NCBI GenBank assembly: GCA_964017235.1
Contig: OZ024928.1
Location: 86,547,566-86,611,565, forward strand
Direction of reading: 5' to 3'
Source: Sabellastarte sp. h YS-2021
Lineage: Eukaryota > Annelida > Polychaeta > Sabellida > Sabellidae
DNA: 64,000 nucleotides
Within the stretch, counting starts at the first letter, position 1. Every line of letters starts with the position of its first letter. Positions 1 to 64,000 of the stretch are shown here, one piece after another. Both the position numbers and the translations under genes were made by a program. Under the pieces are notes generated by a model. The model had not been told where the DNA came from and ran no database searches. It worked only from the letters and a program-made list of their open reading frames with translations.

Positions 1-767
1 AGAGCAAATGGTATTATAGGTCTCAAATTCACATGATATGTTCCCCATTACAAAATCTTGACTGGAAATATTTTTGGCCTCATTTTGAAAACAAGATGGC
101 CGCCACGGGCGTTTCTTTGTCAGTCATGAAAAGTGCTTATATCTCCCTTATTATTGGTCCTGGAGACTTGGTATGTCAACCCAACCTATAGAAAATCATG
201 GGCTGGAAATCTTTTGATGTGGTCAGATTTGACAGTGGACCCCTCCTTCAAGGTCAAACGAGGAGAGCCAAACTTAAAAGTGCTTGTAACTCACTTATTA
301 TTGGTCCTAGAGGTATGGGATGGTAAACCAACCTATAGGACATCATGGGGTGGGAATCTTTTGGTGTGGTCAGATTTGACCTTGGACCCCTCCTTCAAGG
401 TCAAATGATGATAGTCAAACCTAAAAGTGCTTATAACTCGCTTGTTATTGGTCGTAGAGGTTTGGGATGGTAAACCAGCCTATAGGAAATCATGGGCTGG
501 CAATCTTTTGATGTGGTAAGATTTGACCTTTGGCCCCTCCTTCAAGGTTAAATGAGGATAGTCAAACTTAAAAGTGCTTATAACTCGCTTATTCTTGTTC
601 CTAGAGGTCACATTAACCTATAGGAAATCATCGGCTAAGAATCTTTTGATGTGGTCAGATTTCACCTTGGGCTCCTCCTTCAAGGTTAAGCGATGGTTGA
701 TTGGCTTTGGTGAGTTTTCTTTCTGGTGGATACAATTTGCATCGGTTCTCCGATGCGCTAGGTCTAG
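1..767 (+). mobile_element. A-type Helitron-like tandem-repeat element, 5' end outside window
   Basis: Positions 1-130 match the head of the complete copy at 15200-15350 (shared AACAAGATGGCC and TCAGTCATGAAAAG). Four degenerate units of about 147 bp follow, each with TTTGACCTTG, a GC-rich spacer and the complementary CAAGGTCAAA. The element ends in GGTGGATAC, a perfect 7 bp hairpin and CTAG. No protein is encoded; open frames here are translated repeat. Helitron/Helentron assignment is inferred from the hairpin plus CTAG end and from the insertion of the related copy at 15133. Confidence 0.65.
739..767 (+). other. Terminal hairpin plus CTAG of A-type element
   Basis: GCATCGG (739-745), loop TTCT, CCGATGC (750-756), seven bases, then CTAG (764-767) followed by T. 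Hairpin, short spacer and CTRR is the known Helitron 3' end layout. The sister copy at 1665-1686 keeps a shorter hairpin and CTAG. Confidence 0.6.
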
Positions 768-869
768 TTATTGGCTGTATAACTTACTAGCTCAGCTTGA
801 TCATCTCTAGATGGCCCGCTGGACAGGAGATTATGTATGGCATAGGTCCATAGCTAAGCGAGTAATAGC

Positions 870-1290
870 ACTGGTGGCTACTTTGAGTAAGTGTTTATAA
901 CTCAAAAATGACTACATTTACAACATTTTGGTAAAATATGTTGTTCAGCTACTTTCTCCATGCCTACAAGGTGGTAACTTTTTCAGAGGCATGTCTCAAT
1001 AGCTACATGAGTAATAGCTATATTCAGTTTTTAACCATGACCAAAATGAGTAAATGATATTTTTCTTCATAACTGTTAGAGTTACAATAATTTTGTCAAA
1101 TATGTTGTTCAGCTACTTTTTATGCACAGTGTCATGGCAAATTTTCAGAGCTGTAGGTCCATAGCTAACCGAGTAATAGCTACCTTGACAATTCACCATT
1201 GAGTAAATCACTTATATCTGCAAACCTATTAAATTTAGAGGTTTTTTGTCAAGTATGTTATTCATGTACTTTTAAATGTACTCTGTCAAG
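870..1290 (-). repeat. C-type (155 bp unit) repeat, degenerate, reversed
   Basis: Two to three diverged units of the satellite that forms the large arrays at 35.9-37.2 and 41.7-44.1 kb, in reverse orientation. Shared words include TATGTTGTTCAGCTACTTT and GAGTAATAGCTA. Non-coding. Confidence 0.6.
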
Positions 1291-1686
1291 GAAATCATGT
1301 GCCCCCAAATCTTTTGGTGGGGTCAGATTTGACATTAGATCCCTCCTTCAAGGTCGAATGTGGTCCTTGATACCTCTAATGGTCTATATCTCCCTTATTA
1401 TTGGTCGTAGAGGTTTTGGATGTAAAGACAACTTATAGGAAATCATGTGCCCCGAATCTTTTGGTGGGGTCAGATTTGACCTTCAAGGTTGAATGTGGTA
1501 CTTGATACCTACGATGGACTCGATCTCCCCTATTATTGGTCACAGAGGTTTTAGATGTGAAGACAACTTGTAGGAAATCATGTGCCCCGAATCTTTTGGT
1601 GGGGTCAGATTTGACATAATACTCTGTATGTCACACTTCAACCATGTCCTGTCCGAGGATACACTGCATCTCGATGCAATCTCTAG
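1291..1686 (+). mobile_element. A-type variant units with hairpin/CTAG end
   Basis: Two units of a variant A repeat (AATCTTTTGGTGGGGTCAG, then TTTGACCTTCAAGGT) lead to GGATACAC, the hairpin TGCATC-tc-GATGCA (1665-1678) and CTAG (1683-1686). The end corresponds to that at 739-767, so this is another copy of the same superfamily. Frames at 1580-1864 are repeat sequence. Confidence 0.5.
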
Positions 1687-2013
1687 TTTTTTTATTTCCT
1701 TTTGTCTTTCAAACTATGTTCAGATTCAGAAGGGGCAGAGAAACACACTCTCTTTGTCTAAAACAAATCTTGAACAATTTATTACGACAATATGGCTCAA
1801 TGTTGAACTTCATCAAGAGTTATCACATCATTGGGAATTTAAACTTGAGAACTCAATAACATAATGGACCATTAAAAATACCTTTACAAGTGGAGCACAA
1901 AATTTTTTCTCTTAATTTTCAGATAGCCCGGGACACTTTATGCTGTGCCTGTTTTAGGTACTTTTATTTTGTTTCAGATGACATTTATATTTTTGCAAGA
2001 ATTGTATACTGCT
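1687..2013. other. AT-rich stretch, nothing recognised
   Basis: No conserved coding frame, RNA or clear repeat boundary is visible between the CTAG end at 1686 and the TTGTATCC head at 2014. Confidence 0.5.
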
Positions 2014-2475
2014 AATTGTATCCTCGGACATAAGTCGGATATACTTAAGGTTTTAGCATGGTCATACCCTCATCAAGATTTCCTTTCATATGCACAACTT
2101 TTAAATATTATTATATAGACCTTTCAAATAAAGTTATGTTGGTATATATGGGTAAGGCTTGACATTTTGGCCTGGTTCGCACATTAAGGACAGATAATCC
2201 TATGGCTCATGTATATAATGTATATGTCCCCTGTAATTATGTAGATATTTGACCTTCGGGCTCTTCAGGGTCATGGCTAGCCTTGTGTCAACTTTTCCCC
2301 TATTTGTTGGATATTTTCATTTTATAACACTTTTATTATTGGCCGTAGGGATTCTAAATGTTAAATCAACTAATAGGAAATTATGGGCATAGAATCTTAT
2401 GGAACGGGTGGACTTGACCTTTGATCCCTGCTTCAAGGTCAAACTGTTTGCTTACCAAAGAGGCCTTGTATCTTC
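2014..2475 (+). mobile_element. A-type element fragment: head plus one unit
   Basis: TTGTATCC followed by CGGAC...TCGGATATAC forms a 5' hairpin like the heads at 6333 and 27790. One diverged A unit follows at 2330-2470 (TTATTATTGGCCGTAG, CTTCAAGGTCAAAC). The end is not preserved. Confidence 0.4.
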
Positions 2476-2594
2476 CTCAGTGATGTTCCATAAGATGTGA
2501 TAACTTTAAAAAATTAATATCTTTTTAAAGATCATGTTTTGCTTCCAGTAACAGCATGTCAGCCTTTTCCCCTATATTTTTGGATATTTTAATT

Positions 2595-2690
2595 AAGTGG
2601 CCCGTCAGGGACGCTTATTTGTTTTCACATAAGTTCGACTGATCACCGCCACCGCCGGATTATGGTCTCCCTTGATTAACTTCTTGGGCT
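2595..2690 (-). repeat. GGGACGCTT-type element end, inverted partner of 32540-32640
   Basis: CAGGGACGCTTATTTGTTTTC and GATTATGGTCTCCCTTG reappear reverse-complemented at 32540-32640. The GGGACGCTT word is one arm of the hairpin that ends the F-type element at 30686-30707. Confidence 0.45.
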
Positions 2691-2734
2691 TTCAAATATT
2701 CTTTCCTTCTTATCTTTCTTTAAAACTATAGGGG

Positions 2735-3540
2735 CGGGAAAAATTTTGGGGATACTTTGCGGAGACCGTAAGCATTTTTCAAAAACACCCCGTCATCGCA
2801 TTTCGGAAAAAAACACACACACCTGTGCTATAAAATTTATCAGGTACATTCTAGACCTATTTCCGCAGGTCTGAAAGGATTTTCTCATCAATTGGACCAT
2901 AGATGCCTGAATGGGAGGCATTTTATTTTCGTAAATTTTTTTTAAATGGGTACTTGATCTGTATCTCAAAAACAGTCAGGATTTGTTGGAATAACTTATT
3001 CAGCTACTTTTTAATAATCTTTCACATGCCGAAGTTTTAGCCCTGTATCTGCAACCTTAAGGTCACCTTAATGTCAGAAAAGGGGGCTTTAGCCCTCCAG
3101 TTCACTTAGTTTTTCACTTTTCTCAACCAAACTTGGCATATATATTAAGATTTATCAAAGGGTTATCCTGACTTTATGGTGACCTTAAACTGTTAATATA
3201 ATTGGAGCTATGGGCCCCCTAAAGTCATAAAATTGCAATAAAGTCGTCTGGCCCCTTTCTTTTTCCATATCTAACGTATATTGATATTGAAGGGACATTC
3301 GCAGTTTATGGTCACCTTAAAGTCACAATATGAATGAACTTATGGTCACCTTACAGTGAAAAAAGGAAGTTTTCAGTCTCCAGCTATCTTATTGTTCAAC
3401 TGACCTCAGCTACACTTTATGCACTTATAAAGGGTGACAAAAGGGACATTCTTATTTTATGCTCACCTTAAAGTCCCAATATGAATGAAGTTATGGCCAC
3501 CTTGCAAGTACAGTAATGGCCACCTTGAAGTAAAAATGAG
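2735..3540 (+). repeat. Dispersed repeat, direct copy at 25615-26310
   Basis: GGGGATACTTTGCGGAGACC and about 550 following bases match 25626-26215 with scattered differences. The tail is a run of degenerate AAGGTCACCTTAA units. No coding capacity or terminal repeats seen; an old two-copy dispersed element is the simplest reading. Confidence 0.6.
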
Positions 3541-3652
3541 GGTTTTCATCTCACAACCGACTTACTGTTCAATGACATCAGTTTAACGTGGCACATTGAT
3601 TTAAGTTTAAGGAAGACTTTTAATGACCTTTTCCCTTAAAATTCCTGTTTTT
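3541..3652. other. Unassigned spacer
   Basis: Short AT-rich DNA between the dispersed repeat and the hairpin at 3653; nothing recognised. Confidence 0.4.
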
Positions 3653-4215
3653 ATGTCAGCTGACTGACAAGTCAGCTGACATTATGGCATCACTCTGCGG
3701 CGTACGTGTCTGCATGAACAACTTCTGCTCCAAAACTACAAGACCTAGACACATGCTGTTTTTTTTTTAAAGATACCTTATCTATCGAGGATGATAAATC
3801 ATAAAAACCATGCAGATCTGTCTGTTCATTTTTTTCCTCTGAGCCATTAGATGAGAGGTACCCCCACCCAAAGTCTGAAAATTTCAACACTTTATCACAA
3901 TTTTCTCATTGACTATGACAGGGATTTCTCTCAAATCTTGAATATAGGTACCAAGCCACCAGTAGATTCCCCTGTGGGAGTATCAGGCCTGGATCTTTCT
4001 TAATTAGTTTTTTATGAACTTTTGATGCATTAAAATTCATGTATTCATGCACTAAATCACTTAGAACTTGAAAAGTATTACATTTAGAGCATTTTGTTAA
4101 ATGTGTTTTTGATGCAGTTTTGTGTCAGTTATAACATAGTAAAATTTCAGAACTGTAGCCCCTTACATAATTAAGTACTTGCTGTAACAAGTCTAAACAT
4201 TCTACTGCAGTAAAT
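3653..4215 (-). mobile_element. Composite element, reversed 3' part with terminal hairpin
   Basis: Begins with the perfect hairpin ATGTCAGCTGACT (3653-3665), loop GACA, complementary arm (3670-3682), identical to the ends of the copies at 38763-38792 and 44444-44473. Then comes the reversed conserved tail (GATACCTTATCTATCGAGGA, TGACAGGGATTTCTCTC) and about one C-type unit, ending near 4215. The rest is missing. Confidence 0.65.
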
Positions 4216-4329
4216 AATCTTTTTCTTACCTGCAGTTTATTTCAGTGAGGGGAGTGAGGAAGAGGTAGTCTTTTTCTGCACAGATCTGCCCCCTCCCCAC
4301 TCCCCTCACTCAAATAAAAATGCATGTGA

Positions 4330-4395
4330 GAAAAGAATTGCCCGTGTTTGGGGGATGGGGGGATGGGGGGGGGGGGGGGGGAGTGAGATGGGGAA
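4330..4395. repeat. G-rich low-complexity tract
   Basis: GGGGGATGGGGGGATGG followed by an uninterrupted run of about 18 G. Could form a G-quadruplex; length is likely uncertain in the assembly. Frames crossing it on the minus strand (poly-Pro) are spurious. Confidence 0.8.
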
Positions 4396-4599
4396 GTGAG
4401 ATTGTGTGTAAGTCTCGCTTCCCTCCATTCAAACAAAAAAAAAGAGGAGAACAAGTATGCAATGTGTGTATCTTTTCTGTCTTGCAAACAAAATAAATAA
4501 ATAAACTGAAAATGGAAAGGTTCACTCTCACTGAGCTTTATCAAGCCTGGCTGTGCATGCTGTTATTCTGCTTACAGTCTAATACTGCAACTGATACAG

Positions 4600-4740
4600 T
4601 TTTTAGATAATTTATTTTCCCATCAGATAAAAAACACAGTAAAGCGTACCTTATCCATACAGTCTCATACCACAACTACTACAGCTTTATTGACTCTGGG
4701 CCGCTCATTTTTGTTAGCAAAAACCTTTTTCTAGTTTATA
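4600..4740 (-). repeat. GAGCGGC-type repeat, inverted partner of 23935-24060
   Basis: CAGTCTCATACCACAACTAC and GCTCATTTTTGTTAGCAAAA are reverse complements of sequence at 23940-24015. A third partial copy lies at 24485-24640. A weak A-like unit follows at 4740-4860 (TTGGTCACAGGGGTTTGG). Confidence 0.6.
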
Positions 4741-4869
4741 ACATCTCTATTGTTGGTCACAGGGGTTTGGAATGTTAAATCAACTGACAGTAAATCATAG
4801 ACTGGGAATCTCTGATCCCTTGTTCAAGCTCAAAGGGAGACCACCAAAGCTTTATATCTTCCTTCTTAT

Positions 4870-5690
4870 TCTCCTAGACTTTTGTTGCACTTCACCATGT
4901 CCTGTAATGAATTGACACAATTCATAGTTTTAGTCAGAAATTATTTTATTAGCAGTTTAAATGTAACAATTTTAGCTTTCACATGCAATCAATGCAATAA
5001 TTTTTGTACATAGATGGCCTTGAGTGAAAGTGATCACTATCAACTGTTTGTTTTCACCAGTACAAACAAAAAATGAATTTATACTTCCATGTTGTGGATA
5101 AAGAAAGAAATTATAGAAGAATACAAGGAAGTTACAGATTTATTGTCCATATGTGAATAAAGTGTTGCAATTACGCAAGAATATTGACCCACAACCTCAC
5201 ATGCTAGTCATAATGTTTAAACAGTGTGTTCTTTCTAGTAAGCTTTCTGCTACTAATTTAATAGTTTTACGTCACACATTGTAACATTATTATCACAGTT
5301 AATGCAGAGTTTTTGTTCATTTATTTGTGTGGTTGGACTATTCTTGAAAGAAAAACAATTTGTACAGGTGTGAAATCCAATTTTTTGGTTTTTTTGCTTA
5401 ACATTTAATAGTTATGTGCTTTAAAATTGTTATAAATAAATGGACATTAAGTTAATTACAATTTGTATTATTCCAATTCCAGTGATCACAATTATGCACA
5501 ACCATTTCTCTGAACTCTACTGCACTGAAATGAGAGATACCTAAGAAAAAGTTTTGATTCCCTGTCATTTAAAATCTAGAATTTGATATGAATTTGCTTT
5601 CAGTATAAGAACCTGGGAGGCTATTTTTGTACCAAAGATTTAACCATACTCCCCAAATACTGAGAAAAGTTGAAGACAAATCAAGTTTTT
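4870..5690. other. AT-rich intergenic DNA, nothing recognised
   Basis: No sustained reading frame, RNA gene or repeat unit stands out in about 820 bp. Confidence 0.5.
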
Positions 5691-5960
5691 ACCCCACAGC
5701 CCTTAAGGGCTGTCGGGGTATTGTTTTCACCCATGGTGCCCGGATGGGCGGGCGGGGGGGCGGGAAATAGTTTGTCCGGGCTGTATCTCAGAAACTGTAA
5801 GGTGTAGGAAGTTCATACTTGGCAGGGACATTGGTTGGGGGGGTGTCATGGTCTGACCTTGATTTGACCTTTGACCTTGCCGTAGTGACCTTGACCTTTA
5901 AAATTTTGTCCAAACAATATCTCTGAAACCGTAAAGTGTAGGAAGTTGATAGTTTGTAGG
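5690..5960 (+). repeat. Palindrome-headed repeat with GACCTT half-sites
   Basis: CCCCACAGCCCTT followed at once by AAGGGCTGTCGGGG (5692-5718) is a nearly perfect palindrome. Then GGGCTGTATCTCAGAAACTG and clusters of TGACCTT, including TGACCTTTGACCTT and GTGACCTTGACCTTT. A related fragment is at 13490-13590. Probably the end of another non-autonomous element. Confidence 0.5.
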
Positions 5961-5999
5961 GGCATTGGTAAGGGGTTGTAGGTGTGCATCATAATTTTT

Positions 6000-6290
6000 A
6001 GTTTACTGATTAGTGCTGTCATCTTGCTATTGAATTGTCTTTATCTTTACATACATTTTCCTTCTCTTAGATGTTATTTTCTCTACTTAAACATCATTTT
6101 GACCTTAATATAACTGACAGTGCTCTGAAAGTATCCAAATCTTTGTACTGTTTCACTACTTCTATATCTCATGGTGTTGAAAACTGTTTCCCCAGGCTGT
6201 GGGGTACGGGCATCTCTGATGCTATTTTTAGATTTTCCAAAGAAATATCCTGTCATTCTGGTGACGTTATACTGCAAATATCTTTGAAGT
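6000..6290 (+). repeat. Dispersed repeat, direct copy at 13800-14050
   Basis: About 240 bp match 13803-14052 (shared ACTGTTTCACTACTTCTATA and CAGGCTGTGGGGTACGGGCA). A pyrimidine tract ending in TTCTCTTAG precedes the open stretch in both, so a captured host exon is possible. Frames are open (6071-6292) but short, and the copies differ by indels; product unknown. Confidence 0.5.
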
Positions 6291-6332
6291 GATGGCCTTT
6301 AAGTCATAAAATTTGGCTTTAATATGCTGTCT

Positions 6333-7110
6333 CATTGTATCCACCACATGCATCTGGTGGGTACTTTGGTTTAGTGTTCACTACGCCGCCAACGCGCGTA
6401 GAGAGATTTTCAACATTAATACTCTCAGCAGAAAACTATACCAGCTAGCGTCACTAAATTTGCAGGATATCTTTATTGGGAGGTAAGCTTATCTGGGACT
6501 GAAAAACAAGATGTCTGCCTGAAAATTATCTACCTTTTTCTACTTGCTGAATCTCATTACTAGAAGGTTGAATGTCTTCATAGGTCATATGTATAACAGA
6601 CCGTTTGACCTTAAAACTCTGCATTGAAGGTCATCCATGGAGTGCCAGAGTACCCCACGTAGAACACTTTAAAAGTGCCTATATCTCCCTTATTATTGAT
6701 CTTAGAGGTTTGTGTGTGACACCAACGTATAGGAAATCATGGGCTGGTAATCTTCTGATGTGGTCAGATTTGACCTTGGGCCCCTCCTTCAAGGTCAAAT
6801 GAGGATAGCCAAAGTTAAAAGTGCTTATAACTCGCTTGTTCTTGGTCCTAGAGTTTTGCAATGAAAACCAACGTATAGGAAATCATGGGCTAGAAATCTT
6901 CTTATGTGTTCTGACTTGACCTTGGGCCCCTCCTTCAAGATCCAATGAGGGTAGCAAAACATAAAGTACTTATAACTCAATTATTCTTGCAATGTGAAAC
7001 GAACCTAAACTTTTCTGAATTTCGGCTGCCATCTTGAATTTTGGTGTAAATGTTGTTTTAACTTGTTTATCTAGTTGCTCCTAGAGGTTTGGGATATGAA
7101 ACAAACCTGT
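6333..7110 (+). mobile_element. A-type element with full head
   Basis: Starts TTGTATCCACC with a hairpin to GGTGGGTAC, then the conserved head (ACGCCGCCAACGCGCGTAGA, GCAGGATATCTTTATTGGGA) and about three 147 bp units from 6665. Decays near 7110 with no clear CTAG end. The head matches the reverse complement of 27400-27790 throughout. Confidence 0.6.
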
Positions 7111-7344
7111 TGAAATACAGAGTAATATTAGGATTCAACACCAGGAACTAAGCAAAGGGAAATCAGTTTATAAAGCATGTTAGGTCCTCACTGAAGATAT
7201 GTTTTACATCTTGCATCTTTTGTCCAGAATGTCACAATTTTGGGGGACAATGCAATGCAACAATTCTCTCCTGCAGAAAGCAAATGGATGATCTTGCTAG
7301 ACTTCGGCACAGCTCATTTTCACATCCCTATAAATCAGAGGTCA

Positions 7345-8094
7345 AGGTGTTAAGTCCACGGGGCAAGCACGAAAGCAATTACCAGTTATTTTCAAGTTGT
7401 GACAGGAAAGAGTTTCCCTTTACAAATTTATTTAACAATAAAGTAATAACCATAGTCAAGATGGTTAATAGTATAATAATAGTAAACAACATGAAACCAA
7501 TCCAACCTGGCCATAGTCCTATTCACCTAACAACCAGTTTGTCCACTCTGTCCAGTGATCTGTCTGGTACTCACCAGTACAAAATCTCTGTATCAGTGTG
7601 TTCCGTATGTTTGCAGAACTCTTATGATTGCTCCCAAATGCGAACAATGTTCGCTGATAAGCAAAAATCCACTGTCCAGGATATCCAGCTAAATCCAGTT
7701 CAAATAAATCCAGTCAGATATCTGAGTTTCAGAGACCTCTGTTCATATAGCACACTATTTCAATGCTAACTATGGTCAGACCTTCTACCCTTTATTATAG
7801 CAGGAGACTCTAGAAGGTTCTAGAAACAAATGTAAACTCATCAGTACATTTCCAGAAAAAAAAAACAAATGCACAAAAGGTTCTAGAAGCTTTGAAATAT
7901 TTTCACTAGATCTAAAAATAGATCACCATAGTAGAGTACAAGAAAGGTGAGTGCTGACAAGGCCACTAATTCAAAATACAGAGAAAATCAATAATCCAGT
8001 GTCCTTATACAGTAAAGGAACTCTTGACCCATACACAATGATCTGGCACAATACCCTTACATGTAACAAAGGAAGCACCTAAAAATTTATTATC
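7345..8094. other. About 750 bp insertion in the old DIRS copy, unidentified
   Basis: RT similarity stops near 7340 and resumes near 8095. The flanks share TCAAGGT, which may be a target duplication. The insert has a 161-codon open frame (7284-7769) that begins in DIRS sequence and resembles nothing I know, and a repeated TTCTAGAAG/GGTTCTAGAA motif at 7810-7890. Function unknown. Confidence 0.4.
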
Positions 8095-8729
8095 ATATCA
8101 AGGTCAAACATTCCAGTTTAAGGCTCTTCCCTTGGATCAGTCCACAGTGCCAGTGGAGTTAGCAATAGTCATAAGTGAAACTCATGCCACAGGCAAGGGG
8201 TATAAAAATCCACCAGTACCTAGAAAACTGAATAAGCTGTCAACAAGGGATTTCTTCTAAGACACAAAACTGCTAGCTATCTGTCAGAAATTGGGAATCT
8301 CCTAACACCAAGTTGGACCCCAAGTAATTCCTCGACTTTGTGGATTGTCAGAACAACCTATTAAAGACCCACCACAGAAAGATGACAGGCCATGGGTCTG
8401 AAAATAAAGTACTTTATGTCAAATCCAGGTTGTTCAGTATGACCACTCATGTTTCTAATAGGTCTGCTGACTGCCACAGTAAAGCAAGTGCCCAAGGGCC
8501 ATCTTTACATGCTACCAATTGATTGGCACCTGAGAAGCAACTGGCATGTGCATGAGTCTCCAGAGAAGAATATTACTGCCTGCAGGTCTGTCCACACTCA
8601 CACTAGTGGCTAGAGGAAACTAACCTGCTTCCTGATGAACCTCTGCACCCCCTTGCAACATGCAGTATAAATTTTTACAGACACATCAATTGAAGATTAG
8701 AGATGTCACTTAGGAGATTGCACTGCAAA

Positions 8730-8932
8730 AAGTGTTTTGTCAGTTCCAGAAAGCAAACTACACAAACATTTTGGAACTAAAGGAAAGCTTGAGCACTTGT
8801 GTTTTGGTCAGACCATTTTGATTGTCACAGACAACACCACAATAGTATACTGCATAAACAAGGAGGGAAGTATGAGATCTGGCTCTGTGCCCTCCAGTCG
8901 AGGCTCCTCTCCTGCTGCAAGCTCAGACAGAT
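8730..8932 (+). pseudogene. DIRS RNase H remnant
   Basis: Translates to VPESKLH, ILIVTDNTTIVYCINKEG and SMRSGS, matching the RNase H segment of element 1 (PESKLHINQLELKAVF... ATDNTTVVAYINKEGG). The active-site-type Asp of TDNT is retained, but the ELK acidic segment is scrambled and the frame closes at 8934. Non-functional. Confidence 0.75.
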
Positions 8933-9329
8933 AATTTAAAAGCATGGCATGTTATGTGTCAATTGAATGTATTTGAAAACGATCTGTCACAGGAGCCATT
9001 TGACCATATCAGAAACTGGTTGCACCATCCCTAAATAGACTTGTTTGCCACCAGGTATAACAAGCCAGCAGAGTTTGTATCTTAATGGATGCTCTCAGCC
9101 TGTCTTAGGAGAGTCTGATTCTATATCCTTTCCCGCAGTGTTCCTTCTGGGCAAAGTGGTCGGCAAAACCAAGAGCTACAATTGCAAGGTAATTTTGATA
9201 GCACAGAGCTGGCCCAAAATGCCTTTGTTCTGTAACCTATTGATGTTTTTGTTACCTCTGTGCCTTCTCCTTCAGAGAAGCTGTTAACCCAACTATTCAA
9301 AGGAAGTCTGTACAAGGACCTCAAACCTG

Positions 9330-10271
9330 AACATATATTTTTATTGCGTTAGCTGTGACTATGAAACAGCAGAGCATCTCTGACCAAGTGGCAGCAGTAA
9401 TTGAGGCCCCTCAAAGAAGCTAAGAGTAGCCTATGAGGCAAAGTGGTTTATTTTGTCAGATGGTGTGAGTCAAATCTGATGGATTCCAAACGACCATTGG
9501 TTACATGTTAGCCATTGCAGACAAGACTGGCAATTCTATTCTCGACATAATTCGAGGTGATTATCTTTGTAGACTCTTAGATTACTTCCACAGGGATAGA
9601 CGTAAGGGTCATAGAGGTATCCCTGCTTGGAACCTCCTGCATCAGCTAAAAAGCCTCCTTTTGAGCCACCAAAGGATTCTTCTCTGAACCATTTAACATT
9701 CAAGATGGTTTTCCTTCTGGCCCTCATGTCAGGTAAGTGCAAAAGGGAAATCTATGCATGCCCCAATAAAAACATTAGACATCGGAAAGATTGTTCCTTT
9801 ACCCTTCACCTAGTTTCTTATCAAAGAATCAACTAGCAAGAACCTGTGAGTGTGGCCTCAATGGTCATTCCAGTACTGGCTCTAGACAAATCTCTCAAGG
9901 AGGGTGAATCATTTTGGCCAATCAGAGCCTTCCGTTATTATGTGAACAAAACAAATGTCCTGGGGGACAACAAGGAACTTGTTTTTGCCTCATTTAATGA
10001 AGAAAATGATTTATTTCTGCTTGGATCGAATGCTCCAATGTTACCATATGTCTGATCAGAATCCTTGACCTTGCACCAGATCTAAGCTCGTAATGTTAAA
10101 ACCTTTGCTTCTTCTGAGACCTTGCAAGGGAGGAGGGGAGGTCTCCTTAGAGCTGATTCTCTCAGCCTGCTATTGGAAGTCCCAGATCACCTTCACACAG
10201 TTTGACTTGACGAATATGGCCTATGGTTTGGCCTGACTGAACCTTCTGGTCCTGTGGTTGCTGCCCAGCGT
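9330..10271 (+). pseudogene. DIRS tyrosine recombinase remnant, copy 1
   Basis: Pieces in several frames match the recombinase of element 1: EAPQRS-like near 9405, FHRDRRKGHRGIPAWNL near 9580, HLTFKMVFLLALMSGK near 9690, LDKSLKEGESFWPIRAFRYYV near 9885, and ACHWK/FTQF-like fragments near 10160. The HxxR box reads ARNVK-like, so a catalytic His/Arg is lost. From 9817 onward the sequence is repeated at 11454. Confidence 0.75.
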
Positions 10272-11453
10272 ATTTTGTATATTTTTAAGCATGTTTGATG
10301 TATCTTACATTGTACCTAAAACAGAGTAATGGGTTGTGGCTTGATATAACCAGATACAAGTAGTAAAAGATCTTTAACTTAGCAGTTAGCACTATAATCA
10401 CTATAATTTCATATTGCTATGGTAAGTCCCCATGTAAATATTGTTTTTTTATTATTAATACCCATACAAGTAATATAGTACAATTTTTAGTTTAAAATTA
10501 ACTGCTCTTATAATAACTCATAAAGTTACATCTGGACACATATTGGTATATGTTCTTAAAATCAGGGAAAAAAAAATTATACAAATAATTTTCTGTATGG
10601 AAGCCATTGACAGTTGAATTTGTCAGTCCTATTCATCTCCATATTTACATGAAGCTGATCTCTAAATTGTTTCTGAAGTTTGTGCTTCAAAGCATTGATG
10701 TTTGGGATGGCCCCATGCATGGACTGCACTTGAGAAAATATAACTCTTTGTGACAGCTATGATGGTATTTACAGGATAGTAGTTATTATCATTGTATAGG
10801 TAGCCTAAGATAATATCTTCTTGTGAAAATACTAATCTTTTACATGTAGAAGAGTATATCAATGACTCCAAGGATGACCATAGGTTAACAACATGTGAAC
10901 AATGAACAAACAGATGCATCAAGGATTCTGTTTCACACTGACATATTCTGCAGATGTTTGAATCTTCTAACTGCATTTTACGGAGTAAATCTTTAGTGCC
11001 AAGTATTCTATGGATCAGTCTATATTGAAACCATATCAAGGAATTGTCTTGGATATTATAAAAAATCTGTTTAAATATACTTTTCCATGTTGAATTATCG
11101 ATATTCAATTTTAGATCTTTATTCCATTTCATCTTATATTTATTTTCCACCTCTTGTACATTAATCATATTATAGATACCTTTACAACCATGCTTACAGT
11201 TGAGCAAGATGGAAATATGATGGGGAATGAACGGTTGTGAAAAGAAAGACCTTTCGGTTACTAATGCAGAATTTTGTGATATGAATTTTTTCACTGTTGA
11301 ATGCAATTGGAAGTAGTCTAAAAAGTTATTAATCCGAAAATTATATTTGCTTTCAATATCTTCTTTTTTAATATCTGAAGGTTTGAATCAACAATGTGTC
11401 CAATAACAGAAATTCCTTGATTGTTCCAATTGTTTTTTTACTAAGTTTTACTA
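9817..11453 (+). repeat. 1637 bp tandem duplication, first copy
   Basis: From CTTATCAAAGAATCAAC the sequence repeats at a constant offset of 1637 bp: 70-codon and 214-codon frames recur with identical translations at 9846/11483 and 10662/12299. The only difference I found is one T in a poly-T run near 11435 versus 13072; identity ends just after ACTAAGTT. A short linker (about 11449-11453) joins the copies. Confidence 0.9.
10662..11448 (-). pseudogene. Tx1/L1-like LINE ORF2 C-terminus, copy 1
   Basis: A 214-codon minus frame (11306-10662) ends the LINE ORF. It holds the reverse-transcriptase zinc-binding region: IWFQYRLIHRILGTKDLL, then CRICQCETESLMHLFVHC (C-x2-C...H-x4-C) and VVNLW, typical of the zf-RVT tail of L1/Tx1 elements. 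RT and endonuclease are absent: 5'-truncated, and here also cut by the duplication. No A-tail is obvious. A dead insertion lying just 3' of the old DIRS copy. Confidence 0.75.
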
Positions 11454-11908
11454 CTTATCAAAGAATCAACTAGCAAGAACCTGTGAGTGTGGCCTCAATG
11501 GTCATTCCAGTACTGGCTCTAGACAAATCTCTCAAGGAGGGTGAATCATTTTGGCCAATCAGAGCCTTCCGTTATTATGTGAACAAAACAAATGTCCTGG
11601 GGGACAACAAGGAACTTGTTTTTGCCTCATTTAATGAAGAAAATGATTTATTTCTGCTTGGATCGAATGCTCCAATGTTACCATATGTCTGATCAGAATC
11701 CTTGACCTTGCACCAGATCTAAGCTCGTAATGTTAAAACCTTTGCTTCTTCTGAGACCTTGCAAGGGAGGAGGGGAGGTCTCCTTAGAGCTGATTCTCTC
11801 AGCCTGCTATTGGAAGTCCCAGATCACCTTCACACAGTTTGACTTGACGAATATGGCCTATGGTTTGGCCTGACTGAACCTTCTGGTCCTGTGGTTGCTG
11901 CCCAGCGT
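11454..11908 (+). pseudogene. DIRS tyrosine recombinase remnant, copy 2
   Basis: Duplicate of 9817-10271, carrying only the C-terminal part of the recombinase (LDKSLKEGESFWPIRAF onward). The start is an internal breakpoint, not a gene start. Confidence 0.8.
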
Positions 11909-13083
11909 ATTTTGTATATTTTTAAGCATGTTTGATGTATCTTACATTGTACCTAAAACAGAGTAATGGGTTGTGGCTTGATATAACCAGATACAAGTAG
12001 TAAAAGATCTTTAACTTAGCAGTTAGCACTATAATCACTATAATTTCATATTGCTATGGTAAGTCCCCATGTAAATATTGTTTTTTTATTATTAATACCC
12101 ATACAAGTAATATAGTACAATTTTTAGTTTAAAATTAACTGCTCTTATAATAACTCATAAAGTTACATCTGGACACATATTGGTATATGTTCTTAAAATC
12201 AGGGAAAAAAAAATTATACAAATAATTTTCTGTATGGAAGCCATTGACAGTTGAATTTGTCAGTCCTATTCATCTCCATATTTACATGAAGCTGATCTCT
12301 AAATTGTTTCTGAAGTTTGTGCTTCAAAGCATTGATGTTTGGGATGGCCCCATGCATGGACTGCACTTGAGAAAATATAACTCTTTGTGACAGCTATGAT
12401 GGTATTTACAGGATAGTAGTTATTATCATTGTATAGGTAGCCTAAGATAATATCTTCTTGTGAAAATACTAATCTTTTACATGTAGAAGAGTATATCAAT
12501 GACTCCAAGGATGACCATAGGTTAACAACATGTGAACAATGAACAAACAGATGCATCAAGGATTCTGTTTCACACTGACATATTCTGCAGATGTTTGAAT
12601 CTTCTAACTGCATTTTACGGAGTAAATCTTTAGTGCCAAGTATTCTATGGATCAGTCTATATTGAAACCATATCAAGGAATTGTCTTGGATATTATAAAA
12701 AATCTGTTTAAATATACTTTTCCATGTTGAATTATCGATATTCAATTTTAGATCTTTATTCCATTTCATCTTATATTTATTTTCCACCTCTTGTACATTA
12801 ATCATATTATAGATACCTTTACAACCATGCTTACAGTTGAGCAAGATGGAAATATGATGGGGAATGAACGGTTGTGAAAAGAAAGACCTTTCGGTTACTA
12901 ATGCAGAATTTTGTGATATGAATTTTTTCACTGTTGAATGCAATTGGAAGTAGTCTAAAAAGTTATTAATCCGAAAATTATATTTGCTTTCAATATCTTC
13001 TTTTTTAATATCTGAAGGTTTGAATCAACAATGTGTCCAATAACAGAAATTCCTTGATTGTTCCAATTGTTTTTTACTAAGTT
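11454..13083 (+). repeat. 1637 bp tandem duplication, second copy
   Basis: Second copy. Past the breakpoint, sequence continues into the rest of the LINE fragment (to about 13190), showing that copy 2 retains the original right-hand junction while copy 1 is cut at about 11448. The segment therefore joins recombinase (left) to LINE (right). Confidence 0.9.
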
Positions 13084-13146
13084 GCTATTCGATAGCTTAC
13101 TATTGAACCATAGAGGAGTATTGAATATATCTGACTCAGTTTTCAA
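12299..13146 (-). pseudogene. Tx1/L1-like LINE ORF2 C-terminus, copy 2
   Basis: Same zf-RVT tail as 10662-11306 (12943-12299), with more N-terminal sequence in a second frame (13146-12955: DIFNTPLWFNSKLS, NNWNNQGISVIGHIVD), a motif typical of Tx1/L1 proteins before the zinc knuckle. A frameshift lies between about 12955 and 13010. The element is 5'-truncated near 13150-13190. Confidence 0.75.
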
Positions 13147-13189
13147 TTCATGTAAATATTGTAGCTATTTTGCTTGGATCATAAAGTTT

Positions 13190-13490
13190 CTGGGGTGTTG
13201 TGCGGCGTGTGCCCGCCATCCAACTCCAACAAACCTTTCCCCTACCCTTCCCCTTGAAACCTTCTGTAAGCCCAGGTCATAGGGGTATTCTCGTATAGTT
13301 TATTGTTGTACAGTTGTCTCTTTAAGTGTCTTTTATAAGGGCATATGATGTCAGTTATTGATCAGTAATGTACCAGTTAAATGTAGTACATGTATCTCAA
13401 TAATATTGTTCGATATTGCCATTAAATACTTATGGAAAACCTGGACAAAATCTGGAAAAATCATGGAATTTCAAAATGAAAATCCTGTGG
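13190..13490. other. Intergenic, nothing recognised
   Basis: No gene or repeat boundary supported. Confidence 0.4.
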
Positions 13491-13600
13491 CTACCCTGAT
13501 TGGTTGAGGGTTTCAAGGTGTGCCACGTCATGGTGTAACACTGATTGACCTTTGACCTTGCTGTATTGACCTTTAAAATCTTGTTGCACCTTTGGGTCTG
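13490..13600 (+). repeat. GACCTT-rich fragment related to 5830-5930
   Basis: TTGACCTTTGACCTTGCTG then TTGACCTTTAAAATC correspond to TTTGACCTTTGACCTTGCCG and TTGACCTTTAAAATT at 5855-5910. Contains a direct repeat of TGACCT with one base between. Confidence 0.5.
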
Positions 13601-13799
13601 TCTGTTGATGCAGATTTAGCACTGTTAAAGTCATATTAGAATTCATTAAGAATTTCCTGTTGCAAGTTCCCATTGTAACAGATGGAATTTCATCAAGTGA
13701 GCCACAGGCTTTTCTCCAACACCACACAAGCATTCATTGAATGTATTGCCACTTCTGTATGCATGGGTAATATTCAAAACATCCAAACCATAATTCGGC

Positions 13800-14060
13800 C
13801 ATTTTTGGTTTACTGATAAATGCTGTCATCTTATTATTGAATTGTCTTGTTTTAATACTTCATCTTTACATACATTTCTTTTCCTTAGATATTATTTTCT
13901 CTACTTAAGCATTATTTGGACCTTAATATAACTGACACTGCTCTGAAAGTATCTTGAACTTTGTACTGTTTCACTACTTCTATATCTCATGGTGTTGAAA
14001 AATATTTCCCCAGGCTGTGGGGTACGGGCATCTCTGATGCTATTTTTGTAATACCTAATC
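13800..14060 (+). repeat. Dispersed repeat, direct copy of 6000-6290
   Basis: See 6000-6290. This copy diverges after CTCTGATGCTATTTTTG and runs into a 121-codon open frame (13961-14326) with no recognisable motif. Confidence 0.5.
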
Positions 14061-14179
14061 ACAAAGATATTACTTGTCCAAGATTTCCAGATAAGTGGGT
14101 CAATCTCAGTGGAAAAGGATTTCTCAGGACTGGATATCTAAGAATTACTTCTAGTTCAACAGGAATTCTACTTCTCATT

Positions 14180-14340
14180 GTATCCCCGAAAAGCAGGGAT
14201 ACTATGGATCATGCACGGTTATCGTCTGTGGAAATTTTCTTGTGTTCAACCTACAAGCCACATTTCTTTTTAACTTTGCAAGTGGCTTGCTATGGCAGAG
14301 ATCTGGCCACCCAATTGTTTTGGTAGCCCAGGAGTCAAAA
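14180..14340. other. Hairpin-bearing fragment
   Basis: TTGTATCCCCGAAAAGCAGG followed by GATAC gives a GTATCCC/GGGATAC hairpin like the heads of A-type elements, but no head or unit follows. Likely a truncated relative. Confidence 0.3.
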
Positions 14341-14379
14341 TTATGCTCTGGGGAGTCAAAAACATCAAAAAGTTTTACT

Positions 14380-14565
14380 TGAAACTTCAAAACTGTTGCA
14401 TTTAGAGAATTTTGTTTAAATATGTTATTCAGCTACTTTTGGGTCATAGTAAAATACTAAGTAACATAGTAAAATTGCAGACCTGTAGCTCATTGCATTG
14501 CCGTGTAATAGCTACTTTGAGGTTCTCACTGTTGAGTAAATCAGTTGTAACTTGAAAACTATTGC
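14380..14565 (-). repeat. C-type (155 bp) unit, reversed
   Basis: ATGTTATTCAGCTACTTTTG, GACCTGTAGCTCATTGCAT and CACTGTTGAGTAAATCA are reverse complements of the C unit in the 41.7-44.1 kb array. Confidence 0.65.
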
Positions 14566-15132
14566 AAAAGTGCTTGTAACTCGCTTATTGGTGCTAGAGG
14601 TTTGAAATGTACAAACAACCTATAGGAAATCATGGGTTAGGAATCTTCCGATGTCAGATTTGACCTTGGGCCCCTTCTTCAAGGTCAAACAAGGAAGCCA
14701 AGTTTAAAAGTGCTTAAAACTCGCTTTTTATTGGTCCTAGAGGTTTGCAATGTGAAAACAACCTACAGGAAATCATGGGCTACAAATCTTCTGGTGTGGT
14801 CACATTTGACCTTGGGCCCCTCCTTCAAGGTCGAACGAGGATAGTGTTTATAACTCGCTTATTATTGGTCCTAGAGGTTTGGGGTTTGAAATCAAACTAT
14901 AGGAAATCCTGGGCTGGGAATCTTCTGATGTGGTCACATTTGATCTTGGGTCCCTCCTTCGAGGTCGAATGAGGATAGTGTTTATAACTCGCTTATTATT
15001 GGTCCTAGAGGTTTGGGGTTTGAAATCAAACTATAGGAAATCCTAGGCTGGGAATCTTCTGATGTGGTCACATTTGACCTTGGGCCCCTCCTTCGAGGAT
15101 AGCCAAAGTTAAAAGTGCTTATAACTCGCTTA
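14566..15132 (+). repeat. A-type tandem array (outer, left part)
   Basis: About four units of 110-147 bp; the last breaks at CTCGCTTA, where the element at 15133-16916 is inserted. Two consecutive units (from 14845 and 14975) are nearly identical, indicating local homogenisation. Confidence 0.75.
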
Positions 15133-16916
15133 TTGTATCCACTGGATACTATGGATTACGCAGGAGTACGCCGCCGCTGAAGTGTGTAGAGATTTTCTCG
15201 TTACCCCTCTAGAGGCCAGGGTATTATAGGCAGACTTCTCAAATTTTCAGGTTATATTCAGAACCATAAAATCTTGCCTGGGAATATATTTTGGCCTCAT
15301 TTTGAAAAACAAGATGGCCACCATGGGCGTTTCTTTTCAGTCATGAAAAGTGCTTATATCTCCCTTATTATTGGTCCTAGAGGTTTGGAATGTGAAACCA
15401 ACCTATAGGGAATGATGGGCTGCAAATCTGGTGTGGTCTGATTTGACCTTGGGCCGCCCCTTCAAGGTCAAATGAGGATAGGCAAACTTAAAAGTGCTTA
15501 TACCTCGCTTATTATTAGTCCTAGAGGTTTGGGATGGTGAACCAACCTATAGGAAATCATGGGCTGTAAATCTTCTGGTGTGGTCAGATTTGACCTTGGG
15601 CCCCTCCTTCAAGGTCAAATGAGGATAGCCAAACTTAAAAGTGCTTATAACTCCCTTATTATTGGTCCTAGAGGTTTGGAATGGTAAAGCAACCTATAGG
15701 AAATCATGGGCTGGGAATCTTGTGGTGTGGTCAGATTTGACCTTAGGCCTCTCCTTCAAGGTCAAACGAGGATAGCCAAACTTAAAAGTGCTTATATCTC
15801 CTTTATTATTGGTCCTAGAGGTTTGGGATGGTAAACCAACCTATGGGAAATCATGGGCTGGGAATCTTTTGGTGTGGTCAGATTTGACCTTGGGCCTCTC
15901 GTTCAAGGTCAAACAAGGATATCCAAACTTAAAAGTGCTTATAACTCGATTATTATTGGTCCTACAGGTTTGGGATGGTAAACCAACCTATGGGAAATCA
16001 TGGACTGGGAATCTTCTGGTGTGGTCGGATTTGACCTTGGGTTGCCCCTTCAAGGTCAAACGAGGATAGCCAAACTTAAAAGTGCTTATAACTCGCCTAT
16101 TATTGGTCCTAGAGATTTGGGATGGTAAACCAAGCTATAAGAAATCATGGGCTGGGAATCTTCTGGTGTGTTAGGATTTGACCTTGGGCCACCCTTCAAG
16201 GTCAAATGAGGATAGCCAAACTTAATAGTGCTTATAACTCGCTTATTATTGGTCCTAGAGGTTTGGGATGGTAAACCAACCTATAGGAAATCATGGGCTG
16301 TGAGTCTTCTGATGTGGTCAGATTTGACCTTGGGTCCCTCCTTCAAGGTCAAACAAGGATAGCCAAACTTAAAAGTGCTTATAACTCACTTATTTTTGGT
16401 CCTAGAGATTTGGGATGGTAAACCAACCTATAGGAAATCATGGGCTGGGAATCTTGTGTGGTTGGATTTGACCTTAAACCCCTCCTTCAAGGTCAAACGA
16501 GGATGGCCAAACTTAAAAGTGCTTATAACTCGCTTATTATTTGTCCTAGAGGTTTGGGATGGTAAACCGACCTATAGGAAATCATGGGCTGGCAAACTTG
16601 TGGTGTGGTTGGATTTGACCTTGGACCCCTCCTTCAAGGTCAAACGAGGATGGCCAAACTTAAAAGTGCTTATAACTCTCTTATTATTTGTCCTAGAGGT
16701 TTGGGATGGTAAACCTATAGGAAATCATGGGCTGCGAATCTTTTGATGTGGTCAGATTTGACCTTGGGCCCCTGCTTCAAGGTCAAATGAGGGTAGTCAA
16801 ACTTAAAAGTGCTTTCAACTTGCTTATTATTGAAAAAAGCTGTTTATCTTCTAAACTATGTTAGTTGGCCTTTTCCGGTGGATACATCTTTCATCTGCCC
16901 ACAGTCCTTGGTCTAG
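15133..16916 (+). mobile_element. Complete A-type Helitron-like element with tandem core
   Basis: 5' end TTGTATCCACTGG; head 15133-15345 (CGCCGCCGCTGAAG, AACAAGATGGCCACC); about ten 147 bp units 15345-16830 (starts of AAAAGTG at 15637, 15784 and 15931); 3' part with CCGGTGGATACA and CTAG at 16913-16916. It sits in an A unit: the left flank ends CTCGCTTA and the right flank begins TTATTAATCCTAGAGG, so removal recreates an ordinary unit (CTTATTATT...CCTAGAGG) with no bases gained or lost. Insertion between A and T without duplication, plus CTAG, is Helitron behaviour. No Rep/helicase: non-autonomous. Confidence 0.75.
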
Positions 16917-17137
16917 TTATTAATCCTAGAGGTTTTGGGATGTGAAATCAAACTATAGGAAATCACGGGCTGGGAATCTTTTGGTGTGGTCAGATTTGAC
17001 CTTGGGCCCCTCCTTCACGGTCAAATGAAGATAGCTAAATTTAAAAGTGCTTATAACTCGCTTATTATTGGTCCTAGAGGTTTGGGATGTGAAATCAAAC
17101 TATAGGAAATCATGGGTTAGGAATCTTCTGATTTTGT
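16917..17137 (+). repeat. A-type tandem array (outer, right part)
   Basis: Continues the array cut at 15132; about 1.5 units, ending at GAATCTTCTGATTTTGT where DIRS element 1 begins. The flank beyond that element (23359 on) is not A-type, so the pre-insertion site cannot be rebuilt here. Confidence 0.75.
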
Positions 17138-17166
17138 AAATTTAATAGTAAATTAAATTTTTATAA

Positions 17167-17348
17167 GTTAATACCCTATCCAATGGACAATTGCTTTACC
17201 GGTCAGCGCGACCGGTCCCGCCAAACGACAGAAAAAGTCATTCTGGATAAATACCGGCAGGACCGGTCACAGTGTGTACGTTCGCCAGGTGTCGCCTCAT
17301 GCATACTTCCTGTCTAGTCAGAATGACGTCATGGCGTCTTTTTCGTTG
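17167..17348 (+). repeat. Element 1 terminal inverted repeat, left (3' end of element)
   Basis: Runs from GTTAATACCCTATCC to GGCGTCTTTTTCGTT and pairs with 23163-23345. Five or six small differences from its partner (for example GGATAAATA here, GTATAAATA there). Contains repeated ACCGGT palindromes. The outermost 29 bp (17138-17166) are not part of the repeat but are copied in the ICR. Confidence 0.9.
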
Positions 17349-17407
17349 TCTAGACCTAGTAAGACCCCTAGTAAGCTGATAGCGGGGCCGGCTGGGAGGG
17401 CCTTGTC

Positions 17408-17503
17408 TGTCCATTGGATAGGGTATTAACTTATAAAAATTTAATTTACTATTAAATTTGCAATTTTATTGCGTTAATACATCCTATCCAATGGACAATT
17501 GCT
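17408..17503 (+). repeat. Internal complementary region (ICR), element 1
   Basis: 17408-17459 is the reverse complement of the left extremity (17138-17189); 17460-17503 is the reverse complement of the right extremity (23315-23358). The two halves abut exactly, so the ICR is a copy of the joined ends. In the DIRS1 model it templates completion of the ends and circle formation. Confidence 0.9.
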
Positions 17504-17681
17504 GAATAACTACCGCTTGGTTGGCGGGTAAGTTACTAGGGACTATATTGTAACTCATGCTGGAGTATTTGAAAAGACTTTTAATTATTATTAAGCCTGG
17601 GCAGACCTTGAGGTCAATGCTCCGAAGGCTCTGGTCGAATATCATCATCCGGTTCTAAGCCTGAACCGTCAGTCGACCTTG

Positions 17682-17695
17682 CCCCCCCCCCCCCC
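17682..17695 (-). repeat. G-tract in 3' noncoding region of element 1
   Basis: Fourteen C on the plus strand followed by six T, so sense reads A-run then G-run. It lies between the recombinase stop and the ICR, as does the 24-base tract at 45569-45592 in element 2. Confidence 0.7.
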
Positions 17696-17820
17696 TTTTT
17701 TAAACAGACCTGCTCTGAGGTAGGGGAAGAGAGGGATGAGTTCAGTCCCAAGGCACAATTTCTCAGATGAAGCATGCCAGAAGATTTTTTTTGTTTTTTT
17801 TGTACAGTGATGTCTCCTCC

Positions 17821-20800
17821 TTATAGGGCTTGTTGATGGACCTGCTGAGCAGCCACTATAGGCCCTAAGTGAAAAAGCTCTGAATCAGCCCAGGCAACAT
17901 CCTTCAGGTAAAATTGTGTGAAGGTGTTGTGAGATTTCCAGTGACAAGCTGACAAAATCTGATCTAAAGAAATTCCAGACTGGAAGGCTTTAGAAGCAGC
18001 AAAGGACCTTACATCATGAGCCTTCACTTGATGTAAGGTAAGGGCTTGTTGGTCAGAGAGTTCATAGCATAGGATTACAGTCTGTTTGATCCAGGAGGAG
18101 ACGGTGGCAGGAGAGATGTCCTTGTCAAAACCTTTCTTGAAAGAGACAAAGACCAATTCTTTGTTCTGCCTGAGGTCTGAGGTTCTATCCAGATAGTATC
18201 GTAAGGCCCTGACTGGACAGAGAGACCTATCACCTTTAAGTGACTTATCCAAGGTGGGAGCCAAGGCTGGGATCACCACCGGGGCCACACTATCTGGGCC
18301 CTCCCTAGCCAGCTGGTTCTTAGATAAGAAGCTGGGGGAAGGGTACAGGGACACCTTTGACCAATCTGACTGGTGTCTAATGTTCTTGTGTAGCCAAGCA
18401 TGAATCTCACTCCTCCTTTTACCAGAACCTAGGGCCATCAGAAAAACAGTCTTAAAGGTTAAGTGTTTTAAGGAGGCCTCTTTCAAAGGTTCAAAGGGCG
18501 CTTTTGTCAGCTGGTGGAGGACCAGAGACAGGTTCCAGGAGGGTATGCCTCTCCGACCTTTTGGTCTGTCTCTGTGGAAACTGTAAAATAGACGAGTGAG
18601 ATTCTCATCTTTGCTGATATTAACTGGAACATTGCCCAGTTTGTCAGCAATGGCTGATCTGTAGCCATCAATAGTGCCTGGTTGCAACTTCTTGTCCTGG
18701 AACAAATGCAGGAGGAAGTCAGCAATCGCTGTTAAAGGTGGTGCCCCGAAGTCCACCTCATTACTGAGGCACCACTTTGTAAAAATGGTCCACTTTGCCT
18801 CATAGACAGATCTGGTTGATCTTCTTTGAGGAGCCTCAATTCGTGCTGCCACTGCCTCAGAGAAGCCTTGCTCCTTGATTGCTGAGGCTCTAGGAGCCAG
18901 GCATGTAGGTTCAGATTCGACAGGTTCCTGTGAAGGACCTGGTTGAATGGCTGAGACACTAGGTTGGGTATGCTGGGCAGACATAGTGGGATCTGGCTTG
19001 ACATTGCTACCAGGTCCCAAAACCAGGGCATGTTGGGCCACCCTGGAGCAATCAGAATTATTCTGTTGCAGGGGTAGTCCTGGAGCTTCTCCACCACGAT
19101 GGCCCAAGATGGCTGCCGGTGGGAAGGCGTATGGGTCCAGGTCCTCCCAGGAGAGGCTGAGTGCATCCACTGCCCAAGCCCGGGGATCTGGGACCGGTGA
19201 GACAAACTGAGGAAGTTTGTTGTTGAATCTGGTGGCAAACAGGTCCACTTGTGGTTGGTGCCACCGGTTGCATAGAGCTTTGAACACTTCTGGGTGAAGC
19301 GACCACTCTGTTTGAATAGTTTGGCCAAGCCTGGATAGCTTGTCTGCTATCACGTTCAACCGGCCGGGGATGTGACATGCCCTGAGGGTTACTTGTTGCC
19401 TGGTGCACCAGGACAGTATTCTCCACAGTAGGGCACACAGTGAGCCCGACTTCATCCCCCCTTCTTTGTTGATGTAAGCAACCACTGTTGTGTTGTCTGT
19501 AGCTATCAACACTGTCTTGTTGCAGACGAGGGTTCGAAAGTCTTTTAAAGCTAGGAATACTGCTTTTAGCTCTAACTGGTTTATGTGTAGTTTGCTCTCT
19601 GGGAGGGACCAGGTTCCTCTTGCAGTGTGCTCGTCTAAGTGAGCGCCCCACCCTTCTTTTGATGCGTCTGTAAAGATTTGCAGAGCATGTTTTAGAGGGT
19701 GTAAAGGTTGACCTAGTAGCACATTGCCTTCCTCCAGCCACCACCTTAGATGAGGGTGGAGGGACTTGGGAACCGGGATAACCTTTTCCAGAGACTCTGG
19801 GACCCTCCAGTTGTTTTTCAAGTGCCACTGTATGGGTCTCATGTGTAGTCTCCCTAAGTGAACCTGTTTTTCTGTTGCTGTGAGGAGACCAATGAGGGAC
19901 ATGAACTGTCGAACCGGACAAACCGGACCGGACAGAATTGACTGGATTTTGTCCGTCAGGGCAAGCCAGCGTTCCTGGGTAGGTCTGACTCTGCCCTCTT
20001 CCAAATCGAACTGGTAACCTACGAAATTGAAAATCTGCTTGGGTTCCAGCTCTGATTTCTCTTCGTTTACCAGCCATCCCAGGTCTTTGCAGAGTGTCAT
20101 TAATTTTTGTGTGTGTTGAAGGCAGACCTGGGGAGACTTGGCTATGACCAACCAGTCGTCGAGGTACTGGTGGATCCTTATACCCCGTCTCAAGGCTAGC
20201 CATTTTACTTCTTTGGCTATCATTGTAAATTCTCTGGGGGCTGTGGACAGGCCAAAGGGTAAAGCCTTGAACTGATAAGCCTTGTCTTGGATTGAAAACG
20301 CATGTACTTCCGGGATTGGCTGTTTATAGGGACATGGAAATACGCGTCTTTGAAATCTACTGAAGTCACCCACTCCCCTGCTTGGAGGGAGGTGCGAATT
20401 GTTTCCGGGGTCTCCATTTTGAAGGTTTGGGTCTTCAGAAATCTGTTCAAGTTGCTCAGATCCAAGATTGGCCGCCACCGGTTGTTGGGCTTGGGTACAA
20501 GGAACAACCGGTTGTAAAAACCCAGAGATTTTTGGTTTTGGACCAGCTCCACAGCATTTTTGTTTAACAGCTGATGCAATGCCTCCAACAGGTAGCTGTT
20601 CCTGTGGGGATCTACATAACAGCTTGTTATTGTCGGTTCTCTTGTGAGGTGAGGTCTGGACCGGAATGGCAGAACGTAACCCTCTCTTAGGACTGAAACC
20701 ACTCTGGGGTTTACGTTCAGTGCAGCCCATTTTTCCCAAAAAAGGTGCAATCTTGAACCTACAGGAAGATTTGGTGCAACAAGTGGGACATTTGTAACAT

Positions 20801-21039
20801 TGTGGACAGAACTCAACTGATCTACACAGGAAACATTTTTCACAGACTTTATTAACATTTGATGATCGGGCATTACGTCTTTCTTTTGCGACGACCCTTC
20901 TGCAAAAAGAACATGATTGGCAACATGACATAATACAGGAAAATGAGTTCTTTTGTCCCAACAACAGTTCTCTCCGGCCACTTTTGAGTCTGTAATAACA
21001 CCTGACACAGAAGTCCCTATCTGACCCTTTACAACACAA
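17821..21039 (-). CDS. Element 1 YR-frame protein: Cys-rich domain, RT/RNase H segment, tyrosine recombinase (1072 codons)
   Basis: The frame is in phase with gag and open from the gag UGA (21046-21048); the first usable codon is TTG, so independent initiation is doubtful. Residues about 35-95: Cys-rich domain (MSCCQSCSFC, CEKCFLC, CPQCYKCPTCC). Residues about 250-640: because of a one-base loss near 20290 and a one-base gain near 19104, this frame carries RT from KAYQFKALPFGLS through YLDD and all of RNase H (FTDAS, ELKAVF, ATDNT, HIPGRLN) up to YAFPP. C-terminal 347 residues: tyrosine recombinase with Arg (SGKRRSE, about R875), HDVR (about H1008/R1011), ACHW (about H1033) and nucleophile Tyr in FTQFY (about Y1044). 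The recombinase would integrate circular cDNA in the nucleus. In element 2, RT and YR stay in separate frames, so the joined arrangement here is probably accidental. Confidence 0.85.
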   Translation of the reverse strand: MCCKGSDRDFCVRCYYRLKSGRRELLLGQKNSFSCIMSCCQSCSFCRRVVAKERRNARSSNVNKVCEKCFLCRSVEFCPQCYKCPTCCTKSSCRFKIAPFLGKMGCTERKPQSGFSPKRGLRSAIPVQTSPHKRTDNNKLLCRSPQEQLPVGGIASAVKQKCCGAGPKPKISGFLQPVVPCTQAQQPVAANLGSEQLEQISEDPNLQNGDPGNNSHLPPSRGVGDFSRFQRRVFPCPYKQPIPEVHAFSIQDKAYQFKALPFGLSTAPREFTMIAKEVKWLALRRGIRIHQYLDDWLVIAKSPQVCLQHTQKLMTLCKDLGWLVNEEKSELEPKQIFNFVGYQFDLEEGRVRPTQERWLALTDKIQSILSGPVCPVRQFMSLIGLLTATEKQVHLGRLHMRPIQWHLKNNWRVPESLEKVIPVPKSLHPHLRWWLEEGNVLLGQPLHPLKHALQIFTDASKEGWGAHLDEHTARGTWSLPESKLHINQLELKAVFLALKDFRTLVCNKTVLIATDNTTVVAYINKEGGMKSGSLCALLWRILSWCTRQQVTLRACHIPGRLNVIADKLSRLGQTIQTEWSLHPEVFKALCNRWHQPQVDLFATRFNNKLPQFVSPVPDPRAWAVDALSLSWEDLDPYAFPPAAILGHRGGEAPGLPLQQNNSDCSRVAQHALVLGPGSNVKPDPTMSAQHTQPSVSAIQPGPSQEPVESEPTCLAPRASAIKEQGFSEAVAARIEAPQRRSTRSVYEAKWTIFTKWCLSNEVDFGAPPLTAIADFLLHLFQDKKLQPGTIDGYRSAIADKLGNVPVNISKDENLTRLFYSFHRDRPKGRRGIPSWNLSLVLHQLTKAPFEPLKEASLKHLTFKTVFLMALGSGKRRSEIHAWLHKNIRHQSDWSKVSLYPSPSFLSKNQLAREGPDSVAPVVIPALAPTLDKSLKGDRSLCPVRALRYYLDRTSDLRQNKELVFVSFKKGFDKDISPATVSSWIKQTVILCYELSDQQALTLHQVKAHDVRSFAASKAFQSGISLDQILSACHWKSHNTFTQFYLKDVAWADSELFHLGPIVAAQQVHQQAL
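18732..19105 (-). pseudogene. Element 1 RT-frame 3' end (methyltransferase-like tail)
   Basis: After the one-base gain in the CCC run at 19103-19105, the RT product returns to its original frame and reads IILIAPGWPNMPWFWDLV, then LNLHAWLLEPQ, to a stop at 18732. In element 2 this is continuous with RNase H. The IAPGWP/MPWF part corresponds to the second half of the Dam-like methyltransferase domain of DIRS1 elements. It overlaps the recombinase start by about 130 nt. Confidence 0.75.
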
Positions 21040-21308
21040 TAACTGTCATTTATATTGCTTCTGTGTCTTGGCAGGTCGCTGAGAGAAAGAGGAGGCCTTG
21101 CCCCTGTTAGATCTGTTACCCCGGCGTCTAAGCTGCTTCCAAGCTGGAAGGGTAGACGATTGCTCAGAACGTTGGTGGCTTTGCTTTGTAGACTGAGCAT
21201 AAGGGTGGTAACGTGATGTCTTTCTTGCCGGACCGGGAGTACGCTTGTCCTCAAAATGGCGTATCTCCTCTTCAGCTTTTGCAATAATATGGTCTGGAAA
21301 CAGTGCAC
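20220..21308 (-). pseudogene. Element 1 RT-frame 5' part (reverse transcriptase fingers to motif A)
   Basis: The RT frame, +1 relative to the YR frame, overlaps the last 260 nt of gag and has no ATG at its beginning (first start-like codon is GTG at 21308). Conserved DIRS RT begins with RLHLFWEKWAAL and NPRVVSVLREGYVLPF; then FYNRLFLVPKPNNRWRPIL, FKMETPETIR and motif A SVDFKDAYFHVPI. After KYMRF near 20290 one base is missing relative to element 2 and translation runs into unrelated residues; the true continuation (KAYQFKALPFG, YLDD) is in the YR frame. Not functional without a frame change. Confidence 0.85.
21040..21048 (-). promoter_or_regulatory. Candidate stop-codon readthrough site after gag (element 1)
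   Basis: Sense strand reads AAA UGA CAG UUA. CARYYA directly after a stop is the well-known type I readthrough context. The downstream frame stays open for 1073 codons. Element 2 has UGA CAA UUA at the same position. Confidence 0.6.
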
Positions 21309-22620
21309 TCATGTGAAGTGGGGCAGACCTGAGTGCCATGAGGGTATCCTGCTTGATGCCGGACCGGACAAAATCTAGGTAACTGTCTCTCCTAGCTAAA
21401 GACAAGTTGGCCACATTAACAAAAACACCATCGGAAAGATCTTGCATGGTGCGAGCCATTGCCTGTGTGATAGATCTATTGAAGGTGACCAAAAAATCCA
21501 GTTCATCAGCCGCCTGGGTGAGTTTAGGTGAAGACTTTCCCTTAACCGTAATACCCTGGATCACTTTCAATTGGTTTGTCATGTTCTCTTGGACCTTAGT
21601 CAGGCAACGACTGAATGCTGCTGCTTGGTTGCACATATACGTCTGGTCCCGTGCAGCCCGTTCCCACTTCCTCAGTGTGTCCTGTGACACCGGACGAGAA
21701 GCTGGAGCAGAAGGGAGAGAACGACTAGCTATCCTTGGAAAACTGCTATTAAGACGAGCAGGTTCACTGGTCCAGGTGTACACCTTGGAGCGGGAAAAGT
21801 CTTTCTTCTCACTATGCATTCCGTACCACTTCAAGGTTCTAGGTGGCTTAATGAACTGATCTTTACTGAGTCCGGCAGTTTCTGTAGTACGAGTGGGGTA
21901 TCCCTCTTGTAAGGTCACATAGAGTTTCTCAACCTTGCGACATAGCCACTCATCTACTGGTACTTTAACAGAGATTTTCCCAGTCTGTGCTGTTTTGGTA
22001 CCGGTGAAGGGATTATCATCTTGAGATGAAGAGGCTGAGTCGAATTCTGGGATGTCGGTCCAGGCCATGAAAGACCTAACTCCCCTTAGAGTCTCCCGGT
22101 AACTTTGTTCAGCAGAAAGTTCTTGATCACCCTCAATTCCTTCCTGTCCTTGAATAGATTCCCGGTCAGACAATTCCCCTTCGTCCGGTGAAAGATATGA
22201 AGGGTCACTGGCAAGTTCTTGTTCCGGCTCTTCAACAGGAACTGTAGGACCAGTAGAGATGGTACCGGGAGTAACAGGCAATACCGGTGAATGTAGCTGA
22301 GGTTTATCACCGGAGGTGGGTGAGACGACAGGTTCCTGGTCAGCTGGAAGATTTTCTGTGTCGGTACCGGGGGCCTCAACAGGCTGGGTAGCTGACACGT
22401 CTTCTGGATTCATAAGCTGGCTGCCAGGCAGGACACCGGAAACCTCAGGAGGCTGAGAAACTTTCTTAGTCTTCTTGTGACCGGTGGACTTCTTCTGCTG
22501 CTGAATAGAGGTGGAAGCAGCAGTTGGAGGAATAAAGGGTCTGTCTGTAACCGGAGCATCACTTTTATTGACCGGTTCTACTGGAACTGAGAAGCTTTTT
22601 GCCAGGAAAAGGGCTTCCAA
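21046..22620 (-). CDS. Element 1 Gag, central and C-terminal part (524 codons)
   Basis: Structural (nucleocapsid-like) protein. Aligns along its length with residues about 160-687 of element 2 Gag: shared RSFMAWTDIPEF, VPVDEWLCRKVEKL, AEGYP/QEGYP, DQFIKPP, YGMHSEK, ANLSLARRDSYLDFVR and LFPDHIIAKAEEEI. Begins at TTG, because the true start lies in the upstream piece (23051-22650), separated by a one-base frame break. C-terminus is basic and Arg/Ser-rich (RRRGNRSNRGK), suiting RNA binding. Stop is UGA at 21046-21048. Confidence 0.8.
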   Translation of the reverse strand: MEALFLAKSFSVPVEPVNKSDAPVTDRPFIPPTAASTSIQQQKKSTGHKKTKKVSQPPEVSGVLPGSQLMNPEDVSATQPVEAPGTDTENLPADQEPVVSPTSGDKPQLHSPVLPVTPGTISTGPTVPVEEPEQELASDPSYLSPDEGELSDRESIQGQEGIEGDQELSAEQSYRETLRGVRSFMAWTDIPEFDSASSSQDDNPFTGTKTAQTGKISVKVPVDEWLCRKVEKLYVTLQEGYPTRTTETAGLSKDQFIKPPRTLKWYGMHSEKKDFSRSKVYTWTSEPARLNSSFPRIASRSLPSAPASRPVSQDTLRKWERAARDQTYMCNQAAAFSRCLTKVQENMTNQLKVIQGITVKGKSSPKLTQAADELDFLVTFNRSITQAMARTMQDLSDGVFVNVANLSLARRDSYLDFVRSGIKQDTLMALRSAPLHMSALFPDHIIAKAEEEIRHFEDKRTPGPARKTSRYHPYAQSTKQSHQRSEQSSTLPAWKQLRRRGNRSNRGKASSFSQRPAKTQKQYK

Positions 22621-22649
22621 CCTGGAAAACCTTTCAGACCACTTGTCGT

Positions 22650-23051
22650 CTAGTGACTGTAGTTCAGTTTGAAGCTCTGAAGATTTGCTGGATTTTTTCT
22701 TAAGGGGAGATTTGTGAGAGACTTCTTTTGTTTCTTAGGTGTAGATTCGCCTCTATCACTGGGGCTCTCACCCTTGTTCTCGACCCTACCCAGAACTGTA
22801 ACATCAGAGGCAGCAATGTGGGTGGGGGAGGGATTTTTCTTCTGGCCAGATTCCTTACGTTCTCTATACTTTGGAGTGGCCAACTGCGTCTTCTGAGCTT
22901 CTGTGAAACTATCACAAATGGAGCATGGTTTCTTTGCTACACAATCGTCCCCTCCAATCCCTTTCTCACGACAGCGAGCACACTTGGTATGAAGATCAAA
23001 TAGGGCCATAACGTGCCCGTACGAGCCTCTACGTTGGCCAGGGGAAGACAT
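22650..23051 (-). CDS. Element 1 Gag, N-terminal zinc-binding part
   Basis: ATG at 23051 is chosen because MSSPGQRRGSYGHVM aligns with the ATG start of element 2 Gag (MDSPGEKKGQRRGSCGHIM). A Cys cluster follows (KCARCREKGIGGDDC, PCSICDSF), a probable zinc-binding domain conserved in element 2. The frame then closes at 22650. The break to the main Gag frame falls at or near the A6 run at 22693-22698; sense A AAA AAT there also fits a -1 slippery heptamer leading into the Gag frame. Since element 2 Gag is one frame, a lost base is more likely than programmed shifting. Confidence 0.8.
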   Translation of the reverse strand: MSSPGQRRGSYGHVMALFDLHTKCARCREKGIGGDDCVAKKPCSICDSFTEAQKTQLATPKYRERKESGQKKNPSPTHIAASDVTVLGRVENKGESPSDRGESTPKKQKKSLTNLPLRKNPANLQSFKLNYSH

Positions 23052-23162
23052 ATTGCTCCAAGAATAAGTAGAAATAAAACACGTTGACAAAAAAGTGATA
23101 GTCTTTGTAAAATATAAACTTCTTTAACACTGCAGGAAACACGTCCGTACACACTGAGCGCC

Positions 23163-23345
23163 AAACGAAAAAGACGCCATGACGTCATTCTGACTAGACA
23201 GGAAGTATGCATGAGGCGACACCTGGCAAACGTACACACTGTGACCGGTCCTGCCGGTATTTATACAGAATGACTTTTTCCTCGTTTGGCGGGACCGGTC
23301 GCGCCGACCGGTAAAGCAATTGTCCATTGGATAGGATGTATTAAC
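23163..23345 (-). repeat. Element 1 terminal inverted repeat, right (5' end of element)
   Basis: Reverse complement of 17167-17348 with a few substitutions. The outer extension through TTAACGCAATAAAATTGC (to 23358) is unique to this end and copied in the ICR. Confidence 0.9.
23261..23270 (-). promoter_or_regulatory. Possible TATA box of element 1
   Basis: Sense TATAAATACC in the 5' terminal repeat, about 210 bp upstream of the Gag ATG. The 3' repeat has GATAAATACC instead, so only the 5' copy keeps a canonical TATA. Element 2 lacks it; promoter role is inference. Confidence 0.35.
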
Positions 23346-23435
23346 GCAATAAAATTGCTATGTTTGGGGATACACCGCCGGCTCGCAATAAAGGGAGCTG
23401 CATAAGTCTAGTTTTACTTCTTTGCAGTTTGATTT

Positions 23436-23436
<1 letters not shown>

Positions 23437-23483
<47 letters not shown>
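23437..23483. repeat. (AT)n microsatellite
   Basis: About 47 bp of alternating TA with a single G interruption. Confidence 0.9.
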
Positions 23484-23855
23484 TTAAAGATCTGTACTTA
23501 CTCTGGCTGTATCAGAAAGGTCAAATAGATCTAGAAAGAGAAAATTCCCATTGGTTTACAAATTAATACAATGAACATGTATATGTTTATTTGTTGAACA
23601 TAATTAACACATGAAGAATGCTACAACCAGCAAACCACACTGAAGAAATAACCAAAATTTGACTTAAAAAGGGGAAAAAATTTATAATTCATAACAAAGG
23701 TTACAATTCTATTAGCTTTTAGGTATTGCCAATATGTAACCATACAGTACATTGATAAGATGTAGCTAAACAACAGGATGTTTACATGTGAATTCCAAAT
23801 TATTTACTCCATTTGGTAATAATTCATTTTCTTGAAGGAAAAAGGAATGTTACTC
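23484..23855. other. AT-rich spacer, nothing recognised
   Basis: No supported gene or repeat. Confidence 0.4.
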
Positions 23856-24130
23856 ACAAAGTAAAACTTTTTGCCATTAAATAAAAGTAACAAAAATTCC
23901 CTTGACTACAAAACTTTAACAGAAACTAGAAAAAGATTTTTGCTAACAAAAATGAGCGGCTCAGATGGAGACTTGAGTTAATAAAAGCTGTAGTAGTTGT
24001 GGTATGAGACTGTAAGGAGAAGGTAAGCTTTACTGTGTTTTGTATCTAATGGAAAAGTGGATAATCTAAAAACTGTTTCAGTTGCAGTATTAGACTGTAA
24101 GCAGAATGTGAGCTTTATTATGTTTCGTAG
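23856..24130 (+). repeat. GAGCGGC-type repeat
   Basis: CACAAAGTAAAACTTTTTGC to GAGCGGC recurs at 24508-24610; its right part is the inverted partner of 4600-4740. The segment AACTAGAAAAAG...GCTAACAAAAA resembles the heads at 28050 and 51770, suggesting one superfamily. Confidence 0.6.
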
Positions 24131-24484
24131 AGTGGTATATTTTATGAAAAGAATATATCATTTTTGCTGTAAATTTGGGATCATAAATTTTTTCCAGAAG
24201 ATACTTAATCCGAGATTTGTAATGATAAAGAAACACTGTAGTAAACTATAATTGGCTATAGATAGGGACATTCATATGTTGTATATCTTTGAGGCATTTT
24301 ATGCCTCTGAAAATTTATTGCTATTTAATATTTTTATAAGATAAATATGCTTAAGATAATTGTATTTGTGAAATTCTTTATTGTTCCATTAAAAAAAAAT
24401 ACACAAAGCCATATTGTCAGATGTTATTGTTAACATTTTTAATTCACACATGACTCTATATCTGAATATCATGAAAGCCCAAGG
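24131..24484. other. AT-rich, nothing recognised
   Basis: No supported feature. Confidence 0.4.
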
Positions 24485-24640
24485 TTTTTACATATTATTA
24501 AGGCTCACAAAGTAAAACTTTTTGCCACTAAATAAAAGTAACAAAAATTCCTTTGACTACAAAACTTTAACAAAAACTAGAAAAAGTTTTTTCTAACAAA
24601 AAGGAGCGGCCCGGCTAGAGACTTCCATTCTCTCAAAACA
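24485..24640 (+). repeat. GAGCGGC-type repeat, second direct copy
   Basis: Matches 23856-23960 with a few changes (AAAGTAACAAAAATTCC, AACTAGAAAAAG, GAGCGGCCC). Confidence 0.6.
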
Positions 24641-24799
24641 GACAAGGTATTCTTTCCTCAAGGCTCTTTTTGCATGAACCTAAAGATAAATGTCCTGGTT
24701 TGAATTGTTTACCCCAAAAAAGATTTACTGTAGGCATATCCCTTACTGAAAAGAAATGAATACATCTTGATATCCCTAATCAACTTTTAGTGTGCAGAC

Positions 24800-24827
24800 A
24801 CACACACACACACACCCACACACAGAG
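24800..24827. repeat. (CA)n microsatellite
   Basis: Short CA run with one CCC interruption. Confidence 0.85.
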
Positions 24828-25029
24828 ATGTTAACACACAAAGCACAGTGGGGCATCATTGAGTGAATCTGCCTCCAGATAGATATCACAAAAAAGCAAA
24901 TACAGAGTTGGAGGAGAAACAAGGCCAAAAGGTGTTTTGGTCCCCTATCGCAAGTGCAAAGCCATCAGAAACATGAGTAGTGCACTAGAATTTACGAAAG
25001 TCTCATGAAAGAAAGAAATTCCAACTTAG

Positions 25030-25150
25030 ATACACCCCACAGCTGGTCCCGAACTGAGACAGTCACCCATCCAAGTACTGACATAGCCCATTGCTGCTTA
25101 ACTTCAGTGAGGAGACAAATAGTCTTCACTCTGAGCCACAATTTCTGAAA
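25030..25150 (-). rRNA. 5S rRNA-derived sequence (pseudogene or 5S-type SINE head)
   Basis: On the minus strand GAAGTTAAGCAG (25105-25094) and AGTACTTGGATGGGTGACT (25079-25061) correspond in order and spacing to the A-box region and C-box of animal 5S rRNA. These internal elements recruit TFIIIA/RNA polymerase III. The rest is diverged (for example AATGGGCTATGT between the boxes, and a poor 5' end), so it is not a functional 5S gene; a 5S-headed SINE remnant is equally likely. Confidence 0.7.
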
Positions 25151-25164
25151 GTCTGATGCAAGAA

Positions 25165-25460
25165 GGACATATGTATGGGAAAAAGGCAAAAGGACATGTG
25201 TCCTTTTAGCTATTGGAGAGCAAGAGAGGGAAAATCAGAATGCACAGGTGTTGTCAATGTCATCAATGTCTGGAGACAAAGGGCATATGTACGGGCAAAA
25301 GTCGAAAGAACATGTGTCCTTTTAAGCTATTGGAGTGTTGTCAATGTTATCAAATTCCGGAGAGAAAAGGACATATGTATGGGCAAAAGCCAAAAGGACA
25401 TGTGTCCTTTTAGCTATTGGAGAGCAAGAGAGGGAAATTCAGAATTCACAGGTATATTTC
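25165..25460 (+). repeat. Minisatellite, three units
   Basis: Unit GGACATATGTATGGG...CAAAAG then AAGGACATGTGTCCTTTTAG and CTATTGGAG appears at about 25167, 25282 and 25368. The core AAAAGGACA-tg-TGTCCTTTT is a hairpin. Short frames here are translated repeat. Confidence 0.75.
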
Positions 25461-25614
25461 ATCAAAGTCCGAGACATAAAAAAAAGTGATCTTGTAGAAG
25501 CGCGACCTCTAGTGAGCCTTGCGTTTAAAAAAGAGCTAATTTATTTCTTTTTTTAATTAGCTGGAGATACATAAAATACTGTACAAGAATAACAGCTTAT
25601 GAGAAAGTGCTTTT

Positions 25615-26310
25615 GTCCAGTCATCTTTGGGGATACTTTGCGGAGACCTTAAGCTTTACTAAAGTTAACCTTAAGCATTTTTCAAAAACACCCCGTCATC
25701 GCATTCCAGAAAAAAACACACACACTTGTGCTATAAAATTTATCAGATACATTCTAGACCTAAATCTGCAGGTTGGAAAGGATTTTCTGATCAATCGGAC
25801 CATAGATGCTTGAATGGAAGGCGTTTTATTTTCGTAAATTTTTTTTTAACAAATGGGTACTTGGTCTGTATCTCAAAAAGGGTCAGGATTTCAATGTTTT
25901 GTTGGAATAACTTATTCAGCTACTTTTTGATAATCTTTCACATGCCGAAGTTTTAGCCCTGTCTGCAATCTTAAGGTCACCTTAATGTCAAAAAAGGGGG
26001 TTTTAGCCCTACAGTTCACTTAGTTTTCACTTTTTTCAACCAAACTTGGCATATATATTAAGATTTACCAAAAGATTATCCTGACTTTATGGTGACCTTA
26101 AACTGTCAATATAATTGGAGCTATGGCCCCCTAAAGTCATAAAATTGGGAATAAAGCCGTCTGGCCCCTTTCTTTTTCCATATCTAACGTATATTGATAT
26201 TGAAGTAGATCAAAAGGAGACTCTTACTACCTTATGATTTAAATATTAATGATGTTATGGCCATCTTAAACTTAAAATGTAGGGTTTTTGAGCACTAAGA
26301 TCAGTTTTCG
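25615..26310 (+). repeat. Dispersed repeat, direct copy of 2735-3540
   Basis: See 2735-3540. Differs by small indels (an extra TTTACTAAAGTTAACC near 25655) and breaks near 26215-26310. Confidence 0.6.
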
Positions 26311-27790
26311 TATAAGTTGGTTTCGCATTGCAAACCTGTAGGATCAATAATAAGCGAGTTATAAGCACTTTTAAGTTTGGCTATCCTCGTTTGACCTTGA
26401 GGGAGGGGCCCAAGGTCAAATCCTACCACACCAAAAGATTCCCAGCCCACGATTTCCTATATGTTGGTTTAACATCCCAAACTTCTAGGACCAATAATAA
26501 GCGAGTTATAAGCACTTTTAACTTTGGCTATCCTCGTTTGATCTTGAAGGAGGGGCCAAAGGTCAAATCTGACCACACCAAAAGATTCCCAGCCCACGAT
26601 TTCCTATAAGTTGGTTTAACATCCCAAACTTCTAGGACCAATAATAAGCGAGTTATAAGCACTTTTAATTTTGGCTATCCTCGTTTGATCTTGAAGGAGG
26701 GGCCAAAGGTCAAATCTGACCACACCAAAAGATTCCCAGCCCATGATTTCCTATAGGTTGGTTTATCATCCCAAACCTCTAGGACCAATAATAAGTGAGT
26801 TATAAGCACTTTTAAGTTTGGCTATCCTCGTTTGACCTTGAAGGAGGGGCCCAAGGTCAAATCCATCCACACCAAAAGATTCCCAGCCCATGATTTCCTA
26901 TAGGTTGCTTTACCATCCCAAACCTCTAGGACCAATAATAAGCCTGTTATAAGCAATTTTAAGTGTGGCTATCCTCGGTTGACCTTGAACAAAGGGCCCA
27001 AGGTCAAATCTGACCAAACCAAAAGATTCCCAGCCCAAGATTTCCTATATGTTGGTTTATCATCCCAAACCTCTAGGACCAATAATAAGTGAGTTATAAG
27101 CACTTTTAAGTTTGGCTATCCTCGTTTGACCTTGAAAGAGGGGCCCAAGGTCAAATCCGTCCACACCAGAAGATTCCCAGCCCATGATTTCCTATAGGTT
27201 GGTTTACCATCAGAAACCTCTAGGACCGATAATAAGCGAGTTATAAGCACTTTTAAGTTTGGCTATCCTCGGTTGACCTTGAACAAAGGGCCCAAGGTCA
27301 AATCTGACCAAACCAAAAGATTCCCAGCCCATGATTTCCTATAGGTTGGTTTCACATTGCAAACCTCTAGGACCAATAATAAGGGAGACATAGGCACTTT
27401 TAAAGTCCGCTATTTGGGTTACTTCAGCACTCCGTGGATGACCTTTAATTGAGAGCTTCAAGGTCAAATGTGTGCAAGGTTGTAGAGGACATGTACATCT
27501 GTTATACATATCCCCTATGAAGCGATTCAACCTTTTACCTATTAGAAACAGCCAGTAGAAAAATGTAGATTATTTTCAAAGAAATGACCGCGGCGGCCAT
27601 CTTGTTTTTCAGAATGAGGCTATTGTCAGTCCCCGAGAAGCTTAACCCCCAATGAACATATCCTGCAAATTTGGTGAACATAGCTGGTGTAGTTTTCCAC
27701 TTAGAGCGTTAATGCCGAAAATCTCTCTACGTACGGTGGTGGCGGCGGCGTAGCGAACGCTAAACCAAAGGATCCACCGGATGCCTCCGG
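26311..27790 (-). mobile_element. A-type element, reversed, with hairpin head
   Basis: About seven reversed 147 bp units (26320-27400) then the head (27400-27790): AACAAGATGGCCGCC (27596-27610 reversed) and GTACGGTGGTGGCGGCGGCG. It terminates at TCCACCGG-atgcct-CCGGTGGA and TACAAA, which on the element strand is a 5' end TTTGTATCCACCGG with a perfect 8 bp hairpin. The opposite end is truncated near 26311. Reads as the mirror image of 6333-7110. Confidence 0.7.
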
Positions 27791-27989
27791 TGGATACAAA
27801 TATAAATGTTTATAGATGCCAATGCAGTAAATTAGTGATTCAATAAACACTGTACAAACCAACATTTCAATATATTAAGCCTGAAACTAAAGAGAGAGAA
27901 CATTTGAACAGTTTAATAATCAATTCAACTTGATACTTTCAATATTAATTTGATTTATTAAAATAAAATACCAACCACAGAAAGAAATT
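27791..27989. other. AT-rich, nothing recognised
   Basis: No supported feature. Confidence 0.4.
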
Positions 27990-28120
27990 AATTATCAATC
28001 CCAAATAAGACAGGCCATGATTTCTTACAACTTGTTTTCATATTCTGAAGCCTAGAACCAACTAGAAAAATGTTTTGCTTACAAAAACAAAGCCTCCCGA
28101 AAGGTTAGATGCAGTATAGT
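27990..28120 (+). repeat. AAAGC(G/A)TCCC-type head, copy at 51690-51830
   Basis: AACTAGAAAAATGTTTTGCT, ACAAAAACAAAGCCTCCC and AAAGGTTAGATGCA match 51769-51823. The heads at 28383 and 52583 are similar. Confidence 0.55.
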
Positions 28121-28382
28121 AAAGTAGAACTGATCAAGGAGTTGAGATGAACCTTATATTATCGTCCATTAAATAGAATTTCAGATACAATAAAGTTAAA
28201 TATGTGGAAAGTAAGTGTGCCTTGCATATTTATATGATTTGCATAAGTATTTTTACTGAATTTTTAACAATTTTCAGTTAAAACAAGGGTGTCAAAAGTA
28301 GGTGAATAACATATTTAAACAAAATACTGAAAATGCAATAGTTTATATTATCACCCATTAAATAGAATTTCAGATACAACTA

Positions 28383-30710
28383 GAGTATTGCTTCGCAAGA
28401 GAAAAAGAAATTTTTTTTCCACAGTAAAAACAAAGCGTCCCAATGAGTATTTATGTTACTAAAAATACTAATGTGAGTGTGAATAAAAATTTATGCATGG
28501 CAAAAACAAAGCGTCCCAAATGAAAGATGGTGTTGGCTGCTTATAATAGAAAGAAGATCTTGCCTAGATACCCTGTCAATCTAAAATTATATCGGAAAAA
28601 AATTGGAAAATTTAAAATGGTTCAGGAGAAAAATCGACAATTCAAAATGACCACCATTTTTGAAAAGAGGAAAAATTTTTGAGAATTGAGCACAGTATCT
28701 TGCATATACACCCTGTGGGCCAAAAATTTCGCCGAAATCGCTCTATCTTGCACGGTTTAGGAGATACAAGCAATTTTGAGTTTTACCATTTTTGTCAAAA
28801 ATTACAAAATTCAAAATGGCCACCATTTTTGGAAAGAGGAAAAATTTTTGAAAATAGAGCATAGTATCTTGCATATATAACCTACGGGCCCAAAATTTTG
28901 CCAAAATCGCTCTATCTCGCACGGTTTAGGAGATACAAGCAATTTTAAGTTTTACCATTTTTGTCAAAAATTCAAAATGGCTGCCATTTTTGGAAAGAGG
29001 AAGAATTTTTGGAAATTGAGCAGAGTATCTTGCATATATACCCTCTGGGTCAAACATTTCGCTGAAATCGCTCTATCTCACACAGTTTAGGAGATACAAG
29101 CAATTTAAAGTTTTACCATTTTTTGTCAAAAATTCGAAAATTTAAAATGGCCGCCATATTTTGAAAGAGGAAAAATTTGTGAGAACTGAGCCGAGTATCT
29201 TGCATATATATACCCTGTGGGCCAAAAATTTCACCGAAATTGCTCTATCTCGCACGGTTCAGGAGATACAAGCAATTTTAAGTTTTACCATTTTTGTCAA
29301 AAATTACAAAATTCAAAATGGCCACCATTTTTAGAAACAGGAAGAATTTTTGAAAATTGAGCAGAGTATCTTGCATATATACCATGCGGGCCAAAAATTT
29401 CGCCGAAATTGCTCTATCTCGCACGGTTTAGGAGATAAAAGCGATTTAAAGTTGTACCATTTTTGTCAAAAATTCGAAAATTCAAAATGGCCGCCATTTT
29501 TGGAAAGAGGAAAAATTTGTGAGAACTGAGCCGAGTATCTTGCATATATACCCTGTGGGTCAAAAATTTCGCCGAAATCACTCTATCTCTCACGGTTTAG
29601 GAGATACAAGCGGTTTTAGGTTTTACCATTTTTGTCAAAAATTCAAAATGGCTGCCATTTTTTGGAAAGAGGAAAATTTTTTTCAAAACTGTGCAGAGTA
29701 TCTTGCTTAGATACCCTGTGGGTCAAAAATTTCGCTGAAATCGCTCTATCTCTCACGGTTTAGGAGATACAAGCAATTATAAGTTTTACCATTTTTGTCA
29801 AAAATTCGAAAATTCAAAATGGCCACCATTTTTGGAAAGAGGAAAAATTTTTGAGAATTGAGCACAGTAATGTTGCATATATACCCTGTGGGCCAAAAAT
29901 TTCGCCGAAATCGCTTTATCTCGCACGGTTTAGGTGATACAAGCAATTTTAAGTTTTACCATTTTTGTCAAAAATTCGAAAATTCAAAATGGCTGCCATT
30001 TTTGGATAGAGGAAACTTTTTTTTTGAAAAATGTGCAGAGTATCTTGCTTAGATACTCTGCGGGTCAAAAATTTTGCCAAAATAATTATTTGTGATGAAC
30101 ACTACATGAGTGCATTGTGTTCCCACAGAGTGCAGACCTTTAAATTTTTGCCATTTTTGCCAAAAATTACAAAATTCAAAATGGCCGCCATTTTTGGAGA
30201 GAGGAAATTTTTTTGGAATTGAGCAGAGTACTTAGCAGAGATATCCTGTGGGTCAAAAATTTCGTCGAAATCGCTCTATCTCGCACGGTTTAGAAGTTAT
30301 TAAGGGATTTGTATTTTCCTCGTTAATAAAAATTTTAATGCCTAATTAATTAGCCAAATTTTAATGGAAGTCTACCAAAATCTAATCATTTCCAGATCTT
30401 TATACCTTGCATCCATATATCAAATTTCAGGCGAATATTTTGAATGCGTCTTAAGTTATCATCCGGACAAGCAAAATCCTGTTTTTTGGTCATGTGACTT
30501 CTCTGATTGGTTGAAATGTCATGGCACCAAATTCAGAAACTTTTCCCAGGGCTACTAAATATATGTGCCAAGTTTGAAGAAATTCCATCCACTAGTAAAG
30601 ACGCTATAGGTAGGCAAACTTGCGGAGCCGGCGGATACGGCGGAGCCGACGGACCCTTCCGCGAGAATTCCTCCCATATGCAAACAAGCGTCCCGCGAGG
30701 GACGCTTAAT
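28383..30710 (+). mobile_element. F-type element: about 165 bp tandem units, hairpin end
   Basis: Head from ACTAGAGTATTGCTTCGC through two CAAAAACAAAGCGTCCC words (28425, 28503). About ten units follow, with CTCTATCTCGCACGG starting at 28741, 28911, 29071, 29242, 29412, 29581, 29743, 29913 and 30273 (period 160-171 bp). Each unit contains AAAATGGCCGCCATTTTTGG. The element ends in a GC-rich segment and the 9 bp hairpin at 30686-30707. Non-coding; frames up to 96 codons are repeat. Head words and end hairpin share GCGTCCC. Confidence 0.7.
30686..30707 (+). other. Terminal hairpin of F-type element
   Basis: Arm AAGCGTCCC, loop GCGA, perfect complementary arm GGGACGCTT, followed by AATAAAG. Same style as the hairpins at 739, 3653, 38763 and 44444. 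Confidence 0.65.
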
Positions 30711-31955
30711 AAAGTCCAAAGATATTGTATTATAAAATGGTTTTTATCAATTGGTGTGCCTCCTTTCACACTGTGCTGTGTGTTGCAAAGAATGTAGCAC
30801 ACTCGTTCAGTGGGACGGGAGTTTAAAATTTATAACATTGACAGAGTTGTCAAATACTTGGTTGAAATCTAGTACGATATGCTGCCTTGCACTAACGGTG
30901 TACTTGTCTGCCAATCTCATGAATATTCATGAACCAAACAAAGGAAATCTATTTTAAAACTGGGTGAGCTGTACATTGGCCGAGTTCTGTCTGAAAATGG
31001 GGAGAATACCCGGGAAAATGGTTCTAAAAGGTCAGGTATTAATGATGAAAACCATTGTGAGGTTCATGTGGCCATGTGCACATGAAAAAATCCCCATCCT
31101 CCCTCTGTGTTCACAATCCCCTTTATAGCTGTAACATTACTGTTATACCATGGGCATTTAATTTTACTTGATTATTCCCAATACAGGGAACATATTTTAG
31201 TATTCTGACACCAAAAAACAACTACAGATTTACAGATTTGACCTTTCAAGGTCATCTATGGTGTTTTAGTTGTTGTGTGCTTTCTTACAAGCTTACTTTA
31301 GTGTAAATACTTGGTGTAGTGGTTATAACATAGTAGTAAAGAGTTTGACTATTGTCAGTCTGATGTCTTTAACTTAAAATGCTTTATAGACAGCTGAAGG
31401 GATAGTAGATTGAATTCATGCTAACTATACAGCTAACTTTGTTAAAGTTACACCCAACTGAAAATAAGAATAACTCTCCTAATTTTAAGTTTTAATTAAA
31501 TTTCACCAAATTTGGAGGAATCCATCTGTATCCATGAAATATCTGCCCACCAAATTTGAGCTCAATTGATGTTATAGTTTTTGAGTTATAAGAGTGAAAA
31601 GGTGTACAGACAGAAGGACAGAACGATGGCATGAACTGATTACAATAACCCTCTCCTATCGTCCAGCGTTAATTAGGAATATGAAATTCAGTCATCCTTA
31701 CCAAATATATTTTGGTAATAAATGTAAATATAATTAACATTATACTTCCAAAGACATAATCTCTTAAATGACCTTAAAAACACTAATTATCAACTGTCAA
31801 CATTATCTCTTAAATGACCTTAACAATAATTGTCAATGGTCAACTCTTAACATGAAATGGGAATAAATGCAAACGTGTTAAACACTATGTTTCAAATCCC
31901 TTTCCAAGAGGTCTTTAATGTTTTCATTTTTACTGTGCAGTACCCTCAGAAATAT
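30711..31955. other. Low-repeat intergenic/3'-flanking DNA
   Basis: No sustained coding frame. 31440-31670 has CACCAAATTTGAGCTCAATT and GTTTTTGAGTTATAAGAG followed by AGACAGAAGGACAGA, a simple dispersed repeat resembling 40200-40600. ATTAAA (minus) near 31914 could be the polyadenylation signal of the exon at 31956-32233. Confidence 0.4.
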
Positions 31956-32233
31956 TTAAGTGGTATTTAAATTTGTTTGCAACTGGTCATTTTCTATTAA
32001 TTTCTGGAGTTCTTCTGCATTTATAGCAACACTTTCTGGGTGGATTTTCTGTTGTAATTGACTGAAAATTGTTTTTGTCTCTAAAGTAGCATTTTCACTT
32101 TGAAAATTATTTCCATCATCAGGCAAGCTTAGTCGATTATTGACGTCTTCTCGTACTGCTTCGAGAGACTTTAACATATCTTTTGATGTTAATTCTTTTC
32201 CAGATTTTCCTTTCAAACGGCCCAGCTTACACT
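31956..32233 (-). CDS. Probable terminal exon of a host gene, product unknown
   Basis: The minus strand has a pyrimidine-rich tract ending TGTTTCTTTTCAG followed by an open frame of about 92 codons to a stop at 31956: a convincing 3' splice site plus last exon. The peptide (SECKLGRLKGKSGKELTSKD, MLKSLEAVREDVNNRL, TKTIFSQLQQKIHPESVAI, NAEELQKLIENDQLQ) is hydrophilic and looks helical. I do not recognise a family. It is not related to any transposon protein here, and ATTAAA follows about 40 bp downstream. Upstream exons must lie at higher coordinates or beyond the window. A lone captured exon is the alternative. Confidence 0.5.
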
Positions 32234-32539
32234 CTGAAAAGAAACAAGTAAACACAAACAATATTTTAAAATGGCAAACATATTTGCAGGGAAATTAATT
32301 AGAACTGAAATGGTCATACACAGAGCTTTTTGAAAAATTAAATTAAAGGATTTAAAGGGCTTCTGTGGTTAGTAGATTTTACTGAGCGGCGATGTCAGGT
32401 GGGTGTACCCCCCCAAAAAAAACTATTTTTTTTATCATGTGAACTTGATAAAAGGTTAAAGGTTAAATTTAAGCATGTGGAATAATTTCCTCATGCCTAA
32501 GGCATGTAACTGCCAATTATGGTTAAAAAGCTTTCAATA

Positions 32540-32640
32540 ATAAAGGAAATATCCAAGGGAGACCATAATGTGGGGGTGATGGCAATGGCAGCGAGGAAAC
32601 TGAAGTAAAAACAAATAAACATCCTTTCAGGGATGCTTAA
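32540..32640 (+). repeat. GGGACGCTT-type element end (degenerate hairpin)
   Basis: Reverse complement of 2595-2690. CATCCTTTCAGGGATGCTTAAT is a decayed version of the hairpin at 30686-30707. Confidence 0.45.
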
Positions 32641-33767
32641 TTAGTAAAAGAGTTCCTAAATTGTTCAGTGTCAGCTTTGCTGAAATCCCAAACGGATTTG
32701 GTACAACATTTTGATTTCTTCACTTGAAAATGGAGTTTAACATAACCAGAACAATGATCATTATCTGCAAGTGGGGGTTCAACACTAGGGTCTTTAACAA
32801 AATCAGGAAAGTTGGTTAAGCAATGATCAATAATGCTGCTAGTGGTACTTATAATTCATGTGAATTGATAAATTAATGCACTTAAGTTGTTCACAATAGA
32901 AAAGTTGCTCAAATGCTGGCATTGTTGGGTACTGAAAACTGAATTAAAATCTCCAATTAACAGAATTTTTGATTTCCATCTCCAGTGATGCAGACACTGT
33001 CTAAACAGCTCTGAAGATAAATTTAAAATTTGTGTACATTTCTCTAATTTCTAGTCACATTGGCTCAATTTCATTACCTGCAAATATGACCTTTTTTGTA
33101 CAGCTATATTATCTGCGACCCAGCATAGCATACCGCCCCCTGAACTAACTCTATTACAAACAAATGGTCTTTGAAATCCATCAATAGCAAAGTCAACAAG
33201 ATTATCCAAATCATTTAACCAAGTTTCACTTAGCGTTATAATGTTATATTTAGGTGCGGTATGTCATTTAGTTTAGGTTTTAAGCTTCTAGGGCCGGTTT
33301 CACGAAGCCTCCTTTGAAAGGACTCCTTTAGTAATGGAAGGTCATTTTTATTCCTTTGGGAAGGCAAACTTAAGCTTCAGTTTCACAAAGCCTCCTTTAA
33401 TTCTCTTTACTAAAGGTCTTCCTTGAAACTTAAGGAGGGAGCAAATGTTCATTAAAATTATTAAACATTCCTTGAAGGACACTTCCTTAAATTTAAGGTA
33501 GGTCCTTAGATTCCTTGAAATTTAAGGGAGTTTTTAAGGTTTCTTTTAAGGAAGGAGGTTTTGTGAAACTGAGAATTTTAAAGGAGGGAGAAATTCAAGG
33601 AAATCCATGAATTTAAGGTGACCTTTATTTTAAGGAGGCTTCATGAAACCGGCCCCTGATATTAATGTGACAGATTGACAAATTATAAAATTCATCCTGA
33701 TCAGTACTTGGTTCAGGATTTGTTTCTATGTCACCAGCTAGTGCCAATAACTGAAATACAAGCAACC
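32641..33767 (-). pseudogene. LINE (CR1/jockey-type) 5' ORF2 remnant: APE endonuclease
   Basis: The minus strand reads LLALAGDIETNPEPS, NLSICHINIRG (33767-33658), then after the MITE ITLSETWLN, DGFQRP, SSGGGMLCWV, LLIGDFNSVFS, SIIDHCLTN and ADNDHCSGY. These are the APE-type motifs: N-terminal DIETNPGP leader, SETWL, GDFN and the SDH-type catalytic box (here DNDH). Several frameshifts and stops, and no RT downstream. The endonuclease would nick target DNA for LINE insertion; this copy is dead. Its left boundary is the upstream end of the composite element at 33768. Confidence 0.75.
33290..33657. mobile_element. MITE with about 28 bp terminal inverted repeats
   Basis: Starts AGGGCCGGTTTCACGAAG and ends CTTCATGAAACCGGCCCCT. 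Internal AAGGAGG/CCTCCTT repeats let it fold back on itself. 368 bp, no coding. It sits inside LINE codons (INIR | LKPKLND) with no obvious target duplication, so the insertion is younger than the LINE fragment. Confidence 0.75.
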
Positions 33768-35142
33768 AGTGCCCCTGAATGGGCTCTGTGTCAGCTGACT
33801 GTGTGTTTTGAGTTTCAGAGCAGAAGTGAAAAAGGAAAGGACACAAACATTGTGCCCTGCAAATGGTATTCAGAAGTAAAGTACCAAGTTAACTGCTGAG
33901 AAGTAAAAAGTATATGGGAAAACATTTTTAAAGAAAATACTGTAAATACAAGCCTTTTCGAGTTTCAATTGATTTACTCAACTGTGAAAATGTCAAAGTA
34001 GGTTTTGCTCAGATATGCAATGAGCTACAGGTCTGCCATTTTACTATGGTATAGCTGAATAAAAAGTAGGTGAATAACATATTCAAACAAAAAACTCTAA
34101 ATGCAATGGTTTTTCAAGTTATAACTGATTTACCCAACAGTGAGAACCTGAAAGTACCTTTTACTCAGCTATGCAATGACCTACAGGCCTGCAATTATAC
34201 TATGCTATAGCTGACCCAAAAGTAGGTGAATAACAGATTTAAAGAAAATACTGTAAGTGTAATAGTTTTCAAGTTACAACTGATTTACTCAACAGTGATA
34301 AGCTCAAAGTAGCTGTTACTCAGCTATGCAATGACCTACAGGCCTGCAATTTTACTATGGTATAGCTGACCCAAAAGTAGCTGAATAACAAATTCAAACA
34401 ACATACCGTAAATACAATAGTTTTAAGTTACAAATGATTTACTCAACTGTTATAACCTGAAAGTACCTTTTGCTCAGCTAAGCAATAAGTTACAGGTCTA
34501 CAATTTCACTATGTTATAGAAGACTGAAAAGTTGGTGAATAAAATATTTAAAGAAAATACTGTAAATGTGATAGTTTTCAAGGTACAACTAATTTACTCA
34601 ACAGAGAATAGCTGAAAGTAGCTATTGCTCAGCTATGCAATGGGCTACAGGTCTATAATTTCATTATTGTTATAGCTGACCCTTAAGTAGGTGAATAACC
34701 TATTTAAACAAAATTCTCTAAATGCAATAGTTTTTTCAAGTTAAAGCAGTTTACTCAACGGCGAGAACCTCAAAGTACCTTTTGCTCAGTTATGTAATGA
34801 GCTTCAGGCCTGCAAATTTCACTGTTATAGCTGACCGAAAAGTAGGTGAACAACATATTCAAACAAGAGGAGAGTGCCCGTGAACGGGCACTGTGTCAGC
34901 TGACTGAGTGTTTTTGATTTGTGAAGGTGAATAGAGGACAGAATAATTATCAGGAAAAGGGCTGTACAGAAATACAGTAAATGGTAACTGAACAGCAAGT
35001 TCGAAAGAAATTCCGAAGCTGACAGAAGAAAAGGATAAAAAAGTTGTGCCCTGTAAATGGTATTATGAAGGAAAATAACAAGGTAATTGTTTAAGTGTAA
35101 AAAATAGGTTAAAACATATTTAAAGAAATACTACAAATGCAA

Positions 35143-35897
35143 TATCCTCGTTCGACCTTGAAGAAGGGGTCCAAGGTCAAATCTAACCACACAAATACAT
35201 TCCCAGCCCATGATTTCCTATGGTTTACCATTCCAAACCTCTAGGACCAATTATAAATGAGTTATAAGCACTTTTAAGCTTGGCTGTCCTCATTTGACCT
35301 TGAAGGAGGGGTCCAAAGGTCAAATCTGACCATACCAAAAGATTCTGAGCCAATGATTTCCTATGGGATGGTTTACCATCCCAAATCTCTGTCACCAATA
35401 ATAAGCGAGTTGTAGGCACTTTCAATTTTCGCTATCCTCATTTGACCTTAAAGGAGGGTTCCAAGGTCAAATCGGACCATATCAACAGATTCACAGCCCA
35501 TGATTTCCTGTCTGTTTACCATCCCAAACCTCTGGGACCAATAATAAGCGAGTTATAAGCACTTTTAAGTTTGGCTATCCTTGTTTGACCTTGAAGGAGG
35601 GGTCATTGAAGGTTAAATCTGACCACACCAAAAGATTCCCACCCCATGATTTCCTACAGGTTGGTTTATCATCCCAAACCTCTAGGATCAATAATAAGGG
35701 AGATATAAGCACTTTTCATGACTGACAAAAACACCTGTGGCGGCCATCTTGTTTCTCAAAATCAGGCCAAAAATATTCCCAGACAACATTTTATGGTTAT
35801 TAATATATACTGCAAACTTAAGAAAGCTAGCTATAATATTTTTTTTCATCAGAGCAGTAATGGTGAAATCTCTCTCTACACACTGCGGCTATCCAGT
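35143..35897 (-). mobile_element. Reversed A-type element inside copy X
   Basis: About four reversed 147 bp units, then the head with AACAAGATGGCC (reversed near 35745) and 5' end TTGTATCCACTGG (reversed, ending 35897). The left junction GCAAT|ATCCTCG is the same in copy Y (40893), so the A element joined the composite before X and Y spread. Confidence 0.65.
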
Positions 35898-37190
35898 GGA
35901 TACAATGATTTACTCAACAGTGAGAACCTGAAAGTAGCTATTGCTCAGCTATGCCATGACATAGAGGTCTGCAATTTCACTATGTTATAGCTGACCAAAA
36001 ATTCTGTGAATAACATATTTAACAAATTACTCTAAATGTAATAGTTTTCAAGTTACAACTGATTTACTCAACAGTGAGAACCTCAAAGGAACTATTACTC
36101 AGCTATTCAATGAGCTACATGTCTGAAATTTTACTATGTTATAGCTAACCCAAAAGTAGGTGAACAACATATTTAAGCAAACTACTGTAAATGCAATAGT
36201 TTTCAAGCTACAACTGATTTACTCAATAGTGAGAACCTGAAAATAGCTATTGTTCCGCTATGCCATGAGCTATAGGTCTGTAATTTCACTATGTTATAGC
36301 TGACCCAAAAGTAGCTGAATAACATATTTGCACAAATTTCTGTAAATGCAATAGTTTTCCAATTATAACTGATTTACTCAACATTGAGAACTTCAAAGTA
36401 GCTATTACTCAGCCACAGGTCTGAAACTTCACTATGTTATAACTGACCCCAAAATAGGTGAATAACATATTGAAACAAAATACTAAATAGTTTTCAAGTT
36501 ATAAGTGATTTACTCAACAGTGATAACCTAAAAGTAGCTATTACTCAGCTATGCCATGAGCTACAGGTCTGAAATTTTACTATGTTATAGCTGACCCAAA
36601 AGTAGCTGAATAACATATTGATACAAAATTCTCTAAATGCAATAGTTTTCAAGTTATCAGTGATTTACTCAACAGTGATAACCTAAAAGTAGCTATTACT
36701 CAGCTATGCCATGAGCTACAGGTCTGAAATTTTACTATGTTATAGCTGACCCAAAAGTAGGTGAATAACATATTTATACGAAATTCTCTAAATGCAATAG
36801 TTTTCAAGTTATAAGCGATTTACTCAACAGTGATAACCTAAAAGTAGCTATTACTCAGCTATGCCATGAGCTACAGGTCTGAAATTTCACTATGTTATAG
36901 CTGGCCCAAAAGTAGCTGAATAACATATTTATACGAAATTCTCTAAATGCAATAGTTTTTAAGTTACAAGTGATTTTACTCATAATGGAGGTTACTGAAA
37001 AGCCCAAAAGTAGCTATTACTCACTTAGCTATTGAAACAGACACCCAACTTACTCACCATATTGTAGCTATGAAAAAAGTAGCTGAACAACATATTTTCA
37101 CAAAATGCTGTAAATGCAACACTTTTGAAGTTATAAGTGATTTAGTGCATGATTTCATGAATTTTAATGCATTAAAAATTATTAAAAAAA
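35898..37190 (+). repeat. C-type satellite array, 155 bp unit (copy X)
   Basis: About eight units of TGATTTACTCAACAGTGA, GTAGCTATTACTCAGCTATG, CTACAGGTCTGAAATTTTAC and AAAAGTAGCTGAATAACAT. Right-hand units are more alike than left-hand ones. Confidence 0.85.
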
Positions 37191-37898
37191 GCACTAAAAC
37201 CATTCGAAGATATCATAAGAAAGATAAAGAACAATGCAACAGATGAAAACTTATTTTCAGGGTTAGATTCAGGCTTAGAGGTACTAAACATGCAAATAGA
37301 CTCTGCGCGTAAAAGTAGACCGATATATGAAAAAATTAAAAAGCAGAAAATAGTTAGACCTTACCAAGAAGAAATCTGGGAAACAGTTTTCAATCAGCAT
37401 GACATTGACTTTCAAAAGGTATACCTATGCAAAATCAAATATATTCCTGATAGAAAACTGAGTGAGTTTAATTTTAAAGTTTTACATCTAATCTTGCCCT
37501 GTGGTCTAAATCTGAGGCGATGGGGACAGAAAAATGATGATATTTGTGAGATCTGTGGAGTAACTCACGACATTGTGCATATGTTGTTTTATTGTGAAAA
37601 AGCAAGAAAAATATGGAATTTAATAGGACAAATATTCAATGTACAAATGTCCTTGAAACATGTAGTATTAACAGACTCAGATAATGACATGAGTTTTCTC
37701 TTTTCACTGGTATCTTTTCTTATTTATAAAGAATGGCTGTTGTTTAGTGTAAATGAAACATGGAAAACCCATAACATAATTGCATTCCTAATCTGGGAAT
37801 TGAAGTTGAAATTAAAAATCTATAGAAAAATTGGTGATAATTGGCAAAATATCTGTCACTATATTGAACAGATTACTAGCAAGATTGATGCGTCTTAA
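37191..37898 (+). pseudogene. LINE ORF2 C-terminal fragment (zf-RVT region)
   Basis: Open from the truncation point (ALKPFEDIIRKI) to a stop at 37898. Contains FQKVYLCKIKYIPDRKLSEF, NFKVLHLILPCGLNLRRWG, and the zinc knuckle CEICGVTHDIVHMLFYC followed by KARKIWNL (C-x2-C-x7-H-x4-C), the standard tail of Tx1/L1 ORF2. Catalytic RT and endonuclease domains are missing, so it cannot act. The frame is intact in what remains, consistent with a fairly recent insertion. It differs clearly from the fragment at 10662/12299. Confidence 0.75.
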
Positions 37899-38381
37899 AC
37901 TCTGCTTACAAAGTGTTTATTCCAAAAAATGAAAGTGCTTAATTCCTTTGATATTTATGCACTAACTTTTTTTGTTAAATGAACAAAGATGTGAACTACC
38001 CTATGATGAACTGCCACTTTCCCTGCATGCCTTTGGTTTTAAACAAAGCTGCAGGTTCCTTGCACAGAACTGAACAAGACCTGCGATTTTCGTGTATAAT
38101 AAATGCTATTACCATTATAAAGAGTATTTATAGTAATGTAGTAACTGTAGTAGTGTACCTTTTCACCTGTTATTTTAAGTCAAATTAACGTCTGGTTGTA
38201 CACTTCATTCTACATACTCTGTGCAGTGTGATATGATTGATCTGTTTTGTATTGTTGCATTCTACAAACTCTGTACACTGTGAATTGATTTGTTCTGTAT
38301 TGTTTCTGCATTGCTAGAAAACACACCTGCCATCCTGTTTATATATGTGAAAAATATATATGAGTAGTGGCCTTCTGAGGG

Positions 38382-38410
<29 letters not shown>
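37191..38410 (+). mobile_element. 5'-truncated Tx1/L1-like LINE with poly(A) and target duplication
   Basis: Begins at GCACTAAAACC and ends in 29 A (38382-38410). TTATTAAAAAAA flanks it on both sides (37179-37190 and 38411-38422), a target duplication of at least 12 bp. The uninterrupted tail sequence at 44080-44120 shows the unfilled site. A 236-codon frame is open from the first base. Confidence 0.85.
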
Positions 38411-38412
<2 letters not shown>

Positions 38413-38762
38413 ATTAAAAAAATTTATTTAAAAAAAAGTAAGACAGATCCAGGTCTCATACTCACACAAGAGAATCTACCTCTGGCCTAGTACATATATG
38501 CAAGATATGAGAGAAATCCCTGCAATAGTCACTGAGAAAATTGTGATAAAAAGTTGAAATTTTCACACTTTTGGTGGGGGTACCCCCCTTGTAATGTCTC
38601 TAGCAAACAGACGAACAGACAGATTTGCATGCCTTGAACAATTTTTCATCCTCGATAGATAAGGTATCTTTTAAAAAAAACAGCATGTCTCTAGGCCTTG
38701 TAGTTTTGGAGAAGAAGTTGTTCACGCGGACGCGTACGCCCACGCCGCAGAGTGATGACATA

Positions 38763-38792
38763 ATGTCAGCTGACTGACAAGTCAGCTGACAT
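38763..38792 (+). other. Terminal hairpin of copy X
   Basis: Arm ATGTCAGCTGACT (38763-38775), loop GACA, perfect 13 bp complementary arm (38780-38792). Identical hairpins at 3653-3682 and 44444-44473; a half remains near 51602. Confidence 0.7.
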
Positions 38793-39600
38793 AACAAAAA
38801 ACTCCAAATGCAATGGTTTTCAAGTTATAACTGATTTACTCAACAGTGAGTACCTGAAAGTACCTTTTACTCAGCTATGCAATGACCTACAGGCCGGCAA
38901 TTATACTATGCTATAGCTGACCCAAAAGTAGGTGAATAACAGATTTAAAGAAAATACTGTAAGTGTAATAGTTTTCAAGTTACAACTGATTTACTCAAAA
39001 GTGAGAACCTTAAAGAAGCTATTGCTCAGCCATGTAATGAGTTACACGTTTCAATTATAATATGTTATAGCTGACCCCAAAGTAGACGAATAACATATTT
39101 AAACAAAACATTGTAAATGCAATAGTTTTCAAGTTCAAACTGATTTACTCATCAGTGAGAACCTCAAAGTAGCTATTACTCAGCTATGCACCGAGGTACG
39201 GGTCTACAATTTTACTATGTTATAGCTAACCCAAAACTAGCTGAATAACATATTTATACAAAATTCTCTTAATTCAATAGTTTTCAAGTTATAAGTGATT
39301 TAGTATATGATTTCAGGAATTTTAATGCATTCAAATTAATTTCAAAAATTGATTAAAAATTAATTAAGAAAAATCCAGGCCTGATACTCACACCAGGGAA
39401 TTTACTTATGGCCTAGTACATATATGCAAGACAAGAGAGAAATCCCTGCAATAGCCAATGAGAAAATTATGATAAAGTGTTGAAATGTTCACACTTTGGG
39501 TGGTGGTACCTCACTTCTTAATGGCTCTGGGGAACAGACGAATGAACACATCTGCATGCCTTGAACAATTTTCAATCCTCGATAGATAAGGTATCTTTTA

Positions 39601-40199
39601 AAAGCAGAGGAAATAGTCCTTACTACCCAGGGTATCCAAAATTTGCTTCAGTTTTAGTTACTCCTAACCCTTCTGCAATCTTCAGAGCATTTCCCACTAG
39701 AGCTAAAATTTATTAAATCTACAAGTCTACCTAATATGGGAAAAAGTGAAAGAAAACAACATACATTTGAAAGAACAGCATACACAACTGGACTTAATAA
39801 AGCTCATTGAAATGGAACCTTTCCATTTACCTTCATTTTCTTAGTTAACCAAGAAATATATAAGACTGCAGATTGGTTCATCCCTCCCCCACCCTTCTCC
39901 ACTTCAATTGGAACACTGAAGGGAGAAACACAAAGATAAATATAACACACACACACAGGCAATTCTTTTCTCTGTGACACACACACACACACACAATGTA
40001 TAGTTTTATATGCAGCTATTACATAATAAGAGGGTCAGAAATGCCCCAAAAGGCGGGTTGAACAGGCAGTAATAAGGTTAGCGACTGCTGTAATTAAATT
40101 TAGAAACAAGGAAAGAAATGTTAGGTCACCCAATTAAGGTAAATGTGTTAGATGTGCTAAAAAATGTAAACCTTGTAATCTAGGTTACGTAATTGTATC
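39601..40199. other. Intergenic with (AC)n microsatellites
   Basis: CA runs at 39946-39957 and 39977-39995. No supported gene; minus-strand frame 39804-39992 is partly CA repeat. Confidence 0.5.
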
Positions 40200-40614
40200 T
40201 ATGATATAAACGGACAAACGAACAGACAGAATTACATCAATTTTGAAAGCAACTTAGCTATGATGGTGATCTATCTCCCTGTCAAGTTTAAATTCGATTG
40301 GACAAAGCATTTTCGAGTTAGAGAGTCCAGAAATGGAAAAATTGACGGAGAGACAAACGGACAAACAAACAAACAGAATTACACCAATTTCAAAAGCAAC
40401 TTAGCTATGATGGTGATCTATCTCCCTGTCAAGTTTGAATTCGATTGGACAAAGCGTTTTCAAGTTAGAGTCCGGAAACGAAAATATTGACAGACAAATG
40501 GACAAAAACCGGACAAAAACGGACAAACGAATGGACAGAATTACACCAATTTTGAAATGAACCTAGCTATGATGGTGATCTATCTCCTTGTCAAGTTTGA
40601 ATTTGATTGGAACA
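40200..40614 (+). repeat. GGACAAAC-type tandem repeat (about 165 bp unit), left part
   Basis: Units with TTAGCTATGATGGTGATCTA, TCTCCCTGTCAAGTTT and GATTGGACAAAGC, followed by AGACAAACGGACAAAC. Interrupted at GATTGG by copy Y and continued at 44474. Confidence 0.7.
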
Positions 40615-40892
40615 AGAGGAGAGTGCCCGTGAACGGGCACTGTGTCAGCTGACTGAATGTTTTTGATTTGTGATGGTGATAATGAGAGGAAAGCATAATT
40701 ATCAGGGAAAGGGCTGTACAGAAATACAGTAAATGGTAACTGAACAGCATGTTCGAAAGATATTCCGAAGCTGACAGAAGAAAAGGACAAAAAAGTTGTG
40801 CCCTGCAAATGGTATTATGAAATAAAGTAACAAGGTAATTGTTTAAGTGTAAAAAGTAGGTTAAAAATATTTAAAGAAATACTATAAATGCA

Positions 40893-41712
40893 ATATCCTC
40901 GTTCGACCATGAAGAAGGGGTCCAAAGGTCAAAACTGACCATACCAAAAGATTCCCAGCCAAAGAATTTAGGATGGTTTACCATCCCAAACCTCTCGGAC
41001 CAATAATAAGTGAGTCATAGGCACTTTTTAAGTTTGGCTATCCTTGTTTGACCTTGAAGGAGGGGGTCCAAGGTCAAATCCGACCACACAAAAAAATTCC
41101 CAGCCCATGATTTCCTGTAGCTTGTTTACCATCCCAAACTTGTAGGACCAATAATAAGTGAGTTCTAAGCAATTGTAAGTTTGGCTATCCTCAATTGACC
41201 TTGAAGGAGGGGTCCCAGGTCAAATCTGACCACACCAAAAGAATCCCAGCCCATGATTTCCTATATGTTGGTTTACCATCCCAAACCTCCAAGACCAATA
41301 ATACGCGAGTTATAAGCACTTTAAGTTTGGCTATCTTCGTTTGACCTGGAAGGAGGGGTCTAAGGTCAAATCCGACCACACCAAAAGATTCCCAGCCCAT
41401 GATTTTCTATAGGTTGGTTTTCCATTCGAAAGCTCTAGGACCAATAATAAGTGAGTTATAAGCACTTTTAAGTTTGGCTATCCTCATTTGACCTTGAAGG
41501 AGGGGTCCAAGGTGAAATCCAACCACACCAAAAAATTCCCAGCTCATGATTTTCTATAGGTTGGTTTTCATTCCAACCTCTAGGACCAATAATAAGCGAG
41601 TTATAAGCACTTTTATGTTTGGCTATCCTCATTTGACCTTGAAGGAGGGTTCCAAGGTCAAATCGGACCATATTAATAGATTCCCAGCCCATGATTTCCT
41701 ACAGGTTGGATA
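40893..41712 (-). repeat. Reversed A-type units inside copy Y
   Basis: Five to six units (CCTTGAAGGAGGGGTCCAAG and TTCCCAGCCCATGATTTCCT recurring). Ends at GGTTGGATACAATGATTTAC, where the head seen in copy X has been lost. Confidence 0.75.
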
Positions 41713-44060
41713 CAATGATTTACTCAACAGTGAGAACCTGAAAGAAGCTATTGCTCAGCTATGCCATGACATAGAGGTCTGCAATTTCACTATGTTATAG
41801 CTGACCAAAAATTATGTGAATAACATATTTAAACAAAATACTCTAAATGTAATAGTTTTCAAGTTACAACTGATTTACTCAAGAGTGAGAACCTCAAAGT
41901 AACTATTACTCAGCTATACAATGAGCTACGTGTCTGAATTTTTGCACTGTTATAGCTGACCTAAAAGTAGGTGAACAACATATTTAAGCAAAATACTGTA
42001 AATGCAATAGTTTTCAAGTTACAACTGATTTACTCAATAGTGAGAACCTGAAAATAGCTATTGCTCCACTATGCCATGAGCTATAGGTCTGTAATTTCAC
42101 TATGTTATAGCTAACCCCAAAGTAGGTGAACAATGTATTTTAACAAAATACTCCAAATGCAATATTTTTCAAGTTATAGCTGATTTACTCAACAGTCAGT
42201 GCCTGAGAATAGCTATTGCTCAGTTGTGCCATGAGCTACAGGTCTGTAATTTCACTATGTTATAGCTGACCCAAAAGTAGCTGAATAACATATTTGCACA
42301 AATTTCTGTAAAGGCAATAGTTTTCCAATTACAACTGATTTACTCAACAGTGAGAACTTCAAAGTAGCTATTACTCAGCTATGCAATGAGCCACAGGTCT
42401 GGAACTTCACTATGTTATAGCTGACCCCAAAATAGGTGAATAACATATTGCAACAAAATACTCTAAATGCAATAGTTTTCAAGTTATAAGTGATTTACTC
42501 AACAGTGATAACCTAAAAGTAGCTATTACTCAGCTATGCCATGAGCTACAGGTCTGAAATTTTACTATGTTATAGCTGACCCAAAAGTAGCTGAATAACA
42601 TATTTATACTAAATTCTCTAAATGCAATAGTTTTCAAATTACAAGTGATTTACTCAACATTGAGAACTTCAAAGTAGCTATTACTCAGCTATGCAATGAG
42701 TCACAGGTCTGGAACTTCACTATGTTATAGCTGACCCCAAAATAGGTGAATAACATATGAAACAAAATACTCTAAATGCAATAATTTCCAAGTTATAAGC
42801 GATTTACTCAACAGTGATAACCTAAAAGTAGCTATTACTCAGCTATGCCATGAGCTACAGGTCTGAAATTTTACTATGTTATAGCTGACCCAAAAGTAGG
42901 TGAACAACATATTTAAGCAAAATACTGTAAATGCAATAGTTTTCAAGTTACAACTGATTTACTCAATAGTGATGACCTAAAAGTAGCTATTACTCAGCTA
43001 TGCCATGAGCTACAGGTCTGAAATTTTACTATGTTATAGCTGACCCAAAAGTAGCTGAATAACATATTTATACTAAATTCTCTAAATGCAATAGTTTTGC
43101 AATTACAACTGATTTACTCAATAGTGAGAACCTCAAAGTAGTTATTACTCAGCTATGCAATGAGCTACAGGTCTGAAATTTTACTATGTTATAGCTGACC
43201 CAAAAGTAGGTGAACAACATATTTAAGCAAAATACTGTAAATGCAATAGTTTTCAAGTTACAACTGATTTACTCAATAGTGATGACCTAAAAGTAGCTAT
43301 TACTCAGCTATGCCATGAGCTACAGGTCTGAAATTTTACTATGTTATAGCTGACCCAAAAGTAGCTGAATAACATATTTATACTAAATTCTCTAAATGCA
43401 ATAGTTTTGCAATTACAACTGATTTACTCAATAGTGAGAACCTCAAAGTAGTTATTACTCAGCTATGCAATGAGCTACAGGTCTGAAATTTTACTATGTT
43501 ATAGCTGACCCAAAAGTAGGTGAACAACATATTTAAGCAAAATACTGTAAATGCAATAGTTTTCAAGTTACAACTGATTTACTCAATAGTGATGACCTAA
43601 AAGTAGCTATTACTCAGCTATGCCATGAGCTACAGGTCTGAAATTTTACTATGTTATAGCTGACCCAAAAGTAGCTGAATAACATATTTATACGAAATTC
43701 TCTAAATGCAATAGTTTTGAAGTTATAAGCGATTTACTCAACAGTGATAACCTAAAAGTAGCTATTACTCAGCTATGCCATGAGCTACAGGTCTAAAATT
43801 TTACTATGTTATAGCTGACCCAAAAGTAGCTGAATAACATATTTATACGAAATTCTCTAAATGCAATAGTTTTTAAGTTACAAGTGATTCTACTCATGAT
43901 GGAAGTTACTGAAAAGCCCAAAAGTAGCTATTACTCACTTAGCTATTGAGACAGGCACCCAACTTACTCACCATATTGTAGCTATGAAAAAAGTAGCTGA
44001 ATAACATATTTTAATAAAATGCTCTAGATGCAACAGTTTTCAAGTTATAAATGATTTTGT
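41712..44060 (+). repeat. C-type satellite array, 155 bp unit with dimeric higher-order repeat
   Basis: About fifteen units. AGCTATTACT or equivalents recur at 42521, 42676, 42830 and 42985 (154-155 bp). Between about 42891 and 43830 a two-unit block of 310 bp repeats three times almost unchanged (ATATTTAAGCAAAATACTG at about 42910, 43220 and 43530). Homologous to the 133 bp satellite at 53-64 kb. Confidence 0.85.
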
Positions 44061-44473
44061 GCATGATTTCATGAATTTTAATGCATTAAAAATTGTTAAA
44101 AAAATTTATTAAAAAAAAGTAAGACAGATCCAGGTCTCATACTCACACAAGAGAATCTACCTCTGGCCTAGTACATATATGCAAGATATGAGAGAAATCC
44201 CTGCAATAGTCACTGAGAAAATTGTGATTAAGTGTTGAAATTTTCAAACTTTTGGTGGGGGTACCCCCCTTGTAATGTCTCTAGCAAACAGACGAACAGA
44301 CAGATTTGCATGCCTTGAACAATTTTTCATCCTCGATAGATAAGGTATCTTTTAAAAAAAACAGCACGTCTCTAGGCCTTGTAGTTTTGGAGGAGAAGTT
44401 GTTCACGCGGATGCGGACGCCCACGCCGCAGAGTGACGACATAATGTCAGCTGACTGACAAGTCAGCTGACAT

Positions 44474-44720
44474 AAAAAAGGTTTTCAAGTAAGAGTCCAG
44501 AAACGGAAATGTTGACGGACAAACACGGACAAATGAACAAGCGGAATTACACCAATTTCGTTAGGAACCTAGCTATGATGGTGATCTATCTCCCTGTCAA
44601 GTTTGAATTCGATTGGATAAAGCCTTTTCGAGTTAGAGTCTGGAAATGAAAATGTGGATGGACAGACGGAGGTCAGACACATCAATCTAATAGACGGGTT
44701 GGTTACACGCAACCCGCCTA
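44474..44720 (+). repeat. GGACAAAC-type repeat, right part, with hairpin end
   Basis: Continues 40200-40614 across copy Y. Ends GACGGGTTGGTTACACGC, AACCCGCC, TAATT: a GGGTTG/CAACCC hairpin (44696-44715). Confidence 0.6.
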
Positions 44721-45074
44721 ATTATGCAATCAGCTACAAGTCTGATATTTTACTATGTTATAGCTGAAAGAAAAATAGATGAAAAACATATTTAACAAAA
44801 TGTTCTAAATGCAATACTTTTAAAGTTATAACTGATTTACTGCATGAACTCATGAATTTTAATGCATGAAAAATTATTTTAAAAAATCATAAAAAATTAT
44901 GAAAGATCCAGGCCTGATACTCACATCAGGGAAGTTACTTATGGCCTAGTACATATATGCAAGATAAATGGGAAATCCCTGCAATAGTCAAAGAGAAAAT
45001 TGTGATAAAGTGTTGAAATTTTCACACTTTGGCTGTGGGGTACCTCTCTTCTAATGGCTCTAGCAAACAGACAA
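44721..45074 (+). repeat. Composite-element tail into which element 2 inserted (left part)
   Basis: One C unit, then the tail (GGCCTAGTACATATATGCAA, GTGATAAAGTGTTGAAATTT) to CTCTAGCAAACAGACAAAA. Continues at 51458. Confidence 0.75.
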
Positions 45075-45108
45075 AATGGAAAATTTAATAGTAAATTAAA
45101 TTTTTATA

Positions 45109-45299
45109 AGTTAATACCTTACCTAGTGGACAGATGCATTTGTCCGGCGCCTTGCCGGTCACGCCAAACGTTAGAAAAAAACGTCCTGAGCTGGGCTCTG
45201 GCCGGGACCGGTAGTGTCCTGTTCATTCGCCAGGTGGCTGTATAGCCAACCTGCTGGTATACTGCGCATGCTCGCGCATGCGCTCTTCCTCTTTTTGTT
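45109..45299 (+). repeat. Element 2 terminal inverted repeat, left (3' end)
   Basis: From GTTAATACCTTACCTAG to CCTCTTTTTGTT; pairs with 51257-51446 without mismatch over about 170 bp inside the first few bases. Contains GCGCATGC-tc-GCGCATGCGC and ACCGGT palindromes. Outer AAATTTAATAG segment lies only at this end. Confidence 0.93.
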
Positions 45300-45359
45300 G
45301 TCTACCTATGAATTTCCCCTTATACTAGAATAGCGGGGCAGGTAGGGTGGGAATCCCCT

Positions 45360-45455
45360 TGTCCACTAGGTAAGGTATTAACTTATAAAAATTTAATTTA
45401 CTATTAAATTTTCCATTTTATTGCGTTAATACATCTTACCTAGTGGACAGATGCA
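45360..45455 (+). repeat. Internal complementary region, element 2
   Basis: First half reverse-complements the left extremity, second half the right extremity, 96 bp, the same length as in element 1. The junction (CTATTAAATTTTCCATTTTATTG, split at TTCC) keeps four bases, TGGA on the sense side, that match the left end. Confidence 0.9.
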
Positions 45456-45568
45456 GAATAACTACCCAGTGGAAGGAGGGTAGCAGAAGAAGGGGAATTC
45501 CTGAGAACTCTAGATACTAAGGGGTGATTCCAGCCATGGTTAAATAAACCAGTCCTTAGGAAAAAACA

Positions 45569-45592
45569 CCCCCCCCCCCCCCCCCCCCCCCC
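45569..45592 (-). repeat. G-tract in 3' noncoding region of element 2
   Basis: 24 C on the plus strand; sense reads AAAAA then G24. Same place as 17682-17695 in element 1. Flanked in both by a similar purine-rich stretch containing GATGAGTTCA. Exact length is uncertain in any assembly. Confidence 0.75.
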
Positions 45593-45794
45593 TTTTTGTT
45601 GAAATTTCCTTGTACCAACTCAACCGAGGGTACAGAGGGAAGGGGAGAGATGAGTTCATCACGTGGTGAGGAAGACGAACAGGAACTGAAAAACCTAATA
45701 ATTCCCTGGAACCACTTAGGCTCGTGATAATCCAGGGGAAAAACTTATTTATGAAATTATGTACACTATATACAATAAAGCCCAAAGAGGGACT

Positions 45795-48700
45795 TTATTT
45801 GTCCGCCTGGACCTGTTGGGCAGCCACAATGGGCCCCAGATGGTACAGGTCCGAGTCGGCCCAAGCTAGGTCCTTCAGATAGAACTGAGTAAAGGTATTG
45901 TGGGCTTTCCAATGACAGGCCGAGAGAATTTGTTCCAAGGACACGCCTCCCTGAAAAGCCTTGGAAGCCGCAAAAGCCCTGACATCATGTGCCTTGACTT
46001 GAAGCAACTTGTGGGAATCCTCATCGGATACTTGGTAGCACAAGAGCACTGTTTGTTTAATCCAAGAGGAGATAGTAGCCGGGACAATATCTTTCTCAAA
46101 GCTCTTCCGGAAGGACACAAAAACCAGATCCTTCCCTTTGCGGAGATCCTTGGTTCTGTCTAGATAGTAACGCAGGGCCCTGACTGGGCACAATGACCTA
46201 TCCTCCTTAAGCTCTTTGTCCAAGGAGGGTGCCAAGGCCGGGATCACTACTGGAGCCACAGATGCCGGGCCTTCTTTGGCCAACTGATTCTTGGAAAGAA
46301 ACATGGGAGACGGATAGAAAGACACCTGACTCCAGTTTTCTTGGTGCCGTATATTCTTGAATAGCCAAGCATGAATTTCACTTCTACGCTTGCCTGAACC
46401 TAGAGCTAGAAGAAAAACTGTCTTAAAGGTCAGATGCTTAAGGGAAGCTTTCCTCATTGGTTCAAAAGGAGGTTTAGTCAACTGGTGAAGAACAAGGGAA
46501 AGATTCCAAGAAGGCAGACCTCGTCTGCCCTTGGGCTTATCCCTATGAAAACTGTCCAATAAACGGGTTAAGTTTTCATCTTTGCTGATGTTCACCTCCT
46601 GGTTTCCCACCATGTCCGCAATAGCAGTTCTGTAACCGTCAATGGTGCTAGGCTGGAGTTTCCTTTCCTTGAATAGATAGAGCAGGAAATCAGCGATCTG
46701 GCTCACAGAGGGCGACCGGAAGTCCACCTTATGTGCGTCACACCATTTGATAAAAATGGCCCACTTTGACTTGTAAACGGCTCTGGTTGAACTTCTCTGA
46801 GGAGCCTCAATTCTTGCTGCCACTTCATCAGTGAACCCTTGTTCTTGAATGCAGGAGGCTCTAGGAGCCACGCATGTAGATTTAAGTTGGCTAGGTTCTT
46901 GTGAAGAAGGCCATTGAGAGGCTGAGTCACGAGATCCTTGCGGAGGGGGAGCTGGAAAGGAATTTGCACGGACAGATTGACCAGATCCCAAAACCAAGGC
47001 ATGTTGGGCCAACCTGGGGCAATTAGGACCATCCTTAAGCATCCCTGATCCATTACCTTCGACGTCACCTGATTGAGCAGTGAGACCGGAGGAAAGGCGT
47101 AAACATCCAGGTTCCCCCATGGTATGCTGAGGGCGTCCACAGCCCAGGCTGCCGGATCCGGCACCGGTGACACAAACTGGGGAAGTTTGTGGTTGAACCG
47201 GGTTGCAAAGAGGTCCACCTGTGGGAGGTCCCAGTTGGAGAACAAGAGATTGAACACTGGTAGGGACAGGGACCATTCTGTCTGAATTACCTGACTGTGC
47301 CTGGATAGTTTGTCCGCTATCGCATTCAGGCGACCCGGAATGTGCCTTGCCCTCAGGACTATTCCTCTGGGATGGCACCAAGCCAGAAGTCTCCACAGGA
47401 GGGCACAGAGAGAGCCTGATCTCATACCTCCTTGCTTGTTGATGTAGGCAACCACAGTTGTGTTGTCTGTGGCTATGAGAACAACCTGATCCCTGCAGAG
47501 ATGTTCGAAACTCTTGAGGGCCAGAAAGACTGCTTTCAGCTCTAGAAAGTTTATATGGAGGTGACTTTCTGGTTCTGACCAAACGCCTTGTGCTATAGCC
47601 TCTCCTAAGTGAGCGCCCCAACCTTCGTTTGAGGCGTCTGTAAAAACTTGTAGAGCGTGACGTAGGGCATGTAGAGGTTGCCCTCGCAGTACATTCTTTT
47701 CGTCCAACCACCAATCCAGATGGGGGTGCAGGGACGGGGGAACCGGAATCACTTTTTCCAGGACCTCCGGTACATGCCAATGCTGTTTGAGATGCCACTG
47801 AATTGGTCTCATGCGGAGGCGACCCAGCCAGACTTGCTTCTCTGTGGCTGTCAAGAGACCTATGAGGGACATAAACTGCCTGACCGTGCAGGAGTCCCTG
47901 TTCTTTACAAAGAGAAGTTTCGCCTTTAATGTCTCCCAGCGCTCTGACGTGGGCAGAACCCGTCCCGTCAGGAGATCGAACCGGTAGCCTACGAAATTGA
48001 ACACTTGCTGGGGTACCAGTTCTGACTTCTCCAAGTTGACCACCCAACCTAATTCGCGGCAGAGGGCCAAGAGGGTCTGGGTATTTCGTTGGCAGGTTTC
48101 CGGGCACGGGGCTCTGAGCAACCAGTCGTCTAGGTACTGGTGGATTCTTATACCCTTTGTTTGAGCCAACAATTTCACCTCCTTTACCACTTTGGTAAAT
48201 TCCAACGGAGCCGTGGCTAGTCCGAATGGAAGGGCTGTGAACTGATATGCCTTGCTGTTCAAAAAGAACCTGAGGTATTTTCTGGATCTGGGATGGATGG
48301 GGATATGAAAGTAAGCGTCGCTGAAATCCAGTGACGTGACCCATTCCCCTTTTTGTAAGGAGACCCTTATGGTTTCCGGTGTTTCCATCTTGAAAGTGTT
48401 TGTTTGGAGATAAAGGTTTAACTGGCTGAGGTCCAAAATGGGTCTCCACTTTTTGTTGGGTTTTGGGACCAAGAACAACCGGTTGTAAAAGGACAGGGAG
48501 GTCCGTACAACCACCTTTTCGACTACCAACTTTTTCCTTAGTGCAACCAAGGCCTCTGACAGAGCCCGGCTTCTTACCGGATTTGCATAACCACTTGTGA
48601 TGAGAGGAAACCGTGTCAAGGGGGGCCTCATTTTGAACGGTAGAGCATAACCCTCCTTCAAAATGGAGACTACCCTGGGATTTGCCCCTAGTTCTTGCCA

Positions 48701-48911
48701 CTTTGGCCAAAAGGTCTGTAGTCTCCCCCCTACACCCCACTCTTTGACAACATTGGGGACATTTGGAACAGGTTTGGCAGAAAGACAATGATTTACAAAA
48801 GAAGCACCTTTGACAAGCTTTATTTCTGTCTTTTTCACCACGGGTCTTATACCTTTCTTTTGCGGAAGCCCTTTTGAAATTGCATACTGAGCATGAGTTG
48901 CAACATGACAA
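45795..48911 (-). CDS. Element 2 YR-frame protein: Cys-rich domain, linker, tyrosine recombinase (1038 codons)
   Basis: First start-like codon is TTG (48911), but the frame is open 57 codons further, back to the gag UGA at 49080-49082, and is in phase with gag. Residues 1-60: Cys-rich domain (SCCNSCSVC, CQRCFFCKSLSFC, CSKCPQCC) with Cys positions conserved in element 1. Residues about 100-690: overlap the RT gene in another frame; Ser/Arg/Pro-rich and poorly conserved, so probably a dual-coded linker. Residues 693-1038: recombinase with EAARIEAPQR-type N-terminal helices, Arg in SGKRRSE (about R842), HDVR (H975/R978), ACHW (H1000/W1001) and Tyr nucleophile in FTQFY (Y1011). All catalytic positions present. 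Integrates circular cDNA. Confidence 0.9.
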   Translation of the reverse strand: MSCCNSCSVCNFKRASAKERYKTRGEKDRNKACQRCFFCKSLSFCQTCSKCPQCCQRVGCRGETTDLLAKVARTRGKSQGSLHFEGGLCSTVQNEAPLDTVSSHHKWLCKSGKKPGSVRGLGCTKEKVGSRKGGCTDLPVLLQPVVLGPKTQQKVETHFGPQPVKPLSPNKHFQDGNTGNHKGLLTKRGMGHVTGFQRRLLSYPHPSQIQKIPQVLFEQQGISVHSPSIRTSHGSVGIYQSGKGGEIVGSNKGYKNPPVPRRLVAQSPVPGNLPTKYPDPLGPLPRIRLGGQLGEVRTGTPASVQFRRLPVRSPDGTGSAHVRALGDIKGETSLCKEQGLLHGQAVYVPHRSLDSHREASLAGSPPHETNSVASQTALACTGGPGKSDSGSPVPAPPSGLVVGRKECTARATSTCPTSRSTSFYRRLKRRLGRSLRRGYSTRRLVRTRKSPPYKLSRAESSLSGPQEFRTSLQGSGCSHSHRQHNCGCLHQQARRYEIRLSLCPPVETSGLVPSQRNSPEGKAHSGSPECDSGQTIQAQSGNSDRMVPVPTSVQSLVLQLGPPTGGPLCNPVQPQTSPVCVTGAGSGSLGCGRPQHTMGEPGCLRLSSGLTAQSGDVEGNGSGMLKDGPNCPRLAQHALVLGSGQSVRANSFPAPPPQGSRDSASQWPSSQEPSQLKSTCVAPRASCIQEQGFTDEVAARIEAPQRSSTRAVYKSKWAIFIKWCDAHKVDFRSPSVSQIADFLLYLFKERKLQPSTIDGYRTAIADMVGNQEVNISKDENLTRLLDSFHRDKPKGRRGLPSWNLSLVLHQLTKPPFEPMRKASLKHLTFKTVFLLALGSGKRRSEIHAWLFKNIRHQENWSQVSFYPSPMFLSKNQLAKEGPASVAPVVIPALAPSLDKELKEDRSLCPVRALRYYLDRTKDLRKGKDLVFVSFRKSFEKDIVPATISSWIKQTVLLCYQVSDEDSHKLLQVKAHDVRAFAASKAFQGGVSLEQILSACHWKAHNTFTQFYLKDLAWADSDLYHLGPIVAAQQVQADK

Positions 48912-49276
48912 GATACAAGAGGATTTGAAGGTTTTGGAACAGTGTTTAAAGAAGGAACTTTGACTACTGTCTGAACATTTAAACTGTCCTGAACCACTGG
49001 TTGTACAGTTTGCTTTACTAACGTTGACGTCCTCCCCACACTTACTGATTTCTGAATGGGAGGAAACATGCTGTAATTGTCATTTAAAACCTTTATATCC
49101 CTTGGAACGAGAGAAACGAGGGTTAGAACCTCTTCCTCTGCCACGTCCTCTATTCCTAGGCCTACTAAATTGCCTCCATGGTTGTTGTTCTTGTTCCGTA
49201 CCGGTAGATCTTTGATCCCTTCTGTCATAAGGCCGGTATCTGTTGGCTGTCCTCCAACCGGACTGCTGTGAAGCAC
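46703..49276 (-). CDS. Element 2 reverse transcriptase-RNase H-methyltransferase-like protein (857 codons)
   Basis: Frame is +1 relative to gag/YR, overlaps the last 197 nt of gag, and opens with GTG, not ATG; start unknown. RT about residues 184-440: GGRLQTFWPKW, NPRVVSILKEGY, FYNRLFLVPKPN, motif A LDFSDAYF (316-323), FGLATAPLEF, YLDD (381-384), FVGY. RNase H about 540-660: FTDAS (545), ELKAVF (579), ATDNT (602), HIPGRLNAIADKLSR (645-659). Methyltransferase-like about 685-765: QVDLFATRFN, DALSIPW, YAFPP (726, in place of the usual NPPY-type box), LIAPGWPNMPWF (751). The Dam-like domain is known from DIRS1-group elements. C-terminus overlaps the recombinase start by about 130 nt. Copies element RNA into cDNA. 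Confidence 0.92.
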   Translation of the reverse strand: MLHSSPVGGQPTDTGLMTEGIKDLPVRNKNNNHGGNLVGLGIEDVAEEEVLTLVSLVPRDIKVLNDNYSMFPPIQKSVSVGRTSTLVKQTVQPVVQDSLNVQTVVKVPSLNTVPKPSNPLVSCHVATHAQYAISKGLPQKKGIRPVVKKTEIKLVKGASFVNHCLSAKPVPNVPNVVKEWGVGGRLQTFWPKWQELGANPRVVSILKEGYALPFKMRPPLTRFPLITSGYANPVRSRALSEALVALRKKLVVEKVVVRTSLSFYNRLFLVPKPNKKWRPILDLSQLNLYLQTNTFKMETPETIRVSLQKGEWVTSLDFSDAYFHIPIHPRSRKYLRFFLNSKAYQFTALPFGLATAPLEFTKVVKEVKLLAQTKGIRIHQYLDDWLLRAPCPETCQRNTQTLLALCRELGWVVNLEKSELVPQQVFNFVGYRFDLLTGRVLPTSERWETLKAKLLFVKNRDSCTVRQFMSLIGLLTATEKQVWLGRLRMRPIQWHLKQHWHVPEVLEKVIPVPPSLHPHLDWWLDEKNVLRGQPLHALRHALQVFTDASNEGWGAHLGEAIAQGVWSEPESHLHINFLELKAVFLALKSFEHLCRDQVVLIATDNTTVVAYINKQGGMRSGSLCALLWRLLAWCHPRGIVLRARHIPGRLNAIADKLSRHSQVIQTEWSLSLPVFNLLFSNWDLPQVDLFATRFNHKLPQFVSPVPDPAAWAVDALSIPWGNLDVYAFPPVSLLNQVTSKVMDQGCLRMVLIAPGWPNMPWFWDLVNLSVQIPFQLPLRKDLVTQPLNGLLHKNLANLNLHAWLLEPPAFKNKGSLMKWQQELRLLREVQPEPFTSQSGPFLSNGVTHIRWTSGRPL
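49074..49082 (-). promoter_or_regulatory. Candidate stop-codon readthrough site after gag (element 2)
   Basis: Sense AAA UGA CAA UUA: stop followed by CAA-UUA, which fits CARYYA exactly. The frame then runs open for over 1090 codons into the recombinase. Conserved with element 1 although surrounding sequence has diverged. Confidence 0.65.
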
Positions 49277-51143
49277 CCGGACCGGGTCTCAGAGCAGTAC
49301 CGGAAGCCTCATGCTTGATGATATCCTGTTCAGCAGTGGCAATGACTGCGTCGGGAAAGAGGCCATAGCCAAACATTGGAGCATTTCTAAGATGTAACCA
49401 TGTATCTTGCTTGACACCAGGCTTCATATGTTCTAGATAAGCATCACGTCGGATCAAGATAAGATTAGCAAGATGCACAAAAACACTGTCCGCGAGATGT
49501 TGCAAAGCCGTGCCCATGGCAACAGAGACACTTTGGTGAAAAGCCATAAGATCCCTGAGGTCGTTCAGGGCACCAGACACTTCCTTAGGGGCTTTGCCCT
49601 TGTTGATGCGGGAACATAACATGGCAACATTACTAGACATTTTATCTTGCAACTCACTAGCGCACCGGTTGAACCCTGCAGCATTGTTAATGATATATGA
49701 GTTCTCTCTAGCGCACTTCTCCCACCTTCTGAGGTATTCCTGGGAAATGGGCCTAGAAGGAGGGCCTGCAGCTGGATAGGCCGAAGCCTTAGTAAGCCTT
49801 GGAAACTGGGAATTAAGTTTCGCTTCTGTATTATGCCAACTGAAGAGTTTTCTACCCGGTCTGTGGGGGCCATCTTGTTTAATGGTATACATCTGATACC
49901 ATCTTGCCTGTGACTTGGGGATCTTCACAAACTGGTCTTTTTTCAGTCCGGCCGAGTCTTGGGCCCTTGAAGGGTAGCCTTCTGCCACAACTGTATTGAG
50001 TCGCTCCAACTTCTGGCAGAGCCAGTCATCCGGCGGCATTTCAACTGAAATACGGGCAGGCCTTTTAGGATTCTTACCCTTCCAAGGGTTATTGGATTTA
50101 TCCGGCTCATTCAAGTCACTTTCAAAGTCCGGTATGTGAGTCCACCCCATGAAGGAACGAACCGACCTTACAGTTTCTCTGTAGTTCATCTCTTCGGTTT
50201 GTTCTGGTTGTTCCAGAGTATCAGAGGAAATCTCACCCTCGTCAGAGCCAGAGTGCACAGACGACACATCAGAACCGGCCAAAGGGTCATCAAAATCAAT
50301 GTCGTCCGGTTCCGGTGGAAGATTGAATGTACCGGGGAAAACAGAAGCTGAAGATGATGTTGAAGACTTAGCCAAAAACCGGTCACCAGCAGAACCGGCT
50401 TGGTCATCTTCCGGTGTAAGGGTGACTGAAGATGCCGGAGGAGCTTTCTTCTGTACTGTAGCCTGCGTTACACTCTCCGGACCGGAGGTGCCCAAAGCAG
50501 GGACCGGCTTATCCAAGGAAACCGGTTTATCAGCTATTTTGACTGACTTCTTATGTTTTTTGTCTTTAGCTTTCTTAGGTTTATCCTCCCCAGATTTAAC
50601 AACGGCCTCCTGCACTGCCGGGGACTCCACCGGACCGGTGGGCCGGGCAGCCGGGGCAATAAAGGGGGAATCAGAAGGCACAGCTTTTGAACTTGAAGGG
50701 TTCACCGCCATCTTGGGGGTGGAGAAAACATTGCCTCTACTCAACAAGGCTTCTACACGTGCAAATTGCTCTGCCCATTTATCATTCATCAGAGAAAACT
50801 GTTCTGCTGTAACAAAAGTGGCAGGTTGAGATGTACTCTGAGGAGGGGCAGTAAAAGTTGGCTCCGCAGAAGAATCCACGGAAGCAATGACTTCAACTTC
50901 TTTAGGGGAAACTAAAATACCTGCTTTACGGTCTTTTCTGATTCTGTAAGAAGGGGTAGAAATCAACTCCTTTTGTTCATCAGAGAAGGAATCGCACACA
51001 CTACACTGTTTGTCTTTAACACAAGGGTCATCCCCAATGCCTTTATCGCGACAACGCGCGCATTTCTTGTGCAAATCAAAGGCGGCCATAATGTGGCCAC
51101 AAGAGCCCCGCCTTTGTCCTTTCTTTTCCCCTGGTGAATCCAT
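49080..51143 (-). CDS. Element 2 Gag (687 codons)
   Basis: Starts at ATG 51143, shortly after the terminal repeat; aligns with the element 1 start. Residues 10-52: Cys/His cluster (SCGHIMAAFDLHKKCARC, DDPCVKDKQCSVC), a probable zinc-binding domain shared with element 1. Residues about 150-330: acidic/Pro/Ser-rich, poorly conserved. Residues about 335-620: conserved capsid-like block (RSFMGWTHIPDFES, PPDDWLCQKLERLN, HLANLILIRRDAYLEHMKPG, LFPDAVIATAEQDI). C-terminus RG-rich (PRNRGRGRGRGSNPRF), typical of RNA-binding tails. Expected to package element RNA. Ends in UGA at the putative readthrough site. Confidence 0.88.
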   Translation of the reverse strand: MDSPGEKKGQRRGSCGHIMAAFDLHKKCARCRDKGIGDDPCVKDKQCSVCDSFSDEQKELISTPSYRIRKDRKAGILVSPKEVEVIASVDSSAEPTFTAPPQSTSQPATFVTAEQFSLMNDKWAEQFARVEALLSRGNVFSTPKMAVNPSSSKAVPSDSPFIAPAARPTGPVESPAVQEAVVKSGEDKPKKAKDKKHKKSVKIADKPVSLDKPVPALGTSGPESVTQATVQKKAPPASSVTLTPEDDQAGSAGDRFLAKSSTSSSASVFPGTFNLPPEPDDIDFDDPLAGSDVSSVHSGSDEGEISSDTLEQPEQTEEMNYRETVRSVRSFMGWTHIPDFESDLNEPDKSNNPWKGKNPKRPARISVEMPPDDWLCQKLERLNTVVAEGYPSRAQDSAGLKKDQFVKIPKSQARWYQMYTIKQDGPHRPGRKLFSWHNTEAKLNSQFPRLTKASAYPAAGPPSRPISQEYLRRWEKCARENSYIINNAAGFNRCASELQDKMSSNVAMLCSRINKGKAPKEVSGALNDLRDLMAFHQSVSVAMGTALQHLADSVFVHLANLILIRRDAYLEHMKPGVKQDTWLHLRNAPMFGYGLFPDAVIATAEQDIIKHEASGTALRPGPGASQQSGWRTANRYRPYDRRDQRSTGTEQEQQPWRQFSRPRNRGRGRGRGSNPRFSRSKGYKGFK

Positions 51144-51256
51144 GATATATATAGCACAACACTACTAACACACTTAAAACAAATATCCAATCTAACACTA
51201 GTAAAAATTAAAAAAGTTTCTCTTAAACTTCAAGCGTTAACAAAATGGACGCGCCA

Positions 51257-51446
51257 AACAAAAAGAGGAAGAGCGCATGCGCGAGCATGCGCAGTATACC
51301 AGCAGGTTGGCTATACAGCCACCTGGCGAATGAACAGGACACTACCGGTCCCGGCCAGAGCCCAGCTCAGGACGTTTTTTTCTAACGTTTGGCGTGACCG
51401 GCAAGGCGCCGGACAAATGCATCTGTCCACTAGGTAAGATGTATTA
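51257..51446 (-). repeat. Element 2 terminal inverted repeat, right (5' end)
   Basis: Reverse complement of 45109-45299. Unique extension TTAACGCAATAAAA ends the element and is copied in the ICR. Must contain the promoter, but I see no canonical TATA in it. Confidence 0.93.
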
Positions 51447-51457
51447 ACGCAATAAAA

Positions 51458-51620
51458 AGACAGATCTGCATAAATTTTACGATTATCATCCTCGATAGAT
51501 AAGGTATCTTTTAAAAGTAACAGCATGTCTCTGGCCCTTGTACTTTTGGAGAAGTCGTTTACGCGGATGGGAATGTGTACGCTGCAGAGTGATGCAATAA
51601 TGCCAGCTGACATAATAACC
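51458..51620 (+). repeat. Composite-element tail, right part beyond element 2
   Basis: AGACAGATCTGCA, CCTCGATAGATAAGGTATCT and GTCTCTGGCCCTTGTAC continue the tail cut at 45074; ends in half a hairpin (GCCAGCTGACAT). Confidence 0.75.
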
Positions 51621-51689
51621 AGAAAGACTTTGAAGATCAAATTGAACAATTTAACTGTGTTCAAGCTTAACAATGGTTTAACAGAATCC

Positions 51690-51830
51690 GAAAAATATTG
51701 TCAGATGGAAGATTCACAGGCAATGACTTTTTACAAGTTGCTTTCATATTTTGAGGCCCTAAAAGCAACTAGAAAAATGTTTTTGCTTACAAAAAAAAAG
51801 CATCCCCAAAGGTTAGATGCAATAAAGTAT
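51690..51830 (+). repeat. AAAGCATCCCC-type head, copy of 27990-28120
   Basis: CAACTAGAAAAATGTTTTTG and AAAGGTTAGATGCAATA as at 28045-28105. Confidence 0.55.
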
Positions 51831-52582
51831 CAACGTAGGAAAGGTTTTTGAAAAGAAAAAACAGTGCTGAGAAAAGAAGTGAAAGTTAAGCAGACAGTGT
51901 GGAGCTTTATGCATCAACATGAAAGAAAAATGTAAGTTTTATTTTGTTTTCTATGGTCATAAATTGTCAAAAGTTAATTTAATAAATGCTATAGTTTGTA
52001 AGAAGAGTTGTTTTAGATGTAAAATATGCCCACTAAAAAGAATACTTATGGTAACTATGTGTTATAATGAGTAAGCTTTATGTGTTTTACATCAGCCGTC
52101 ATTGTTGAATTTTAGATATAACATATTTCATGTGTATTATTAGCATATATTGTATAAAGTTCTGTGTATTGGTACAATCAAACTTAGGACTGTATCATAT
52201 TTCTCATTTCTAATCTACAGACTTATATGTACAGGCTCATAGAGCATAATCTTACTTTTATTATCATTGTACTTTAAGCACTATATATCTATATACTTGG
52301 CACTTGGTAATGATTCTTGTGAAATCACACATGGTGTACAAAGACTGTTTTAACAGCCGGTCCTTCAACAGAAACGGGGATCTATCTGTATAATGTGGTA
52401 GCTTGTCAGTACATCTTAGATAATTTAGTATTTAGCGTGAACATTTCAAAAGCTTAATCACAAGGGACTTATTCATTACTTTCCTCTGAACTGGTTACAC
52501 CCATGCTGTTAATAGCTCATCAGATCTTGAATGTGGCAAGCAGGTTATAAAAGATATATATGGTCAGGAAGTTATAAAAGAC
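51831..52582. other. AT-rich intergenic DNA
   Basis: No supported gene, RNA or repeat unit in about 750 bp. Confidence 0.5.
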
Positions 52583-53085
52583 TAGAGGATTGCTCGCAAA
52601 AAAAAAGATAATGTTTTTGCATAGCAAAAACAAAGCGTCCCGAAAAGGATATAAAGGTGAGTGCTAAAGTATTAAGAAAATGCTTCGTTTCTAGCCTTAT
52701 ACTGTTGTGGCAACCAAAGTCAGCGCAGTCTGCTCTATCTAGCACGGTTTTCAAGATATAAGCATTTTTGTGTTTTGCAAAAAATTAAAAATGTCCGCTA
52801 TATTTGGCGAGACAAAAATATTTTGAAAATTGGCATGGCTACTCTGCAGAGATACCCAGCAGGTCAAACATTTTGTTGAGTTCGCTCCATATAGCACGGT
52901 TTTCGCGATATAAACATTTTTGTGTTTTGCAAAAACTTTGAAAATTCAAAATGGCCACCATTTTTGGGGAGACAAAATTTTTTGTCAAGACCACTGCCGC
53001 GGTGTGTATCTCCCGCCGAGCATTAAAGCAGAAGAAATAGCTTTTCCGAGATATTCACAATTTTTCATTTTCGTGTGTGAAAGCT
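52583..53085 (+). mobile_element. F-like element head with two units, leading into the 133 bp satellite
   Basis: ACTAGAGGATTGCTCGC and CAAAAACAAAGCGTCCCG match the head at 28383-28510. Two diverged F units follow (CTCTATCTAGCACGGTTTTC, AAAATGGCCACCATTTTTGG). After TTTCATTTTCGTGTG the sequence passes straight into the first 133 bp monomer (GTGAAAGCTCTTCC), with no boundary between. Confidence 0.55.
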
Positions 53086-54121
53086 CTTCCAAAAGTAGGT
53101 GAATGAGTTATTTGAGAAAAATTGGCTATCTGCAACACTATTAAGAGATAATTCACATTTACTCATTTTGAGTAGGTGAATAATTATCTATGGGTCTGAA
53201 ACTTCACCAAGTGAAAGCTCTCCCAAAAGGAAGGTGAATGAGTTATTTGAGAAAAATTGGCAATCTGCAATACTTTTAGAGATAATTCGCATTTACTCAT
53301 TTTGAGTAGGTGAGTAATTAGCTACGGGTCTGAAACTTCACCATGTGAAAGCTCTCCCGCAAGTAGATGAATGAGTATTTGATAAAAATTGGGTATCCGC
53401 AATACTTTTACAGATAATTAGCATTTACTCATTTCAAGTAGGTGAATAAATAGCTATGGGTCTGAAACTTCACAGAGTGAAAGCTCTCCCAAAAGTAGGT
53501 GAATGAGTTATTTGAGAAAAATTGGCTATCTGCAATACTTTTAGAGATAATTCACATTTACTCATTTTGAGTAGGTAAATAATTAGCTATGGGTCTGAAA
53601 CTTCACCAAGTGAAAGCTCTGCCAAAAGTAGGTGAATGAGTTATTTGAGAAAAATTGGCTATCTGCAATACTTTTAGAGATAATTCGCATTTACTCATTT
53701 TGAGTAGGTGAGTAATTAGCTATGGGTCTGAAACTTCACAGAGTGAAAGCTCTCCCAAAAGTAGGTGAATGAGTTATTTGAGAAAAATTGGCTATCTGCA
53801 ATACTTTTAGAGATAATTCGCATTTACTCATTTTGAGTAGGTGAGTAATTAGCTATGGGTCTGAAACTTCACCAAGTGAAAGCTCTCCCAAAAGTAGGTG
53901 AATGATTTATTTGAGAAAAATTGGCTATCTGCAATACTTTTAGAGATAATTCGCATTTACTCATTTTGAGTAGGTGAGTAATTAGCTATGGGTCTGAAAC
54001 TTCACAGAGTGAAAGCTCTCCCAAAAGTAGGTGAATGAGTTATCTGAGAAAAATTGGCTATCTGCAATACTTTTAGAGATAATTCGCATTTACTCATTTT
54101 GAATAGGTGAGTAATTAGCTA
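53086..54121 (+). repeat. 133 bp satellite array, left block
   Basis: About eight monomers: CTATGGGTCTGAAACTTCAC, GTGAAAGCTCTCCCAAAAG, TAGGTGAATGAGTTATTTGA, ATTGGCTATCTGCAATAC, TTTACTCATTTTGAGTAGG. Outer monomers are more diverged than inner ones. Stops at AATTAGCTAT where the LINE fragment begins. Confidence 0.92.
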
Positions 54122-55644
54122 TAGAATAGAAACATTTATATAGCGCAAAATTGATGCAACATCCTCTAATGCGCTTGAAATCAAAAAGGGAAAGTCGAGG
54201 GACGTTCGAGGTCATGATCCAAGGTTAGCGCCCGCCAGGGAGATGTACTATGGTGGAGGATATGCTAATCTAAACAAGTAGGTCTTTAGCTGGCTACGGA
54301 AACCTGTTATTGTTTGTTGTGATCGTACTGATTGTGGGAGTCTGTTCCATTCTATGGGGGAAGCCACTACAAAACCTCTCCTACCGATGGCCTTTTTGTG
54401 AGAGGCTGAGGAAAGAGAAAGACGATTTCCACGTGTTAGACAACTGGTTTTGATCAAGGATGATAGGTATATGGGTTGAGAGAAATTTATAGCCTTGAAA
54501 GTAATTAGATTGTACTTAAACAATATACGGTAAGTGATAGGAAGCCAGTGTAGTTTTTGAAGAAAAGGAGTGACATGGCTAGTTCTCTCAAGTCTAAAAA
54601 CAATTCTACAAAGGGCATTTTGTATCTTTTGGAGTTTAGCAACATTGTACTTACTGATGCCATAAAGTAGGGAATTGCAGTAGTCAAGTCGACTACTGAT
54701 CATTGAGTTTGCAAGCAAGGCTGCAGTTTCCACACTGAGGAATTTACGAATACGTCTTAGGTCCTTAAGGTGGTAGTAGCAGGCTCGACACATATTAGTT
54801 ATGTGGTTGGAAAAGGTGTTTCCAGAGTCAAAAATTACACCCAGGTTCTTGACTGTATCAGTAGGGGAAATAGAATTTCCGAGAAGTTGAGTAGGGAATT
54901 TATTAATGAGGGACTCTCTGGCTTGTCTATCACCTATTATAATAAATTCAGTTTTCTCGGGATTGAGTTTCAATTTCACGCCAGCCATCCAGTTTTGGAT
55001 ACATGTGAGACACTCTGTAAGCTCAGCGAAATTGGAATCAAAATTCCTATTGTCCAATGCTAGATATACTTGGGTGTCATCAGCATATAGATGGTGGGTG
55101 ACATTGAAATTGGAAATGATATTACTGAGAGGGGTTGTGTAAAGGGTAAAAAGGAGGGGGCCCAGGACAGAACCCTGAGGCACACCATACGGAAGTGAGA
55201 ACACATCTGAAAAGCTAATTTAACCTTCTGTTTCCGGTTTGAGAGATAGGATCTGATCCACCTCAACACAGTGCCATCAACCCCAAACCAATCTCTTAGG
55301 GAATTAAAAAGAATGTCATGGTCGATAGTGTCGAATGCCGCTGAGAGGTCTAGCAGTGTGAGTGCAACAGCCTTACCAGAGTCCAACGAAGCAGCAATGT
55401 CATTCTGGATTTTCAACAGCGCTGTTTCTGTGGAATGGAGTCTCCTGTAAGCGGATTGGTTGACATTGGAGAGCCCCTCGCTATCGATATAATTATTTAA
55501 CTGTTTGGCAACTACTTTTTCGATCAGTTTGGATAAGAAACTAAGGTTGGATACCGGTCTATAGTTTTTTAGGAGATTTCTGTCTAAGTTTGGTTTCTTG
55601 AGAAGAGGGGTGACATATGCTGTTTTGAAACAGTTTGCGAAACT
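54122..55644 (-). mobile_element. 5'-truncated CR1/L2-like LINE inserted in the satellite
   Basis: The 3' end (54122) carries GCGCTATATAAATG, a tail common in animal LINEs; the 5' end is cut inside the RT domain at 55644. The satellite phase is interrupted at AATTAGCTAT and resumes at CTATGGGTCTG, sharing CTAT, which may be a short target duplication or microhomology. Confidence 0.8.
54248..55640 (-). pseudogene. LINE reverse transcriptase fragment with one frameshift
   Basis: Frame 1 (55640-55205): AYVTPLLKKPNLD, NYRPVSNLSFLSKLIEKVV, SAYRRLHSTETALLKI, LLDLSAAFDTIDHDIL (motif A). Frame 2 (55204-54248): LPYGVPQGSVLGPLLFTLY, LYADDTQVYL (YADD catalytic box), NPEKTEFIIIG, NLGVIFDS, the C-terminal LDYCNSLLYGI, LHWLPITYRI and WNRLPQSVR, then FRSQLKTYLFRLAY and stop. 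The break is one base near the AAAAG run at 55211-55215. Both frames are otherwise free of stops, so this is a fairly young copy. Endonuclease and RT N-terminus are missing: inactive. The clade is a guess from the motif style. Confidence 0.85.
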
Positions 55645-58600
55645 ATGGGTCTGAAACTTCACCAAGTGAAAGCTCTCCCCAAAGTAGGTGAATGATTTAT
55701 TTGAGAAAAATTGGCTATCTGGAATACTTTTAGAGATAATTCGCATTTACTCATTTTGAGTAGGTGAGTAATTAGTTACGGGTCTGAAACTTCACCATGT
55801 GAAAGCTCTCCCACAAGTAGATGAATGAGTTATTTGATAAAAATTGGGTATCCGCAATACTTTTACAGATAATTAGCATTTACTTATTTTGAGTAGGTAA
55901 ATAATTAGCTATGGGTCTGAAACTTCACCATGTGAAAGCTCTCCCAAAAGTAGGTGAATGAGTTATTTGAGAAAAATTGGCTATCTGCAATACTTTTAGA
56001 GATAATTCGCATTTACTCATTTTGAGTAGGTGAGTAATTAGCTATGGGTCTGAAACTTCACAGAGTGAAAGCTCTCCCAAAAGTAGGTGAATGAGTTATT
56101 TGATAAAAATTGGCTATCTGCAATACTTTTAGAGATAATTCGCATTTACTCATTTTGAGTAGGTGAGTAATTAGCTATGGGTCTGAAACTTCACCAAGTG
56201 AAAGCTCTCCCAAAAGTAGGTGAATGATTTATTTGAGAAAAATTGGCTATCTGCAATACTTTTAGAGATAATTCGCATTTACTCATTTTGAGTAGGTGAG
56301 TAATTAGCTATGGGTCTGAAACTTCACCAAGTGAAAGCTCTCCCAAAAGTAGGTGAATGATTTATTTGAGAAAAATTGGCTATCTGCAATACTTTTAGAG
56401 ATAATTCGCATTTACTCATTTTGAGTAGGTGAGTAATTAGCTATGGGTCTGAAACTTCACAGAGTGAAAGCTCTCCCAAAAGTAGGTGAATGAGTTATCT
56501 GAGAAAAATTGGCTATCTGCAATACTTTTAGAGATAATTCGCATTTACTCATTTTGAATAGGTGAGTAATTAGCTATGGGTCTGAAACTTCACCAAGTGA
56601 AAGCTCTCCCCAAAGTAGGTGAATGATTTATTTGAGAAAAATTGGCTATCTGGAATACTTTTAGAGATAATTCGCATTTACTCATTTTGAGTAGGTGAGT
56701 AATTAGTTACGGGTCTGAAACTTCACCATGTGAAAGCTCTCCCACAAGTAGATGAATGAGTTATTTGATAAAAATTGGGTATCCGCAATACTTTTACAGA
56801 TAATTAGCATTTACTTATTTTGAGTAGGTAAATAATTAGCTATGGGTCTGAAACTTCACCATGTGAAAGCTCTCCCAAAAGTAGGTGAATGAGTTATTTG
56901 AGAAAAATTGGCTATCTGCAATACTTTTAGAGATAATTCGCATTTACTCATTTTGAGTAGGTGAGTAATTAGCTATGGGTCTGAAACTTCACAGAGTGAA
57001 AGCTCTCCCAAAAGTAGGTGAATGAGTTATTTGAGAAAAATTGGCTATCTGCAATACTTTTAGAGATAATTCGCATTTACTCATTTTGAGTAGGTGAGTA
57101 ATTAGCTATGGGTCTGAAACTTCACCAAGTGAAAGCTCTCCCAAAAGTAGGTGAATGATTTATTTGAGAAAAATTGGCTATCTGCAATACTTTTAGAGAT
57201 AATTCGCATTTACTCATTTTGAATAGGTGAGTAATTAGCTATGGGTCTGAAACTTCACAGAGTGAAAGCTCTCCCAAAAGTAGGTGAATGAGTTATTGGA
57301 GAAAAATTGGTTATCTGCAATACTTTTAGAGATAATTCGCATTTACTCATTTTGAGTAGGTGAGTAATTAGCTATGGGTCTGAAACTTCACAGAGTGAAA
57401 GCTCTCCCAAAAGTAGGTGAATGAGTTATCTGAGAAGAATTGGCTATCTGCAATACTTTTAGAGATAATTCGCATTTACTCATTTTGAGTAGGTGAGTAA
57501 TTAGCTATGGGTCTGAAACTTCACAGAGTGAAAGCTCTCCCAAAAGTAGGTGAATGAGTTATTGGAGAAAAATTGGTTATCTGCAATACTTTTAGAGATA
57601 ATTCGCATTTACTCATTTTGAGTAGGTGAGTAATTAGCTATGGGTCTGAAACTTCACCAAGTGAAAGCTCTCCCCAAAGTAGGTGAATGATTTATTTGAG
57701 AAAAATTGGCTATCTGGAATACTTTTACAGATAATTCGCATTTACTCATTTTGAGTAGGTGAGTAATTAGTTACGGGTCTGAAACTTCACCATGTGAAAG
57801 CTCTCCCACAAGTAGATGAATGAGTTATTTGATAAAAATTGGGTATCCGCAATACTTTTACAGATAATTAGCATTTACTTATTTTGAGTAGGTGAGTAAT
57901 TAGCTATGGGTCTGAAACTTCACCATGTGAAAGCTCTCCCAAAAGTAGGTGAATGAGTTATTTAAGAAAAATTGGCTATCTGCAATACTTTTAGAGATAA
58001 TTCGCATTTACTCATTTTGAGTAGGTGAGTAATTAGCTATGGGTCTGAAACTTCACAGAGTGAAAGCTCTCCCAAAAGTAGGTGAATGAGTTATTTGATA
58101 AAAATTGGCTATCTGCAATACTTTTAGAGATAATTCGCATTTACTCATTTTGAGTAGGTGAGTAATTAGCTATGGGTCTGAAACTTCACCAAGTGAAAGC
58201 TCTCCCAAAAGTAGGTGAATGATTTATTTGAGAAAAATTGGCTATCTGCAATACTTTTAGAGATAATTCGCATTTACTCATTTTGAGTAGGTGAGTAATT
58301 AGCTATGGGTCTGAAACTTCACCAAGTGAAAGCTCTCCCAAAAGTAGGTGAATGATTTATTTGAGAAAAATTGGCTATCTGCAATACTTTTAGAGATAAT
58401 TCGCATTTACTCATTTTGAATAGGTGAGTAATTAGCTATGGGTCTGAAACTTCACAGAGTGAAAGCTCTCCCAAAAGTAGGTGAATGAGTTATTGGAGAA
58501 AAATTGGTTATCTGCAATACTTTTAGAGATAATTCGCATTTACTCATTTTGAGTAGGTGAGTAATTAGCTATGGGTCTGAAACTTCACAGAGTGAAAGCT

Positions 58601-61600
58601 CTCCCAAAAGTAGGTGAATGAGTTATCTGAGAAGAATTGGCTATCTGCAATACTTTTAGAGATAATTCGCATTTACTCATTTTGAGTAGGTGAGTAATTA
58701 GCTATGGGTCTGAAACTTCACAGAGTGAAAGCTCTCCCAAAAGTAGGTGAATGAGTTATTGGAGAAAAATTGGTTATCTGCAATACTTTTAGAGATAATT
58801 CGCATTTACTCATTTTGAGTAGGTGAGTAATTAGCTATGGGTCTGAAACTTCACCAAGTGAAAGCTCTCCCAAAAGTAGGTGAATGATTTATTTGAGAAA
58901 AATTGGCTATCTGCAATACTTTTAGAGATAATTCGCATTTACTCATTTTGAATAGGTGAGTAATTAGCTATGGGTCTGAAACTTCACCAAGTGAAAGCTC
59001 TCCCCAAAGTAGGTGAATGATTTATTTGAGAAAAATTGGCTATCTGGAATACTTTTAGAGATAATTCGCATTTACTCATTTTGAGTAGGTGAGTAATTAG
59101 TTACGGGTCTGAAACTTCACCATGTGAAAGCTCTCCCACAAGTAGATGAATGAGTTATTTGATAAAAATTGGGTATCCGCAATACTTTTACAGATAATTA
59201 GCATTTACTTATTTTGAGTAGGTAAATAATTAGCTATGGGTCTGAAACTTCACCATGTGAAAGCTCTCCCAAAAGTAGGTGAATGAGTTATTTAAGAAAA
59301 ATTGGCTATCTGCAATACTTTTAGAGATAATTCGCATTTACTCATTTTGAGTAGGTGAGTAATTAGCTATGGGTCTGAAACTTCACAGAGTGAAAGCTCT
59401 CCCAAAAGTAGGTGAATGAGTTATTTGAGAAAAATTGGCTATCTGCAATACTTTTAGAGATAATTCGCATTTACTCATTTTGAGTAGGTGAGTAATTAGC
59501 TATGGGTCTGAAACTTCACAGAGTGAAAGCTCTCCCAAAAGTAGGTGAATGAGTTATTTGATAAAAATTGGCTATCTGCAATACTTTTAGAGATAATTCG
59601 CATTTACTCATTTTGAGTAGGTGAGTAATTAGCTATGGGTCTGAAACTTCACCAAGTGAAAGCTCTCCCAAAAGTAGGTGAATGATTTATTTGAGAAAAA
59701 TTGGCTATCTGCAATACTTTTAGAGATAATTCGCATTTACTCATTTTGAGTAGGTGAGTAATTAGCTATGGGTCTGAAACTTCACCAAGTGAAAGCTCTC
59801 CCAAAAGTAGGTGAATGATTTATTTGAGAAAAATTGGCTATCTGCAATACTTTTAGAGATAATTCGCATTTACTCATTTTGAATAGGTGAGTAATTAGCT
59901 ATGGGTCTGAAACTTCACAGAGTGAAAGCTCTCCCAAAAGTAGGTGAATGAGTTATTGGAGAAAAATTGGTTATCTGCAATACTTTTAGAGATAATTCGC
60001 ATTTACTCATTTTGAGTAGGTGAGTAATTAGCTATGGGTCTGAAACTTCACAGAGTGAAAGCTCTCCCAAAAGTAGGTGAATGAGTTATCTGAGAAGAAT
60101 TGGCTATCTGCAATACTTTTAGAGATAATTCGCATTTACTCATTTTGAGTAGGTGAGTAATTAGCTATGGGTCTGAAACTTCACAGAGTGAAAGCTCTCC
60201 CAAAAGTAGGTGAATGAGTTATTGGAGAAAAATTGGTTATCTGCAATACTTTTAGAGATAATTCGCATTTACTCATTTTGAGTAGGTGAGTAATTAGCTA
60301 TGGGTCTGAAACTTCACCAAGTGAAAGCTCTCCCAAAAGTAGGTGAATGATTTATTTGAGAAAAATTGGCTATCTGCAATACTTTTAGAGATAATTCGCA
60401 TTTACTCATTTTGAATAGGTGAGTAATTAGCTATGGGTCTGAAACTTCACCAAGTGAAAGCTCTCCCCAAAGTAGGTGAATGATTTATTTGAGAAAAATT
60501 GGCTATCTGGAATACTTTTAGAGATAATTCGCATTTACTCATTTTGAGTAGGTGAGTAATTAGTTACGGGTCTGAAACTTCACCATGTGAAAGCTCTCCC
60601 ACAAGTAGATGAATGAGTTATTTGATAAAAATTGGGTATCCGCAATACTTTTACAGATAATTAGCATTTACTTATTTTGAGTAGGTAAATAATTAGCTAT
60701 GGGTCTGAAACTTCACCATGTGAAAGCTCTCCCAAAAGTAGGTGAATGAGTTATTTAAGAAAAATTGGCTATCTGCAATACTTTTAGAGATAATTCGCAT
60801 TTACTCATTTTGAGTAGGTGAGTAATTAGCTATGGGTCTGAAACTTCACAGAGTGAAAGCTCTCCCAAAAGTAGGTGAATGAGTTATTTGAGAAAAATTG
60901 GCTATCTGCAATACTTTTAGAGATAATTCGCATTTACTCATTTTGAGTAGGTAAATAATTAGCTATGGGTCTGAAACTTCACCATGTGAAAGCTCTCCCA
61001 AAAGTAGGTGAATGAGTTATTTGAGAAAAATTGGTTATCTGCAATACTTTTAGAGATAATTCGCATTTACTCATTTTGAGTAGGTGAGTAATTAGCTATG
61101 GGTCTGAAACTTCACCAAGTGAAAGCTCTCCCAAAAGTAGGTGAATGATTTATTTGAGAAAAATTGGCTATCTGCAATACTTTTAGAGATAATTCGCATT
61201 TACTCATTTTGAATAGGTGAGTAATTAGCTATGGGTCTGAAACTTCACAGAGTGAAAGCTCTCCCAAAAGTAGGTGAATGAGTTATTGGAGAAAAATTGG
61301 TTATCTGCAATACTTTTAGAGATAATTCGCATTTACTCATTTTGAGTAGGTGAGTAATTAGCTATGGGTCTGAAACTTCACAGAGTGAAAGCTCTCCCAA
61401 AAGTAGGTGAATGAGTTATCTGAGAAGAATTGGCTATCTGCAATACTTTTAGAGATAATTCGCATTTACTCATTTTGAGTAGGTGAGTAATTAGCTATGG
61501 GTCTGAAACTTCACAGAGTGAAAGCTCTCCCAAAAGTAGGTGAATGAGTTATTGGAGAAAAATTGGTTATCTGCAATACTTTTAGAGATAATTCGCATTT

Positions 61601-64000
61601 ACTCATTTTGAGTAGGTGAGTAATTAGCTATGGGTCTGAAACTTCACCAAGTGAAAGCTCTCCCAAAAGTAGGTGAATGATTTATTTGAGAAAAATTGGC
61701 TATCTGCAATACTTTTAGAGATAATTCGCATTTACTCATTTTGAATAGGTGAGTAATTAGCTATGGGTCTGAAACTTCACCAAGTGAAAGCTCTCCCCAA
61801 AGTAGGTGAATGATTTATTTGAGAAAAATTGGCTATCTGGAATACTTTTAGAGATAATTCGCATTTACTCATTTTGAGTAGGTGAGTAATTAGTTACGGG
61901 TCTGAAACTTCACCATGTGAAAGCTCTCCCACAAGTAGATGAATGAGTTATTTGATAAAAATTGGGTATCCGCAATACTTTTACAGATAATTAGCATTTA
62001 CTTATTTTGAGTAGGTAAATAATTAGCTATGGGTCTGAAACTTCACCATGTGAAAGCTCTCCCAAAAGTAGGTGAATGAGTTATTTAAGAAAAATTGGCT
62101 ATCTGCAATACTTTTAGAGATAATTCGCATTTACTCATTTTGAGTAGGTGAGTAATTAGCTATGGGTCTGAAACTTCACAGAGTGAAAGCTCTCCCAAAA
62201 GTAGGTGAATGAGTTATTTGAGAAAAATTGGCTATCTGCAATACTTTTAGAGATAATTCGCATTTACTCATTTTGAGTAGGTAAATAATTAGCTATGGGT
62301 CTGAAACTTCACCATGTGAAAGCTCTCCCAAAAGTAGGTGAATGAGTTATTTGAGAAAAATTGGTTATCTGCAATACTTTTAGAGATAATTCGCATTTAC
62401 TCATTTTGAGTAGGTGAGTAATTAGCTATGGGTCTGAAACTTCACCAAGTGAAAGCTCTCCCAAAAGTAGGTGAATGATTTATTTGAGAAAAATTGGCTA
62501 TCTGCAATACTTTTAGAGATAATTCGCATTTACTCATTTTGAATAGGTGAGTAATTAGCTATGGGTCTGAAACTTCACCAAGTGAAAGCTCTCCCCAAAG
62601 TAGGTGAATGATTTATTTGAGAAAAATTGGCTATCTGGAATACTTTTAGAGATAATTCGCATTTACTCATTTTGAGTAGGTGAGTAATTAGTTACGGGTC
62701 TGAAACTTCACCATGTGAAAGCTCTCCCACAAGTAGATGAATGAGTTATTTGATAAAAATTGGGTATCCGCAATACTTTTACAGATAATTAGCATTTACT
62801 TATTTTGAGTAGGTAAATAATTAGCTATGGGTCTGAAACTTCACCATGTGAAAGCTCTCCCAAAAGTAGGTGAATGAGTTATTTGAGAAAAATTGGTTAT
62901 CTGCAATACTTTTAGAGATAATTCGCATTTACTCATTTTGAGTAGGTGAGTAATTAGCTATGGGTCTGAAACTTCACCATGTAAAAGCTCTCCCCAAAGT
63001 AGGTGAATGAGTTATTTGAGAAAAATTGGCTATCTGCAAGACTTTTAAGAGATAATTCGCATTTACTCATTTTGAGTAGGTGAGTAATCATCCACGGGTC
63101 TGAAACTTCACCATGTGAAAGCTCTCCCAAAAGTACATGAATGAGTTATTTGATAAAAATTGGGTATCCGCAATAGTTTTTGAGATAATTAGCATTTACT
63201 CATTTTGAGTAGGTGAGTAATTAGCTACGGGTCTGAAACTTCACCAAGTGAAAGCTCTTCCAAAAGTAGGTGAATGAGTTATTTGAGAAAAATTGGCTAT
63301 CTGCAATACTTTTAGAGATAATTCGCATTTACTCATTTTGAATAGGTGAGTAATTAGCTATGGGTCTGAAACTTCACCAAGTGAAAGCTCTCCCCAAAGT
63401 AGGTGAATGATTTATTTGAGAAAAATTGGCTATCTGGAATACTTTTAGAGATAATTCGCATTTACTCATTTTGAGTAGGTGAGTAATTAGTTACGGGTCT
63501 GAAACTTCACCATGTGAAAGCTCTCCCACAAGTAGATGAATGAGTTATTTGATAAAAATTGGGTATCCGCAATACTTTTACAGATAATTAGCATTTACTT
63601 ATTTTGAGTAGGTAAATAATTAGCTATGGGTCTGAAACTTCACCATGTGAAAGCTCTCCCAAAAGTAGGTGAATGAGTTATTTAAGAAAAATTGGCTATC
63701 TGCAATACTTTTAGAGATAATTCGCATTTACTCATTTTGAGTAGGTGAGTAATTAGCTATGGGTCTGAAACTTCACAGAGTGAAAGCTCTCCCAAAAGTA
63801 GGTGAATGAGTTATTTGAGAAAAATTGGCTATCTGCAATACTTTTAGAGATAATTCGCATTTACTCATTTTGAGTAGGTGAGTAATTAGCTATGGGTCTG
63901 AAACTTCACAGAGTGAAAGCTCTCCCAAAAGTAGGTGAATGAGTTATTTGATAAAAATTGGCTATCTGCAATACTTTTAGAGATAATTCGCATTTACTCA
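55645..64000 (+). repeat. 133 bp satellite array, right block, with higher-order structure
   Basis: About 63 monomers to the window edge; CTATGGGTCTG starts at 56042, 56175 and 56308 (133 bp). A marker monomer (CCCACAAGTAGATG, ATTGGGTATCCGC, GTAAATAATTAG) recurs near 55811, 56741, 57805, 59135, 60598, 61928, 62726 and 63525: intervals of 930, 1064, 1330, 1463, 1330, 798 and 799 bp, all multiples of 133 within a base. Blocks between markers are nearly identical. 133 is not divisible by 3 and no frame persists, so it is non-coding. Confidence 0.95.

Follow-up and report, generated by a model that had tools for sequence, protein, structure and literature searches.

Long overlaps between the pol and tyrosine recombinase (YR) genes of DIRS retrotransposons are already known (PMC3266345, PMC9210276, PMC5633606), and among DIRS1-like elements they were reported in half of 28 (Piednoel et al. 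2011, PMC3266345). That paper contains none of the terms stop codon, read-through, and splic-, and in the portions of the DIRS literature examined we found no explanation of the route by which the overlapping reverse transcriptase (RT) and recombinase frames are expressed. In the type I readthrough signals of tobamoviruses and other plant viruses (UAG-CARYYA), the hexamer adjoins the stop codon and the product is a C-terminally extended protein; natural signals of this type are reported generally to use UAG (PMC3542737). UGA followed by CARYYA gave ~15% readthrough in human cells in one context, and readthrough with CARYYA was similar for UGA and UAG and much lower for UAA, with all six bases contributing (PMC4132726). 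Murine leukaemia virus (UAG with a pseudoknot) and Tca2 (UGA) produce Gag either alone or with an in-phase extension past a single stop (PMC3542737, PMC2194720); the gag-UGA-pol junction of Tca2 alone gave no readthrough in yeast (PMC2194720). At the shifty stops of antizyme (UCC-UGA) and bacterial RF2, UGA occupies the A site behind a fixed P-site codon, and a useful frame lies in +1 (PMC9841425, PMC5009743).

The gag stop described here shares features with each of these systems. As in the plant-virus signals, CARYYA adjoins the stop and would yield a C-terminally extended protein; here, however, the stop is UGA, the element is a retrotransposon, and a second frame is open from the same stop. 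As in murine leukaemia virus and Tca2, Gag would be made alone or with an in-phase extension, but the extension is the recombinase, RT lies in +1, and no folding signal was seen. The site has the A-site UGA, fixed P-site codon, and useful +1 frame of the antizyme and RF2 stops and differs from them in that no 3′ folding signal was detected and the 0 frame past the stop is also coding. What appears to be new is a candidate element with readthrough of the gag stop through a type I signal built on UGA, in which the recombinase rather than RT is in phase and a second frame is open from the same stop. The original prediction, made from the DNA of this region, suggested that readthrough as an expression route of DIRS elements may be new; among the best matches of the open-access literature searched we found no such description, and older DIRS papers could contain one.

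Two DIRS1-like elements in the window

The window is the 64,000-nucleotide stretch of contig OZ024928.1 of Sabellastarte sp. h YS-2021 that was analysed. Both of its elements are DIRS1-like, with inverted terminal repeats, overlapping internal complementary regions, RT/RNase H, and a recombinase; like the elements described in PMC3266345, they also have gag and a pol/YR overlap. Element 2 (e2) comprises the following features.

45073..51457, minus strand: DIRS element 2; limits approximate, set from the terminal and internal complementary repeats
49080..51143, minus strand: gag, ATG to UGA; homologous to the gag of element 1
49080..49082, minus strand: gag stop UGA, the proposed recoding site
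49074..49079, minus strand: CAAUUA, which fits CARYYA (type I readthrough context)
49068..49088, minus strand: conserved nucleotide block around the gag stop, with low column entropy among clusters
48732..48917, minus strand: Cys-rich domain in gag phase, reachable only past the UGA
45795..49079, minus strand: gag-phase frame after the UGA, 1094 codons, ending in UAA
45798..46943, minus strand: tyrosine recombinase region, with weak Pfam matches; back in gag phase
46703..49288, minus strand: RT/RNase H frame, in +1 with respect to gag; stays open where gag terminates

The terminal inverted repeats of e2 (45118-45299 and 51257-51438) are 182 nt long and 100% identical, and its internal complementary arms (45360-45419 and 45416-45455) share 4 nt where they overlap. 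Past the UGA, the gag-phase frame runs through the Cys-rich region, a stretch overlapping RT, and the tyrosine recombinase, in that order. The RT frame matched the Pfam families RVT_1 (E 6e-23) and RT_RNaseH (E 5.5e-5; 23.7 bits, slightly below the cut-off of 24.8), and no Pfam match to a methyltransferase-like domain was found after RNase H at E 0.05. Matches in the recombinase were weak: Phage_int_SAM_4 at E 1.2e-4, Phage_int_SAM_1 at E 1.3e-4 (22.6 bits against a cut-off of 22.3), and Phage_integrase at E 0.0045 (17.2 bits, below 27.1). This region is 75-78% identical to six other copies.

Element 1 (e1) is a broken copy with the following features.

17134..23358, minus strand: DIRS element 1, broken copy; limits approximate
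21046..23051, minus strand: gag, its frame broken between about 22735 and 22806
21040..21048, minus strand: UGA CAGUUA
20728..20940, minus strand: Cys-rich domain in gag phase
17821..21045, minus strand: frame after the UGA, open by position; from one indel (about 20298) to the next (about 19097) it runs through RT

Its terminal repeats (17231-17347 and 23164-23280) are 98% identical, and its internal arms (17408-17463 and 17460-17503) have the same arrangement as those of e2. An indel near 20295-20300 brings RT into the gag-phase frame, and another near 19097 takes it out again. Across the RT stretch, the recombinase phase forms a separate open frame (20323-19058), so the absence of stops in the YR phase still holds despite the indels.

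Both gag stops had been predicted to lie in a stop+CARYYA context, and they do: the minus strand reads AAA TGA CAA TTA at 49085-49074 in e2 and AAA TGA CAG TTA at 21051-21040 in e1. The recombinase is in gag phase as claimed, but the offsets given for it (2232 and 1581 nt) were not reproduced. A frame open for more than 1000 codons was found in e2 (1094 codons to the recombinase), whereas the 1074-codon frame of e1 passes through RT by way of the indels. Similarly, the reported lack of a nearby ATG applies to e2 (none for 245 codons) but not to e1, in which a frame-0 AUG occurs at codon 39 after the UGA. The original prediction overlooked that the RT frame is open in +1 from the same UGA and that e1 is broken.

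In both elements the N terminus of Gag has a conserved cysteine cluster of its own (51143-50931 in e2 and 23051-22806 in e1). The window also contains a relic of a third, older DIRS lineage (8090-10227 and 11444-11864), in which a stretch with the recombinase end recurs 1,637 bases on; two minus-strand frames of 241 codons (10662-11387 and 12299-13024) share this spacing. Decay has left no junction to be seen in this relic (about 8.1-10.2 kb). From 55643 to 64000, the window end, the sequence is a tandem satellite array with repeats of about 133 bases and self-similarity of about 94-96%.

Conservation of the gag stop junction

Copies were collected by searches of the same genome (1.79 Gb), taking the 150 best-scored matches of each. 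Several families were recovered, and the matches listed run from 100% down to about 51-57% identity to the queries. All copies behind the conservation evidence come from this one genome; RT and YR queries of viral contigs and an RT query of genome contigs returned no relatives outside it. The junction set consisted of 77 sequences: e1, e2, L009-L038 (L010 is e2, which is thus counted twice), and L043-L087.

UGA+CARYYA is kept in 74 of the 77 junction sequences (e2 counted twice); two others have the hexamer around a mutated stop, and one is a relic without a recognizable junction. We also made a tally in which the motif was not used, recording the nearest in-frame stop upstream of the Cys-rich hit in the 76 loci that have such a hit. 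By this count UGA+CARYYA was found in 66 loci, including L063, which lacks one A before the UGA; the association is not a product of chance. Among the other ten, L043 (UAA) and L056 (CGA) have a mutated stop inside an otherwise intact motif; seven (L044, L058, L065, L069, L077, L084, and L085) have an intact motif upstream, with an indel or an extra stop between; and in L052, whose first element carries the motif, the Cys-rich hit used belongs to a second partial element. The relic L059 has neither a Cys-rich hit nor the motif. A comparison of gag 3′ ends among many copies had been proposed as a check on the prediction, and within this genome UGA, CARYYA, and phase proved to be conserved far above most neighbouring sites. 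In L056, the change of the gag UGA to CGA (motif region about 2450-2470) makes gag and the Cys-rich frame a single frame; L083-L087, retrieved as relatives of L056, retain UGA.

At 85%, 68 loci formed 19 clusters, and the most distant partner of each cluster is 53-58% identical to it over the junction. Across the 12 positions from -3 to +8, the 19 cluster representatives vary only at +5 (A/G), at +7 (T/C), and in the stop of one UAA copy, the other 18 having UGA. Bar that stop, the sole variable positions of the hexamer are therefore the degenerate R and Y places of CARYYA. The block reads TAY-AAA-UGA-CAR-UYA-YUG in most clusters and UUU-AAA-UGA-CAA-UUA-CAG in e2. For these representatives, whose loci were found with a pattern already allowing AAA-stop-CARYYA, column entropy was 0-0.74 bits from -6 to +8; of the 51 positions from -30 to +35 outside that span, 40 exceeded 1 bit. 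Low-entropy positions outside the block include a short stretch from -23 to -18 and positions +10, +11, +12, and +14.

At the RT start, e2 is matched at 99-100% identity by about 70 of the 150 listed copies. All 30 copies retrieved from this group carry UGA, which indicates that UGA-bearing elements moved recently. The 100% identity of the e2 terminal repeats, together with these near-identical copies, points to recent activity of the e2 family in its host.

The block TAYAAATGACARTYAYTG occurs at 5,218 places genome-wide, against 1 for the reversed control. These are motif places, whose DIRS identity was checked for part (two of those listed coincide with L050 and L073), and the e2 family, with its slightly different block, falls outside them. 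The corresponding counts were 121 for the UAA/UAG variant (control 8), 109 for a base other than C at +3 (control 12), 41 for AAG in place of AAA (control 0), and 31 for Leu YTG in place of UUA (control 0). UAG was almost absent, making up 5 of the 100 UAA/UAG places listed. The final gag codon is AAA in 19/19 clusters, and the second codon after the stop is UUA in 15/19 and UCA in 4/19. Within gag, Lys AAA and AAG are used in ratios of 30:23 (e2) and 19:24 (e1), and UUA is a rare Leu codon (3/37 in e2). AAG is silent in gag and YTG is silent in the gag-phase frame; both are common in the same genes yet rare at the junction, which argues that the constraint acts on nucleotides. The A at +8 is also required for Tyr/His in the +1 frame, and double coding could hold that single base.

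The fixed hexamer and the rarity of UAA fit the reported behaviour of CARYYA in reporters, where it is strong with UGA and weak with UAA. UAG should serve as well as UGA and yet is almost absent, so that CARYYA may not be the only requirement; the preference might be explained if UGA had a further function, such as +1 shifting. No folding signal was detected 3′ of the UGA in 14 sequences (z -1.4 to +1.5; pseudoknots as such lie outside the model). Type I readthrough signals need no RNA structure.

Coding frames past the gag stop

The Cys-rich domain in gag phase is common to 14 representatives, with 18 invariant columns that include paired Cys, KER, and NK-x-C-x2-CF-x-C-x-S. Over the same stretch in these 14, 12 columns are invariant in the +1 frame, including several where RT begins, and mean pairwise identity is 0.457 in phase 0 and 0.422 in +1. 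The distance from the UGA to the Cys-rich hit is 63-144 nt in unbroken copies. The domain is probably zinc-binding; the region had no match in Pfam or the PDB, and an AlphaFold model made from the two window sequences was poor (mean pLDDT 53). By description it can be likened to the zinc-finger Gag of Pat1, from a related superfamily, where a Cys-type motif is also associated with Gag; there, however, the motif is reported inside Gag itself, and here it follows the gag stop (PMC4157794). Neither a Cys-rich domain past the gag stop nor the UGA-CARUYA junction was found described in the parts of the DIRS literature examined. In one copy, L086, about 66 nt of the Cys-rich region are duplicated in tandem and in phase, with both frames remaining open.

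Beyond this domain, the frame avoids stops throughout its overlap with RT. Over 500 RT codons, the YR phase contains 0-1 stops, against 15.7-20.4 expected, in 16/16 loci (16 of 22 long loci, leaving out e1 and the decayed or junction-less L055-L059), fewer than in every shuffle; the third frame over the same codons contains 32-42. In the window, no stop occurs in the recombinase phase over 544 codons of e2 (about 19 expected) or in the two pieces of e1 (about 4.9 and 13.6 expected). These expectations were obtained by synonymous-codon shuffling that keeps the RT protein, and 0 of 2000 shuffles reached zero stops. The unbroken copies e2, L046, and L049 have 649-693 gag-frame codons, followed by 1063-1094 codons in phase 0 and 763-792 in +1.

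No phase-0 AUG before the Cys-rich domain is common to the families among 14 copies. A conserved coding frame without a family-wide start ahead of this domain supports the original reading of the junction as one under selection for readthrough. Just after the domain, a phase-0 AUG is present in 7/14 copies, which slightly lowered our confidence in readthrough and raised that in a separate start; in such copies, a Cys-less recombinase could be started separately.

RT does not lie in gag phase. It occupies the +1 frame in e2 and, ahead of the indel, in e1; judged by distance, the same holds for 68/73 copies, the interval from the UGA to the RT start being 289-400 nt and 1 mod 3 in all but L013, L044, L055, L058, and L065. 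Between the UGA and RT, no stop interrupts the +1 frame, where 18.0 would be expected (lowest of 4000 simulations, 7), in 13 representatives chosen as open in both frames (11 of the 19 clusters plus the unclustered L083 and L087); with pooled codon usage, 20.1 stops were expected and the lowest simulation had 9. In the eight clusters left out, L013, L052, L065, and L082 have no +1 stop, L055, L057, and L077 have one each, and L058 has eight after an indel. Openness at single loci is weak (P 0.006 to 0.8), and the families are related, so that P values are not independent.

Since the +1 frame is open from the UGA to RT, ribosomes making RT probably enter it at or near the UGA rather than downstream of the Cys-rich domain. 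In six copies, going upstream from the UGA, the first +1 stop is met after 14-65 nt; in four of these, from one cluster, the distance is 44 nt, which bounds +1 entry on the upstream side. Among 14 copies, no RT-frame AUG ahead of RT is common to the clusters, and 5/14 lack one altogether over the stretch from the gag stop to the start of RT. We considered and rejected a further recoding signal where the Cys-rich and RT regions meet: the conserved bases there follow RT codons, and no block is as sharp as that at the UGA. In L047 (C2:7595269-7601630) and L063 (C4:47141146-47141956), an indel seems to put gag in the RT phase, giving one long frame of 1412 and 1754 codons, respectively; these are natural mimics of a +1 shift.

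Proposed recoding at the gag UGA and its alternatives

We consider it likely that the gag UGA is a programmed leaky stop that would give a Gag-Cys-recombinase by readthrough. In this mechanism, most ribosomes would terminate at the UGA and release Gag, and a fraction would insert an amino acid there, the next six bases (CARUYA) weakening termination. Ribosomes that read through would continue in gag phase across the Cys-rich domain, about 550 codons overlapping RT, and the tyrosine recombinase. The recombinase would then be the tail of a Gag-Cys-YR fusion, made at a low ratio to Gag. We infer that ribosomes do read through and that the fusion would be the working form.

Readthrough leaves the +1 RT unexplained and so does not by itself account for the junction. 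A +1 shift at AAA-UGA-C may give access to RT/RNase H at this same site, a proposal that we regard as possible rather than probable. To judge from the sequence, AAA-UGA-C may be a plausible +1 slip site, and the features of a shifty stop are present: a UGA-C stop, a conserved P-site codon, and a useful +1 frame open from the stop. The bacterial RF2 shifty stop is CUU-UGA-C. Equally tentatively, the UGA might serve as a three-way switch, in which termination gives Gag, readthrough gives Gag-Cys-recombinase, and a +1 slip of the P-site AAA gives Gag-RT-RNase H. If so, the relative amounts of coat protein, integrating enzyme, and copying enzyme would be governed by one signal of ~20 bases, with the two enzymes encoded over each other for about 1.6-2 kb, and the site would possibly be a natural case of one stop codon feeding two different frames on purpose. 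Readthrough, if true, would place a UGA form of the plant-virus-type signal in a major retrotransposon class, would define a new, readthrough-only Cys-rich domain, and would offer a concrete answer, drawn from thousands of copies, to how DIRS elements express overlapping genes.

It is unlikely that the site is mainly a +1 shifty stop (AAA-UGA-C) making Gag-RT, with CARYYA slowing termination and the recombinase made in some other way. Such a role would be consistent with the absence of +1 stops between the UGA and RT (0 against 18.0 expected in the 13 representatives), a P-site codon fixed as AAA though AAG is synonymous, the use of UGA with UAG almost absent, and the +1 stop 14-65 nt upstream in six copies, which requires entry near or after it. 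Antizyme reporters point both ways: UGA_C cut termination, raising readthrough as well as +1 shifting, and UGA_CUA favoured readthrough at the expense of shifting, in constructs reported without CARYYA (PMC9841425). A shifty stop, however, leaves the invariant Cys-rich domain and the gag-phase frame open into the recombinase unexplained, and it gives no reason for the full hexamer CARUYA.

Less probable still is a separate start for the recombinase and for RT, whether at internal sites, by reinitiation after gag, or at non-AUG codons. Candidate starts exist: in e2 an AUG is the fifth RT-frame codon after the gag stop, half of the 14 copies have the phase-0 AUG just past the Cys-rich domain, and an AUG overlaps the stop itself (AUGA). 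The first has no RT-frame counterpart common to the clusters, and if translation began downstream of the Cys-rich domain, neither the domain nor the open frame leading into it would be accounted for. Reinitiation at the AUG that overlaps the stop was rejected because the third frame, into which it leads, closes quickly in the 17 copies inspected.

That the UGA is removed by splicing, so that the Cys-YR or RT frame is joined to gag or to a leader in the mRNA, is improbable. The acceptor-like sequence TTCTTTTTGCAG in the Cys region of e1 would suit such an intron but is missing from e2, and splicing gives no cause for a UGA and six following bases fixed across 19 clusters. Least probable of all is an ordinary stop whose block is kept for another RNA or DNA role or by the overlap of two coding frames: the block does encode a conserved DNYC or close variants in +1, so that part of the constraint could be double coding, but the silent changes (AAG in gag and YTG in the gag-phase frame) are found at background level only, and past the block the codons of both frames are variable in sequence as well as in length.
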